Below, piece by piece: positions 1 to 64,000 of a DNA stretch of 64,000 bases; positions within the stretch are counted from its first letter, which is position 1; the number at the start of each line of letters is the position of its first letter. Made by a program: the position numbers and the translations under genes. The notes beneath the pieces are model-generated. The model saw only the letters and a list, made by a program, of their open reading frames with translations. It was not told the origin of the DNA and searched no databases. The stretch is from the NCBI RefSeq assembly GCF_950295315.1, contig NC_080175.1:62228487-62292486 (forward strand), in the 5' to 3' direction. Origin of the DNA: Erinaceus europaeus (Eukaryota; Chordata; Mammalia; Eulipotyphla; Erinaceidae).

Positions 1-198
1 GTGTATTGCACCAAAGTAAAAGACTCTGGGGTGAGGAGGGAAGCCTCAGGTCCTGGGCCATGATGGCAGAGGAGGACCTAGTGGGCACTGAATTGTTAAT
101 GTGGAAAACTTAGAAATGTTGCACATGTAAAAACTATTGTATTTTATTTTCTACTGTAAACCATTTGTGCCCCAATAAAGAAATTAAAAAAAAAAATC
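1..198 (+). mobile_element. Old L1 3' end with poly(A)
   Basis: 3' UTR terminus of an older L1. It carries the typical mammalian L1 motif of a cytosine run followed by AATAAAG (near 172-180) and an A-rich tail at 184-196. The 5' part lies outside the window. The same 3' end is seen in reverse near 31640. Confidence 0.75.
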
Positions 199-845
199 AG
201 TAGTAGCAAATGTTGCAGATGTTGTAGGAGGTTAAAGGAATGCTTCTATACTTCATTGGTGGGAATATCAATTCGTCCTGCCCATCTGTAGAACACTCAG
301 GAGAATTTTCAGAAGGCTTGAAATGGACCTACCCTATGAACAGGTAATTTCTCTATTGGGGATAAATTTAAAAGAAACAAAAACACTCATTTGAAGATAC
401 CTAGATACACCTATGTTCATAACAGCACAATTTGCAATACCCCAACATTGGAAACTACCCAAATAGCAAAAGGCAAACCAGTGTCTAAGAAAGATGTGTT
501 ATATATATATGTATGTATTGGAATACTACTCAGCTGTTAGGAATGATGAAGTCACATACGTTGTCTCATCTTGAATGGATGTGAAGGCATCATATCAAGT
601 GAGATAAGCCATAAAGAGGATGAATATCAAATTAAATCACTCACAGGTGGAATTTAAGATACAAGGATAGAAAGGGAAAAAAAACTAAAGTAAATCTTGG
701 ACTGGGTTTGGTGTATTGTACAAAAGCAGGAAACTCTAGAGAAAGTGGACAGAGGGCTGGAAGGGGGGTTAGGGTCCTGGTGCCTGAAGGTATATGAGCT
801 TTCTGAATGTATATGTATGTGTATGTGCATATCTATATTAGGAAG
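199..845 (+). pseudogene. Old L1 ORF2 C-terminal remnant plus 3' UTR
   Basis: Degenerate match to the last part of L1 ORF2 as seen intact at 53520-53938: the GGTGGGAAT stretch at 261, a CCTATGTTCATAACAGCACAATTT block at 410-433, and ATACTACTCAGCTGTTAGGAATGATGAAG near 532. No long frame survives. It runs into a 3' UTR-like segment that ends where a minus-strand SINE begins. Confidence 0.7.
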
Positions 846-861
846 CATGTGTGTATTAGTA

Positions 862-1058
862 ATGTTTTTTATTATTTTTATTTGTTGGATAGAGATTGCC
901 AGAAATTGAGAGGAAGGGAAAGGTAGAGAGGGAGAAAGGCACATGCAGCACTGCTTCTCCACTAGTTTCACCCTGCAGGTGGGGACCAGGGTCTTGAACT
1001 CGGTTCCTTGTGCATTGTAACATATGCACTCAACCAAGTGCACCACCACCCAACACCA
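862..1058 (-). mobile_element. ERI-type tRNA-derived SINE
   Basis: Reverse orientation of the short hedgehog SINE. It has a TATTTGTTGGATAGAGA tail, a purine-rich GAGAGG body, the CCCTGCAGGTGGGGACC core and the head ending CACCACCACCCAACACC. Read on the minus strand the head contains a degenerate B-box-like stretch (GAACCGAGTTCAAGACCC). Confidence 0.85.
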
Positions 1059-1250
1059 TTTATTTTTTAATACAAGATTTATTAATATTATTTTTTCCCT
1101 TTTCATAGCCAGGGTCTCATGTATGCACTATCTCACTGCTATGAACTCCTTTTCATTCAGGTTGGAAAGCACAGAGAACAGAGAAAGACAGAAGGAAAGA
1201 TATCACAATCTCAGAGCTTCTTACAGCACTAGAGTACCTCTTATGTAGTG
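1059..1250. repeat. Possible very old SINE remnant
   Basis: The stretch TTTCATAGCCAGGGTCTCATG...GGTTGGAAAGCACAGAGAACAGAGAAAGACAG resembles the minus-strand tail and purine-rich body of local SINEs, but is too diverged to delimit. Confidence 0.3.
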
Positions 1251-3527
1251 CCAGTTTTGAAATCTTATATAACAAGGTATATGTTGTATATTGTGAGCGA
1301 GCAAATTCTCTGGCTCTTAACATTTAGTTTGGTGTGAAAACTCAAGCGATTTCTCTGTTTAGTTAGCAGTTATCTATCTGATTTTTGTATATTTTTGAGG
1401 CGCTTTATTGTCACAAAGGGAGTTTCACATTTTCTCAAGATAAGTGTCAAGTTACCCCACCCACTTTTAGGTTTTTAACAATAGCCTTGTAAGAAAAAAA
1501 AACACTTAACATATTACATATAAGTTTGGTTGATGTTCAAGATATTTCAAAGATCTGTCAGAATTTGTAGATTATTCATACAATGTGTGAAACTTTATTG
1601 CACAGTACTTACAACTTTATTCAAATTTATATTTTCCCTACAGAGTTTGGCAGGAAAAGTGAAAAAGTAAAACTAAATGGGAAATTTTAATAAAGCATGA
1701 ATATGGGCTAGAAGAGATAATTTTTGTGAACGGAGTTGGTGTTTAAAGGAAGCAGTATCATACACCAACAAGGCTATTACTTATTTTCATGTTTCTACTT
1801 GTCATGATTGTAGTTGTATAGTTATTCCTGTATTAAAATTGTTATTGACAAAAACGGGAATTACCTGTGGACTTAAAATATAGTCGAGTCATAAAATTAG
1901 TTACAAAAAGTAAAACAACATACGGAGCATTTTTCCTGAAAAACAGAAGATTTTTCTCTTATGTTTCAGCCCCTACAAAAGTTTGATTAGGAAAAGTAAT
2001 AGGTTAAGACATTTTTCTCTGAAGAATTCTTAGAGACAGCATGTGTTTTGGTGAAGGTAAGCAGCTTGTTTCTATTGAAATTCAAGTTCTAGTGAAATAT
2101 AATTACTAAGTGATCCTACTTAATGCATATCTTCCATTATTAACATCTGTAGCATATTAAACAAACAAAAAAATCCAAGAAGCCTACAAGATAAAAAAAA
2201 TGAATGACACCATACTGTTGATCATTGTTCTACATGGATACACTTTAATAAGCATAGTAATGCAAAATATGTATGCAAAACATACGTCAATGACACATAG
2301 CATTCTTCTGATAACATTAACTCACATTTTGCACAAAACTCAGGCACTATGTAAACTATTATACCAAAAACAATTTGCACCCCAGTCTACTTCAAATACA
2401 GTTCTCTACCACGTATTTAGAATCTCTGTGGAATAGCCTCAACCTTCCCCGTGTGTTGCAATAGTAACAAGACTTTTAAGATAGAAATACAGCTCATTGT
2501 TATTAATTATAATGGTCCCTATTATAGCATAGATCACTGTATAGCTAGCTATTTGATATGCACCATGCAATATCCATAGAAGAGTGGTGTTCACTAACCA
2601 ACCTCAGGAATTTCAGTCATGATGCTACTGTTGAAAATTCATCTTATCAGACATGGCATTGTGCCCAGTGCAAGTGAACCCAACTGAAAGTAAAATCACT
2701 TCAGAGCTCTCTCAACTCAAAGAGCCAATCATTTAGCTAGGAAGGTAGATTGAAAACAAAATACATGTCTACGAAATCAAAGCTTCTCTATTTATGAAGC
2801 TTTAAGTATTTAATAAATCCCTAAGTAATTAATTTCTTTCATTTATCAGAAAAGAGAAGTTTACATGATATGTGCAGAAATCTGTACATAAATTTAAACA
2901 ATTATTTCTAGTCTAATCATTTGGTGAAACTATATTACCCTAAAGAAAAAAGAACTCAATTATATTAAATATCAAAGTAAAAATGCCATATAGTGTTGTT
3001 TTGAAGACAAGGCACCCACACTCAGAATCTATAATTGTGGGTTGTTAAAATAAAATGTAGCTATTGAAAAGGAATCATTTCTAAGTGCATTCACCCTCAT
3101 TTCCAGTCAGAAAGCAAATAACTATTTCCAAGTTACATTGAACTGAATTTCCTACTAACAAGTATGATTATATATAACTCTATGAAAATTAATGTCCCAA
3201 TGAGAGCTCCAAAAATGATCTCCTCAAAAATAATATTGGCTCATTAAAATAAAGAATTACACATTAAATTCCAAGTTAAAACACTCACAGCATTAACACA
3301 AAAAGAGGCTGTAGTGCACTTATTATTTTTCCCTTTAAAGCATTTTGAAAAATACTTGAAAATATTTAGAAAAATTAGACCAGGGTCAAGAACACATTAA
3401 ATCTTATTTCAGGAGTATTTTAAGCAAACAAAACAAAACAAAAATTAGGAAAAATTCATATCATGGCTAGAAGACAACTCTTTTCATTGATATTTATTAT
3501 GATATATTAATTCCTTTTTCTTCTTTT
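1251..3527. other. AT-rich spacer, nothing recognised
   Basis: About 2.3 kb of AT-rich sequence with many stops in all frames. The only open frame here (2200-2436, 78 codons) has no family features and no splice or promoter context. No SINE or L1 diagnostic motif was found. Confidence 0.6.
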
Positions 3528-3722
3528 TTTTAAGACAAGATTCTTTTCACACCACTCCCACAGGATAGAGGGAAGTTGAAAGAGTGAGAGAAAAAAAAGA
3601 GATACGTGTGGCAGTGCTTCACCATGCATGAAGCTTCACCCCTACAGGTGGTGAGGGGCTTGACCTCTGGACTTTTTACATAATAACATGTATACTCAAC
3701 CAGCTGCACCACTGCCTGGTCC
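3528..3722 (-). mobile_element. ERI-type SINE
   Basis: Minus-strand SINE: TTTTTTTTTAAGACAAGATT tail side, GTGGCAGTGCTTCACCATGCATGAAGCTT core, and head CAACCAGCTGCACCACTGCCTGGTCC. Diverged from the young copies, so fairly old. Confidence 0.8.
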
Positions 3723-3860
3723 TTTTTTCTCTTCCCTCCCCTTGTCTCCCCTTGTCTCCCCTCCCCTCTTCTCTTCTCTTCTCTTCTCTTCTCTTCTCTT
3801 CTCTTCTCTTCTCTTCTTTCTCTTCTCTCTCTTTTCTTCTCTTCTCCTCTCTTCATTTTT
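3723..3860. repeat. Pyrimidine tract with (TCTCT)n pentamer array
   Basis: Pure C/T tract. 3765-3818 is a clean run of the CTTCT/TCTCT pentamer. It directly abuts the head end of the preceding SINE. Open frames on both strands here (Ser/Leu/Phe-rich or Glu/Arg-rich) are low-complexity artefacts. Confidence 0.9.
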
Positions 3861-4017
3861 TTTTCTTTATTTTTTGTTTGAGATCCCATTCTGTTATGGT
3901 ACTGAGTTCGGTAGAGAAGTTTTCATGTAGTTTAAAAATAATAAAGAAGATATCAGCTCTGAAAAAACAGTATCTCTTCACACACCTCAATACATTCTTC
4001 TAAATTGTATAGACCAA

Positions 4018-4990
4018 CTTTAAAAAAAATATATTAGCAATTCAATATTGACTTACAAAATTACATGTCAACAGGAGTATAATTCCACACCATTCTCACC
4101 ACCAGAGGTTTGAATTCCAGGTCCCTCCATTGCAAGCCACAGCATTTCTCCCAAGGTTGCAGACACGAGTTAACTGTCATCTCTACAACTATCATCTACA
4201 TTTGTACGTAATTGCTCCCTTTTTCTTACATGTCCAATCCTCTTTTCCCCTCCAAGCCACACATTTCCCTATTACTATATCCAAATACTATAATACTAAA
4301 TTACTATATAATACTAAATTACTATATACTAATTACTATATACTAATTACTAAATTACTAATTACTATATACTAATTACTAAATTACTATATACTAATTA
4401 CTATATACTAATTACTATATATACTAAATTACTATACTATATAATACTAATTACTATATAATACTAAATTACTATATCCCTTTTGTCTTCTCTCTCTCGG
4501 ACCTCAAGGAGCTGAAGTTCAAAGCCCTCTTATCCTCTCCCTCCTACCACTTCTCCCCTACTAGGAGTATGGATCAGAGTTGTTTTGGGGATGCAGAAGG
4601 TAGGAATTTTGGCTTCTGTAACTGCTTCTCCTCTGGATTTGGGCATTGGTAGGTCAACCCATACCTCCAGCCTATTTCTGTCTTTGCCTAGTGGAGCAGA
4701 GCTCTGGAGAGGTGAGGTTTCAGGACACAATAGGGAGGTTGTATGCCCAGAGAAGTCATGGTAGAATTATGGTCATATCTGTAACTTGTTAAATGGAAAA
4801 TGACAGGACATAAAGTGAGGACAAAATCATTAATGAACTGCAACTAAATAGTAGAACAGAAAAGATGAGATTAAGAATCTTACACTGGAAGAAAGCTCAA
4901 AAGTCCATTTTAGGCATGTTTCTAAGGAGGCAAGACTATGGTAGTTTTTGCAAGACTATGGTAGTTTCAACCATGAAGTTGAATAAAAAC
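4018..4990 (-). mobile_element. Old L1 3' UTR, broken by a tandem repeat
   Basis: Minus-strand 3' UTR of an older L1 subfamily. It matches 16765-17440 block for block: CAATATTGACTTACAAAATTACATGTCA, TCCCAAGGTTG, CTCTTATCCTC, GGATGCAGAAGGTAGGA, CAGGACACA and AAAATGACAGGACATAAAGTGAGGACAAA. An A/T minisatellite (4265-4480) has expanded inside it. Confidence 0.8.
4265..4480. repeat. TACTAATTACTATA minisatellite
   Basis: Irregular array of about 9-15 bp units built from ACTATATACTAATT and ATAATACTAAATT variants. It lies inside the old L1 3' UTR where the sister copy (16765-17440) has the simple sequence CTATTTCATCCAAATATCTCTG, so it arose locally by slippage. Confidence 0.9.
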
Positions 4991-5117
4991 ATTATCTTAG
5001 AAAATGGTGTCAGAGTAGAGAAAAGGACTCGAGAGTTGAATAAGGGAGAGAGTAGTTCCCATTCTTGAAAATATTCTGTGGATAGAATAAACTATTTACC
5101 TCTATTCACCTGATCTG

Positions 5118-5190
5118 GGGCAGATATCTGTGAGTGTGCATGTGTGTGTTATTGTGCCTGCATGTGTGTGTGTATATGTAACATCAAAGC
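5118..5190. repeat. Degenerate (TG)n
   Basis: Interrupted TG/CATG runs (GTGTGCATGTGTGTG, TGCATGTGTGTGTGTATATG). Confidence 0.8.
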
Positions 5191-5463
5191 ATGAGTAACC
5201 TCTAAGTCTTTGTTGGTCTGATCTCACAGCTTATGATCACAGCTGGGAACAGAGCTGGCTGAACTCATTTCAGGACCAATCTTCCTTAAATGACAAGGCA
5301 GGATACACCAGCTTCCCTTTGGACACTGAGCAGTCCCCACCATAGCTCCACTATGGTAAGGGCAAGGTCCTGAGAGGGCCCATAAGAGGACTTGTGATGA
5401 TGTTCCTGATAGAAGTGGCCAGCCAGTGGTGGTACAGAGAAGAATCCATTATAAGTCTAGGCC

Positions 5464-6102
5464 TAAGGAGTTGGGCGGTAGTGCAGTGGGTTAAGCTCAC
5501 ATGTTGCAAAGCACAAGGACCCCCGTCTCCCCACCTGCAGGGGGGTCACTTCACTGTCAGATTGCATCTCAGGGGAGAACTCGACAGAAGCCAACTTGGG
5601 CTGCTGCTTACTCAGTGACGTGGAAGAGGAACCAGGAACTTGTGACTGAGCAGGAACGCAATGCAATGCCTTTATTGACCAGAGAAAACGCATTTATGTC
5701 TTTTGAAACAGAAGTGGCAGGTCAAAAAAGGAAATGGGTAGGAGAGGGGGTGGAGAGAAGAAAAGAGCTTGGAGGTAGCAAGCTTCCATCTAACCAGCTG
5801 GGATTAAACCAATACCCTGCAGGCAGGGTGGGTCTCAGGCAAAACAATGATAATGTAAATAGACCACAGCATCAAGCAATGCAGGAGACCTGGCGTAATG
5901 ACCAATACTTCACAAACGGTGAAGCAGGTCTGTAGGTGTCTTTCTCACCCCCTCTCTGTCTTCCCCTCCTCTCTACATTTCTCTCTGTCCTATCCAACAA
6001 AAAACACATCAATAACAACAATAATAATAATAGCCATGACAATGATAAAACAACAAGGGCGACAAGAGGAAATAAATAAATATTTAAATTAAAAAAAAAA
6101 AG
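5464..6102 (+). mobile_element. Long-type hedgehog SINE, split by a solo LTR
   Basis: tRNA-like head at 5464-5548 (GGGCGGTAGTGCAGTGGGTTAAG resembles a pol III A box), CCCACCTGCAGG core, then an LTR, then the 3' half at 5914-6102 (GAAGCAGGTCTGTAGGTG, CT-rich block, AATAACAACAATAATAATAA, A-tail). Flanking TSDs are AAGTCTAGGCC at 5453-5463 and AAGTCTAGACC at 6103-6113, one mismatch. This proves the two halves are one insertion. Confidence 0.93.
5555..5907 (-). mobile_element. Solo LTR of an endogenous retrovirus (class II-like)
   Basis: A 353-bp block interrupts the SINE. It is flanked by the exact 6-bp duplication CTTCAC (5549-5554 and 5908-5913), the length usual for class II (ERVK/IAP-like) integrations. 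On the minus strand it begins TATTGG (TG degraded to TA) and ends CTGACA. A CAATAAAGG polyadenylation signal lies about 100-120 bp before that end, as expected near the R/U5 boundary. No internal gag, pol or env sequence is present, so this is a solo LTR left by LTR-LTR recombination. Class assignment is inferred from TSD length and general layout only. Confidence 0.8.
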
Positions 6103-6113
6103 AAGTCTAGACC

Positions 6114-6814
6114 CACCATATTTCTGTGAGAATCCAAGGATTCTCTGACTAAGGCTCCAGATAGTGAAGTGATGTTAAATTGACCAAAGGGGCAATTGTC
6201 AATTATACCTATCTCTTGGCCTTATCCAATTTTTGTAGTCTTCCCTTCATCTGATTACCTTAGTCTTTCTCCCAGTTGTTTAAGCATTGAATATCTTTTG
6301 TTCAGCCAAGCCAGAATTACTTTTCTGGGATCTGTCTTCTTTGGGCCTTTCTGTTACATTGCTAAGGTAATTTGGTCTAAGTCTAATCAATTAGAGAATT
6401 TATGATGTCTTATTTAAGTATTACTACTAAGATTCCATGTTTATTAGGTATAAGTCTAGTCATCAAGCACTATTAAATAGTATTACTTTGAGTTATATAA
6501 TTGCCCCTAGCTTATGGCTACATTTACCCCATACCTAGTACCTGTGACTTTGTAGATGGTGTGCCATCTAAAGTGAGTGTAGATAGTCCCACGTGTTAGG
6601 AAAGATCTCACCATGTTTGATGAGTTATGAGGTTGCCCTCTGAGGCTCTATAACTGTAGTTGCAGCCCACCATAAGAATTCAGACACCAATGAAGGGCAC
6701 AAAACAAAATGAGGTCTAGTATATTACTAGTGATGCTAACTATTGGATTAGCATAGAAAACAAACTTCCAACTAATCTGATTTTAATAACAATTAATCAT
6801 TCCTATTCTAAGCT
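6114..6814. other. Spacer, nothing recognised
   Basis: About 700 bp without repeat diagnostics or credible frames; the 69-codon frame at 6196-6405 has no family resemblance. Confidence 0.5.
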
Positions 6815-7485
6815 CTTTCTTTTTTATATATTTTTTAATTTTTTTATTTATAAAAGGGAAACACTGACTAAACCATAGGATAAGAGGGGTACAACTCCAT
6901 ACAATTCCCACCACTAGAACTACATTTCCTATCCCCTCCCTCCCTTCATAGCTTTCATATTCTTTAACCCTCTGGGAGTATGGACCCAAGATCATTGTAG
7001 AATTCAGTATGTGGTAGGACTGGCTTCTGTAATTGCTTCCCCACTGAACATGGGCTTTGGCAAGTCAATCTATACTCCTAGCCTGCCTCTCTATTTACCT
7101 AGTGGGGAAGGTCTCTGAGGAAGTGGAGCTCAAGGACACATTGGTGGGGTCATCTGTCCAGGGAAGTCTGGTTGGCATCATGCTAGCATCTGGAACCTGG
7201 TGGCTGAAAAGAGAGTTAACATACAAAGCCAAACAAATTGTTGACAAATGATGAACCTAAAGGCTGGAATAGTGCAGATGAAGAGTTGGGGGGGAGGTCC
7301 TCCACTTTGGAGATATCTAGTAGGCTTATTTTAGTTATATTCCAAAGGGCCTCCCATATTAGGGAGCTACTCTCTTCCTGGATCCAACTTTCTGGTCCCT
7401 TTTCCAGCCATGACATTATCTTCCCAGACAATAACATGGATCCACCTACTTATCAGATTTAATGCTCAGGGGAAAAAAGAAAAGA
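6815..7485 (-). mobile_element. 5'-inverted old L1 3' UTR fragment
   Basis: 6815-7350 is a minus-strand L1 3' UTR starting from the A-tail (TTTTTTATTTATAAAAGGGAAACACTGAC) through GGTGGCTGAAAAGAGAGTTAACATA. At about 7350 the orientation flips: 7351-7475 is the plus-strand version of the adjoining 3' UTR segment seen in minus orientation at 44820-44940 (CTGGATC...TTTCTGGTCC...GACATTATCTTCCCAGACAATAA). This is the signature of twin priming during L1 integration. Confidence 0.82.
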
Positions 7486-8190
7486 AAAAAAAACTAGCTA
7501 TTTCTTTCTAAGACTACAAGAAACCCCTTCCCTTTAAGATCCTCAGTTCTCCTAGTCCTGGAATTTCTGAACTATGCTTGCACTTCTTGAAGGTTCTCTC
7601 TGATTCCTTACCACCATATCACCTATGGTGACCTCAACTAAATTGCTACTAGTGCTGCCATCCTACATTATTTCATAAGACCAACTTTTGTACAGGCTGT
7701 TGCTACACTCAGATTATTTCCAGACTTAAAAGAAAAAAAAGTACAAATTAGTGATTCTACTATGCCATATGTAGATCAAGCCATTCCAGACTTTTCAAAC
7801 AATATAAGGATTATTTTGAAATAAAATAACAACTGATGAATGAATACAAGATACCATAAGGTTCAATTTCACATAAAAAACAGGAATTTTATATGACCAT
7901 TCTTGTCTTTCCTCCACTCTGAAAGCAGTAAATACAGCTCTTTTTGAAAGATATTCTCCCTAGGACAAAGAACTTTGGTGCTTAGTATAGAGTGGAAGTA
8001 TACCCTGAAATCTAACAATCTTGTAAGCCACTATTAATCTATTAATTAATTTTTTAATAAATTAAAAAATGGCTTGTTAAGAAAAAGGAAGGGAAGGAAG
8101 GAAGGAATTCTCCCTAAACATAACTGAGAAATACCCTGATTGTCAAAGACAAGGATGAAATTTTAAAGATTTGTTTCCTCACTAAATTGG
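7486..8190. other. Spacer, unassigned
   Basis: No diagnostic repeat motif. 7500-7730 could be further diverged L1 3' UTR because it adjoins the inverted segment, but I cannot align it. Confidence 0.45.
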
Positions 8191-8191
8191 C

Positions 8192-8235
8192 TACACAAGC
8201 CAGTATCTCTGTCTCTGTCTTTCTCTCTCTCCTTT

Positions 8236-8297
<62 letters not shown>

Positions 8298-8301
8298 AAA
8301 C
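8192..8301. repeat. Compound microsatellite (CT)n(CA)n
   Basis: TCTCTGTC-type run leading into (CT) at about 8237-8255, then a (CA) tract at 8256-8300. Antisense frames here are poly Cys-Val and Arg-Glu artefacts. Confidence 0.95.
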
Positions 8302-9066
8302 GACTTCTATGAATAGCCAATAGTAAAAACTGGGATTTTCTTCATTCACCTGATTCCATATCTTATAAGCCTCCATGTACACAAAAAATATATATTCTCT
8401 TGCCAATGCTTCATGTAAATTTATTACTGAATGAGTTAAAGAACCAAAGAATGTAGGGGAGAATATTCCCTAAAGTTCTCCATATAGCTTATGATAACAG
8501 CACTAGCTCTATTTATACTACAAATGCATTGTTCCTAAATGTATTGTTTTGGGTATAAACATACTGTACACAAATGACATGGCTAAGCAGATAATCTCTG
8601 AAATTATATAGGGTCAGCAAGGTCATGACCTTTTTAGATATAATATAGTCTTTACTTAAAAACCTAAGTATTGTCATGGTTGATAAATATTTCTTAATAA
8701 CCACACCTGAACTGCAGGGTGAGTCTAGAAAAAATAATCCTCATTCAGCTTCAATTGTGATACTGAACTAAACAAACAAAAAATCAAATGAGATGGTTTC
8801 CCAAAACTCTTACAGCCATTACCAACTATCTTTTGGTGGTCTGATAATATACACTATGAATAGAAGTCAAGATGCAGAGTGTACTGCCAGAAAAGAAAGC
8901 CCCCCCCAAATACTACAAATCAACCACTGAACAAGAAAGACAACTATCCATCATTAAAATAGAAATTTGAGACAGAAGACTTATGGAGATTTGTTCATCA
9001 GCTGGGCATCTTGAGTGTGTGTGGAGTTGTAGGGGCAGGTTTTGTAAAATCAAATCTGAATAATAT
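8302..9066. other. AT-rich spacer
   Basis: Nothing recognised apart from a C7 run near 8902. Short frames without family features. Confidence 0.5.
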
Positions 9067-9209
9067 AAAAGTACTACAAAACTGGTTTGTCTTTCATAAG
9101 TTAACCAAATTAACTCAAAATGTCTGACAAAATTAGAGAAAGAAATTTCTTTTAATTTTTATTATCTTTATCTATTGGATAGAGACAGCCAGAAATTGAG
9201 AGGGAAGGG

Positions 9210-9254
<45 letters not shown>

Positions 9255-9387
9255 GCTGAAACACTGATTCACTACTCTTGAAGCTTTTCCCTACATGTGG
9301 GGAGCAGGGGCTTGAACCCAGATCTTTGAGGCTTGTAACATGTGTGCTCAACCAGATGCTCTACCACCACGCCCCCAAGAATTTTTT
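9067..9387. repeat. Left copy of a long flanking duplication (giant TSD)
   Basis: Begins AAAAGTACTACAAAACTGG and ends at the poly(T) of the adjoining minus-strand L1. The same block recurs at 11462-11733 on the other side of that L1. The first 87 bp differ at 5 positions. It contains a complete minus-strand SINE; the left copy is longer mainly through a (GA) expansion. Confidence 0.85.
9152..9377 (-). mobile_element. ERI-type SINE with (GA)n expansion
   Basis: Tail TCTTTATCTATTGGATAGAGA, (GA) run at 9212-9244, core CTACATGTGGGGAGC, head GCTCTACCACCACGCCCCC. It is the paralogue of the SINE at 11545-11723, produced by the flanking duplication rather than by a separate insertion. Confidence 0.9.
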
Positions 9388-11461
9388 TTTTTATTATTTA
9401 AGAAAGGAGACATTAACAAAACCATAGAATAAGAGGGGTACAATTCCCATAACCCGATCTCCATATCCCATCCCCTCCCCTGATAGCCTTCCCATTCTCT
9501 ATCTGTCTGGGAGTGCGGATCCAGTGTCCTTGTGGGTTGCAGAGGATGGAAGGTCTGGCTTCTGTAATTGCTTCCCTGCTGAACATGGGGCATTGACTGG
9601 TTGATCCATACTCCCAGTCTGCCTCTCTCTTTCCCTAGTAGGGTGGGACTCTAAGGAAGAGGAGCTCCAGTACACACTGATGGGGTTGTCTGTCCAGGGA
9701 AGTCTGGTCAGCATCTTGCTGGCATGCGGAATCTGGTGGCTGAAAAGAGAGTTAACATATAAATCCAAACAAATTGTTGAACAATAATGGACCTAAAGAC
9801 TGGAATAGTGCAGATGAAATGTTGGGGGGTATTCCCTGCATGCTTTGGTGTACTTCTGCTTTCAGGTATATATTTTCCCCTAGTTTATGGGCACGTGTGA
9901 ACCTATGCTCTATCTCAGGGGACCTGGACTGTATCTAGGTTTGGTGATTTTATTGGGGAGTGGACCACCTGGAATGGAATTAGAGAATACTATGAAAGGA
10001 AAGGTCTCACCCGAATGATGAAGCTGTAGGGTTGTCATTCCACACCTGAAGTCTCTGGTCACAGTCTGAAGTGGAGCATGCTGGGGTGGCAGTCATTGCT
10101 TTGATTAGGTTGCAATCCGCGGATGCAGTATTATTTTATTTGAATTGAGAGCAGCATGCAGAAAAGTGGGCCCCACCCTAAGGTTCCAGGAGTGGGGGAA
10201 ATATAGGCTCTATAGTGGAAATGTGAGGTTCCTGTTGTCTTAGGGTTCAAGAAGACAATGGGTAGTTATTGTTATCATCACATTATTTGGTGATAGGGTT
10301 AACTTTGGAAAGTCCCTTTGTTAGGGTTTGGGGTATAATACCCAGCATCTTGTATATAGCTGTCCTACCAGTTGCTTCTGTTCTCCCTGGTCTAGGCTTT
10401 TGGGAGAGACAACATATCAAAGACAGCCTATGTATTAAAAAGACTCAGTCTGTGTTTTGAGAAGTTCTAGACATATGATCAATTTTTCCCCTCTCGTATT
10501 AATTAAATAGTGGTTTATATGTTTACACTTTAATAGGATTGTACATAAACACCACTCCCACCACCAAAAGACTGTGTCCCATCCCCGCCACCCCCTGCCC
10601 CCCCCCACCCCCGCCGTGCCGGGAAGCCCAATGGCCACCCTCCCCTTCACCACAGTGTTTTCACATTGGTGCCCTGCTCTCGATTTAATCAGATCCTGCT
10701 TTTAGTTTCCCTTTCTGTTCTTCTTTCTCAACTTCTGTTGATGAGTGGGGACATCCCATACTCATCTTTATCTTTCTGACTTAGCTGACTTAACATAATT
10801 CCTTCTAGCTCTGTCCAAGATGGGTCAGAGAAGGTGGGCTCATTGTTCTTAATAGCTGCATAGTATTCCATTGTGTATATGTACCACAGCTTTCTCAGCC
10901 ACTCATCTGCTGTTGGACACCTGGGTTGCTTCCAGGTTATAGCTATTATGAATTGTGCTGCTACGAACATAGGAGTACACACCTTTTTTTGGTTGGGTGT
11001 TATGTTGTCCTTGGGGTATAACCCCAGGAGAGGAATTACTGGGTCATATGGAAGGTCCATGTCTAGACTTGTGAGAGTTTTCCAGACTGCTCTTCACAGA
11101 GGCTGGACCAATTTACATTCCCACCAGCAGTGTAGAAGGGTTCCTCTATCCCCACAGCCTCTCCAACATTTGTTGCTGCTGTCCTTTTTGATGTATGTCA
11201 TTCTCACAGGAGTGAGGTTGTATCTCAATGTTGTCTTTATTTGCATTTCTCTGACAATAAGCGACCTGGAAAACTTTTTGATATGTTTGTTAGCCTTTTG
11301 GATCTTCTCTGAAGTGAATGTCTTGTTCATATCCTTTGCCTATTTTTGTATGGAATCATTTTCTTCTTTGGTGATAAGTTTGCTGAGTTCTTTATATATT
11401 TTGGTGATTAGTCTCTTGTCTGATGATTGGCATGTAAAGATCTTCTCCCATTCTGTAATAA
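9388..11461 (-). mobile_element. 5'-truncated L1, young lineage
   Basis: Reads on the minus strand from ORF2 (equivalent to about 53208 in the intact L1) through the 3' UTR to an A-tail seen as poly(T) near 9381-9392. 3' UTR landmarks match 54090-55270 of the intact copy, with a GC-rich C-run (10575-10620) absent there. The element is bounded by the 9067-9387 and 11462-11733 duplicates. Confidence 0.93.
10728..11457 (-). pseudogene. L1 ORF2 C-terminal fragment
   Basis: Minus-strand translation gives the L1 ORF2p C terminus: [18 protein letters not shown]ys-rich motif in the 11094-11330 frame, then [16 protein letters not shown]...TPMFVAAQFIIA and a terminal SPLINRS in the 10728-11060 frame. 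The two pieces lie in different frames, so at least one frameshift separates them near 11060-11094. The reverse transcriptase and endonuclease domains are missing through 5' truncation. Confidence 0.9.
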
Positions 11462-11733
11462 AAAAGTACTACAAAACTGGTTTGTCTTCCACAAGTTAAC
11501 CAAACTACCTCAAAATGTCTGACAAAATTAGAGAAAGAAATCTCTTTTAATTTTTATTATCTTTATCTATTGGATAGAGACAGCCAGAAATCAAGAGGGA
11601 AGGGGGAGACCTGCAACACTGATTTGAAGCTTTTCCCTGCATGTGGGGAGCAGGGGCTTGAACCCAGATCTTTGTGTCTTATAACATGTGTGCTCAACCA
11701 GATGCTCTACCACCACACCCCCATAAATTTTTT
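11462..11733. repeat. Right copy of the long flanking duplication
   Basis: Matches 9067-9387 from AAAAGTACTACAAAACTGG to the CACCCCCATAAATTTTTT end. It contains the paired SINE (minus, 11545-11723) without the GA expansion and with a short deletion after CACTGATT. Confidence 0.85.
11545..11723 (-). mobile_element. ERI-type SINE (duplicate copy)
   Basis: Same SINE as 9152-9377, duplicated with its flank. Shared private features include GTGTGCTCAACCAGATGCTCTACCACCAC and GGGGCTTGAACCCAGATCTTTG. Confidence 0.88.
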
Positions 11734-12533
11734 AAAAATTACTAATTCAACATCTTCATTCTGTGTTGTATTGCTTTTCTTTCTTTTAGTTAAAAATTAC
11801 AAATGGTAAGTATAAAGAATATAATAATGTAAGTACGCCAAGAAAATATTAGCAGATTATTAGTTGCTGTTCTATGTTATAAGGGATACAGAATTATCTT
11901 TTTATTTTATTTTATTTTATTTAAGAAAGGATTAATTAACAAACCATAGGGTAGGAGGGGTACAACTCCACACAATTCCCACCACCCAATCTCCGTATCC
12001 CACCCCCTCCCCTGATAGCTTTCCCATTCTCTATCCCTCTGGGAGCATGGACCCAGGGTCATTGTGGGTTGCATAAGGTAGAAGGTCTGGCTTCTGTAAT
12101 TGCTTCCCCACTGAACATGGGCATTGACTGGTCAGTCCATACTCCCAGTCTGCCTCTCTCTTTCCCTAGTAGGGTGTGTCTCTGGGGAAGCTGAGCTCCA
12201 GGACACATTGGTGGGGTCTTCAATCTAGGGAAGCTTGGCTAGCATCCTGATGGCATCTGGAGCCTGGTGACTGAAAAGAGAGTTAGCATATGAAGCCAAA
12301 CAAATTGTTGAGCAATCATGGACCCAAAGCTTAGAATAGTGGAGAGGAAGTGTTAGGGAGGTACTCACTGCAAACTCTAGTGTACTTCTGCTTTCAGGTA
12401 TATATTTTGCAGTAGTTTATGGATACGTGAACATATGCTCTCTCTCACAGAAACTGGTGTATATCTAGGTTTGGGGACTTCGTTAGAAAGTGAAACATCT
12501 GAGATGAAATTAGAGTATAGTATGAAAGGAGGA

Positions 12534-13108
12534 GATCCAAAAGGCTAACAAACATATGAAAAACTGCTCTAGGTCACTGATTGTCAGAGAAATGGAAATT
12601 AAGACAACACTAAGATACCACCTCACTCCTGTAAGAATGGCATACATCAAAAAGGAAAGCAGCAACAAATGCTGGAGAGGTTGTGGGGACAGAGGAACCC
12701 TTTTACATTGCTGGTGGGAATGTAAATTGCTACAGCCTCTGTGGAGAGCAGTCTGGAAAACTCTCAGAAGGCTAGACATGGACCTTCCATATGATCCAGT
12801 AACTCCTCTCCTGGGGTTGTACCCCAAGGACTCCATAACACCCAACCAAAAAGATGTGTGTACTCCTATGTTCATAGCAGCACAATTCATAATAGCTAAA
12901 ACTTGGAAGCAACCCAGGTGCCCAACAACAGATAAGTGGCTGAGAAAGCTGTTGTATATATACACAATAGAATACTATGCAGCTATCAAGAACAATGAAC
13001 CCACCTTCTCTGACCCATCTTGGACAGAGATAGAAGGAATTATGTTAAGTGAACTAAGTCAGAAAGATAAAGATGAGTATGGGATGATGCCACTCATCAA
13101 CAGAAGTT
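12534..13108 (+). pseudogene. L1 ORF2 C-terminal fragment (inverted arm)
   Basis: Open from about 12556 to the natural stop: [21 protein letters not shown], then [18 protein letters not shown], then [19 protein letters not shown], ending in PLINRS. It corresponds to the last 180 or so residues of the intact ORF2p (53370-53938). It lacks endonuclease and RT and has no start codon of its own, so it is not a gene. Confidence 0.92.
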
Positions 13109-13301
13109 GAGTAAGAAGATCTGAAAGGGAAACTAAAAGCAGGACCTGACCAAGTTGTAAGTAGAGCACCAAAGTAAAAACAATGTGGTGAGGGGTAGAC
13201 ATGCAGCTTCCTGAGTCAGTAGGGGGTGGGTGTGGGTGAGAAGGATGGGTCAAAGTCTTTTGGTGGTGGGAATGGTGTTTATGTACACTCCTAGTCTTCT
13301 T

Positions 13302-13397
13302 CTAGCGTTTGCCCTTCTTCCGTAGCCAGTCAACAGCGTCAGGTTGAAAGCTGTCAGGAGCTGCTTGTTGCTGGCTTTGAAAGTGACTGGGATCCAT
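13302..13397 (-). CDS. 31-codon fused Vingi mini-ORF
   Basis: ATG at 13397-13395, TAG at 13304-13302. The last 15 or so codons (QPDAVDW then LRKKGKR) are in the same frame and nearly identical to the C terminus of the Vingi protein at 32708-33661. The first half (MDPSHFQSQQQAAPDS) comes from the retained 5' segment and is probably the N terminus of the Vingi ORF. The internal deletion therefore kept the frame. The ATG lies about 21 nt after the putative ribozyme. No domain is present; a product, if made, would be a short basic-ended peptide of unknown role. Confidence 0.45.
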   Translation of the reverse strand: MDPSHFQSQQQAAPDSFQPDAVDWLRKKGKR

Positions 13398-13418
13398 GTG
13401 GATTCAGTCGGCTAGGAA

Positions 13419-13488
13419 GGATCGTCAGTTTCCCCAATGAATAGGTACTCACGGGATGCACCACAAGAAGGTCAATCCAATGCATCCC
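13419..13488 (-). ncRNA. Candidate HDV-like self-cleaving ribozyme
   Basis: Minus strand from 13488. P1 is GGGATGC (13488-13482) with GCATCCC (13459-13453), 7 bp. J1/2 is ATT. P2 is GGATTG (13478-13473) with CGATCC (13424-13419), 6 bp including one G-U. P3 is ACC (13472-13470) with GGT (13462-13460), exactly 3 bp. L3 is TTCTTGT. The catalytic strand is CTGA at 13428-13425 (CNRA form), immediately before the P2 3' strand. P4 is weak (CCT/GGG around 13446-13433). Nucleotide 1 is the first base after the TSD, so predicted cleavage equals the element's 5' end. HDV-like ribozymes are known at 5' ends of R2, RTE and Ingi-clade (L1Tc/SIDER) elements. Fold made by eye; activity is not shown. Confidence 0.62.
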
Positions 13489-14139
13489 TACACTTCTAGT
13501 AAAATGTAGTCATATAAATCATTAATTAATTAATATTAGAGGGGGAAAATCAATTGTATGTCTCAAAGTTTTTCAAAACACAAACTGAATCTTTTTAATA
13601 TATAGGCTGTGTATTTGATATGCAGACTCTCTCAAAAGCCTAGACCAAGTAATTCAGAAGCAACCAATAGCACAGCTATATACAAGATACTGGGTACTGT
13701 ACAGCAAACACTAACAAAAGGACTTTTCAAAGTTAACCCAATTACCAAATAATGTGATGATAACATTAACTATAGATTGTCTTTTTGAACCCTAAGACAG
13801 CAGGAACCTCACATCTCCACTATAGAGCCTCTACTTCCCCCAGTCCTGGAACCCTTGAATAGGTCCCACTTTCCCGTATGCCTCTCCCAATCCATAATAA
13901 ATAATATTGCATCTGCCGATCACAACCTAACCAACGCAACGATTGCCACCTCAATATGCTTCACTTCAGACTGTGTCCAGAGACTTCACATGTGGAAAGA
14001 ATTATCTTTTTAAATTTTAATGATAATTAATTTATTTGCATTAAAATGTCACACATTTGTATTCTGACAGGAGATGCCACTGCCTGAAGGTACCAAGTTC
14101 CCCCTAACAGTTTACAGTTCTCATGCTTCCTTATGGGGT

Positions 14140-14840
14140 TTACACAGATTTATTAAATGGAAATATTGACAATACCATAGGATAAGAGGGGTACAATTCC
14201 ACACAGTTCCAAGCACCAGGATGTCATATCCAATTCCCTCCCTTCATTTCTTATTCTTTAACCCTCTGGGAGTATGGACTCAATGTCTTTATTGAGTGCA
14301 TAAGGTGGAAGGTCTGGCTTCTGTAAGTGCTTCCCCACTGAACATGGATGTTGGCAAGTTGATCCATACTCCCAGCCTGTCTCTCTGTTTCCCTAGCAGC
14401 CCAGGGGTCTGGGGAGGTGAGGCTCCAGGGCATATTGGTGGGGTATTCTGCCCAGGGAAGTCAGGCTGGCATCATACTAGCATCTGGAACCTGGTGGCTG
14501 AAAAAGAGTTAAGATATAAAGCAGAACAAATTGTTGACTAGTCATCAATCTAAAGCCTGGAATATTGCAGATGAAGATTTAGGGTCTTTATTTTGGAAAA
14601 AGGTAGTAGGTCTATTTTAGGTATATTTCAAAAGGCCCATGACTTGACTAGTTTTTGCCTGAGCCTCACATCTAATATCCAGGTGGACCCAAGTTATTGT
14701 CTGGAGAGATGGTGTCATAGTTGGAACAAGGACTAGAAAGCTGGATCAGGGAAGAAAATAGCTTCCAGATATGGGGAAAATATATATTGTTAACTGTAAA
14801 CTCCATCGATTTGATCTGGGGCCTATGTTCAGTGCAGGAA
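14140..14840 (-). mobile_element. Old L1 3' UTR fragment
   Basis: Minus-strand 3' UTR: TTATTAAATGGAAATATTGACAATACCATAGGATAAGAGGGGTACAA through GGTGGCTGAAAAAGAGTTAAGATATAAAGC to CCATCGATTTGATCTGGGGCC. Same subfamily as 44250-45010. Confidence 0.88.
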
Positions 14841-14847
14841 CACCAAT

Positions 14848-15157
14848 ATGCCTGCACAACAAATCCACTGCTCCTGGAAGCAGTGGATTTTTTCTTTTTT
14901 GGTGATATTGTTGTTTATTGTTGTTGTTATTATTATTGTTATTTCTGTCATTGTTGTTGGGCAGGACAGAAAGAAATCAAGAGAGGAGGGGAGACAGAGA
15001 GGGGGAGAGAAAGATAGACACCTGCAGACCTGCTTCACTATTAGTGAAGCGACCCCCCTGCAGGTGGGGAGGCGGGGGCTCAAACAGGGATCCTTATGCA
15101 GGTCTTTGCATCTTGCGCCATGTGCGTTTAACCCACTGGACTACCGCCCAGCCCCTT
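14848..15157 (-). mobile_element. Long-type hedgehog SINE
   Basis: Minus-strand copy with the 3' extra domain (GCCTGCACAACAAATCCACTGCTCCTGG), a TTGTTGTT-rich spacer, the body GAAATCAAGAGAGGAGGGGAGACAGAG, core CCCCTGCAGGTGGGG, and head GACTACCGCCCAGCCCC. Nearly complete. Confidence 0.92.
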
Positions 15158-15489
15158 ATTACTTATATTTCTTAATCCATCTTTTTCTCTACCATGTCTT
15201 TAAATTGCTAAACCTGACATCACTGAAGGGAGAATATATTAACATCCTGGAACAGCAAAGAGAAGGGATTAAAAGAGAATCTACTTTCAGTGAAACACTA
15301 ATAGACTTGTACTCTGCTTGTTTGTCCCTCAGGCATCCTCTCTTTCCAAGTCCCCTGCTCATCACATCTTCATTATGAAAGAAGTTAGACTTCTCTTCTC
15401 CAATTAACTTCCATTCTTTCACAGTTACTATCCCCCTAAATCTGACTGAAGAATTACACTTAGCTTCAAAGGAAGCAAACACATTCTGT

Positions 15490-15523
15490 GCACACAACAC
15501 ACACACACACACACACACACACA
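15490..15523. repeat. (CA)n microsatellite
   Basis: About 14 CA units after an imperfect start. Confidence 0.95.
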
Positions 15524-15614
15524 AATAACACCAACACCTTTAGGCAAAACAAATGTTTGTACTAATTATGAGACTTTCTTTGGTTCTGACAGTGAAATAC
15601 ACTCCTACTGACTT

Positions 15615-15990
15615 GAATTTTTTTTATTGCCATCAGAGTTATCACTGAGGCTACCAGAACTACAGATCTACCACTCCTAGCAGCTAATAACTACTCTAGT
15701 AATAGTATCTCTGGTCTGAGTGAGGTGCTAGATTCAATTCTTGAAAAAGTAAATAAAAAGTGTAAGTAGATAACTAATGAAAAATAAAGACTTATAACAA
15801 TAATGTGTACTTGGGTCAGCAAAAGAATTTATGTGGATAATGTGCCTGCATTGCCATGCTCAGGATCCATATTCAAGCCCTCATCCTATTGCATTTGAAA
15901 ACTCTTTCAGTGCTAGCATGTTTTACCTCCTATCTCTATTTCTGTCCCTCTCTCTCTTCTCTGTCTCTATATCCCTCTAATTGAAAAAGT
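15615..15990 (+). repeat. Ancient SINE remnants
   Basis: 15805-15985 has a tRNA-like head (GGGTCAGCAAAAGAATTTATG...TTGCCATGCTCAGGATCCATATTCAAGCCC) and a CT-rich tail TCTCTGTCTCTATATCCCTCTAATTGAAAAA. 15615-15690 looks like the minus-strand 3' domain of another SINE. Both strongly diverged. Confidence 0.55.
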
Positions 15991-16074
15991 TGGGCTGGAG
16001 TAGTGGATCTCTATCAATTTTATTTATTTAGTGTGTGTGTGTGTTTTAAAACATGCCTTAAAATGTTACATTTC

Positions 16075-16268
16075 AGGCAAGCAAAAGAATTCACTTTAGT
16101 AGTGCACTGTTTGGCCATGTGTGTGACTCAAGTTCAAACTAAGCCCCTACTGCATTAAAGGAAGCTTCAATGCTCTGGTCTTTTTCTCTCTCTTCTCTCT
16201 TCTTTCTTCTCTCTCTCTCTCTCTCTCTCTCTCCCTCTATCTCTCTTTCGCTCCAGCTAATAAAATGT
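16075..16268 (+). mobile_element. Old tRNA-type SINE with (CT)n
   Basis: Head CACTTTAGTAGTGCACTGTTTGGCCATG, B-box-like ACTCAAGTTCAAACTAAGCCC, GGAAGCTTCAATGCTCTGGTC, long (CT) run 16182-16233, then TAATAAAATG. It resembles 15805-15985 and 37540-37705, an older family than ERI. Confidence 0.65.
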
Positions 16269-16764
16269 TGCATCTCTAATTATATTTGATTTTCAAATAT
16301 TTTTCTATGTAACTTGAAATAATATTTCTTATTATTGAAATATTCCCCATGTATTTTTCTAAAACTGTGTTTTAAAAAATATATTTGTGTCTTACTTTTT
16401 TATACTTCTAACTAGCAAGCCAGTTACAACTTTTAGCATCACTTGGAGTTTGAACATTTTTATACTTCACATATCCCCATTAACATAATAGCTATTCATT
16501 TCTGCTTATATTTCCAGGGTCTTGAGATAATTCTAAATCTTAATGTTCACATCTATGATATTAAGTAGCAATACATCTTTGTTTAATGATACACAGAACA
16601 AAACTTTAAGGGCTCAACAATTTAATCCAGTCAGTCTTTTTTCTTGACCAATAGTGACTTATTGAAATGCCTAGGAAGATGAATTTATTTTTCTAGGGCA
16701 AGTACATTCAAATACCTAAAATTTGTTAGCCTAAACAGTAGGATTTTATTCTATTTTTTTCTAA

Positions 16765-17440
16765 TTTTGTATTAATGATTCAATATTAATTTACAAAATT
16801 ACATGTCACTAGAGGCGTAAGTCCACACTGTTCCCACCACCAGAGTTCTGAATCCCCAATCCTCTCCATTGCAGTCCACCATGGTTATCCCAAGGTTGAA
16901 GGCATGTTTTAACCATCATCTCTACAGTTACCGGTCTACATTTGTACATAATTTCTCCCTTTTTCTTTCAGGTCCTGTCTTCTCTTCTCTTACAAGCTAA
17001 ACATGACCTTATTATTTCATCCAAATATCTCTGCCCTTTGAATCCTCTCTTTCTGGGACCTGATTAAGCTTGAGCTCAGAGTCCTCTTATCCTCTTCCTT
17101 CCTATCACTTCTCCACTGGGAGTATTGAATCAGAGTTGTTTTGGGATGCAGAAGGTAGGAGTTCTGGCTTTTGTAATTGCTTCTCTTTTGGATTTGGGTG
17201 TTGGCAGGTTGATCCACATCCCCAGCCTGTTTCTATCTTTTACCAGTGAGGACAGATCTCTGGAGAGGCAAGGTTCCAGGACACATAGATGAGGTTGTCT
17301 GCCCAGACAAGTCAGGGTGGAATCACAGTAGCATCTGCAACTTGGTGTCTGGAAGGTGATGTAACATAAAGTGAGACAAATTGGTCAGTAAACAGGAACC
17401 AAAAAGTAGGAGCAGAGCAGATGAGTAGGATATTATTGCT
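16765..17440 (-). mobile_element. Old L1 3' UTR fragment
   Basis: Minus strand, same subfamily as 4018-4990: ACAAAATTACATGTCACTAGAGG, CCACCATGGTTATCCCAAGGTTGAAGG, GGAGTATTGAATCAGAGTTGTTTTGG, CTCTGGAGAGGCAAGGTTCCAGGACACA. Ends near AAACAGGAACCAAAAAGTAGGAGCAGAGC. Confidence 0.85.
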
Positions 17441-17737
17441 TTAAATTTCTAATGACAAGGAACTTGAAATGATGGTATAGACAGAGCCCTGACAACTATA
17501 GGAGAGAATCCTTCCTTGTCTCTTTGGTTCATTGCAATCTTGATTGATTTATTTTTGCTCATAAATATGTCACTCCAGTTACTTGGCAATCTTTCCCTAG
17601 GTGTCTTCACTTCTCAGTCCCCTCTTTACTTTTTTTTTCTTTTTGTAAGTAAATCATATTTATTTAGTCTCATTTCAACTAATTATGTCTCAATGATATA
17701 CCCTCTCTGTAATATTACATAAAATATAGCATGCTTG
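17441..17737. other. Short spacer and L1 target site
   Basis: AT-rich, unassigned. Its end AATATAGCATGCTTG (17723-17737) is the left TSD of the next L1. Confidence 0.7.
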
Positions 17738-19338
17738 AGGTTCCCGGAAGATGGCGGACTGAGAAGCTGCTAGTGGCTTGAGCTCTGACCACATCTTCTG
17801 GAAATGGTAGGATTTTCTGCCTTTAGTAGGCCAGTCAATAAGGGGTCCTAGCGGTGACACCAAGGAAGTGACTATAACTTAATTTGGGTTAAAAAATAGA
17901 GTAGAAAAAATGGGAAAAAAATTTTTTGCTTTTAAATTCTTAAGCACACCTCCTCCACCATCTCCCCCCCATAACCAGTCACTGGGGACCAGTTCCTAGC
18001 AGGCTCCCCCACTGAGCTTCTTTCTTTACCAAGATTCCTGTCCTACCAGGAAGTATCATTCATTTTAAGTCTATACCCTTCTGAAACCTCTGGCCTCTTT
18101 TCATTCTAAGAAGCCAATCCCTCCACCTGACCCCGCATAGCTAATTAAATAATTAAAAATAAATAAATAAACTCTTTCCTTTCACCGCTCTTTTATGACT
18201 GTTCTTTTTCTTATATTTTTCCATTATCTCTCTCTCTCTCTTTTTTTTTTCTTTTTCTCATTCTTGTCATCCTTTCTTCCTTAATCCTACAGCATCCAAA
18301 GCCACAGGCCCCATCCTTCACACCACCAAACAGTGTGCTTTTTTGAATTCACTGATACACATTCGGGAATTATTTTGGGGAAGAATTCTGACTAAGAGTG
18401 GACTCTCACTGCGAGTATCTCTGCTCAACTTCCCTTCCTCCTTTAGCTACCTCTAGAATATACAGTGGATAGTAGATTTGCATAACTGACTATTTCAGCT
18501 ATCCTTGTCTAGTCCTGAAGTTTTTTTTTTTTTCTCTTTCTTAACAATCAGCTGCCTCTGATCACGAGGTTTGAGGTAATCTGGGACAGGGTTTTTTTTA
18601 CCCTGCTCTATTTTATTATTAATATTATATAAAGGCATATATCTTCCCCCCCTTTAGGTTGATCAGAATTAACTCTTAGGGTATCTTTCATTGCTAGGGT
18701 AGTGGGCATCTTATCTATTGTGGGAGGAACTTGTCTCGCTACTCCTACCTCCTCTACAGACTCTCCCCTCCCTCCTCCTCCTAGCTAATTAAAAAAATTA
18801 AACTAAAAATGAAGTAATCAATAAAAACAACTTTCCTTTCACTGCTCTTTAATTATAGCTCTTTTTATTATCTTTTATCTTTTCTCTCGTTTTTTTCTCT
18901 TTTTTTTTATCTTGTCATACACTTCTTCCTTCCTTCTTCTTTGCCTTTTTGAAGTTGTGAATTATTTTGGGGAATAAATCTGACTCAGAGTGGACTCTCT
19001 ATGTGTGTATCTCTGCTCTAGATCCCTTTTTCCTCTTGTTACCCCTAGAATATACAGTGGATAGTAGATTTTCATAAATGTCTATTATTGCTATCTCTTC
19101 TTTCTTTTCTCTTTCTTCTTCACTTGGATTTGGCTGCTACTTTTTCACGGACTGGAGAAATTGTTTGGCTACCTGGTAGTGATTAAACTGCTTCAATACT
19201 TGCTTCAGTTGCTATTGTAATTCCTGAGGTTGGTGAGTGCAATTGTCATAAAGGTATTTAGTATAGTGTTGCTTGTACTCAAGACACAACAACTGAGGAA
19301 CAACAGAGCATAAAAATAAGAAACACATTAATAAAAAA
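17738..19338 (+). promoter_or_regulatory. L1 5' UTR / internal promoter with tandem repeat
   Basis: Starts AGGTTCCCGGAAGATGGCGG; AAGATGGCG is a YY1-like site a few bases from the 5' end, the arrangement known for the human L1 promoter. The rest is CT-rich. Two diverged tandem units are visible: TTCACCGCTCTTTTATGACTG at 18182 and TTTCACTGCTCTTTAATTATAG at 18839; GAATTATTTTGGGGAAGAATTCTGAC at 18367 and GAATTATTTTGGGGAATAAATCTGAC at 18959. The period is about 590-650 bp. The intact L1 has one unit only. Confidence 0.8.
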
Positions 19339-20246
19339 ATGGATAGATCAAAAACAAATAAAACTGCTACTCCAATGAATGAAGACAAGAGCTCAGAAGA
19401 AACTAAAATCAGCCAGAAGTAACCATAGATAAGAAAAGTATGCAAGCAATAATAAACTTATTAATCACAGAAATGAAAACAACATTGGAGGAAAGGAATG
19501 ACAGTATTAAGGAAACAGCAGTTGACACCCCCAAGGAAAATACTGATTATCTTGAGGCAATTAGAGAACTGAAAGCTGAAATAGCTGTAAGGAAGAAAGA
19601 AGCTGAGGCAAGGGAAAGCAGACTAACAGAAGCAGAAAACAGTATTAGTAAGACAGAGGATGAGTTAGAGCAAACTAAGAAAGAGGTGAAAGAGCTCAAA
19701 ACAAGATTGAGAGACACTGAAAACAACAACAGAGATATATGGGATGATCTAAAAAGAAGTAAAATTTGTATAATTGGCCTGCCAGAGGAAGAAAGAGAGG
19801 AAGGGGAAGCAAACATTCTAGAGGAAATAATAGAAGAAAACTTCCCAAAGGACACAAAGGACATCAAGATTCAAGAGAGCCAGAGAGTACCAAACAGAAT
19901 CAACCCACACCTGAAGACACCAAGACACATCATAGTCAAAAGGAGAAGCAGTCAGGATAAAGAAAGGATCCTAAAGGCTGCAAGAGAGAAACAAAAAGTC
20001 ACATACAGGGGGAAACCCATAAGATTATCTGCAGACTTCTCCACTGAAACTCTAAAATCCAGAAGAGAATGGCAAGATATCTATCGAGCCCTGTATGAAA
20101 AAGGTTTTCAACCAAGGATAGTATATCCTACTACACTTTCATTCAAACTAGATGGAGGGATCAAAAAGTTCTTAGACAAACAACAGTTAAAGGAGGCAAC
20201 CATCACCAAACTGGCCCTGAAAGAGGTTCTAAAAGACCTCTTATAA
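19339..20246 (+). pseudogene. ORF1: L1 ORF1, frameshifted
   Basis: The usual start (MDRSKTNKTATPM) at 19339 runs into TAA after about 27 codons because one base is missing near 19405 relative to the copy at 49139. The remaining 268 codons are open from 19440: a coiled-coil region (ELKAEIAVRKKEAEARESRL through TEDELEQTKKEVKELKTRL), an RRM-like core (ICIIGLPEEEREEGE, then RIN-H--TPRHIIVK) and the C-terminal domain (TYRGKPIRLSADFS...LDKQQLKEATITKLALKEVLKDLL). There is a 2-residue in-frame loss near NFPKDTKDIK. The RNA-chaperone trimer protein could not be made from the normal start. Confidence 0.93.
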
Positions 20247-20306
20247 ACAAGAACATCACTATAATACTTGCAATATATCAGAGCAAACAAAAAGCTGTTT
20301 TGGGCA

Positions 20307-23300
20307 ATGGCACTACAATACATTAAATCCATAATATCAATAAACGTCAATGACTTAAACTCGCCCATCAAAAGGCACAGAGTTGGGGGATGGATCAGAA
20401 AACATAACCCAAGCATATGCTGTTTGCAAGAATCCCATATGTCACAACAAGATAAACACAGACTTAAAGTGAAAGGATGGAAAACTATCATACAGGCTAA
20501 CGGACCACAAAAAAGGGCAGGAACAGCCATTCTCATCTCAGACACAATAGATTTTAAATTAAATAAAGTAATAAAAGATAGGCAAGGACATTACATAATG
20601 ATTAGAGGATCAATCAGCCAAGAAGACTTAACAATTATTAACATCTATGCACCCAATGAGGGACCATCTAAACACGTCAAGCACTTACTGAAAGAATTTC
20701 AAAAATACATCAATAGTAATACAATAATAGTGGGAGACTTCAATACCCCACTCTCACACTTAGACAGATCAACAAAGCAGAGAACCAACAAAGATACAAG
20801 AGAATTGAATGAAGAGATTGACAGACTAGACCTCTTGGACATTTTCAGAGTCCTTCACCCCAAAATACTGGAATACACCTTCTTTTCAAATCCACTTAAG
20901 ACATACTCAAGGATAGACCACATGTTAGGCCACAAAGACAGCATCAATAAATTCAAGAGCATTGAAATCATCCCAAGTATCTTCTCAGACCACAGTGGAG
21001 TAAAACTAACATGTGACAACAAACAGAAAATTATTAAAAGTCACAAATTTGGAAATTAAACAACATACTCCTTAAGAACCACAGGGACAGAGACTTTCTC
21101 AAGCAGGAAATTCAAATTTTCCTGGAAACAAATGAAAAATGAAGACACAACCTATCAAAGTATTTGGGACACAGCTAAAGGAGTACTGAGAGGGAAACTT
21201 ATAGCCATACAATCACATATTAAACACCAAGAACAAGCTCAAATGAATGACCTTACTGCACACCTCAAGGACTAAGAGGAAGAAGAACAAAGGAACCCTA
21301 AAGCAACCAGAAGTACAGAAATCAATAAAGTTAGAGCAGAAATAAACCACATTGAAAATAAAAGAACCATACAAAAGATCAATGAAGCCAAATGTTGGTT
21401 CTTTGAAAGATTAAACAAAATTGACAAACCCCTAGCCAGACTCACCAAACAAAAAAGAGAGAAGACTCAAATTAATAGAATTGTAAACTATGGATGAGAT
21501 ATCACAACTGACACCACAGAAATCCAAAGAATCCTGTAAAATTTCTATAAAGAACTATACGCCAGCAAGCTAGAGAATCTGGAAGAAATGGAACAATTCC
21601 TAGAAGCATATGCCCTTCCAAAACTGAACCAAGAAGAACTACAAAATCTAAATGCACCAATCACAGACAAAGAAATTGAAACCATTATTAAAAATCTCCC
21701 CAACAACAAAAGTCCTGGACCAGATGGCTTCACAAACGAATTCTACCAAACTTTCAGGAAACAGTTAGTACCCATACTTCTTAAGCTTTTCCATAAGAGT
21801 GAAGAAACAGGATTACTCCCTTCCACCTTCTATGAAGCCAACATCACCCTGATACCAAAAGCTGATAGGGACAGAAAAAAAAAGGAAAACTACAGACCAG
21901 TATCGCTGATGAACATAGATGCCAAAATATTAAACAAGATCTTGGCCAACCGGATACAGCAACATATCAAAAAGATTGTTCATCACGACCAATTGGGATT
22001 CATCCCATGAATGTAAGCCTGGTTCAACATCCATAAGTCAATCAATGTCATTTACCACATCAATAAAAGCAAAGCCAAAAACCACATATTTATCTCAATA
22101 GATTCAGAGAAAGCCTTTGACAAAATCCAACACGCATTTATGCTCAAAACTCTACAGAAAATGGGAATAGATGGAAAATTTCTCAGATAGTGGAGTCTAT
22201 ATATAACAGACCTACTGCCAACATCATACTCAATGGACAGAAGCTGAAAGCATTCCCCCTCAGATCGGGGACTAGACAGGGCTGTCCACTGTCACCGTTA
22301 CTCTTCAAGATACTATTGGATATTCTTGCCATAGCAATCAGGCAAGCGAAAGAAATCAAAGGAATACAGATTGGAAGGGAAGAAGTCAAGCTCTCACTAT
22401 TTGCAGATGATATGATATTATACATAGAAAAACCTAAAGAATCCAGCAAAAAACCACTGGAAGTTATTAGGCAATATAGCAAGGTATCAGGCTACAAAAT
22501 CAATGAACAAAAATCAGTGGCATTTCTTTATGCAAACACTAAATCTGAATAAGACGTCCAGAAATCACTCCCATTTAATGTTTCAGCAAAATCAAATACC
22601 TAGGAATAAAGTTGACCAATGAAGTGAAAGACTTGTATGCTGAAAATATGAGTCGCTACTCAATGAAATAGTAACTGATACCAAGAAATGGAAAGATATC
22701 CCATGCTCATGGATTGGAAGAATAAATATCATCAAAATGGATATTCTCCCCAGAGCCATATACAAATTTAATGCAATACCCATCAAAGTTACACCAAGCT
22801 TCTTTAAGAGAACAGAACAAACACTACAATCATTTATCTGGAACCTGAAAACACCTAGAATTGCCAAAAACATCTTGAGGAAAGGATACAGAAATGGAGG
22901 CATCACACTCCCAGACCTTAAACTATATTATAAAGCCATCATCATCAAAACATCATGGAACTGGAACAAAAATAGGAACACAGACCAGGGGGACAGAATC
23001 GAAAGCCCAGAAATAAATCCCCACACCTATGGACATCTAATCTTTGATAAGGGGGCCCAAAGCATTAAATGGAGAAAGGAGACTCTCTTCAATAAATGGT
23101 GCTGGGAGCACTGGGTTGTAACATGAAGAATGAAATTGAACCACTTTATCTCATCAGAAACAAAAATCAACTAAAAATGGATCAAAGACCTAGATGTCAG
23201 ACCAGAAACAATCAAATACTTAGAGGAAAACATTGGTAGAACACTTTCCCACCTATACCTCAAGGACATCTTTGATGAATCAAACCCAGTTGCAAGGAAG

Positions 23301-24117
23301 ACTAAAGCAGAAACAAACCAGTGGGACTACATTAAATTGAAAAGCTTCTGCACATCCAAAGAAACTATTAAACAAACAAAGAGACGCCTCACAGAATGGG
23401 AGAAGTTCTTCATACGCCATACATGAGACGAGAAGCTAATCACCAAAATATATAAAGAGCTCAGCAAACTTAGCACCAAAAAAGCAAATGACCCTATCCA
23501 AAAATGGGCAGAGGATATGAACAAAACATTCACTACAGAGGAGATCCAAAAGGCTAACAAACAAATGAAAAACTGCTCTAGATCACTGATTGTCAGAGAA
23601 ATGCAAATTAAGACAACACTAAGATACCACCTCACTCCTGTAAGAATGGCATACATCAAAAAGGACAGCAGCAACAAATGCTAGAGAGGTTGTGGGGACA
23701 GAAGAACCCCTTTACATTGCTGGTGGGAATGTAGATTGGTACAGCCTCTGTGGAGAGCAGTCTGGAAAACTCTCAGAAGGCTAGACATGGACCTTCCATA
23801 TGATCCAGTAACTCCTCTCCTGGGGTTGTACCCCAAGGACTCCATATCACCCAACCAAAAAGAGGTGTGTACTTCTATGTTCATAGCAGCACAATTCATA
23901 ATAGCTAAAACCTGGAAGCAACCCAGTTGCCCAACAACAGATAAGTGGCTGAGAAAACTGGTATATATACACAATGGAATACTATGCAGCTATCAAGAAC
24001 AATGAACCCATCTTCTCTGACCCATCTTGGACAGAGCTAGAAGGAATTATGTTAAGTGAACTAAGTCAGAAAGATAAAGATGAGTATGGGATGATCCCAC
24101 TCATCAACAGAAGTTGA
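20307..24117 (+). pseudogene. ORF2: L1 ORF2, multiply broken
   Basis: Starts [11 protein letters not shown] at 20307. The endonuclease domain is readable to 21059 ([44 protein letters not shown]). It is then broken by a 1-bp loss near 21047, a 1-bp gain near 21136, in-frame stops near 21274, 21495, 21537, 22008 and 22014, a 1-bp loss near 22183, a stop and small deletion near 22550, and more beyond. RT landmarks remain ([30 protein letters not shown] at 22400-22411). The C-terminal Cys motif is split by a stop near 23680. Non-functional. Confidence 0.95.
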
Positions 24118-25462
24118 GTAAGAAGATCTGAAAGGGAAACTAAAAGCAGGACCTGACCAAATTATAAGTAGGGCACCAAAGTAAAAACCCTGTGGTGAGG
24201 GGTAGACATGCAGCTTCCTGGACCAGTGGGGGGTGGGAGTGGGTGGGAGGGATGGGCACACAGGTGGTGGAAATGGTGTTTATGTACACTCCTAGTAAAA
24301 TGTAATCATATAAATCACTAGTTAATTAATATGAGAGGGGGAAAATTAATTGTATGTCTCGAAGTTTTTCAAAACACAGACTGAGTCTTTTTAATATATA
24401 GGCTGTGTAATTGATATGCAGACTCTCTCAAAAGCCTAGACCAAGTAGATCAGAAGCAACCAATAGCACAGCTATATACAAGATACTGGGTACTGTACAG
24501 CAAACCATAAAAAAGGACTTTTCAAAGTTAACCCAATTACCAATTAATATAATGATAACATTAACTATCGATTGTCTTTTGGAACCCTAAGACAGCAGGA
24601 ACCTCACATCTCCACTATAGAGCCTCTACTTCCCCCAGTCCTGGAACCCTTGGGTAGGGCCCACTCTCCTATATGCCTCTCCCAATCCATATCAAATAAT
24701 ATTGCATCTGCTGATCACAACCTAACCAACGCAACGATTGCCACCTCAACATACTTCACTTCAGACTGTGTCCAGAGACTTCATGTGTGGAATGCCAACC
24801 CTTCAGCTTCATTACTCGGGTGAGACCTTTCCTTTCATAGTATACTCTAATTCTATCTTAGGTGGTTCACTTTCTAACAAAGTCCCAAAACCTAGATATA
24901 CACCAGTTTCTGTGAGAGATCATATGTTCACACGTATCCGTAAACTACTGCAAAATATATACCTGAAAGCAGAAGTACACTAGAGTTTGCAGTGAGTACC
25001 CCCCTAACACTTCCTCTCCACTATTCCAAGCTTTGGGTCCATGATTGCTCAACAATTTGTTTGGCTTTGTATGTTAAGTCTCTTTTCAGTCACCAGGTTC
25101 CAGATGTCATGAGGATGCTGGCCAGGCTTCCCTGGACTGAACACCCCACCAATTTGTCCTGGAGCTCAGCTTCCCCAGAGACACACCCTACTAGGGAAAG
25201 AGAGAGGCAGACTGGGATTATGGACCGACCAATCAACGCCCATGTTCAGCGGGGAAGCAATTACAGAAGCCAGACCTTCTACCTTCTGCAACCCACAATG
25301 ACCCTGGGTCCATGCTCCCAGAGGGATAGAGAATGGGAAAGTTATCAGGGGAGGGGGTGGGACATGGAGATTGGGTGGTGGCAATGGTTAGAGTTATACC
25401 CCTCCTACTCTATGGTTTTGTTAATTAATCCTTTTTTAAAGAAAAAAGAAAGAAAGAAAAAG
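24118..25462 (+). other. L1 3' UTR and A-rich tail
   Basis: About 1.35 kb, collinear with 53939-55290. It is the source sequence of the many 5'-truncated fragments in this window. Landmarks: GTTTATGTACACTCCTAGTAAAATG, CCTAAGACAGCAGGAACCTCACATC, TCCAGAGACTTCATGTGTGG, GGGAAGCAATTACAGAAGCCAGACC, TGTGGAGTTGTACCCCTCC-like end, then an A/G-rich tail. Confidence 0.9.
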
Positions 25463-25477
25463 AATATAGCATGCTTG

Positions 25478-26345
25478 TCATACTTATATTAGTTCTAAAT
25501 ATTTATCTTTCCAATATTTATATGCCTATATGTGGAACATGTATTTTATATGTATATCACACTCATAATAGTACAAAGTTACAAACTTTTTAAGTCTCCA
25601 AATTTTTTACGCTTTGCCACAAGTTATTTATTAGCTATTTCATGCAGTGATTCCGTATATAACATTGTTCACAATCAATTTACTGCTGAAGTTAGCTTCC
25701 ATTTCTTCACTTTATATACAATTATATCACAAGTCTATATGCTTCTTTTCAATCATGTAGAAAAATTTTAAATGAAGCAAATAAGCACCCATTATCATCA
25801 CAGTTCTGGAATACTGAAATGACATAATGTCTATTTATGTATATTTTTATAGATCAAATGATGTCAGAAAGTAAACAAAAATTCTCTTTAAACAAAATAT
25901 CTCAAATATAATGTGACTAAATCCAAATATTCCGTAGTTTAATTAAGCTATCATTTGGCTTTTCTGATTTATAATTTAATATTAGAAAAATATAGAGATT
26001 ATCAATTTGTATATTTATCTCAATGAAGAATATAGAAAAACAAAGATTAAGTTAAGAGCTTTCTATTTGTACCACTGCTATCCATACAAGGGAATAAATA
26101 GCAAAAAGGACATCAAATTCAAATTTGTAAAGCACAACAAGATAAATATCAAAGAATTCAGTAGTATTTTAAAAAGTACATAAATGACAATATAATAGGA
26201 TAAAATATAAAAATAAATAGCTGAAGTCTTATTTGTCTAAAAAAACTTAAACTTCAATCATATTTTCTTACATTATGATTCATTTAAACCAAAAAACAAG
26301 TTTTATTTTATTCTAGGAAGGTATCACACAATATTGTTCATTAGC
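25478..26345. other. AT-rich spacer
   Basis: Nothing recognised. Strongly AT-rich, no credible frame. Confidence 0.6.
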
Positions 26346-26349
26346 AATA

Positions 26350-26394
26350 CTATTCTTCTTCTTCTACGGTTTGCCCTTCTTCTGTAGCCAGTCA
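26350..26394 (-). mobile_element. Vingi 3'-terminal fragment
   Basis: TTCTTCTTCTACGGTTTGCCCTTCTTCTGTAGCCAGTCAACAG matches the 3' end of the Vingi copies at 13295 and 32697 for about 42 bp, including the GAA-type tail in reverse. Beyond 26394 the sequence is unrelated to those copies. It is either a severely 5'-truncated insertion or another deletion derivative whose 5' part I cannot recognise. No clear TSD. Confidence 0.8.
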
Positions 26395-27165
26395 ACAGAA
26401 CTGTTTGGCTATAAAGCTCACATGTTGACTGGATTTCTTCTCTTTTTTGTTTCTGAAGTGTCATTTATGAGGGTCAATTTCAATTGCATTAGATCACATG
26501 GGGAAAATAATTGGTAGTCAAAAGATCTTTGATATAAATCCTTTAGAAGATCTCATTTGAGTTCACACCTAGAGAAAAATTAGTTTTTTTCACTCAGGGT
26601 TACTACTGTCTCACTGACTAAATCCCATACATAATAATCAGTATGTGGATGTTTGCACATTAGAAAGTCATTTATATCCGTAATCTTAGAGATACTTACA
26701 TGATTTATAAATATAAAATGTAATAGCACATTGGAGGAACATCAAAATAAAACATTAAAAAGAAATAACATCACATATACATTAACATTTATATTAATAT
26801 ACAAAGGTTATATTTCTCATCTTAATGATTGTCATTATATGGAGAGCAAAAGATTTGGAGAGATACTCAAATCTTTTACTATTTTCAACAATAGTAACTT
26901 TGACTTCCAAAGACAAATTACAAATACTATTTTTATATTAATAGTGTCTTACTAAAGAATGGTTAAATTTAAGTAATAGCTATATAGTCCTCTGATGTAT
27001 TGAAATCCCTTACAAAGGTGTTTACTTCTATACTCTGGGTATTCCACTTGTTACAATGAAATCTTTGCCTTGATTTTTTCCTATAATGACCGTGTGCTTC
27101 TTTCAAGAAGATGAACTGAATTCAGGTAATTCCATTAGACTTAATAAGTCATATTTAATAGATAC
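26395..27165. other. AT-rich spacer
   Basis: Unassigned. Could include the 5' part of the Vingi derivative just before it. The 74-codon frame at 26731-26955 shows no family features. Confidence 0.45.
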
Positions 27166-27303
27166 AAACTTAAGAGACCAGGAGATAGTTCATCCAGTGA
27201 AGCTCATATTTTTCGATGTAAAAGCCCCAGGCTCAAACTTGAGAACAATACTCAAAAGGAAAGCTTCACAAGTACTAAAGCAGTACTGTGGTTCCTCTCC
27301 TCC
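27166..27303 (+). mobile_element. ERI-type SINE, partial
   Basis: AGAGACCAGGAGATAGTTCATCCAGTGAAGCTC head, GGCTCAAACTTGAGAAC B-box area, GAAAGCTTCACAAGTACTAAAGCAGTACTG core. The 3' tail is lost. Confidence 0.7.
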
Positions 27304-27314
27304 CTGAATTTATT

Positions 27315-27465
27315 TTTTTAAGTTTTATTTCATTCTATTATTATTTTTTAACCAGAACACATATCAGCTCTAGCTTATCTTTTTGCAAGAAACCCAAGGT
27401 TTCTGGGGCCTCAGACATGAAATGTTTTTTATATGACCATTATGCTATATCTCATCCTGCTCCCT
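27315..27465 (-). mobile_element. SINE of the CCAGAGCACTG type
   Basis: TTTTTTAACCAGAACACATATCAGCTCTAGC...GGGGCCTCAGACATGAAATG...GACCATTATGCTATATC. The same family is at 28490-28610 and 62483-62605 (minus) and 37158-37292 (plus). Confidence 0.75.
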
Positions 27466-27565
27466 TTGTTCCTTTTACTTGCTATCTGGGGGAAGTTGCA
27501 TTTTATAATAGGTGGAATTATGCAAGCATGAATTTCAGGTGATGCCCCAGGGGCAAAAAAGAATT

Positions 27566-27642
27566 AGAAAAAAAAGGAGTAGGAGGAGCGGGAGGGGTTG
27601 GAGAAGAGGAGGAAGGGGAGGAGGAAGAGGAGAAAGAACCAT
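27566..27642. repeat. Purine-rich GGA/GGAA tract
   Basis: Continuous G/A stretch (GGAGTAGGAGGAGCGGGAGG...GAGGAAGAGGAGAAAG), with mirror-like potential for triplex DNA. Confidence 0.85.
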
Positions 27643-27789
27643 TTAGTATTTTGAAAACAGTGGTAAATTATTACAGTGCAATACTTATATTTACCTTCAA
27701 AATATATATTCAGTTACATTTCAATCTAAGCTTTTTGTCCCAAAGAGCACGCAGACATCACCACCACCACCACAATCTACTCAAAATTT

Positions 27790-28266
27790 AAATTTTAGGC
27801 ATAACCCCAAATTTAGGCATAACCCCAAATCTTCATCTGCAATATTCTAGGATTTAGGTTCATAATTAATCAGCGATTTGTTTGGCTTTATCTGCTGACC
27901 CTTTTTTCAGCCACCAGGTTCCAGACACCACCATGATGCCAACCAGACTTACCTGGGCAGAAAACATCACCAATGAATGTGTCCTGGAGCACCAATTTCC
28001 CAGAACCCAGCCCCACCAGGAAAAAAGAGAGACAGGTGGGAGGATGAATAGGCCTGTCAACGCCCATTTTCAGTGGGGAAGCAATTACAGAAGCCAGACC
28101 TTCTACCTTCTGCATCCCATAATGACCCTGGATCTATAAATAGGAAAGCTATCAGGGGAGGGGATGGGATACAGGAGTTCTGGTGGTGGGAATTGTGTGG
28201 AATTGTTCCCCAGTTATTCTATGGTATTGTCAGTGTTTCCATTTTCTCAGTAAAAAATTTAAAAAA
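27790..28266 (+). mobile_element. Old L1 3' UTR fragment
   Basis: Plus-strand 3' UTR: CCCCAAATCTTCATCTGCAATATTCTAGG, GCGATTTGTTTGGCTTTATCTG, GGAAGCAATTACAGAAGCCAGACC, GGTGGTGGGAATTGTGTGGAATTGTTCCCC, short A-rich end. A 19-bp direct repeat (AATTTAGGCATAACCCCA type) occurs at its start, 27793-27828. Confidence 0.87.
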
Positions 28267-28454
28267 CTTAAGTGTGAACCCACTGCAATAAGAAAATTAG
28301 GGCTTCATGATGTTTTCAGGTTCACCTTCCATAAATATGTTAGTCAGATACTATGATCACCACAGTGATTTTTATAAAAATATGGTGTTTCAATCATTTC
28401 TATATGAATTTTGTAACCATAAACCTGCATTTAGCACAGTAATTCAGCTAAGTT

Positions 28455-28460
28455 TACTAT

Positions 28461-28496
<36 letters not shown>

Positions 28497-28610
28497 ACCA
28501 GAGCACTGTTCAGCTCTTGTTTATGATGGTGCAGGGGATTGAAGCTGGGACTTGATGGAGCCTCAGGCATGAGAGTCTGTTTGCATAACCGTTATGCTAT
28601 CTACCCCCAC
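28455..28610 (-). mobile_element. CCAGAGCACTG-type SINE with (ATTT)n tail
   Basis: (TTTA)n run at 28458-28493 (the A-rich tail on the minus strand), then AACCAGAGCACTGTTCAGCTC...GGAGCCTCAGGCATGAGAGTCTGTTTGCATAACCGTTATGCTATCTACCCCC. Confidence 0.88.
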
Positions 28611-29193
28611 CCTAAGTGTAACCTTTTAAGGACTTATCTGTTGTGTTACTTTAAAATGTAGTCACTGTCGTTATTATTACTTAATCTTTGCATTTAGAAA
28701 ACTACATCCAAACAAATTGCACACCTCTAGCTTCTCTCAGTTGGTATTATTACTATAAATAAAATAAACATATATTTATATATCAAAAACATTTTGGAAA
28801 TATACTAAAGCAAGAAAAGCAACAATAAGCATAATATGCAATTAGCATCATTTTCTTCAAGCTGGCAAAAGTGATTAACCCTAAAGGAACCTGTTTATGC
28901 TGCTCCTATGTTCTAAGTCAGTTGTTCATTGATTACTCACCATCTAGAAAATTCTTTTTTTTTTTTTTTTGTTATGCTGAAGTCCTCAAGAGCATAAGCT
29001 TTCTATCAATGTATGAGTTTCTGCTACACCTTAATATGGAATAATATTCAATTCAGAACTGTAAGTTTTACCAGTAACATATTATTCTCTCATCTTAATA
29101 GTCCATATACTTTCATGGGTACTATTTAAATTCAGATATTAGCTAAGTTAAAAACAAATCCCATTTCTACATTTTCTTTAAAAAAAATGTGGA
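28611..29193. other. AT-rich spacer with poly(T)
   Basis: Nothing recognised; T16-17 run near 28954. Confidence 0.55.
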
Positions 29194-29500
29194 GGGGCCA
29201 GGAGGTAGCAGCAGCGGGTTAAGCTCACTTGGCGCAAAGCTCAAGGACCCTGTTGGAGCCCCTGACTCCCCACCTGCAGAGGGGTCAATTCACAAGCTTG
29301 AGGCAGGTCTGTAGGTGTATTTCTTTCTCTCCCCTCTCTGTCTTCCCCTCCTCTCTCAATTTCTCTCAATCCTATCCAACAACAATGGCAACAATAATAA
29401 CAACAGCAACAAAAGGAAAAAAAATAGTCTCCAGGAGCAATAGGTTTGTAGTGCAGGCACTGCACCCCAGCGATAACCCTGGAAGGAAAAAAAAAAAAAG
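29194..29500 (+). mobile_element. Long-type hedgehog SINE, complete
   Basis: Head GGGGCCAGGAGGTAGCAGCAGCGGGTTAAGCTC, core CCCACCTGCAGAGGGGTCAATTCACAAGC, CT block, AACAACAATGGCAACAATAATAAC, then the 3' domain TCTCCAGGAGCAATAGG...CCCAGCGATAACCCTGGAAGG and A-tail (29491-29500). Confidence 0.93.
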
Positions 29501-29934
29501 GAGAAATAGCACCACATAATATAAATACTTTTGAAAATTCTAATCGTATTAGTGTATTAGTTTTTTTTTCTCTCTTTCTCACTTAGACTATTTTTGTCAA
29601 TAACTTCATGTTTTCACTCAAGGTCTAAGGTCTAAGCAGGGCAAAATCTAAATTACTGATGAAAGAGATAACATGAAGTAATTATTTGAATAAAAGTTGA
29701 AACTATGAAAATTAGCCAATTTTGATAGAACATAAACTGTATTCTTTAAATGAAATGCAGATCCATCATACGGAATATTTTGACACAATGTGTCATCATC
29801 AAGCAATCTGTGAAAAATTATGCTATCTTTTTATGTTGAACACTAAGTTATGAAACCATGTTCTGTTCAAGATAATAGATTTAGTTGTTGAGAGTTTATA
29901 TTATTAAATACATTTAATGCTCTTTACTATAAAA
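29501..29934. other. Spacer, nothing recognised
   Basis: AT-rich with a small tandem GGTCTAAGGTCTAAG near 29621. No credible frame. Confidence 0.5.
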
Positions 29935-29947
29935 TCATATATTTTCC

Positions 29948-30173
29948 AGAACCAGGTGGCAGCATACCTGGTTGAGCTCACATATTACAATGCACAAGGA
30001 CTCAGGTTCAATCCCCTATTCCCCAACTGCAAGAGGAAAGCTTCGTAAGTGAAGCGATGTTATAGGTGTCTATCTCTCTTCCTCTTTATCACCCCCATCT
30101 CTCTCAATGTCTGGCTGTTTCTACCCAATAAATAAATAAAAGATAATAATAAGAAGATTTTATTTTTAAAAAG
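29948..30173 (+). mobile_element. ERI-type short SINE with TSD
   Basis: AGAACCAGGTGGCAGCATACCTGGTTGAGC head, GGACTCAGGTTCAATCCCC B box, ACTGCAAGAGGAAAGCTTCG core, TGGCTGTTTCTACCCAATAAATAAATAAA tail. TSD TCATATATTTTCC (29935-29947) and TCATATTTTTTTCC (30174-30187), approximate. Confidence 0.9.
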
Positions 30174-30180
30174 TCATATT

Positions 30181-30235
30181 TTTTTCCTAGATTGTTTCTG
30201 TGTTTGATGGTAAACAGTAGTTTTGAAGTAAGAGT
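30181..30235. repeat. 55-bp direct repeat, copy 1
   Basis: TTTTTCCTAGATTGTTTCTG...GTAAACAGTAGTTTTGAAGTAAGAGT recurs at 36091-36145 with 4 mismatches. Family unknown. Confidence 0.85.
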
Positions 30236-30530
30236 AGTTATGTGGTGTCTCTCCACTAGATATTTCTTCCTCCCCTGTCACTCCCTCTTTCTCTCTAAAA
30301 TATATGAATTAGAAAATTGAGTTTGGGAAGGCTATGAAATGAAAGTATTGTGCATGAAGTATCAATGAGTATAAAAATGAAAATTATCATTAAAAATGAA
30401 AAATGTTCTTATCTCCTAAATCAGCATAGTATCCAGAGATAACAATGGTGAATAACAGTTTGTGGAGGAATTAGGAAACCATTTAGATCTGTGGAAGGGT
30501 TGTCAGTTGATGGGACTTAAAAACAGGACC

Positions 30531-30606
30531 CTATGATTCTATTCTATTCTATTCTATTCTATTCTATTCTATTCTATTCTTTTCTTTTCTTTTCTTTTCT
30601 TTTCCT
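30531..30606. repeat. (ATTCT)n/(TTTCT)n microsatellite
   Basis: About nine ATTCT units followed by about five TTTCT units; the unit changes midway by A-to-T. Confidence 0.95.
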
Positions 30607-30712
30607 TAACTTTCTTTTTCTCCTTCCAGGAGATTATTTATCAAGAAAAAATCATTTTTAATAATGTTTGGATGTATGTAAATTTGCTTTACAAACCTTA
30701 AAAATCTAGCTG

Positions 30713-31227
30713 TTGTGCTCAGGCAGAAATTAGTAAAGTCATGGGCCCTTGCAATATACCTAAAATAGACCTACTAGCTTTCTCCAAAATGGAGATCCCA
30801 AATCTTATCTGCTATAGTTTTAGCCCATAATTCTTGATTATTAAACAATTTGTTCTGTTTCATATCTTAACACTTTTACAGGCACCATGCTGCTGTTACC
30901 ATGATGCCAACCTAACTTCTCCGGACAGATGGCCTCACTTATGTACCCTGAAACCCCACATCTCCAGAGCCCTGCCCCACTGGGGAAAGAGAGAAACAGG
31001 CTGGGAGTATGGATTGACCTGACAATTCCAATGTCTAGTGGAGAAGCAATTACAGAAGCCAGACCTTCCACCTTCTGCATCTCATATTGATCTTGGGTCC
31101 ATACTTCCAGAGGGATAAAGAACACGAAGGCTTCCAGTAGAGGGATGGGATACTGAACTGTGGTGGTGGTAATTGTGTGGAATTGTATCCCTCTTATCTT
31201 ATGGTCTTTTCAGTATTTTTTATTTTA

Positions 31228-31262
<35 letters not shown>

Positions 31263-31264
31263 AT
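30713..31264 (+). mobile_element. Old L1 3' UTR with (AAAT)n tail
   Basis: CTCAGGCAGAAATTAGTAAAGTCATGGGCCC, AATATACCTAAAATAGACCTACTAGC, CAGGCTGGGAGTATGGATTGACC, GAAGCAATTACAGAAGCCAGACC, TTGTGTGGAATTGTATCCCTC, then an AAAT array (31228-31264). Confidence 0.88.
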
Positions 31265-31397
31265 CTTATATAGTACCAGATGAGGTCTTTGTTAATGTAC
31301 ACATAAAGGGTCTCTACTTTTTTCTCATTAAGTGGATTTTCACAGAAGACATTTTCATAAACTAGTATTGTTCTATATCATCTCATAATCAATTCTA

Positions 31398-31431
<34 letters not shown>

Positions 31432-31628
31432 TTCTATGTATATATATTACTTCTGAGATATTTTAACAATATAGTGAATACTGAAGTGTACTGTCCCGTA
31501 TGTTCTTTAAGACTGAGAGATGCTCACCTCATATCTACCCATACCAGTTATTGGAAAACAGCCTACCAAAAAACTCATGGCTATAACCTTGGAATGATTA
31601 TATCCCTTTTGTCAAATAGTCCTTGACC
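31265..31628. other. Spacer with (TA)n
   Basis: (TA) microsatellite at 31400-31424 running into CACACA. Otherwise unassigned. Confidence 0.7.
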
Positions 31629-32696
31629 CTGTGCTTCTTCTTTTCTTTTTTGGGGAGGAGTAATGGTTTACAGTAAATATAGCTGTTGGTGTAAAATTTC
31701 TCAGTTTTCTGCACTCTTACTCCCAGCCTAGGTCCTACTCCACCATCATGTACCAGAACTTGCATTCCATCCCTTTATTTTTATGCAATATCCCAAACTC
31801 AGTTCAAGATCTACTTTATATTTCTCTTTTCTGTACTGTCATTTCTTAGCTTCTGTCCATGAGTGAGATCATCTCAGATTCATCCTTCTCTTTCTGGCTT
31901 ATATATCTTAGCATGACTTTTGTCAGGCTCCATCCAAGATGAGGAGGCTTCATCATTCTTAATAGTTGATTAGTATTCCATTGTGTGTATATAAAACAAT
32001 TTTCATAGCCACTCATGTGTTGTTGGACACTTAGGTTGCTTTCGAGTGTTGACTACTATAAGTTGTGCTCATATGAACATAGGTGTACACAAATCTTTTT
32101 GGATGGGTATGCTTGATTCCTTAGGGTATATCCCCAGACACAGAAATGCAAGGTCATAGTGTAGGCCCATTTATAGCCTTCTGAAAATTGTCCAGATGGC
32201 TCTCCACAAGCGTAGGACCAATTTACATTTCTAACAATATTGTAGGAGTGTTTCTCTAACCTCGAAAACTCTCCAATATTTGTTGCTAACATCTTTTCTG
32301 ATGTATAATATCCTCACAGGAGTGAAGTGGCATCTCATCATTGTCTTTACTTGCATTTTTGTTACCATCAATGACTTGGAGTATTTTTTTTTCATATGTC
32401 TGTTGGTCTTTTGGATCTCTTCTTTGATGAATATTATGTCCATATCCTCTCTCCACATTTATATGGGGTCATTTATTTTTTTGGGTTTTTGTTTGTTTGT
32501 TACTGAGTTTGGTGAGCTCTTTATGTATTTTGGTTATTAGCCTCTTGTCTGATGTATGACATGTACATATATTCCCATATTCTATAATAAGTCTCTCTGT
32601 TTGGGTGGTAGTTTCTTTTTCTGTGCAGAAGTTTTCAATTTGATATAGTTTCATTGATTTTTGTTTTTGTCTTCCTTATTATTGGATTTGAGTCAC

Positions 32697-33680
32697 TTCT
32701 TCTTCTTCTAGCGTTTGCCCTTCTTCCATAGCCAGTCAACAGCGTCAGGTTGAGCCTGATGTAAAGTTTCGAGACCTCCTTGGAATCTGGAGAGGTGGCA
32801 GTCGTTCACTATGTGGGTCATAGTCTGTCTGTAGCCGCAGGGGCAGTTCGGGTCGTCTCTGGCTCCACAGCGATGGAACATAGCGGCGCACCGGCCATGG
32901 CCTGTTCGATAGCAATTGAGGAGGGCCCAATCATAACGTGCTAGGTCAAATCCGAGTTGACGCTTGCAGGGGTCTATGATGAGGTGTTTGTTCTTTACCT
33001 CAGCTGACTGCCAACTCGGTTTCCAAGAGTCTGTTACAGAGAAGTTCAGTGTAGGCATAGGGGACCAGATTGGGTGACGAGATGTCAAGCGTTGGACAGG
33101 GTGGGCGAAGATATCCGCGTATATTGGCAGGTCCGGTCGAGCGTAGACGTGGGAAATGAACTTAGATGATGCCGCATCCCGACGAATATCTGGCAGGGCG
33201 ATGTTGCTAAGAACTGGCAGCCATGGAACCAGGGTGGAATGGATGGTTCCAGAAATTATCCTCATGGAGGAATATAATTTGGAATCGACCAAGTGGACAT
33301 GGGGGCTACGGAACCATACTGGGGCACAGTATTCTGCAGTGGAATAGCATAATGCCAAAGATGATGATCGTAGTGTGGAAGCGCTCGCGCCCCATGAGGA
33401 GCTGGCCAGTCTTGCAATGATGTTATTCCTCGCGCCCACCTTTGCTGAAGTTTTTATGAGATGTTTGTGAAATGATAGAGTGTGATCGAGAGTAACGCCA
33501 AGATAGACTGGCTGGGCTTCATGCCGGATTCTCATATCGCCACGCTGCACATTAAGCTCACGCGAGACTGAGGCATGGTGTAGATGGAAAACAGATGATA
33601 CCGTTTTTGCAGTGCTAGGGATTAGTCGCCATTTTTTACAGTAATCAGATATCAGAGACATGTCTTTAGTGTTTCCTCAA
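32697..33680 (-). pseudogene. Vingi retrotransposon, 3' half (RT C-terminal part)
   Basis: 5'-truncated non-LTR element of the jockey/Ingi/Vingi group. The minus-strand frame from 33661 to 32708 is open for 317 codons to its natural stop. Residues 1-60: end of RT (DYCKKWRLIPSTAKTVSSVF, then YLGVTLDHTLSFHKHL). About 75-140: thumb-like ALCYSTAEYCAPVW, MRIISGTIHSTLVPWLPVL. About 265-300: Cys-His motif CGARDDPNCPCGYRQTMTHI then C after four residues. It ends LWKKGKR, with no RNase H domain after the RT, as described for Vingi. A 1-bp loss just upstream of the first Met (near 33662) breaks the frame with the remaining few codons. The tail is (GAA)n-like. It sits inside an old minus-strand L1. Catalytic RT and endonuclease parts are absent, so not autonomous. 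Confidence 0.9.
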
Positions 33681-33847
33681 GGATGTCACTGAAATGCCTA
33701 TAAAACTTAGGTGGAAAAGACTCATATCAATGTTTTCTTTTAAGTATTTAATAGTTTCTGGTCTAATATCCAAGTTCTTGATTCAATTGAAGCTTACTTT
33801 TGTGTACAGTGGAATGTAAAGAACTATTCCAGGCTTCTATGAATAAC

Positions 33848-35740
33848 TACATGCCACCAAGCTAGAGAACCTGGAAGACATGAAAGCATCTTTAGAAACA
33901 TATGACCTTCCAAAATTAAGCTAAGAGGAACTCGTAAACATGAACAGACCAATTACAGCCAAATAAATTGAAATATTTGTCAAGAACCTTCCCAAAAGTG
34001 GAAAGTCCAGGCCAATATGGTCTTACAAATTAATTATACAGAACTTTCAAGGCAGATTCAAAACATTTATATATAAGGCAATATATTAATGTGTCAGACC
34101 ACATAACTAATATACAAAAGTTGGTGGTATTCCTTTATGCAAACACTAAGTCAGAATAAGAAGGCATTCACAAATTATTGCCATTTACTATAGCTGGAAA
34201 AAACAGTTATGAAAAATATCAAAGACACAGCAATACTTCTCTTCATTTTCTATGAAGCCAACATCACCCTGATACCAAAAGCAGACAAGGATATGATAAA
34301 AAAAAAATTACAGAACAAAAACTCTGATGAACAAAGATACTAAGATATTGAACAAAAATTCTATCCAACCAGATACAGCAGTATATATTTTTAAAGTGTA
34401 TGTTACAACCAAGTGGGATTTATCCCATGGATGCAAGGGTTGTTAAATATATGTAAAACAATAAATATAATCCACCACTTCAAAAAAAGAAAAATCAAAG
34501 ACCAAAGGATTATCTCAATAGATGACACAGAAAGCCTTTGACAAAATCCAACATCTCTTCTTGATTAAAACACTGAAAAAATGAGAATAGATGAGAGTAG
34601 GGTAGTAGTGCAGTGGGTTAAGCACAAGTGGCACGAAGTGCAAGGACTGGCATAAGGATCCTGGTTCAAGCCCCCCGCTCCCCACCTGTAAGAAGCGATG
34701 GAGCAGGTCTGCAGGTGTCTTTCTCTCCCCTTCTGTCTTACCCTCTTCTCTCCATTTCTCTCTGTCCTATCCAATGATGACATAAATAACAACAATAGTA
34801 ATAACTATAACAACCATTAAAAAATTAACAAGGGGAACAAAAGGGAAAATTAAAAAAAAAATTTAAATGAGAATAGGTGGAAAATTCCTAAACCTGGCTG
34901 TCCATAAATGGCATGCCTATAGCCAATATCATACTCAATGATGATAAACCGAAAACATTCTCATATAGATCAGATACTAGACAGGGCTACTCATTCTCAC
35001 TGTTACTATTTAATGTAGTGTTGAAGTTCATGCCATAGCAATTAGGTAAGAAAAGAGAATTAAAAGGATACTCTTTGGAAGAGAAGTTAAACTGTCACTA
35101 TCACTATTTGCAGATAATATAATAATATTCATTAAAAAACCTGAAGAATTAGGAATCTCCCAGAATTTTCAAACAATATATTAAGATGTCAGACTTTAAA
35201 ATTAATATATAAAAGTTGGTGGCATATCTCTATACAAACACTAAGTCAAAAGAGGAAATTTAGAAATCAGCCCTATTTACTACAGCTAGAAAAGATAATT
35301 ATCTAGGAATAAACCTAATAAAATAAGTGAAAGATTTGTATAACAAAAACTATAAGTCACTATTCAACAAAATAAAAAAATGCTACAAAAAATGGAAAGA
35401 TAGACCATGTTCATGAATATGATGAATTAATGTCATCAAAATGAAAACTATCCAGTTCTATATACGAATTTAATGTGATACCCATCAAGATCTCACCAAT
35501 TCTCTCTAACAATTTAACAAAAGCTACAAAACTTCATCAGGAACAAGAAAACACTTAGAATCACGAAAACAATTTTGAGGGGGAAAAAAAGAACTGGAGG
35601 CATCACAGTCTCAGAACTTAAACTATATTATGGGACTCTTGAAATCAAAACTGTCTGGTACTGGACAAAATAAATACACTGTGAGTGGAATAGAACAGAG
35701 GGTTCAGATATAAGCTCTCACACCTATGGACATCTAATAT
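33848..35740 (+). pseudogene. L1 ORF2 RT region remnant (inverted arm)
   Basis: Degenerate RT domain: NLPKSGKS-like at 33985, a GCCAACATCACCCTGATACCAAAAGC block at 34255-34280, GGATTTATCCCATGGATGCAAGGGTTG at 34418, AGACAGGGCTACTCA at 34980, TTTGCAGATAATATAATA at 35107 (catalytic FADD altered to FADN), GGCATCACAGTCTCAGAACTTAAACTATATTAT at 35599. Many stops and indels. Confidence 0.9.
34592..34860 (+). mobile_element. Long-type hedgehog SINE in the L1 arm
   Basis: GTAGGGTAGTAGTGCAGTGGGTTAAGC head, GGTTCAAGCCCCCCGCTCCCCACCTG, CT block, AACAACAATAGTAATAAC, AAAGGGAAAATTAAAAAAAAAA tail. TSD AATGAGAATAGATG (near 34580-34593) and AATGAGAATAGGTG (near 34866-34879). Confidence 0.9.
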
Positions 35741-35784
35741 TTGACAAGCAGATTGTTATGAAAGTCTGAGACTCTGTGCTTCTT

Positions 35785-37157
35785 AAGGCACATATGCTAC
35801 CACTTGAACTTTCTGCCAACCCCAGTAACTTTCTTTGGTAATATTGTCAGTCTGTTTTTCATGATTCAGTATGTTTACTTTCATTGCAGATTCCATGATC
35901 ATACTCTTGCTCATTTATACATTGCATATTTTTATTCTTATATTTACTTAACATCTTTGTTAGTGATTAAAGCTTTGTATGCTGTAAATGCTGATTATAT
36001 TTGCTCATTTTTATTTAATTTATATGTGTGCTTATTCATCAGTAGCTAATAAATGGGAGTTAAAATGATTGTAAGGTACAATCGGTCAGCCTTTTCCTAG
36101 ATTGTTTCTGTGTTTGGTGGTAAACAGTAGCTTTGAGGTAAGAGTTTTAATTTTCAATAAACTTTTTATTGGATATTTGTTGTAGCTTTGGGGCATAAAG
36201 AGTAAATTAAGTATTTTCCTTTATGAAATTTCAGTGCAATTGTAGAGATAGAAAAATAAATGTACATTCACACAACATTAAGAAATGTTTTACCAACAAC
36301 AATCTACAAATAAATGCAAATTGATACAGTGAAAATTGAGAACATATGTGCTAAGAATAAAGAAATGGGTAATTGAATGGAACTTTTCAAGGGAGGAAAA
36401 TTGCAGATAATAAAATGCACATGGCTTCAAAATTTTCATATCTTTTCCAGTAATTTTATGCATCTATGAATGATATGTCTTTGCATATATTGGAACAAGC
36501 TACATATTGCTAAACATATTTTTATAATTTTGTTTAGTACTTAAGGACTTGATGTGTTATAAATAATAATAAATATTATATTCAGCATTCCTTTATGAGA
36601 AGTTGAAAGTGAGAGTTGGAAAGAATTAATGAATTCCCTTGCCAGCCTTCAGTGCAGGCCACAGCTCATAATCCAGTTATGCCTTCCTATTCTTCTGTCC
36701 CACACTACTTCAGAAATTTAGTTTCAGAGGTAGAGAAAATTGTGGAAGTAGCAGTAGTATTATGAAGTTATCAAATGAATAATAGCCACAAAATAAGAAC
36801 CGAACTGCTTATTTTCACTTCATAAAATATACATAATAATCTAGTTGTCATTATTATTGTTTGATGTTCATTTTAAGTGGGGGAAAAAGAACTTCAATTT
36901 GAGTGGAATACTTTAGTAAAATATTCTGAATACTTTCTAGATATAGTGTGATTTCTTTTTTCCTCCGAGGATTTACAGTAATTTCCTAGGAGTAGTTTCT
37001 ATCTTTCTCCCTCCAGCAGTGCCCAGTACTCATTACTCATGCCAAGTGAAACAAGAAGGGACAGTTATTTGTGATGATACCTTTTTGTAATCTCCTGTAT
37101 CTGTGTGTAATTTACCTCCTAGCTTTCCACCAGTTAGATTCTCAATTATTCCATTCA
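35785..37157. other. AT-rich spacer
   Basis: Holds copy 2 of the 55-bp repeat (36091-36145). The 81-codon frame at 35804-36049 has no recognisable family. Nothing else found. Confidence 0.55.
36091..36145. repeat. 55-bp direct repeat, copy 2
   Basis: CTTTTCCTAGATTGTTTCTG...GTAAACAGTAGCTTTGAGGTAAGAGT, 4 mismatches to 30181-30235, 5.9 kb away in the same orientation. Confidence 0.85.
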
Positions 37158-37292
37158 GGGCAGGGGATAGATAGCATAATGGTTATGCAAAGAGACTGGA
37201 GTGCCTGAGGCTCCAAAGTCCCAGATTCAATCTTCACACCACCATAAGCCAGAGTTTAGGAGTGGTCTGGTTAAAAAGAAAAAAAAAAAAGA
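37158..37292 (+). mobile_element. CCAGAGCACTG-type SINE, plus orientation
   Basis: GGGCAGGGGATAGATAGCATAATGGTTATGCAAAGAGACTGGAGTGCCTGAGGCTCCAAAGTCCC...AGGAGTGGTCTGGTTAAAAAG with A-rich tail. It shows the family's true orientation: tRNA-like head first, A-tail last. Confidence 0.9.
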
Positions 37293-37299
37293 AAAAGAA

Positions 37300-37482
37300 A
37301 AATTTTTCCCATTTTGTTGCCCTTGTAGTTGTTATTATTGTCATTGATGTTGTTGTTGTTGGATAAGACAGAAATGGAGAGAGGAGGGGAAGAGAGTGGG
37401 TGAGAGAAAGATAGACACCTGCAGAACTGCTTCACCTCCAATGAAGTGAGCCCCCTGCAGATGGGAAGCCAGGGCTCCAGGA
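37300..37482 (-). mobile_element. Long-type SINE, head missing
   Basis: CCCATTTTGTTGCCCTTGTAG, TTGTTGTTGTTGGATAAGACAGAAATGGAGAGAGGAGGGGAAG, CCCCTGCAGATGGGAAGCC; stops before the tRNA-like head. Confidence 0.85.
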
Positions 37483-37519
37483 GACTTTCATTTCCACAAG
37501 ATTAAGGTGACCTCAAAAT

Positions 37520-37705
37520 GGCAGGATAATCCATTGATGGGCATAGAGGAAAAGTCATGTGGGAAGGTGACTGTTTTCCCATGTATGCTACTAGGGTTCA
37601 AGCACCAGCCCCACTGCACTAGTAAAGTTCCAGTGCTGTCGTGTCTCCCCCTTCCTCCCTCATATCTGAGTCTCTTTCACTCTGAAAAAAAACAAAATAA
37701 AACAA
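37520..37705 (+). mobile_element. Old tRNA-type SINE
   Basis: TATGCTACTAGGGTTCAAGCACCAGCCCCACTGCACTAGTAAAGTTCCAGTGCTGTCGTGTCTC...TCACTCTGAAAAAAAACAAAATAAAAC. Same older family as 16075-16268. Confidence 0.65.
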
Positions 37706-38046
37706 GTTCCAAAATAGCAGACCAGAGCATTGAAAACCTGGTGATGACAAAAGAAAAGAAAGGAAAAGGCAGGGGAGGATAGTAGAAGAGAGAGAAAGAA
37801 AAGAGCAACAATTCAGGATAGTGTATTAATGTTTTACTTTCTTAATGAATTACTTTCATAAACCAAAAAAAAAATAAATTTAATTATGTTTTCCTTCCCT
37901 TGGTGCACTAAGCAACTCTTTTCACAGATAAAAATTCTCTTAACTCAGGATAAATAAATTTCTTTTCTCCCTAAATCACAGCTTCCTCCACTATGGACAG
38001 TGAAAAAAAGGAAAAAGGTGGTTTATTGGTTTTGTTTCTAATTTTT

Positions 38047-38308
38047 TTAAATGTTTATTTATTTTTATTTTCCCTTTTGTTGCCCTTTTTATTGTTGTTA
38101 TAGTTATTATTGATGTTATTGATGTCGACCTTGCTAGATATAGGATAGAGAGAAATGGAGACAGGAGGAGAAGACAGAGAGGGAAAAAGAAAGATAGACA
38201 ACTGCAGACCTGCTTCACCACTTGTGAAGCAACTCCTCTGCAGGTGGGGAGCTGGGGGCTCGAACCAGGATGCTTAAGCTGGTTTTTTGCGCTTCACACC
38301 ATGTGCAC
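38047..38308 (-). mobile_element. Long-type hedgehog SINE with TSD
   Basis: TSD TTTTGTTTCTAATTTTT (38030-38046) and TTTTGTTTCTGATTTTT (38309-38325). Tail ATGTTTATTTATTTTTATTTTCCC, body, CTCTGCAGGTGGGGAGCTGGGGGCTCGAACC, head ending CACACCATGTGCAC (slightly 5'-truncated). Confidence 0.93.
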
Positions 38309-38325
38309 TTTTGTTTCTGATTTTT

Positions 38326-39137
38326 AACTCGCAGTAAAGTGTTTTGGCTTGGCCACTAACAGTAATTGTCTATTTCAAAGACATGCAGCTATTTTAATAA
38401 TGTCTAGGTATTTGAATGGCTATGTGAACAATTTTGGTGTCTCCCTTCTACCTCCCTCACGTGATATTTATATCCCTAGGAATCCCATAGCTTGGATAGC
38501 AGTAAAGGGGAAATATGGAACAGAAAAAAAAAAACATAATAAGGTAAGGTGATAGCTTTGTGTTAAGAAGCATCATATCTGTTATGAAGTACAAAACACG
38601 TCTCAGTCTCTTATATGTTCAATCAGAAATACATCTTAATTTAGATTGTAAAAAAATTATATATATATATATATATGTAGGTAGGTATGCCTGGCAAGGA
38701 AGGGTTAGAAAAACTATTTTCTGTAGTGTACCAAATTATAGTGATAATAAAATTTGATGCAATTTGATGTATTTCAAGATATGACTTATATTAATTTCAA
38801 GTTAGTAGGCTTCTCCCCGAAAATGTTTTCCCATTTTGTTATTGTTAATGTGGTCAGATATGTAATGATAATGAACAAAATATTTTATATACTAGAATGT
38901 ACATTTCACATGTTTAACTCTTGAAAATAATGACTAGCAAGTTTCTATTTCAGAGGTCACTAAGGCCATCTTGAAAGTACCATCTGGGTCATAACTTTAC
39001 TTTTTTTCAGTACTCTCTTCCTTGTTATATCATGCATTGATTGACTGTTAATGTGGCAAAGAAGATAAAGAATATCAGAAACTCAAAACAATTCAGGGTA
39101 GCTTCCTCCTTAAGAACGCTAAAAAGAAAAAAAAAAA
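38326..39137. other. AT-rich spacer with (TA)n
   Basis: (AT) microsatellite 38656-38677. Otherwise nothing recognised. Confidence 0.55.
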
Positions 39138-39425
39138 GGATCTGGTGGTAGCATAGCGGGTGAAGTGCAGGTGGCACAAAGCACAATGGCCAGCTTAAGC
39201 TCAGTCTGAGCCCCCAGCTCCTCACCTGCAGGGGAGTTGCTTCACAGGCAGTGAAGCAGGTCTGCAGGTGTCTATCATTCTCTCCCCCTCTCTGTCTTCC
39301 CCTCCTCTCTCCATTTCTCTCTGTCCTATCTAACAACGACGACATCAGTAACAACAACAATAATAACTACAACAACAATAAAAAAACAAGGGCAACAAAA
39401 GGAAAAATAAATAAATAATTTAAAA
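39138..39425 (+). mobile_element. Long-type hedgehog SINE
   Basis: GGATCTGGTGGTAGCATAGCGGGTGAAGTGC head, CACCTGCAGGGGAGTTGCTTCACAGGCAGTGAAGCAGG, CT block, AACAACGACGACATCAGTAACAACAAC, (AAAT) tail. Confidence 0.93.
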
Positions 39426-40165
39426 AAGGAAGATAGGAAGGAAATGGAGGAAGAAAAAGAGGCATGAAATTCTCTACAGAGATAATACAACCATCAAGTT
39501 AAGATCATTGAAGAGCAACCAAATTACTGCACTTCTTATTTTGACTAGTATGTCATGGTTGATAAACATAGATCTAATCTTGAATCTTAGTTGCCTATGA
39601 AATAACATAAAGTAACACAAGTGTATTCTCATTAAAGAAGTAATAAAAATTAATTCTCAAGAAATAAGTGTGACTGTGTTTTATAAACGTAGTTCTAAAT
39701 TCTATTAATTAAGGTAGCATAAGGTATGTGCAATATGTAGTTAGAAAATTAGCTTTGCTGAGATTGTCACATATTTCTAGTATAAAAGCATAGCTCTTAG
39801 AAGAGAAATATTTCAACATTCCTACACTTGCCTTTTCATGAACATCTTATTTGCCTTATTATTTTTTTTAAGAGAGATTATTTAACTCACTTCACCTACT
39901 TTACAGGTCTTTCAGTCTAGTGTCTTGATCCTTTAAATATAGGTCACTTACCATTCTTACTGCACCCTCTGGTGGTCATTTCTGTATCTGTCTTAGTTGA
40001 TTAATTAAAATAATTGCATATAATTACATATTCTTTAGTACAGGGAAGTTTCTGAGGGGAAATGATAGATGGCTCAATTCTAGACAATAGAAACAGAAGC
40101 AAGTTCTGCTGGAAAGTTTTCAATCATCATTTTCTTAATCACAGAACTGAGCTATAGGAAAATGT
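39426..40165. other. Spacer, nothing recognised
   Basis: AT-rich, no repeat diagnostics, no credible frame. Confidence 0.5.
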
Positions 40166-40171
40166 TATCAC

Positions 40172-40792
40172 TTTTTTTTTTTCTTTTTTTCCTCCAGGGT
40201 TATCTCTGGAACTTGGTAACTGCAGTACGAATCCATTGCTCTGGTGGCCATTTTTTCCCCATTGTTATTATTATTGCTGTTGTAGTTGGATATGACAGAG
40301 ATAAATTGAAAGAGGAAGGGAAGACAGAGCAGAGGAGAGAAAAATAAGACAATTGCTGTCCTGCTTCACTGCTTGTGATGCGACCCCCTGCAGGTGGGGA
40401 ACCAAAGCTCAGGTCTGGTATTCTCTTTTTTAAAATATTTATTTATTTATTCCCTTTTGTTGCCCTTGTTGTTTCATTGTTGTAGTTATTATTGTTGTCC
40501 TCGTTGTTGGATAGGACAGAGAGAAATGGAGAGAGGAGGGGAAGGCAGAGAGGGGGAAAGAAAGACACCTGAAGACCTGCTTCACTGTCTGTGAAGGGAC
40601 TCCCCTGCAGGTGGGGAGCCGCCATGGCTCCAACTAGGATCCTTAATGCTGGTCCTTGTGCTTTGTGCCACGTGCACTTAACCCACAGCACTACGACCCC
40701 CAACTCCCAGATCTGATACTCTTGCAGGGGTCCTTGGGCTACAGGCTATGTGATCTTAACCCAGTGCACTACTCCCGAACCCCCATTTCTTA
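40172..40792 (-). mobile_element. Long-type SINE interrupted by another SINE
   Basis: 3' domain CTCCAGGGTTATCTCTGGAACTTGG...CGAATCCATTGCTCTGG at 40193, body to GGTGGGGAACC at 40402, then the inner SINE, then the head (CTTAACCCAGTGCACTACTCCCGAACCCCC) at about 40750-40785. Older than the inserted copy. Confidence 0.88.
40426..40707 (-). mobile_element. Inner SINE nested in a SINE
   Basis: Complete long-type copy from (ATTT) tail to head GCACTACGACCCCCAACTCC. Flanks CAGGTCTGGTATTCTC (40410-40425) and CAGATCTGATACTCTT (40708-40723) are a diverged TSD, 12/16. Confidence 0.88.
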
Positions 40793-40859
40793 TTTTAAAA
40801 TGCATTAATATTATTATTGATTTGTGGTCTTTGTTGATTTTTATGTCATATTTTACATA

Positions 40860-41115
40860 AATCCTGTTGTTATTATTTGTTTGTTATTAGTCTTCAGGCA
40901 TTCACTGTACTGGGCCAACATACTGAATTAGAAAGAATGAAAGAGGTAAGAGAGAAAGACCACAATACACCAAGTTTTCCTAAGTGTGGTGGAGAGATTA
41001 CTTAAATATGTGCACAGCAAGTCAGGCACCTCCCCAGGTGAGCTATCTTTCTGGCCCTGTTGTTACCACTGCTTACCAGGTAACACTTGAAGTCATGAAA
41101 AAAAAAAAAAAAAAG
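40860..41115 (-). repeat. Old SINE remnant and poly(A)
   Basis: TTGTTATTAGTCTTCAGGCATTCACTGTACTGGGCC...AAAGAATGAAAGAGGTAAGAGAGAAAGACC...GTCAGGCACCTCCCCAGGTGAGCTATCTTTCTGGCCC resembles a minus-strand old SINE. A16-17 run at 41098-41114. Confidence 0.55.
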
Positions 41116-41347
41116 GAAGATTGAAGACATGAGACAACATTAATTTTTTTCACATAATAAATCACACTTTGAAGTTCATGTCTGCAGTCATTTGTCATTC
41201 TGTTTGTTCATTCAGCGCCTGACTTGCCTTATGTGATCTCAGAGACTTCTCTACATTTTGAAGAAGAGCCTAATCTGAACATGTCTTATGCTCTCTTCCC
41301 TAGACTTTCTTGTGTGGGGGACATTTCTCTATTTCTACAAAATTGGA

Positions 41348-41642
41348 AGGGCTGGGCGGTAGAGGACCGGTTTAAGCACACATAGTAGTAATAAGGGCAA
41401 GAACACACACAAGGATCCAGGTTCAAGCCCCCGCCCTTGGCTCCAGATCTGCAAGGGGTCGCTTCAAAAATGGCGAAGCTGGTATGAAGGTGTCTTCTCT
41501 ATCTTCTCCTCCTCTCTCAATTTCTCTGTTCTATCTTATAAAAAACAAAAAAACAAACAAACAAAAAGGCCTTCAGGAGCAATGGATTTGTAGTATAGGC
41601 TTGAAGCCCCAGCGATAACCCTGGAGGAAATAAAATAAATTT
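41348..41642 (+). mobile_element. Long-type hedgehog SINE
   Basis: GGGCTGGGCGGTAGAGGACCGGTTTAAGC head, GGTTCAAGCCCCCGCC, 3' domain CCTTCAGGAGCAATGGATTTG...CCCCAGCGATAACCCTGGAGG, tail AAATAAAATAAAT. Confidence 0.92.
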
Positions 41643-42698
41643 AAAAGCAATTCTGTGTGTCAAATTATAAAAGTAAGTCAGTGTATGTGTATACCATTAT
41701 CTGAAATATGCCATATGTTTTCTCAAACTGAATGATATCTGTATTTAAATTAATGGCTTATGTGAATTATAAATTTGTACTTTTTAAAAATGATTTTATT
41801 CCCACACAAGTTCAAGCAGTCAAATTTAAAATTTTACATATTTCAAATATACGTGAATAGATAACTTAAAACATGAATGCTTAAGTCATTATTTTTTTAA
41901 ACTTTCACATTATGTCTAATGTTGATTTTACTGTGATTATTAGGTGTCTTTTGGCAATCTAGACCTCCAGGTTTTTCCTCCTACTGAAAGTCTGTCCTTA
42001 TTATTTTCCTAATATAGCAATTATGTTGCATATTTGAAGTTTAATCTTGTTAAATTTTATTCTCAAATATATGTTTTAGGAAAATTCATTCATGTTGTAA
42101 AACTACATATGAATTTGCCTTTACTCTAATACTTAACATTATATGGTATTAATCTCATGGCTCATTGATAAAAATGTGGTGAGAATGACCCTGGGAATCA
42201 TACCTTTTCAAGTTACATATCTAGAAATAACAAAGAGGTCACCACTTTTCATTTTCTCTAAAATTAAGGCAAAATAAGACCTTTACATCAATTCTTATTT
42301 ATTAGTGAAATGTTGCCCTATATATCCAATTTAGCATTCTATACCATGCCGTTCTTTGGTGTGTTGACTCTATGTACTTAGAGATTAAATTGATGAAGCA
42401 TTCAAAGATGCTTGGAAAACATGTAATTAAACTAGAATAATCCACACAAACAAAACGATTCATGAAACAAACAAACAAAAAAAAACAATTCAATTATATT
42501 AAATCTGTATTAGAAGGACCATCCAGGTTTCTAATAATGTGCATTTAATTTGTTTTCAAATTTAGGCTGATGTTAAGGTTTTCAATATCCTGAATATAAT
42601 TCTGATTTGTGGTTACATACAGAACAAGTTAAGAACAATTTAATGGACTAAATATGTCTTTTATGATATTTTTAGATACCAAGCATTATTATCACATT
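41643..42698. other. AT-rich spacer holding one arm of an inverted duplication
   Basis: Contains 41897-42031, whose reverse complement lies at 55507-55641. Otherwise unassigned. Confidence 0.6.
41897..42031 (+). repeat. 135-bp inverted duplication, arm 1
   Basis: TTAAACTTTCACATTATGTC...GGTGTCTTTTGGCAATCTAG...AATATAGCAATTATGTTGCAT. Reverse complement of 55507-55641 with about 5 differences. Not a SINE, L1 3' UTR or Vingi by any motif I know. Confidence 0.9.
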
Positions 42699-42714
42699 TA
42701 TAAAGTACATCCCC

Positions 42715-42916
42715 TTTTAAATCTCTTATGTATTATTGGACAGAGATAGGGAGAAATTGAGAAGGGAGTGGAGGTAGAGAAAGAGACAGAGACACCTGCA
42801 ATCCTGCTTCACCACACATGAAGCTTCCCCCTTGCAGGTGGAGACTAGAGGCTTGAACTCGGGTCCTTGTACACTGTTATATGTACAAGTAACCAGGAGC
42901 CCTACCACCTGATTCC
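42715..42916 (-). mobile_element. ERI-type SINE with TSD
   Basis: TSD TATAAAGTACATCCCC (42699-42714) and TATAAAATACATTCCA (42917-42932), 13/16. Body GGACAGAGATAGGGAGAAATTGAG, core CCTTGCAGGTGGAGAC, head GGAGCCCTACCACCTGATTCC. Confidence 0.9.
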
Positions 42917-42932
42917 TATAAAATACATTCCA

Positions 42933-43737
42933 ATGGTCTATTTCTGTCTATTCAGCAAAATGTTGAGTTACAAATCATATGTGTATCCGTTCATCTAGCC
43001 GTTCTACAGTAAAATTCAAAATATAATTTTAAAATAAATAAAATTTCTTGGAACCATCTAAATAATTTTAAACCTTCTAGAATATGATTTCTAGGCATAT
43101 AGGATTACTAAAGGACAGACCTTCCACTTTCTGCACCCCATAATGACCCTGGAAGTGAGCAGAGTGGTCCAGGAGGAATTGTTTACCTTTGCTAATGAAG
43201 ACAAATTCCTCAAACATTTAATTAATCAATTCATGTCATACAATTTTTTTTACAGAGACAAAATGAAAATACAGCACTGTCATTCAATAAATGGGCATAA
43301 GAACCATGCTACCGAAAAGGTGATATTCATAAAATGTAATCATAAAATTAATTAGTTCTAAGCCTACATAATGTAGATAGCCCTCACTTTAGCTCTACTT
43401 AAAAGGCTTTATTGATTCCATTATCTTTGTTCACTATTAAATAATAGAAAGTTCAACTCTCACTTTATAATGAAAATGTAGCTTCAGTTCAGTAATTTAA
43501 AACATACATTAATACACATTATAATCATCAGTCAACCACAAGGCTTTTTTTCTTTTTCCAGCTAAAGTCAGATATAACCAGTCATCCGCTTGTAGTAAAC
43601 TACAGCCAAACAGCTCTCAATTACCACTTGTTGCCATTCCCTGGTCCTTCTTTCTGTTATTTTAACACCATAAAGATGTGGGAGAGACAGAGTTAAGAAG
43701 TCAAAAGGAATTCATTCTCTGGTACTTTTTCTCTTAT
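42933..43737. other. AT-rich spacer with a 40-bp L1 3' UTR scrap
   Basis: 43115-43154 (GGACAGACCTTCCACTTTCTGCACCCCATAATGACCCTGG) matches the 3' UTR segment at 47340-47378 but has no L1 sequence on either side. The rest is unassigned. Confidence 0.65.
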
Positions 43738-43890
43738 TTTTTAAATATGTTTTATTAGTGGTTTAATATTTATTTACAAAATTGTGAGATAACAGATGTA
43801 TAATTCCATACAGTTCCTACCACCAGAGTTATGTGTTCCCATTCCTTCCATTGGAAAATGCAGTCGTTCTCCTAAGGTCAGAAATATGGA
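43738..43890 (-). mobile_element. Old L1 3' UTR terminal fragment
   Basis: TGTTTTATTAGTGGTTTAATATTTATTTACAAAATTG, CATACAGTTCCTACCACCAGAGTTATG, CTCCTAAGGTCAG. Same subfamily as 4018 and 16765; interrupted or ended by the next SINE. Confidence 0.8.
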
Positions 43891-43892
43891 TT

Positions 43893-44180
43893 GGGGAGTT
43901 GGGCACGCTGGTAGCACAGTAGGTTAAGAGCAGTTGGCACAAAGCTAAAGGACCAACATAATGATCCAGTTTCCAGCCCCGGCTCTCCACTTGCAGGGAA
44001 GTCGTTTCACAAGTAGTAAAGCAGGTCTGCAGGTGTCTATCTTTCTCTCCCCCTCTCTGTCTTCCCTTCTTCTCTACATTTCTTTCTGTCCTATCCAACA
44101 AGGACAACAATAATAACTACAACAATAAAACAACAAGGGTAACAAAAGGGAATAAATTAATATTTAAAAAATTAAAATCA
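43893..44180 (+). mobile_element. Long-type hedgehog SINE
   Basis: TTGGGGAGTTGGGCACGCTGGTAGCACAGTAGGTTAAGAGC head, CACTTGCAGGGAAGTCG core, CT block, AACAAGGACAACAATAATAAC, A/T tail. Confidence 0.92.
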
Positions 44181-44249
44181 TAAACATGGGAAATCCTAAA
44201 TATTGACTATTATTTCTATAACTATAAATATGTATATATATATTACTTG

Positions 44250-45010
44250 CCCTTTTTTATAAAAAGGGAAAATTGACAAAATCATAGGATAAGAGGGTTA
44301 CAACTCCACACAATTCCGACCACCAGAACTCCATCCCCTCCCCTGATACCTTTCCTACCTTTCCTATTCTTTAACCCTCTGGGAGTGTGGACCCAAGATC
44401 ATTGTGGGATGCAGAAGGTTGAAGGTCTGGCTTCTGTAATTGCTTCCCCACTGAACATGGGTGTTGACAGGTCCATCTATACTCCCAGCCTGTCTCTCTC
44501 TTTCCCTAATGGGGCAGGTCTCTGAGGAAGTAGAGCTCCAGGACACATTGGTGGGGTTGTTTGTCCAAAGAAGTCTGGTCGGCATCATGCTAGCATCTGG
44601 AACCGGGAGGCTGAAAAGAGAATTAACATATAAAGCCAAACAAATTGTTGACTAATCATGAACCTAAAGACTGGAATAGTGCAGATGAAAAGTTGAGGGG
44701 GGGGTCTCAGTTTTGTAGATAGCTAGTAGGCATATTTTAGTTATATTCCAAGGGGTCTGTGACTATAATAGTTGTTTGTTTTGGTTTTTGGTTTTTTTTT
44801 TTTTCTCTCTTTTTTTCCCCCTGAGCCTGAAAACTGATATGTAGGTGGGTCCAAGTTATTGTCTGGGGAGATGATGTCATGGCTGGTGAAAGGACCAGAA
44901 AACTGGATCAGGGAAGATAGTAGCTCCCAAATATGGGAAAGCTGTATAAATATTGTTTGCTGACTGTATATCCCATCGATTTGATGTGATCTGGGGCCCA
45001 TATTCAGATT
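44250..45010 (-). mobile_element. Old L1 3' UTR fragment
   Basis: TTTTTTATAAAAAGGGAAAATTGAC, GGATAAGAGGGTTACAACTCC through GACTGTATATCCCATCGATTTGATGTGATCTGGGGCCC. It includes a T-rich tract at 44785-44815. It supplies the colinear reference that exposes the inversion at 7350. Confidence 0.88.
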
Positions 45011-45045
45011 AGGAGCCTATATGACCTATGCCTAGTGGTTGCTCA

Positions 45046-46036
45046 TTTTTTTTTTATTTAAGAAAGGATTAATTAACAAAACCATAGGGTAGGAGGGGTA
45101 CAACTCCACACAGTTCCCACCACACAATCTCCATTACCCACCCCCTCCCCTGATAGCTTTTCCATTCTCCATCCCTCTGGGAGCATGGACCCAGGGTCAT
45201 TGTGGGTTGCAGAAGGTAGAAGGTCTGGCTTCTGTAATTGCTTCCCCGCTGAACATGGGCGTTGACTGGTCGGTCCATACTCCCAGTATGCCTCTCTCTT
45301 TCCCGAGTAGGGTGTGTCTCTGAGGAAGCGGAGCTCCAGGACACATTGGTGGGGCCTTCAGTCCAGGGAAGCCTGGCCAGCATCCTGATGGCATCTGGAA
45401 CCTGGTGACTGAAAAGAGACTTAACATACAAAGCCAACCAAATTGTTGAGCAATCATGGACCCAAAGCTTGGAATACTGGAGAGGAAGTATTAGGGAGTT
45501 ACTCACTGCAAACTCTAGTGTGCTTCTGCTTTCAGGTATATATTTTGCAGTAGTTTATAGATACGTGTGAACATATGCTGTCTCTCACAGAAACTGGTGT
45601 ATATCTAGGTTTTGGGACTTTGTTAGAAAGTGAACCACCTGAGATAGAATTAGAGTATACTATGAAAGGAAAGGTCTCACCTGAGTAATGAAGCTGAAGA
45701 GTTGTCATTCCACACGTGAAATCTCTGGACACAGTCTGAAGTGAAGCATGTTGAGGTGGTAATCGTTGCGTTGGTTAGGTTGTGATCGGCGGATGCAATA
45801 TTATTTGATATGGATTGGGAGAGGCATATGGGAAAGTGGGCCCTATCCAAGGGTTCCAGGACTGGGGGAAGTAGAGGCTCTATAGTGGAGATGTGAGGTT
45901 CCTGCTGTCTTAGGGTTCCAAAAGACAATCGATAGTTAATGTCATCATCACATTATTTGGTAATTGGGTTAACTTTGAAAAGTCCTTTTGTTATGGTTTG
46001 CTGTACAGTACCCAGTATCTTGTATATAGCTGTGCT
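45046..46036 (-). mobile_element. 5'-truncated young L1 (3' UTR only)
   Basis: Minus strand from TTTTTTTTTTATTTAAGAAAGGATTAATTAACAAAACC to TTTGCTGTACAGTACCCAGTATCTTGTATATAGCTGTGCTATTG. Closely matches 54270-55270 of the intact L1. Confidence 0.93.
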
Positions 46037-46732
46037 ATTGAATATTTATTTTTTATGGTTCTGTCTTCTCTTCCTAAGTCACACCTACTACTTCCTAGTG
46101 TCTTTTTTTTTTTTTTTCCTTTTTGCTGGATCTTTTGGAATTTGAGTTCTGAGTCCTCTCTGGTCATTTTTCCCTGATATTTCTCTATCTCTGGGAGTAA
46201 GAACAAAAATTCTTTATAGTATACAAAAGGTGGGAGCTCTGGCTTTTGTAATTTCTTCTGTGCCTACATGTCAATCCATAGTCCCAACCTATTTCTATCA
46301 TTCTATAGGGCTCTGGAGAGGTGAAACTCCCTGACACATTGGTGAAGTTGTCTGCCCATGGAGCTCAGGATGGAATCATTTTAGCATCTGCAGCTTGATG
46401 TCTGAAAAGCAGTAAGTTATGAGGCAGGGCAAACTATTCCATAAATAGGCAACAGAAAGTTGGGATAAAGAGCAGGTAATCATGGGGATTTTAAGGTGGA
46501 AAGAAATTAGGAATTCTATTTTAGGTCTGATCTTAGGGGCCCACGACTTTAGTAATTTTTGCTTGAACATAGAGGTGGGCTAAAAACACTATCTGGAAAG
46601 ATGTAGTCAGAGATGAGAGTAGAACTAGAAAGCTGGATTAAGACAGAGAGGAACTCCCCAACTTTAAGAAAATACATAAATACAATTAACTTTTTACCAT
46701 ATCAGTCTGACTTAAGGGTCATGTTTATTCAT
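46037..46732 (-). mobile_element. Old L1 3' UTR fragment
   Basis: GAATTTGAGTTCTGAGTCCTCTC, GGTGGGAGCTCTGGCTTTTGTAATTTC, GGGCTCTGGAGAGGTGAAACTCCCTGACACATTGG, GCTGGATTAAGACAGAGAGGAACTCCC. Same deep subfamily as 4018 and 16765. T15 run near 46107. Confidence 0.82.
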
Positions 46733-46748
46733 AAACCCTGTAATTTCT

Positions 46749-47056
46749 TTTTTTTTTTTTTTCTCCTCCAGGGTTATTGCTGGGCTCGGTGCCTGCACCA
46801 TGAATCCACTGCTCCTGGAGGCCATTTTTTCCCCCTTTTTGTTGCCCTAGTTGTTGCAGCCTCGTTGCAGTTATTATTGCCATTGTTGACGTTGCTTTGT
46901 TGGATAGAACAGAGAGAAATGGAGAGAGGAGGGGAAGACAGAGAGAGGGGGAGAGAAAGATAGACACCTGCAGACCTGCTTCACCGTCTGTGAAGCGACT
47001 CCCCTGCAGGTGGGGAGCCGGAGGCTCGAACCCACTTGCGCCACCGCCCGACCCCC
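46749..47056 (-). mobile_element. Young long-type SINE with perfect TSD
   Basis: TSD AAACCCTGTAATTTCT at 46733-46748 and 47057-47072, 16/16. Full 3' domain (CTCCAGGGTTATTGCTGGGCTCGGTGCCTGCACC), body, CCCCTGCAGGTGGGGAGCCGGAGGCTCGAACCC, head GCGCCACCGCCCGACCCCC. Contains a small deletion in the head between AACCC and ACTTGCGCC. Confidence 0.95.
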
Positions 47057-47169
47057 AAACCCTGTAATTTCTAATCTTAACATCTATATTGATTAACTAA
47101 AGGATTTTACACTGAGGACAGAAGGAGAAAATAAAAGGCAATGCTTAACCTGCTGCACTACTGCCTGGC

Positions 47170-47521
47170 CATTTTTTCAGCCACTAGGTTCCAGATGCTA
47201 ACATGATGCAACCAGACTTCCCTGGGCAGAGTACCTCACCAATGTGTCCTAGAGCCCCACTTCCCCAGAGCCCTGCCCCACTAGGGAAAGAGAGAAACAG
47301 GCTGGGAGTGTGGATCAACCTGTCAAAGCAATTACAGAAGCCAGACCTTCCACTTTCTGCACCCCATAATGACCCTGGGTCTATACTCCCATAGGGATAA
47401 AGAATAGGAAAACTAACAGGGGAGAGGATGAGATAGGGAGTTCTGGCAGTGGGAATTGTGTGGATTTGTACCCTTCTTAACCTGTGGTTGTTGTCACTGT
47501 TTCCTTTTTATAAATAAAAAA

Positions 47522-47573
<52 letters not shown>

Positions 47574-47575
47574 AA
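47170..47575 (+). mobile_element. Old L1 3' UTR with (GAAA)n tail
   Basis: TTTTTCAGCCACTAGGTTCCAGATGC, AGCAATTACAGAAGCCAGACCTTCC, GGAATTGTGTGGATTTGTACCC, TTTATAAATAAAAAAAAG, then (AAAG)n 47522-47575. Preceded by a SINE-head scrap (CTGCTGCACTACTGCCTGGCC, 47150-47170). Confidence 0.88.
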
Positions 47576-47609
47576 ACAATGCTTTGCCACTGTTACAAAT
47601 GCATATATA

Positions 47610-47780
47610 GGGGTCCAGGCAGTGACTTCATTGGTAGAGCACACAAAGTTACTGGCATGAGGACCAGGGCTCAGACTCCTGGTCCCTACCTACCATAAAC
47701 TTCATGAACAGTGGAACATTGCTTCAGGTTCCTCTCCTTTCTATCTCTCCCTTCCTATCTCTGTTTCTCTCACCTTCTAT
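47610..47780 (+). mobile_element. SINE split by the intact L1
   Basis: GGGGTCCAGGCAGTGACTTCATTGGTAGAGCAC head, CATGAGGACCAGGGCTCAGACTCCTGG, CT block TTTCTATCTCTCCCTTCC. The 3' remainder (AACTGTGGAATTGTGCCAGCACTGAACCCTAGCAATAACC) resumes at 55395, after the L1. Confidence 0.8.
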
Positions 47781-47797
47781 AAGAAATGTTCACTAGA
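47781..47797. repeat. L1 target-site duplication, left
   Basis: AAGAAATGTTCACTAGA, identical to 55378-55394 (17/17). Confidence 0.97.
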
Positions 47798-48225
47798 GGA
47801 AGGTATGGAGTGCTCTGATAGCATCGCCGGCAAAGGTAGGATTTTCTGCCTTTAGCAGGCCAGTCAATAAGGGGGAGGGCACCAAAGAAGTTATTACAGT
47901 TTAATTTGGGTTAACAATTAGAGCAAAGGTGACACGGACTAGCGGGGCTCCAGAATTCCCAGGCGGCGCCAGGCAAGGCAAGTGCGCCGGGCATTGTCCT
48001 CCGCCCGCCCGGGAAGGCGGCTCCTCCGCCGGTTGCAGAGCGCGGCGGGCAGAGGACCCGGAGAGAGCACTTTAGCTCGGGGGCTGCCTCTTGGGAGTTG
48101 CCAGGGTCCACCGCGACCCTGAGGGTGGATCCAAAGACTTCTTGAGTATAGCTCTCATTGGATCAAAGGACTTGGAGCTAGTGTTCATTTTTGAGAAATC
48201 CTTTAAAAAAGTCTGGAGGGCGGGG
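47798..48225 (+). promoter_or_regulatory. Extra CpG-rich 5' segment upstream of the canonical L1 start
   Basis: The other full-length L1 starts exactly at AGGTTCCCGGAAGATGG after its TSD, whereas this one carries 428 bp before that motif (GTTTCCCGGAAGATGG at 48226). The segment holds a diverged second copy of the 5' UTR motif (GGATTTTCTGCCTTTAGCAGGCCA at 47833; main copy at 48301). It also has a dense CpG block (47935-48065: GGCGGCGCC, GTGCGCCGGGC, CTCCGCCGG, AGCGCGGCGG). It may be an older 5' UTR unit, a captured upstream promoter or a 5' transduction. Confidence 0.75.
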
Positions 48226-49138
48226 TTTCCCGGAAGATGGCGCCCGGAGAAGCAGAAGCGGTTAGCCTTTGAGCTCCGGACACATCTCGTGTAAACAATA
48301 GGATTTTCTGCCTTTAGCAGGCCATCCAATAAGGGGCCATAACGGTCATACCAAGGATGTTTCTATAACTTAATTTGGGTTAAGAATTAGAGTAGGGGAA
48401 AAAATTCTTTTTTCTTCCTTTTAATTTTCAAGCATACATCCTTCCCGCCGCCCCCCCTCCCCCCATAAGCAGTGCCTGGGACCAGCTACTAGCAGGATAC
48501 CCCATACCACCAAACAGGGTTTTTTTTTTTTTTTTTTTTTTTTTTTCCTTTTTCCTTTTTTTTTTTTTTAATTCACTGATACACATTTGGGAAGTTCCTC
48601 GCACTGCTCTTTAATTACAACTCTTCTTCCTATCTTCTCCCTTTTCTCTCTCTTATCTCTCTCAATCTCTCTCTTTTTTTTTCTTTTTTTTTTTTTTTTT
48701 TAATCTTGTCATACACTTCTTTCTTCTTTGCCTTTCTGAATTTCTGAATTACTTTGGGGAAGAAATCTGACCCAGAGTGGACTCTCTATGTGTGTATCTC
48801 TGCTCTAGTTCCCTTTACACTCTTGTTACCCTTAGAATATACACTGGATAGTAGATTTGCATAACTGTCTATTCTTGCTATCCTCTCTTCCTTTTCTCTT
48901 TCTTCACTGGGATTTGGTTACTATTTTTTCACGGACTGGAGAAATTGTTTGGCTAACTGGTAACGATTAAACTCCTTCAATACTTACTTCAGTTGCTACG
49001 GTTATTCCGGAGGTTGGTGAGTGCAATTGTCATAAAGGTATTTAGTACAGTGTTACTTGTGCTCAAAACACAACAACTGAGGAACAACAGAACATTAAAA
49101 AAAAAAAAAAAGAGAGAAACACATAAATTAAAAAAAAA
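48226..49138 (+). promoter_or_regulatory. Canonical L1 5' UTR / internal promoter
   Basis: AAGATGGCG (48233-48241) is a YY1-like site near the canonical 5' end. CT-rich with long T runs (48525-48546, 48669-48701). Relative to 17738-19338 two blocks are missing: about 320 bp after AGCAGGATACCCC (48500), and about 480 bp at CACATTTGGGAAG/TTCCTCGCACTGCTC (48595). The second fits recombination between the tandem units seen in the other copy. Confidence 0.8.
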
Positions 49139-50053
49139 ATGGGTAGATTAAAAACAAATAAAACTGCTACCCCAATGAATGAAGACAAGAGCCCAGAAGA
49201 AACCACAAATCAGTCAGAAGTAACCATAGATAAGAAAAGTATGCAAGCAATAATAAACTTATTAATCACAGAAATGAAAACAACATTGGAGGAAAGAAAT
49301 GGCAGTATTAGGGAAACAACAGTTGAGACCCCCAAGGAAAATACTGATTATCTTGAGACAATTAGAGAACTGAAAGCTGAAATAGCTGTAATGAAGAAAG
49401 AAGCTGAGGCAAGGGAAAGCAGACTAACAGAAGCAGAAAACAGAATTAGTCAGACAGAGGATGAGTTAGAGAAAACTAAGAAAGAGGTGAAAGAGCTTAA
49501 AAAGAGATTGAGAGACACTGAAAACAACAACAGAGACATATGGGATGATCTCAAAAGAAGTAACATTCGTATAATTGGCCTGCCAGAGGAAGAAAGAGAG
49601 GAAGGGGAAGCAAACATCCTAGAGGAAATAATACAAGAAAATTTCCCAGACCTGAATAACAGAAAGGATATCAAGGTGCAAGAGGCCCAGAGAGTACCAA
49701 ACAGAATCAACCCAGACCTGAAAACACCAAGACACATCATAGTCACAATGAGAAGAAGTAAGGATAAAGAAAGGATCCTAAAGGCTGCAAGAGAGAAACA
49801 AAAAGTCACATACAGGGGAAAACCCATAAGACTTTCTGCAGATTTTTCAACTCAAACTCTAAAAGCCAGAAGGGAGTGGCAAGATATCTATCGAGCCCTG
49901 AATGAAAAAGGGTTTCAACCAAGGATTATATATCCTGCTAGACTTTCATTCAAGCTAGATGGAGGGATCAAAACCTTCTTAGACAAACAACAGTTAAAGG
50001 AGGCAACTATCACCAAGCCGGCCCTGAAAGAGGTATTAAAAGACCTCTTATAA
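49139..50053 (+). CDS. ORF1: L1 ORF1 protein (RNA-binding trimeric chaperone)
   Basis: 304 residues, slightly shorter than human ORF1p (338). In the family this protein trimerises, coats L1 RNA and acts as a nucleic-acid chaperone in the cytoplasmic RNP. Seen here: Met-Gly-Arg start after an A-rich leader; short N-terminal region (about 1-50); coiled coil with Leu/Ile/Glu/Lys heptads (about 55-130); RRM-like domain (about 135-230) with IRIIGLPEEEREEGE and RVPNRINPDLKTPRHIIV; C-terminal domain (about 230-304) with KVTYRGKPIRLSADFSTQT and FQPRIIYPARLSFKLDGGI. The ATG at 49139 is the first in frame and has the same context as the decayed copy. Open throughout; ORF2 follows 60 bp later. Confidence 0.95.
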   Translation: MGRLKTNKTATPMNEDKSPEETTNQSEVTIDKKSMQAIINLLITEMKTTLEERNGSIRETTVETPKENTDYLETIRELKAEIAVMKKEAEARESRLTEAENRISQTEDELEKTKKEVKELKKRLRDTENNNRDIWDDLKRSNIRIIGLPEEEREEGEANILEEIIQENFPDLNNRKDIKVQEAQRVPNRINPDLKTPRHIIVTMRRSKDKERILKAAREKQKVTYRGKPIRLSADFSTQTLKARREWQDIYRALNEKGFQPRIIYPARLSFKLDGGIKTFLDKQQLKEATITKPALKEVLKDLL

Positions 50054-50113
50054 ACAAGAACATCACTATAATACTTGTAATATATCAGAGCAAACAAATT
50101 GTTTCTTAGAACA

Positions 50114-53100
50114 ATGGCACTACAATACATTAAATCCATAATATCAATAAATGTCAATGGCTTAAACTCACCCATCAAAAGGCACAGGGTGGGGGGATGG
50201 ATCAGAAAACATAACCCAACCATATGCTGCTTGCAAGAATCACATCTGTCACAACAAGATAAACACAGACTTAAAGTGAAAGGATGGAAAACTATCATAC
50301 AGGCTAACGGTCCACAAAAAAGGGCAGGAACAGCCATTCTCATCTCAGACACGATAGATTTTAAATTAAATAAAGTAATAAAAGATAGGCAAGGACATTA
50401 CATAATGATAAGAGGATCAATCAGCCAAGAAGACTTAACAATTATTAACATCTATGCACCCAACGAGGGACCATCTAAATACATTAAACACCTATTGAAA
50501 CAATTTCAAAAATACATCAATAGTAATACAATAATAGTGGGAGACTTCAATACCCCACTCTCACACTTAGACAGATCAACAAAGAAGAGAACCAATAAAG
50601 ATATAAGAGAATTGAATGAAGAGATTGACAGACTAGACCTCTTGGACATTTTCAGACTCCTCCACCCCAAAAAACTGGAATACACCTTCTTTTCAAATCC
50701 ACATAACACATACTCAAGGATAGACCACATGTTAGGCCACAAAGACAGCATCAATAAATTCAAGAGCATTGAAATCATCCCAAGTATCTTCTCAGACCAC
50801 AGTGGAGTAAAACTAACTTTTAACAACAAACGGAAAATTATTAAAAGACATAGAATTTGGAAACTAAACAACACGCTCCTTAAGAACCACTGGGTCAGAC
50901 ACTCACTCAAACAGGAAATTCAAATGTTCCTGGAAACTAATGAAAATGAAGACACAACCTATCAAAATATTTGGGACACAGCGAAAGCAGTACTGAGAGG
51001 GAAACTTATAGCTATACAATCACATATTAAACACCAAGAAGAAGCCCAAATGAACGAACTTACTACACACCTCAAGGACTTAGAGGAAGAGGAACAAAGG
51101 AACCCTAAAGCAACCAGAAGGACAGAAATCACTAAAGTTAGAGCAGAAATAAACAACATCGAAAATAAAAGAACCATACAAAAGATCAATGAAGCCAAAT
51201 GTTGGTTCTTTGAAAGATTAAACAAAATTGACAAACCCCTAGCCAGACTCACCAAACAAAAAAGAGAGAAGACTCAAATTAATAGAATTGTCAACGATAC
51301 AGGAGATATCACAACTGACACCACAGAAATCCAGAGAATTCTGCGAAACTTCTATAAAGAACTATATGCCACCAAGCTAGAGAATCTGGAAGAAATGGAA
51401 CAATTCCTAGAAACCTATGCACTTCCAAAACTGAACCAAGAAGAACTACAAAATCTAAATGCACCAATCACAGACAAAGAAATTGAAACCGTTATTAAGA
51501 ATCTCCCCAACAACAAAAGTCCTGGACCTGATGGCTTCACAAACGAATTCTACAAAACTTTCAGGAAACAGTTAATACCCATACTTCTTAAGCTATTCCA
51601 TAAGATTGAAGAAACAGGAATACTCCCTTCCACCTTTTATGAAGCCAACATCACCCTGATACCAAAAGCTGATAGGGACAGAACAAAAAAGGAAAACTAC
51701 AGACCAATATCTCTGATGAACATAGATGCCAAAATATTAAACAAGATCTTGGCCAACCGGATACAGCAACACATCAAAAAGATTGTTCATCATGACCAAG
51801 TGGGATTCATTCCAGGAATGCAAGGCTGGTTCAACATCCGTAAATCAATCAATGTCATTCATCACATCAATAAAAGCAAAGCCAAAAACCACATGATTAT
51901 CTCAATAGATGCAGAGAAAGCCTTTGACAAAATCCAACACCCATTCATGCTCAAAACTCTACAAAAAATGGGAATAGATGGGAAATTCCTCAAGATAGTG
52001 GAGTCTATATATAGCAAACCTACAGCCAACATCATACTCAATGGAGAGAAGCTGAAAGCATTCCCCCTCAGATCAGGGACTAGACAGGGCTGCCCACTGT
52101 CACCGTTACTCTTCAACATAGTATTGGAAGTTCTTGCCATAGCAATCAGGCAAGAGAAAGAAATCAAAGGGATACAGATTGGAAGGGAAGAAGTCAAGCT
52201 CTCACTATTTGCAGATGATATGATAGTATACATAGAAAGACCTAAAGAATCCAGTAGAAAATTACTGGAAGTTGTTAGGCAATATAGCAAGGTATCAGGC
52301 TACAAAATCAATGTACAAAAATCAGTGGCATTTCTTTATGCAAACACTAAATCTGAAGAAGAAGACATCCAGAAATCACTCCCATTCACTGTTTCAGCAA
52401 AATCAATCAAATACCTAGGAATAAAGTTGACCAAAGAAGTGAAAGACTTGTATGCTGAAAACTATGAGTCGCTACTCAAGGAGATAGAAACTGATACCAA
52501 GAAATGGAAAGATATCCCATGCTCATGGATTGGAAGAATAAATATCATCAAAATGAACATTCTCCCCAGAGCCATATACAAATTTAATGCAATACCCATC
52601 AAAGTTCCACCAAGCTTCTTTAAGAGAATAGAACAAACACTACAATCATTTATCTGGAACCTGAAAACACCTAGAATTGCCAAAACCATCTTGAGGAAAA
52701 GAAACAGAAATGGAGGCATCACACTCCCAGACCTTAAACTATATTATAAAGCCATCATCATCAAAACAGCATGGTACTGGAACAAAAATAGGCACACAGA
52801 CCAGTGGAACAGAATTGAAAGCCCAGAAGTAAATCCCAACACCTATGGGCATCTAATCTTTGATAAGGGGGCCCAAAGGATTAAATGGAAGAAGGAGGCT
52901 CTCTTCAATAAATGGTGCTGGGAAAACTGGGTTGAAACATGCAGAAGAATGAAATTGAACTACTTTATCTCACCAGAAACAAAAATCAACTCCAAATGGA
53001 TCAAAGACCTAGATGTCAGACCAGAAACAATCAAATACTTAGAGGAAAACATTGGTAAAACACTTTCCCATCTACACCTCAAGGATATCTTCGATGAATC

Positions 53101-53938
53101 AAACCCAATTGCAAGGAAGACCAAAGCAGAAACAAACCAATGGGACTACATCAAATTGAAAAGCTTCTGCACATCCAAAGAAACTATTAAACAAACAGAG
53201 AGACCCCTCACAGAATGGGAGAAGATCTTTACATGCCAGACATCAGACAAGAAACTAATCACCAAAATATATAAAGAGCTCAGCAAACTTAGCCACAAAA
53301 AAGCAAATGACCCCATCCAAAAATGGGCAGAGGAAATGAACAAAACACTCACCACAGAGGAGATCCAAAAGGCTAACAAACATATGAAAAACTGCTCTAG
53401 GTCACTGATTGTCAGAGAAATGCAAATTAAGACAACACTAAGATACCACCTCACTCCTGTAAGAATGGCATACATCAAAAAGGACAGCAGCAACAAATGC
53501 TGGAGAGGATGTGGGGACAGAGGAACCCTTTTACATTGCTGGTGGGAATGTAAATTGGTACAGCCTCTGTGGAGAGCAGTCTGGAAAACCCTCAGAAGGC
53601 TAGACATGGACCTTCCATATGACCCAATAATTCCTCTCCTGGGGTTATACCCCAAGGACTCCATAACACCCAACCAAAAAGAGGTGTGTACTCCTATGTT
53701 CATAGCAGCACAATTCATAATAGCTAAAACCTGGAAGCAACCCAGGTGCCCAACAACAGATGAATGGCTGAGAAAGCTGTGGTATATATACACAATGGAA
53801 TACTATGCAGCTATCAAGAACAATGAACTCACCTTCTCTGACCCATCTTGGACAGAGCTAGAAGGAATTATGTTAAGTGGACTAAGTCAGAAAGTTAAAG
53901 ATGAGTATGGGATGATCCCACTCATCAACAGAAGCTGA
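50114..53938 (+). CDS. ORF2: L1 ORF2 protein (endonuclease / reverse transcriptase)
   Basis: 1274 residues from [11 protein letters not shown]; an upstream in-frame ATG at 50099 would add 5. Human ORF2p is 1275, so this looks full length. In the family it nicks target DNA and primes reverse transcription in the nucleus. APE-type endonuclease (1-240): [71 protein letters not shown] (about 450-775): [71 protein letters not shown] with catalytic Asp pair at about 701-702. C-terminal Cys-His motif [18 protein letters not shown] (about 1133-1150). It ends PLINRS. I see no missing catalytic residue. Confidence 0.97.
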
Positions 53939-55286
53939 CTTAGAAGATTTGAAAGGGAAACTAAAAGCAGGACCTGATCAAATTGTAAGTAGGGCACCAA
54001 AGTAAAAACCCAGTGGTGAGGAGTAGACATGTAGCTTCCTGGGCCAGTGGGGGGTGGGAATGGGCGGGAGGGATGGGTCACGGTCCTTTGGTGATGGGAA
54101 TGGTGTTTATGTACACTCCTAGCAAAATGTAGTCATATAAATCAGTAGTTAATTAATATGAGAGGGGGAAATCAATTGTATGTCTCAAAGGTTCTCAAAA
54201 GACAAACTGAATCTTTTTAATAGATAGGCTACGTATTTGATATGCGGACTCTCTCAAAAGCCTAGACCAAGTAGATTAGAAGCTTCCAATAGCACAGCTA
54301 TATACAAGATACTGGGTACTGTACAGCAAACCATAACAAAGGGACTTTTCAAAGTTAACCCAATTAACAAATAATGTGTGGGTAATATTAACTATTGATT
54401 GTCTTTTTGAACCCTAAGACAGCAGGAACCTCACATCTTCACTATAGAGCCCCTACTTCCCCCAGTCCTGGCACCCTTGGATAGGGCTCACTTTCCCGTA
54501 TGCTTCTCCCATTCCATACCAAATAATATTGCATCCGCCGATCACAACCTAACCAAAGCAACGATTGCCATCTCAACATGCTTCACCTCAGAGTGTATCC
54601 AGAGACTTCACGTGTGGAGTGACAACCCTTCAGCTTCATTACTCGGGTGAGACCTTTCCTTTTATAGTACACTCTAATTTCATCTCAGGTAGTTCACTTT
54701 CTAACAAAGTCCCATAACCTAGACATATACCAGTTTCTGTGAGAGAGAGCGTATGTGCACACGTATCCATAAACTACTGCAAAATATATACCTGAAAGCA
54801 GCATTACACTAGAGTTTGCAGTGAGTACCTCCCCAACACTTCCTCTCCACTATTCCAATCTTGGGATCCATGTTTGCTCAACAAATTGATTGGCTTTGTA
54901 TGTTAACTCTCTTTTCAATCACCAGGTTCCAGATGCCACCAGGATGCTGGCTAGGCTTCCCTGGATTGAAGACCCCACCAATGTGTCCTGGAGCTCAGCT
55001 TCCCCAGAGACACACCTGACTAGGGAAAGAGAGAGGCAGACTGGGAGTATGGACCGACCAGTCAACACCCATGTTCAGCAGGGAAGCAATTACAGAAGCC
55101 AGACCTTCTACCTTCTGCAACCCTCAACGACCCTGGGTCCATGCTCCCAGAGGGCTAGAGAATGGGAAGGCTATCATGGGAGAGGGTGGGTTATGGGGAT
55201 TGGGTGGTGGGAATTGTGTGGAGTTGTACCCCTCCTACCTTATGCCTTTGTTCACTAATCCTTTCTTAAATTAAAAATTTAAATAA

Positions 55287-55289
<3 letters not shown>
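53939..55289 (+). other. L1 3' UTR
   Basis: Runs from the ORF2 stop through GGTGTTTATGTACACTCCTAGC, CCTAAGACAGCAGGAACCTC, GGGAAGCAATTACAGAAGCCAGACC to GTGTGGAGTTGTACCCCTCC and CTTTCTTAAATTAAAAATTTAAATAAATAA. AATAAA-like motifs sit just before the first poly(A). Confidence 0.92.
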
Positions 55290-55332
<43 letters not shown>

Positions 55333-55377
55333 AAGTGAAGGTATAAAAGATAAAAAAAAAAAAAAAAAAAAAAAAAA
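55290..55377 (+). other. Double poly(A) with 21-bp 3' transduction
   Basis: Poly(A) of about 40 nt (55290-55330), then GAAAGTGAAGGTATAAAAGAT (55331-55351), then a second poly(A) (55352-55377, running into the TSD). A unique piece between two A tracts inside the TSDs is the hallmark of transcription past the L1 polyadenylation site at the source locus. Confidence 0.85.
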
Positions 55378-55506
55378 AAGAAATGTTCACTAGAAACTGT
55401 GGAATTGTGCCAGCACTGAACCCTAGCAATAACCATGACAGCAGCAATGAAAAGCATGTATGTACCCTATGTTCATAGTGACATTCTGCACGGTAACTAA
55501 AACATA

Positions 55507-55641
55507 ATGCAACATAATTGCTATATTAGGAAAATAATGAGAACATACTTTCAGTAGGAGGAAAAACCTGGAGGTCTAGATTGCCAAAAGACACCTAATA
55601 ATCACAGTAAACTCGACATTAGACATAATGTGAAAGTTTAA
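55507..55641 (-). repeat. 135-bp inverted duplication, arm 2
   Basis: Reverse complement of 41897-42031 with about 5 mismatches (about 96% identity). Confidence 0.9.
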
Positions 55642-55713
55642 GAATCAATCTTCCTATTTTTTGTTTAATCTCCATGCCACTTATCACAAGAGTAGATAAG
55701 AAAACTGTGGTGT

Positions 55714-56366
55714 AGGGGGCTGGGTGGTAGCGCACATATACACGGCTCAAAGAGCAAGGACCAGCTAAGGATTCCAGTTCAAGCATCCGGCTTCCCACTG
55801 GTGGGGGCGGGGGGAGGGGTCACTTCACAGGTTCTTCTAGTGTTTGCCCTTCTTCCATAGCCAGTCAGCAGCGTCAGGTTGAGCCTGATGTAAAGTTTCG
55901 AGACCTCCTTTGAATCTGGAGAGGTGGCAGTTGTTCACTATGTGGGTCATAGTCTGTCTGTAGCCGCAGGGGCAGTTCGGGTCATCTCTGGCTCCCCAAC
56001 GATGGAACATAGCGGCGCACTGGCCGTGGCCTGTTCAATAGTGATTGAGGAGGGCCCAATCATAACGTGCTAGGTCAAAGCCAGGTTGATGCTTGCAGGG
56101 GTCTGTGATGAGGTGTTTGTTCTTTACCTCAGCTGACTGCCAACTCTGTTTCCAAGAGTCTGGAACAGATGAAGCAGGTCAGCAGGTGTCTTTCTCTCCC
56201 GTCTTCCCCTCCTCTCTGGATTTCATTCTGTCCTATCCAACAACAGCGATAGCGATAACAACAACAATAAGCAACAAGGGTAACAAAAGGCTAGTTTTAG
56301 CCTCCTGGAGCAGTGGATTCATTGTGCAGGCACCGAGCCCCAGTGATAACACTGGAGGAAAAAAAG
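55714..56366 (+). mobile_element. Long-type SINE split by Vingi
   Basis: Head GGGGCTGGGTGGTAGCGCAC, GGTGGGGGCGGGGGGAGGGGTCACTTCACAGG to 55831, then Vingi, then GAAGCAGGTCAGCAGGTGTC from 56170 through the 3' domain CTCCTGGAGCAGTGGATTCATTG...CCCCAGTGATAACACTGGAGG. Confidence 0.92.
55832..56169 (-). pseudogene. Vingi 3' fragment, 5'-truncated
   Basis: Aligns with 32700-33037 over its whole length with about 18-20 differences (about 94% identity). Minus-strand translation keeps ARYDWALLNHY, CAAMFHRWGARDDPNCPCG, QTMTHIVNN and the C terminus ADWLWKKGKH. One in-frame TGA replaces a CGA Arg codon (near 56035, CpG decay) and one Cys of the Cys-His motif is changed to Trp. The TSD is very short or absent (ACAG on both sides). 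Confidence 0.92.
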
Positions 56367-56536
56367 CCCAGTTTTCATCAAGAATTGAAAAATCACTTAT
56401 AAAAAAGAAAACTGTAATGTATATTCAAAATGTAATATTAAGCAGCAACTACAAAAGATTAAGTTTTCCATGTCTTTTGCAACAAGATGGATGGAATGTA
56501 AGGTGGTTATATTAAGTAAAATAAGTGAGGAAATTA

Positions 56537-56876
56537 GGGGGCCAGGCTGTAGCTTAGCGGGTTAAGTATACATGGCACAAAGCCCAAGGACCAGTGTAAG
56601 GATCCCGGTTGGAGCACCCGGCCCCCCACCTGCAGGGAGGTCCCTAATGAGTAGTAAAGCAGGTCAGTAGGTGTGTCTTTCTCTCCCCTCTCTTTCTTTC
56701 CCTCCTCTTTAGATTTCTCTCTGTCCTACCCAACAACAATGACAGCAATAACAACAATAATAGTAACAAAGATAAACAACAAGGGCAACAAAAGGGAAAA
56801 AGTAGTCTCCTGGAGCAGTGGATTTGTAATGCAGGCACCGAGCCGGGAGATAACCCTGGAGGCAAAAAAAAAAAAA
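56537..56876 (+). mobile_element. Long-type SINE with perfect TSD
   Basis: TSD AGTGAGGAAATTA at 56524-56536 and 56877-56889, 13/13. Head GGGGGCCAGGCTGTAGCTTAGCGGGTTAAG, CCCACCTGCAGGGAGGTC, CT block, AACAACAATGACAGC, 3' domain GTCTCCTGGAGCAGTGG...GATAACCCTGGAGGC, A14 tail. Confidence 0.95.
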
Positions 56877-56904
56877 AGTGAGGAAATTAAAGATGATTAC
56901 TGAA

Positions 56905-57050
56905 CATGGGCCCCAGCTAGCCCAACCTATTAGAGCATCAATTTGTACTCTCTTATGCTATAGCTAGACAGTGCTCTAATCTCTCTCATATTCTTTTCTT
57001 TCTTCCTCTATCAATATCTCTCTTTCTTCATACTAATTATTTTTTTAAAG
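56905..57050 (+). mobile_element. Old tRNA-type SINE remnant
   Basis: GGGCCCCAGCTAGCCCAACCTATTAGAGCATCAATTTG, ATAGCTAGACAGTGCTCTAATCTC, CT-rich tail. Same older family as 16075. Confidence 0.55.
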
Positions 57051-57216
57051 GAAGACAATTGCTGGATAGGTTTGCTCTTGTAGAATATGAATAATTGAGT
57101 CAAACCAACTGGTAAAAAGTATCATAACAAACAATGAGACCCTAAAAACTGTCATAGTTATCTGAGGAAAAGAGATGGAGGAGATTTAAGTGGATTAGGT
57201 ATAGGTATGATGGTCA

Positions 57217-57510
57217 TATTTTTAAAAACTGATTTAATAATGATCAACAAGACCATAGGGTAAGAGAGGTATAATTCCACACAGTCTCTACAACCAGAGT
57301 TCCATATCTCATTCCCTCCATTGGAAGTTTTCCTATTCTTTATCCTTCTGGGAGCATGGACCCAGGATCATTATGGGGAGCAGAAGGTAGAAGGTCAGTA
57401 TTCTGTAATTGTTTCTCCACTGGACATGGGCATTGCAAGGTTGATCCATAATCACAGCCTGTTTCTATCTTCCCACAGTAGAGCAGTTTCCAGGAAAGGA
57501 AGGGTTCTAT
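57217..57510 (-). mobile_element. Old L1 3' UTR fragment
   Basis: CCATAGGGTAAGAGAGGTATAATTCCACACAG, GGGAGCATGGACCCAGGATCATTATGGGGAGCAGAAGG, CCACTGGACATGGGCATTGCAAGG. Truncated after GGAAAGGAAGG. Confidence 0.85.
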
Positions 57511-57646
57511 CCTAGTCATTTTAATAGCTCAATGACATTATAACATTGGCAGTGGGTGGGTGAGGCTTGACCAGGTATAATGGTATGAAGCAACACTCCA
57601 GGAATGCTACAGTGTTATAAGCCAACAGGAAATAAAAAATAATTGT

Positions 57647-57825
57647 GGGGACAGGCGATGGTACTCCTGGTTAAGCACACACACTGCAGTGTGCAAGGAC
57701 CCAGGATCAAGTCCCTAGTCCCCATCTGCAGGGGGAAAACTTCATGAGTGATAAAGTAGAGCTGCAGGTGTCTCTCTGTCTCTCCCCTCTTAATTTCTTT
57801 ATCCAATAATAAACATAATTTTTGA
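57647..57825 (+). mobile_element. ERI-type short SINE
   Basis: GGGGACAGGCGATGGTACTCCTGGTTAAGC head, GGACCCAGGATCAAGTCCCTAGTCCCCATCTGCAGGGGG, CCAATAATAAACAT tail. Confidence 0.9.
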
Positions 57826-58331
57826 ACAGGAAAATGTCAATACTAAAATATTTGCTTGATTAAAATATTAATGTTTACAAATAGTTATATTTGTTAAAGT
57901 TTGGGAAAGTACTTTATGAGGAATAAAGTGACACCAGTTAAGGATGCTATTCTATATATTCAGTGTGAGTTGTTTCAAGTGGAGAAAGTTAGGAATTTAC
58001 TCACTATAAATATTATTTTCAAATTCTGGTTTCCAAGCTGTCTTGTTGGTAAGTTACTAGTTTTAGCCAGTGGCAAATCATATAAAATAATAGGATACAA
58101 GTGTGGCTCATCTACTGAAAAAAATCCCGATTCTATACTTTATAGTTTTATCTTTTGGCCCTTTACTAAATGTGATATCATTTCAGTACTAAAAGCAGTT
58201 TATATTAAATAAATAACTAAAATTAAAATAAATCACTTCTAAAATTATGACCTAAGTATACATAGGTTATAAGTACTGATGAGGCAGTAACATGCATAGA
58301 ATATCTTTTCTGTAGTACACAACAGTCTTCA
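57826..58331. other. AT-rich spacer
   Basis: Contains a 103-codon open frame (57901-58212, plus) rich in Ile/Lys/Phe with no recognisable motif, no Kozak or splice context and no neighbours. I treat it as chance. Confidence 0.55.
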
Positions 58332-58756
58332 GTGAGTACCCCCACAACACTTCATCTGCACTATTCCAGCCTTTAGGTCCATGATTGTTCAACAATTTGT
58401 TCAGCTTTGTATGTTAACTCTCTTCTCAGCCACCAGGTTTCAGATGCTAGCATGATGCCAACCAGACTCCTGGACAGACAACCTCACCAATATATCCTGG
58501 AGCTCTGCTTCCCCAAAGCCCCACCCTACTAGGGAAAGAGAGAGGCAGTCTGGGAGTATGGATCTACCAGTCAACGCCCATGTTCAGCAGGGAAGCAATT
58601 ACAGAAGCCAGACCTTCCACCTTCTGCAACCCACAATGACCTTGGGATAAAGAATGGGAAAGCTATCAGGGGAGGGGAAGGTAGTTCTGGTGGTGGGAAT
58701 TGTGTGGAGTTGTACCCCTCCTATCCTACGGTTCTGTTAATGTCTCCTTTTTAAAA

Positions 58757-58795
<39 letters not shown>

Positions 58796-58798
58796 AAG
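58332..58798 (+). mobile_element. L1 3' UTR with (AAAT)n tail
   Basis: CAGTGAGTACCCCCACAACACTTCATC, GATTGTTCAACAATTTGTTCAGC, GGAAGCAATTACAGAAGCCAGACC, TTGTGTGGAGTTGTACCCCTCC, then the AAAT array 58756-58795. Confidence 0.9.
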
Positions 58799-60540
58799 AA
58801 TATCTTTTTTTGTGTAGGTGGCTATATTTGTAGAAATAGGTTGGCCAGTTTATATCACCCCCTCTAAATCCCTATAGACAGGGGTTTCTGTGACATGGTA
58901 CTTTCTATCACTGGAAAATCATGCAATACTTTCTCAAATATTCTTGGTTGACATGCATTATTTTTGTCTTTGCATCTTTTAAAGTTCATCTTCTGATAAT
59001 AGAGAGAGAGAGAAAGAGAGAGATACTGTCCCTTCCCATTCTACATTTGATATTATCTAGTTGTTAGTTCATATGTTACTATAACAAGAAGGCCTCTATA
59101 TTTCTCATCACTATCCCATCTCCAACCAATAGGATAGTTAAATATCCTAACTAATGTCTTTTCTAGGATCCTTTGAAAATTTACCATTGCATGCCACATA
59201 TAGTTGGAGTTTCAATACTGAATATTTTGTTTTCCTATTATATATCCTCCAATGAAGTTATTTTTTATTCCTTTATGGTTGCTTAGAACTCAGTAAATTG
59301 GGTACCTATAAACTCTAGGGAAATATTCACTGGAATAAACTAAGTTTATGTCCCACGAAATCTTCCTAGAAGTCCTCACAATAAAAAAAATTATCTTGAA
59401 AAATGTAACTTGGCCCTAATGGTTCTTGTTGAATGAAATCTTTCATTCAGGTCATGCACCTTGCCTTTGACACTAATTAGATTGAATCAGTTAATAAGAT
59501 TGCTGCAACATATTTATGATATCATAGTAGACATAAGTTATTGCCCCAGTAGAGATATTTCAAATTAATCTTATATTTTCTTTCATTTGTTCAATCTGAG
59601 ATATGCCAAATAAGGCAATTGGGTATTCATATTTTTCAGAATGTATTTTAGAAGCAATTTTGAAGTGTGAAGCACTGAAATAATATGCATTTATCTTTTT
59701 CCTCTTATCACGGAACTCAAAATGATAATTTAACATTCTGTGTTCTTGACATCTAGCATGTGAAAATTCATAAAGAAAAAAAAGATGAAAAAATTTTTTC
59801 TAATCATTTGTTCACTGGCAAACAAAATCCTAATTATCTCCAGATCCTAAATGAATATTTTGAATAACACTATTCACAACATTAGTATCTTATATCAGAA
59901 GACATTTTGCAACTGGCCAGATAACTTCAAATATATTATTATTTCATTCATATTATTATTCTGTGTATTGATGCATCAAGCCTTGTGTTCAGCTAAAAAC
60001 TTAGGCTAGCTACCTGATTGAAGATGACACATTTTCTATTTCCTATAGTTTTCACTCTATTTACAGAAAATGTGAGGGTTGGTTTGAATTAAGTGAAATA
60101 ATTATTTGTATTAGGATATGAGGTGACTCTGAGATTAAAGAAAAAAAAACACTAAGGCAAGTTAAACAACAGTAGCTTCTGTGTGATTCAAAAATTTACA
60201 ATGAAGCAACGATGATCTCAGGGCCTCAAGACAGAAACAATGCTTTACTGAATGTAGTTGTCAGATGTAAGGGAAAGATAGTTCAGAAGTAAGATCAGTT
60301 CAGCCAAAGGGAATAAAGGAGTATGATATAATGGATCAGAGAAGAAAATGCAAATAGTTTTGATCTAAGAACTATTTATAGAAATGAGAATCTCACCCAA
60401 ATTGTTTATAATTATTCTGATTCCATTGTTAAGTTTACTTCTATCATTAAGTTGATCCAAGAGTTCAGGTCAGATAATTCTCAAAAATTCCCCATCATGT
60501 ACAACTTTACATTCCTTATGGGTATAGAAGCCATTAAGAA
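58799..60540. other. AT-rich spacer
   Basis: About 1.7 kb; only a (GA) run at 59000-59024. The longest repeat-free stretch in this half. No credible coding frame. Confidence 0.6.
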
Positions 60541-60550
60541 TTTGATTCAT

Positions 60551-60734
60551 GGGGCCAGATAGTGGCGCATCTGGTTGAACACATGTATTACAATGTGCAA
60601 GGACCTGGGTTCGACCCCCCACTCCCCAACTGCAGGTGAAGCAGTGCTGCAGTTGTCTATCTGTTTCTCTATCAGCTCTTTCCCTCTTGATTTCTGGCTG
60701 TCTCTATCCAATAAATAAATATTTAAAAAAATAT
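60551..60734 (+). mobile_element. ERI-type short SINE with perfect TSD
   Basis: TSD TTTGATTCAT at 60541-60550 and 60735-60744, 10/10. GGGGCCAGATAGTGGCGCATCTGGTTGAAC head, GGACCTGGGTTCGACCCCCC B box, TGGCTGTCTCTATCCAATAAATAAATA tail; the core lacks the AAAGCTTCACAAGTG piece. Confidence 0.95.
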
Positions 60735-60744
60735 TTTGATTCAT

Positions 60745-61164
60745 TTAGCATTTTCAATTACTACTCCATGATAACTATGAGAAGGTTAGTTTTAAGGTAG
60801 ATTTCCTTATATCACAAGACAAAACATGAAAGCTGGTTAGACCGAGATAAATATGTACGTGTCTATGGCAATGGTGCCTCAGGCATCTTCATGATGCTCT
60901 AATGAAAACTCTTTTAATGTAAATCTCCCATAAGGAATGAATCAGTACAAAAAGTTCTAAAGAAATCAATTTCACTTCCTGAAAAACTGAACACTTGCAA
61001 ATTTGAAAACTTGAAAGAGCTTCTATGAGATAGAGGTTGAGGCCAACTTTGAGAGAGAGCATATAAATCTATTCCTTGGAGTAACTGCTTACTCTCTAAA
61101 TTAATTTGAAATTTTCCTTGTATTTGTATCTCATTTTTATCTATATGAGAACTATATATATATG
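60745..61164. other. AT-rich spacer
   Basis: Nothing recognised. Confidence 0.5.
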
Positions 61165-61500
61165 TTTTTTTTTAACTGAAACCAGTGTTATTGCTGAAGT
61201 TCTGGTACAGGCACTATGAAAACACAGCTTCCATCATCCATTTTATTTTCTTACTTTCTATTCTATTGGATAGGGGAAATTTAGAGGGGAAGGAGAGGTA
61301 GAGAAGGAGAGGTAGATATACTTGCAGACTTGTTTTACTACATGTGAAGCAACCCCCCACCCCTGCCCTAACCTAGTCCTCAGCACATTGAGTAGAAAGA
61401 ACTTTGGTGTTGTGGACTCTTTCTGTCTCTCTGTATCATCTCTGTCTTTCTATCTGAAAAAGTCAGAATGGAGTGGTGAAACCCCTCTCTGTCAACCAAA
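61165..61500 (-). mobile_element. Two old SINE remnants back to back
   Basis: 61165-61375 is a minus-strand SINE (CCAGTGTTATTGCTGAAGTTC...GGTACAGGCACTATGAAAAC...TTGGATAGGGGAAATTTAGAGGGG). 61380-61500 looks like a plus-strand old SINE tail (TTGAGTAGAAAGAACTTTGGTG, TTTCTGTCTCTCTG). Confidence 0.65.
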
Positions 61501-61634
61501 AAACAACTGTCTCTATAGTTTGGCTTTTGTACTGCACTGGCCATAGGTGTACACATATGATTTCAAATTAGTGTGGCATCAAAGATGGAAATTTAAGCCA
61601 TTATTCAATGAGTCATATCAGAAAAAACAAATAC

Positions 61635-61841
61635 AGGGGCCAGGAGGTGAAGAACCTAGTTAAGAGCACACATTACATTGTGGAAGGACCCAGGTTCAAG
61701 TTCACTTGCTGGGGGAAAGCTTCACAAGTGGTGAAGCAGTTTTGCCGGTGTCTCTCTCTCTCTCTCCCTCTCTTATCTTTCCCTCTCCTTTCAATTTCTC
61801 TGTCTCTACCTAATAATAAATAAAAAAGAATAAAGGAGAAG
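61635..61841 (+). mobile_element. ERI-type short SINE
   Basis: TSD ACAAATAC at 61627-61634 and 61842-61849. GGGGCCAGGAGGTGAAGAACC head, GGACCCAGGTTCAAGTTCAC, GGGGGAAAGCTTCACAAGTGGTGAAGCAG core, CTACCTAATAATAAATAAA tail. Confidence 0.93.
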
Positions 61842-61928
61842 ACAAATACTGTTTGTTTTTTTTCACATATGTGAATGTTATATAAACAAGCAAGCAAACA
61901 TCAAAATCAACAAAACCCCAACCAAATC

Positions 61929-62163
61929 CAGAGAGAGAGAGAGAGAGAGGATTTTTTAATTATCTTTATTTATTTATTAGATAGAGATAGTCAGAAATCA
62001 AGAGGGAAGGGTTAGATAGAGAAGAAGAGAGACAGAGAGAAACCTGCAGCACTGCTTCACCACTCGTGAAGCTTTCCCCCTGCCGGAGAAGACTGGGGAC
62101 TCAAACCTGGGTCCTTGAGCACTGTAACGTGCGCTCAACCAGGTGAACCACCACCCAGCCCCT
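61929..62163 (-). mobile_element. ERI-type short SINE next to (GA)n
   Basis: (GA) 61931-61949; SINE from TTTTTTAATTATCTTTATTTATTTATTAGATAGAGA to CAACCAGGTGAACCACCACCCAGCCCC. Flanks GGATTTTTTAATT and TGATTTTTTTT suggest a short TSD. Confidence 0.92.
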
Positions 62164-62482
62164 GATTTTTTTTTTCTTTTTTTTTTTTACCAGAAGTAAA
62201 GCTTGGTGTAAGAGAGAATTAGAAAAAGATGGTCTAAATGTATATTTCTTGCTACCAAAGATATTAAAAGAGTACTAAAGATACAATATTCACCATGAAG
62301 ACTATACTTTTCACTGTTACATATATTTGAGTTCTTATGATAAAATATTTTTCTGTCTCCTTAAGGTGATGATGGATAGTAACTCATTGTTTAAATTATT
62401 TCTCTGTGAGGGGGTTTCACTGTATAAAGTGTCTCTCACTTAGAAATCATCTATATCCAATACCTTCATATATATATAAATA
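62164..62482. other. Spacer, nothing recognised
   Basis: AT-rich with T-rich start; no diagnostic repeats. Confidence 0.5.
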
Positions 62483-62605
62483 TATTTTATTAGAGTACTA
62501 ATCAGTTCTGGTTTATGGTGGTATGGGGAATTGATCCTGGGGCTTTGGAGCCTCAGGCATGACAGTCTGTTTGCATAACCATTATGCTATCTACCCCTTC
62601 CCCTC
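62483..62605 (-). mobile_element. CCAGAGCACTG-type SINE
   Basis: TTTTATTAGAGTACTAATCAGTTCTGG...GGGGCTTTGGAGCCTCAGGCATGACAGTCTGTTTGCATAACCATTATGCTATCTACCCC. Confidence 0.88.
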
Positions 62606-62704
62606 CTATAACCTTTTGTTAGTTAATGGTGATATATAATTGTAGCTATTTACATTTCTCTTTCCACTAATAGCACTACAAAACGCTTTTCACATTCTTA
62701 CCAC

Positions 62705-63340
62705 TTTAGTGAGGAATTAATGGTTTATTGACACATAGCTAAAACCTCCCATCTTCCTGTGATAGGAGTCTGTAAGGCATTCTCCTGGAACCTAGGTCCA
62801 TTTCCACCATCACACACCAGGACTCCAAAGTCCCTACATTGTATCCATCTCTCTGCCCTGAGTAACTTTGCTTTGGGGCAATACACCATACCCAGTCCAA
62901 GTTTTCCTTTACTGTATTCTTTTTTTAAGTTTCACTTTTGAGTGGTGTCATTCATTATTGACCCTTCTCTTTGTGGTTTATCATGATACCTTCATGTTCT
63001 TCTGTCCAAGACATAGAAAAGGAGATGACATTGTCACTTTTAAAAGCTGCATAGGGAGTCGGTAACGCAGTGGGTTAAGCACACGTGGCGCAAAGTGCAA
63101 GGACCAGTGAGGATCCGGATTCTAGCCCCTGGCTCCCCACCTGCAGGGCAGTCGCTTCACATGCACTGAATCAGGTCTGCAGGTGTCTGTCTTTCTCTCC
63201 CCCTCTCTGTCGTCCCCTCCTCTCTCCATTTCTCTCTGTCCTATTCAAAAACAATAGTAACTACAACAACAATAAAAACAACAAGGGCAACAAAAAGAAA
63301 ATAAATAAATATTTTTTTAAAAGCTGCATTGCACTCCATA
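62705..63340 (-). mobile_element. Old L1 3' end, split by a SINE
   Basis: GGTTTATTGACACATAGCTAAAACC, CCTAGGTCCATTTCCACCATCACACACCAGGACTCC, CAATACACCATACCCAGTCCAAGTTTTCC, AGTGGTGTCATTCATTATTGACCCTTCTC, AAAAGCTGCATTGCACTCCAT match the minus-strand order of the L1 at 31640-32000. A plus-strand L1 3' UTR follows from 63351. Confidence 0.75.
63053..63314 (+). mobile_element. Young long-type SINE with perfect TSD
   Basis: TSD TTTTAAAAGCTGCAT at 63038-63052 and 63315-63329, 15/15. Head AGGGAGTCGGTAACGCAGTGGGTTAAGCACACGTGGCGC, CCCACCTGCAGGGCAGTCGCTTCAC, CT block, AACAATAGTAACTACAAC, AAATAAATA tail. Confidence 0.96.
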
Positions 63341-63350
63341 AAAAAAAAAG

Positions 63351-63740
63351 TGGATTAAACTCAAGGGTCTTAAACTTAGACAATAAATGAAAACAAGAAA
63401 GATGATTACCAGCTGACTTCACTCATATGTGGAATATGATGAAATAATACAAAGCAATAGACAAAACCAAACTCAATCAAAATCTGGGATTAGGACAGAT
63501 AATTGTAAATTACTGGAGGGGAAGAAGGATAGGAAGCCAGAGAAAGGGAAGGTCAGTGGATAATGGTGAAAGGAGATTAGTATTTTGGTGGTAGATGTGG
63601 CCCATGATAACATACATTTGAAGAGCTACTTAAATCTGAACTTATAGTTTGAACAAAGACACCATGCTGTAAGTCAGTATTAGCTTAATGAAAAAGAAAT
63701 AGAAAGTGACCAGATATTAAAAGTGTCTCACATAAATTTG
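63351..63740 (+). mobile_element. Old L1 3' UTR, plus orientation
   Basis: AAACAAGAAAGATGATTACCAGCTGACTTCACTCATATGTGGAATATGATG is the classic L1 sequence after ORF2, followed by GGAGGGGAAGAAGGATAGGAAGCC. Together with the preceding minus-strand piece this may be a third twin-primed L1. Confidence 0.7.
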
Positions 63741-64000
63741 ATGACCATTGAAACCAATAAAACAAGACTAATTTAACCCAAGTGATTTGGTTATAAATGA
63801 AACATCGAAAGATCAGAACACCTTAACAATGGAGAGTAACAATGCCAATTATTAACAACAGCAGAAGCAGGTGCTGACTTAGAGGAGAGACAAAAATGAG
63901 AGGAGTAGAGATTGCCAGAGTCCAGGCCTGAATCACTAAGAAAGTGCACCAACAAGGACTCATAAAATTGATCATCTTGAAGGTGATCCAAGTCCAAGCC
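63741..64000. other. Unassigned end of window
   Basis: A 68-codon minus-strand frame (63791-63997) is rich in Ser/Leu/Asp (MDLDHLQDDQFYESLL...), with no family I recognise. It could be part of the same old L1 or a unique sequence. Confidence 0.35.

Follow-up and report, generated by a model that had tools for sequence, protein, structure and literature searches.

The minus strand of the 64,000-nt window (the whole stretch of contig NC_080175.1 of Erinaceus europaeus that was analysed) carries a short, internally deleted Vingi element, the features of which are listed in Table 1. A BLAST comparison with a 3082-nt autonomous copy from the same genome (L035) showed that the element consists of nt 1–149 of that copy fused to nt 3030–3082; position 13295 is common to the element and the 3′ target-site duplication. 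The host of the insertion is an L1 copy, and the empty site is intact in L1 copies of the window at 24285–24296 and 54112–54122, while a third, more diverged L1 copy with the empty site lies near 10534–10543. On the basis of these empty copies and of a 12-bp duplication abutting the first base of the element, G1 (ACTAGAAGTGTA, 13500..13489; ACTAGGAGTGTA, 13295..13284), the insertion junction was placed at G1. The base 3′ of the 3′ duplication is C, unlike G1, and the boundary is therefore not blurred by common letters. Position 1 had been claimed from the sequence to adjoin the target-site duplication, and the 12-bp duplication indeed ends exactly at G1.

Table 1. Features of the short Vingi element and of its predicted ribozyme in the window
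Feature	Position	Strand	Basis
Short internally deleted Vingi element, 193–194 nt	13296..13488	−	BLAST against autonomous copy L035; empty-site comparison
5′ target-site duplication ACTAGAAGTGTA	13489..13500	−	Empty-site comparison
3′ target-site duplication ACTAGGAGTGTA	13284..13295	−	Empty-site comparison
Predicted HDV-like ribozyme; predicted cleavage between 13489 and 13488	13419..13488	−	Descriptor; pairing in copies
P1 5′ strand GGGATGC	13482..13488	−	Descriptor
P1 3′ strand GCATCCC	13453..13459	−	Descriptor
P2 5′ strand GGATTG	13473..13478	−	Descriptor
P2 3′ strand CGATCC	13419..13424	−	Descriptor
P3 5′ strand ACC	13470..13472	−	Descriptor
P3 3′ strand GGT	13460..13462	−	Descriptor
L3 loop TTCTTGT; U20 and G25 (reverse wobble), C22 (P1.1 with G37)	13463..13469	−	Letter counts
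P4 hairpin, 4 bp, 5-nt loop	13433..13445	−	Folding; letter counts; pairing in copies
J4/2 CTGA, presumed catalytic C at element nt 61	13425..13428	−	Letter counts
ATG at element nt 92, first Met in autonomous copies, remnant here	13395..13397	−	Frame check

Elsewhere in the window, two stretches of about 6.6 kb each (18878–25464 and 48672–55296), which share 92% identity and a common orientation, appear L1-like by eye, and several further pieces related to them are present. The minus strand also holds three other Vingi 3′ ends (32701–33676, 55832–56174 and 26357–26398), the first of which has a 322-aa open frame; nt 1–141 of the element are absent from all three.

Read directly on the minus strand from 13488 to 13419 and parsed by script, the first 70 nt of the element consist, in order, of the P1 5′ strand, the trinucleotide ATT, the 5′ strands of P2 and P3, the L3 loop, the 3′ strands of P3 and P1, GTGAGTACCTATTCATTGGGGAAA, CTGA and the P2 3′ strand. 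The original prediction had described the pairing segments, L3 and CTGA as following the order of the HDV double pseudoknot, and every one of them was recovered by the parse where it had been placed. P1 forms 7 bp and P2 forms 6 bp including one G·U, and P3 is contiguous with the P1 3′ strand and has exactly the 3 bp that had been claimed for it, as is expected in the HDV-like ribozyme class. The 7-nt L3 loop, UUCUUGU in the RNA, contains the U and the G used for the reverse-wobble pair in HDV-like L3 loops, a feature that the earlier description did not include, and CTGA stands immediately 5′ of the P2 3′ strand. Accordingly, the features of the class that are present comprise the nested P1–P2–P3 arrangement with a P1 in the range of 6–7 bp, the 3-bp P3 flush with the P1 3′ strand, the L3 U and G and, by sequence alone, a C in J4/2 directly before the P2 3′ strand. 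The stem P4, named beforehand as a weak point of about 3–5 bp, has 4 bp in the window copy (CCTA/TGGG, including one U·G) and is separated from the presumed catalytic C by four nt (GAAA), a spacing that exceeds that in HDV. The 3-nt J1/2 and the 7-bp P1 agree with the excerpted description in PMC4908430, and the L3 U and G are as described in the excerpt of PMC3774820. At P1.1, which has one or two pairs in the class, C22 can pair with G37 in 34 of 39 distinct sequences and the second position places U opposite U, leaving one pair at most. The nested fold of minimum free energy extends P1 by ATT/GGT and GGA/TCC in place of P2 and P3.

We expressed the fold as a descriptor (P1 of 7 bp with at most one G·U, P2 of 5–7 bp, P3 of 3 bp, L3 of 6–9 nt and CNRA before the P2 3′ strand), in which CNRA is the motif around the catalytic C of HDV-like ribozymes. 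On the minus strand of the window the sole match is at 13488; on the plus strand there are two matching places, one in an AT repeat (31411–31415) and one at 61393, and the L3 letters are missing from both. When the window was shuffled twenty times with its dinucleotides preserved, 7 matches occurred in 1,280,000 positions, and none when L3 was required to have U1, Y3 and G6; these rates are only indicative, because the sequence was already known when the descriptor and the L3 rule were drawn up. When 116 fetched loci (558,286 bases) were scanned on both strands with two G·U pairs permitted in P1, 66 matches were obtained, 64 of which lie exactly at G1, and the other two are one base off (L062) and elsewhere in the locus (L091). 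Two loci (L029 and L081) were excluded from the descriptor scans; L051 represents the same place as L035, and L001 and L050 represent the window copy. In the 3082-nt autonomous copy, the single match on either strand is at nt 1. Among the fetched loci that start at nt 1–2, 64 of 85 satisfy the descriptor (49/56 short and 15/29 autonomous), that is, the strict fold is lost in 14 of the 29 autonomous 5′ ends. The fold had been claimed for the 5′ end of short derivatives as well, and by this descriptor it occurs in both autonomous and short copies.

A comparison with Rfam HDV models had been proposed as a check, and its outcome was divided. In a search of 141 bases of a single copy (L010) against all 4227 families, the HDV family RF00094 was matched over model positions 1–89 with 23.1 bits (E = 0.11). 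Ten of 20 loci matched this model (6/10 short and 4/10 autonomous); it also matched when L010 and L092 were searched, and L083, searched alongside them, gave no match. Every match begins two bases upstream of G1. Both printed alignments place G1 at the first P1 position and have P1, P3 and L3 in register. However, the scores of the matching copies, 21.7–26.6 bits, fall far below the gathering score of 50, and the family is therefore not filed under RF00094; moreover, the catalytic C of the model does not align to C61 in either printed alignment, in which the printed model is without P2 pairing, and the window copy itself gave no match to RF00094. A match of the CPEB3 family RF00622 to one locus (L089, E = 0.0075) vanished when that stretch was searched alone, and we gave it no weight because it was not repeatable.

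The core letters were counted in 75 copies and are nearly invariant: C61 and C22 in 75/75, U20, G63 and A64 in 74/75 each, and G25 in 70/75. All three non-CpG stem variants found in at least three copies preserve pairing through G·U, namely nt 4 A>G (6/33 autonomous copies), nt 35 C>T (22/37 autonomous) and nt 46 C>T (3/38 short). At the last position C is found in 35/38 short copies, giving a P4 of CCCA/TGGG. At CpG sites, nt 15 in P2 is C in 36/37 autonomous and 22/38 short copies, and its change to T in 16/38 short copies keeps a wobble pair, as does nt 65 C>T in 4/37 autonomous copies; nt 16 G>A and nt 66 G>A, each in 4/37 autonomous copies, break P2 pairs. For the analysis of covariation, the 86 copies with a start at nt 1–2 were reduced to an alignment of 46 (the 40 omitted were all short), which gave 39 distinct rows. 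In these rows 96.1% of the paired cells could pair, compared with 30–48% when the partners were slid, and P4 was paired in 100% of cells. In none of the pairs had both sides changed in a compensatory manner among the 39 distinct sequences, the mean column identity of which is 96%, and shuffled partners performed slightly better than the real ones (96.3 versus 96.1% paired; covariation 0.070 versus 0.068). The copies thus fit the fold, but variation within so young a family is no test of it, and covariation neither supports nor refutes the fold.

To locate the 5′ ends of the family, the genome (2.72 Gb, 1172 contigs) was searched and the best-scoring places only were taken. A 189-nt query yielded 1353 candidates (best 40 scored), an autonomous query of nt 151–651 yielded 2077 (best 40 scored) and a C-terminal protein query yielded 42332 (best 124 scored), candidate numbers that are not copy numbers; a DNA query from the 3′ half yielded no candidates in a search that passes over very common words. 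We assembled 44 autonomous loci, of which 39 came from the ribozyme-free query (nt 151–651) and five from long-ORF loci, all matching the 5′ region. Starts of these loci were distributed over nt 1 (23 loci), nt 2 (6), nt 3 (2), nt 4 (2) and nt 5 (4), so that 37/44 begin within the first 5 nt, and the remaining 7/44 begin at nt 16–136 (L060, L080, L030, L031, L059, L079 and L091) and therefore cannot have an intact ribozyme. The outcome that was to count against the prediction, most copies starting elsewhere, is not what these loci display. Outside the 44 loci are 15 of 20 long-ORF loci without a match to the first 140 nt, one of which is apparently the same as a stray start at nt 175 that was grouped among the short copies. 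Starts at nt 5 (TGC..., in five copies, L024, L054, L067, L070 and L076) are commoner than those at nt 3 or nt 4, perhaps because a certain microhomology is favoured or because the element has a second end point.

The short copies, with the window copy set aside, start at nt 1 in 52 of 57, at nt 2 in four and at nt 5 in one, although they keep the 5′ end by construction, since they were drawn with ribozyme-containing queries. Their flanks were examined for a duplication of 9–16 bp ending at the first matched base, which was present in 41/58 short copies compared with 40/5000 mispaired flanks. When the boundary was moved into the element, the number of duplications in the short copies fell to 34 (+1), 11 (+2) and 9 (+3), and when it was moved outward the number was 44 (−1), 44 (−2) and 39 (−3), as is expected while it still lies within the duplication; with one mismatch permitted, the boundary is accurate to about one base. 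Four deletion types were observed among the short copies, in a survey whose query demands the 5′ end, and the minimum kept is the sequence up to nt 117 together with the last 39 nt.

In five of six autonomous copies the frame is open from nt 86 with its first Met at nt 92, and in the sixth the long frame is shifted. The first Met of the ORF thus follows shortly after the last base of the predicted ribozyme (nt 70), and the 91-nt 5′ UTR therefore consists mostly of the ribozyme. The protein of the 3082-nt copy has endonuclease and reverse transcriptase domains and no RNase H match; PF14529 and PF00078 were the sole Pfam matches at E 0.001 in its 859-aa frame, which begins inside the endonuclease. 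Vingi elements are not known to have RNase H. We take the clade to be Vingi on the strength of the original prediction and of an excerpt of PMC5753468. Among the candidates scored, the protein had 855 homologues at E 0.001, and among the 120 of these that were listed the best is 96% identical and the next 58%. No relatives were found in viral contigs by single-protein and alignment scans. A scan of genome contigs gave one LINE-bearing contig (L081, CAJXNF010000406.1), in which the match begins at query residue 112, 439 nt into the contig, and a 5′ UTR is therefore unlikely there. This contig is filed under a bacterial MAG and encodes a relative of the Vingi protein, 39% identical in the best segment, and is therefore probably a contaminant of animal origin.

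We consider it likely that the first 70 nt of the Vingi family constitute an HDV-like self-cleaving ribozyme; by fold and placement it belongs to this class, and it is probably active. Several observations count against this reading, namely the short P4, the single P1.1 pair at most, the competing nested hairpin, the RF00094 scores below threshold, the lack of compensatory change and the loss of the strict fold in 14/29 autonomous 5′ ends. Most of these would also be expected if an HDV-like ribozyme used by an ancestor of this Vingi were now inactive or very slow, with the fold persisting through the youth of the family, through translation or through protein binding. The long J4/2 fits such decay together with the short P4, the one P1.1 pair, the competing fold, the low RF00094 scores and the autonomous 5′ ends that fail the descriptor, and some relatives of L1Tc/ingi are reported to have lost function (PMC4035085, as excerpted). 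Against decay, starts at G1 are frequent in autonomous and short elements alike, the core letters are near-invariant and the three common non-CpG stem variants still pair, and we regard this explanation as unlikely.

It is also conceivable that the 5′ UTR merely forms a stem-loop without cleavage, that an internal promoter starts transcription at G1 and that the paired segments serve translation or binding of the reverse transcriptase. The 91-nt 5′ UTR is mostly structured, and a promoter here is possible because the 77-nt region of L1Tc is both promoter and ribozyme (PMC8256844, in the part of the text drawn on). Three A-box-like places with one mismatch each and one loose B-box-like place occur in the short element, but a search of it for the full B-box consensus with up to one mismatch gave no match. 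Furthermore, a plain stem-loop would not require the L3 letters and CNRA to occur together with P2 and with a 3-bp P3 that directly adjoins the P1 3′ strand, a combination found by shuffling in only 7 of 1.28 million positions without the L3 rule and in none with it; this explanation therefore appears very improbable. That the pairing arose by chance at the 5′ end of a repeat is scarcely credible, in spite of the lack of covariation and of a descriptor fixed after the sequence was seen, given the low shuffle rates, the 64 of 66 matches exactly at G1 and the independently built RF00094, which puts P1, P3 and L3 in the same register.

If the ribozyme reading is correct, we infer that the element is copied within a longer transcript starting upstream, in which the nascent RNA would adopt the nested double pseudoknot and cut itself just 5′ of G1 by means of the C of CTGA. 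The released RNA would then start at G1, the AUG at nt 92 would be used for translation, and the RNA beginning with G1 would serve as the template for reverse transcription at a new site. Since the cut falls on the 5′ side of the ribozyme, every full-length copy would inherit the ribozyme. Short derivatives composed of the ribozyme and the 3′ tail may be mobilised in trans, and would in this way obtain a defined 5′ end while lacking their own promoter.

Processing of 5′ ends by HDV-like ribozymes has been published for R2 and L1Tc (PMC3774820, PMC4035085 and PMC8256844; these and the other papers compared here are cited as excerpted). A close parallel is Pr77 of the trypanosomatid L1Tc/ingi elements. 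In these non-LTR elements the 5′ end is formed by an HDV-like ribozyme of about 77 nt, which also occurs in the short relatives SIDER and NARTco and for which the cut is expected 5′ of nt 1; in contrast to the predicted cleavage of Vingi, that of Pr77 was demonstrated in vitro, and the host and the element differ (PMC4035085). The R2 ribozyme is likewise HDV-like, acts on a co-transcript to process the 5′ end of its non-LTR element and has the L3 G in a reverse wobble with U (PMC3774820). However, R2 is site-specific in 28S rDNA and described as absent from mammals (PMC5753468), and in many R2 elements the cut lies upstream of the element, whereas it is predicted at nt 1 in Vingi. The CPEB3 ribozyme (RF00622) is both HDV-like and mammalian, although it resides in an intron of one gene (PMC8256844). 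Human LINE-1 is a mammalian retrotransposon whose 5′ UTR contains a self-cleaving RNA, a twister-sister-like ribozyme, but this ribozyme belongs to another class and was found by selection from human DNA; most of its primate LINE-1 homologues seem inactive (PMC11620745).

HDV-like ribozymes have been described in retrotransposon 5′ UTRs of insects, other arthropods, nematodes, birds and tunicates (PMC11620745) and in retrotransposons of trypanosomatids (PMC4035085), and the mammalian ones have been placed in CPEB3 (PMC4908430). We found no report of an HDV-like ribozyme in a mammalian retrotransposon or in Vingi among the titles and the beginnings of abstracts of the open-access literature. 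The claim of novelty made earlier thus stands for the HDV-like class within the literature searched, but not for ribozymes of any kind, and we narrowed it to that class because the human LINE-1 ribozyme is in print and contradicts a first ribozyme in any mammalian retrotransposon (PMC11620745). Within these limits, the predicted HDV-like ribozyme would be new to this host group and to this element clade.

The broader picture would be that of a mammal with a large population of HDV-like ribozymes, with a Vingi LINE as one vehicle of their spread and its short derivatives as the other; these derivatives would lack a promoter and have no working parts beyond the ribozyme and the 3′ tail. In this picture the ribozyme takes the place of a promoter in setting the 5′ end, and sense insertions are able to cut host transcripts; we judge it about as probable as its opposite. 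If true, the ribozyme would explain the exact front end of the element. A young mammalian family would supply many near-identical natural variants for understanding how a ribozyme sets the 5′ end of a LINE. It could also help to show whether host transcripts are cut by insertions of this kind, and by what means short elements may persist in the absence of a Pol III promoter. The finding is also relevant to whether the device came down to Ingi and Vingi from a shared ancestor.
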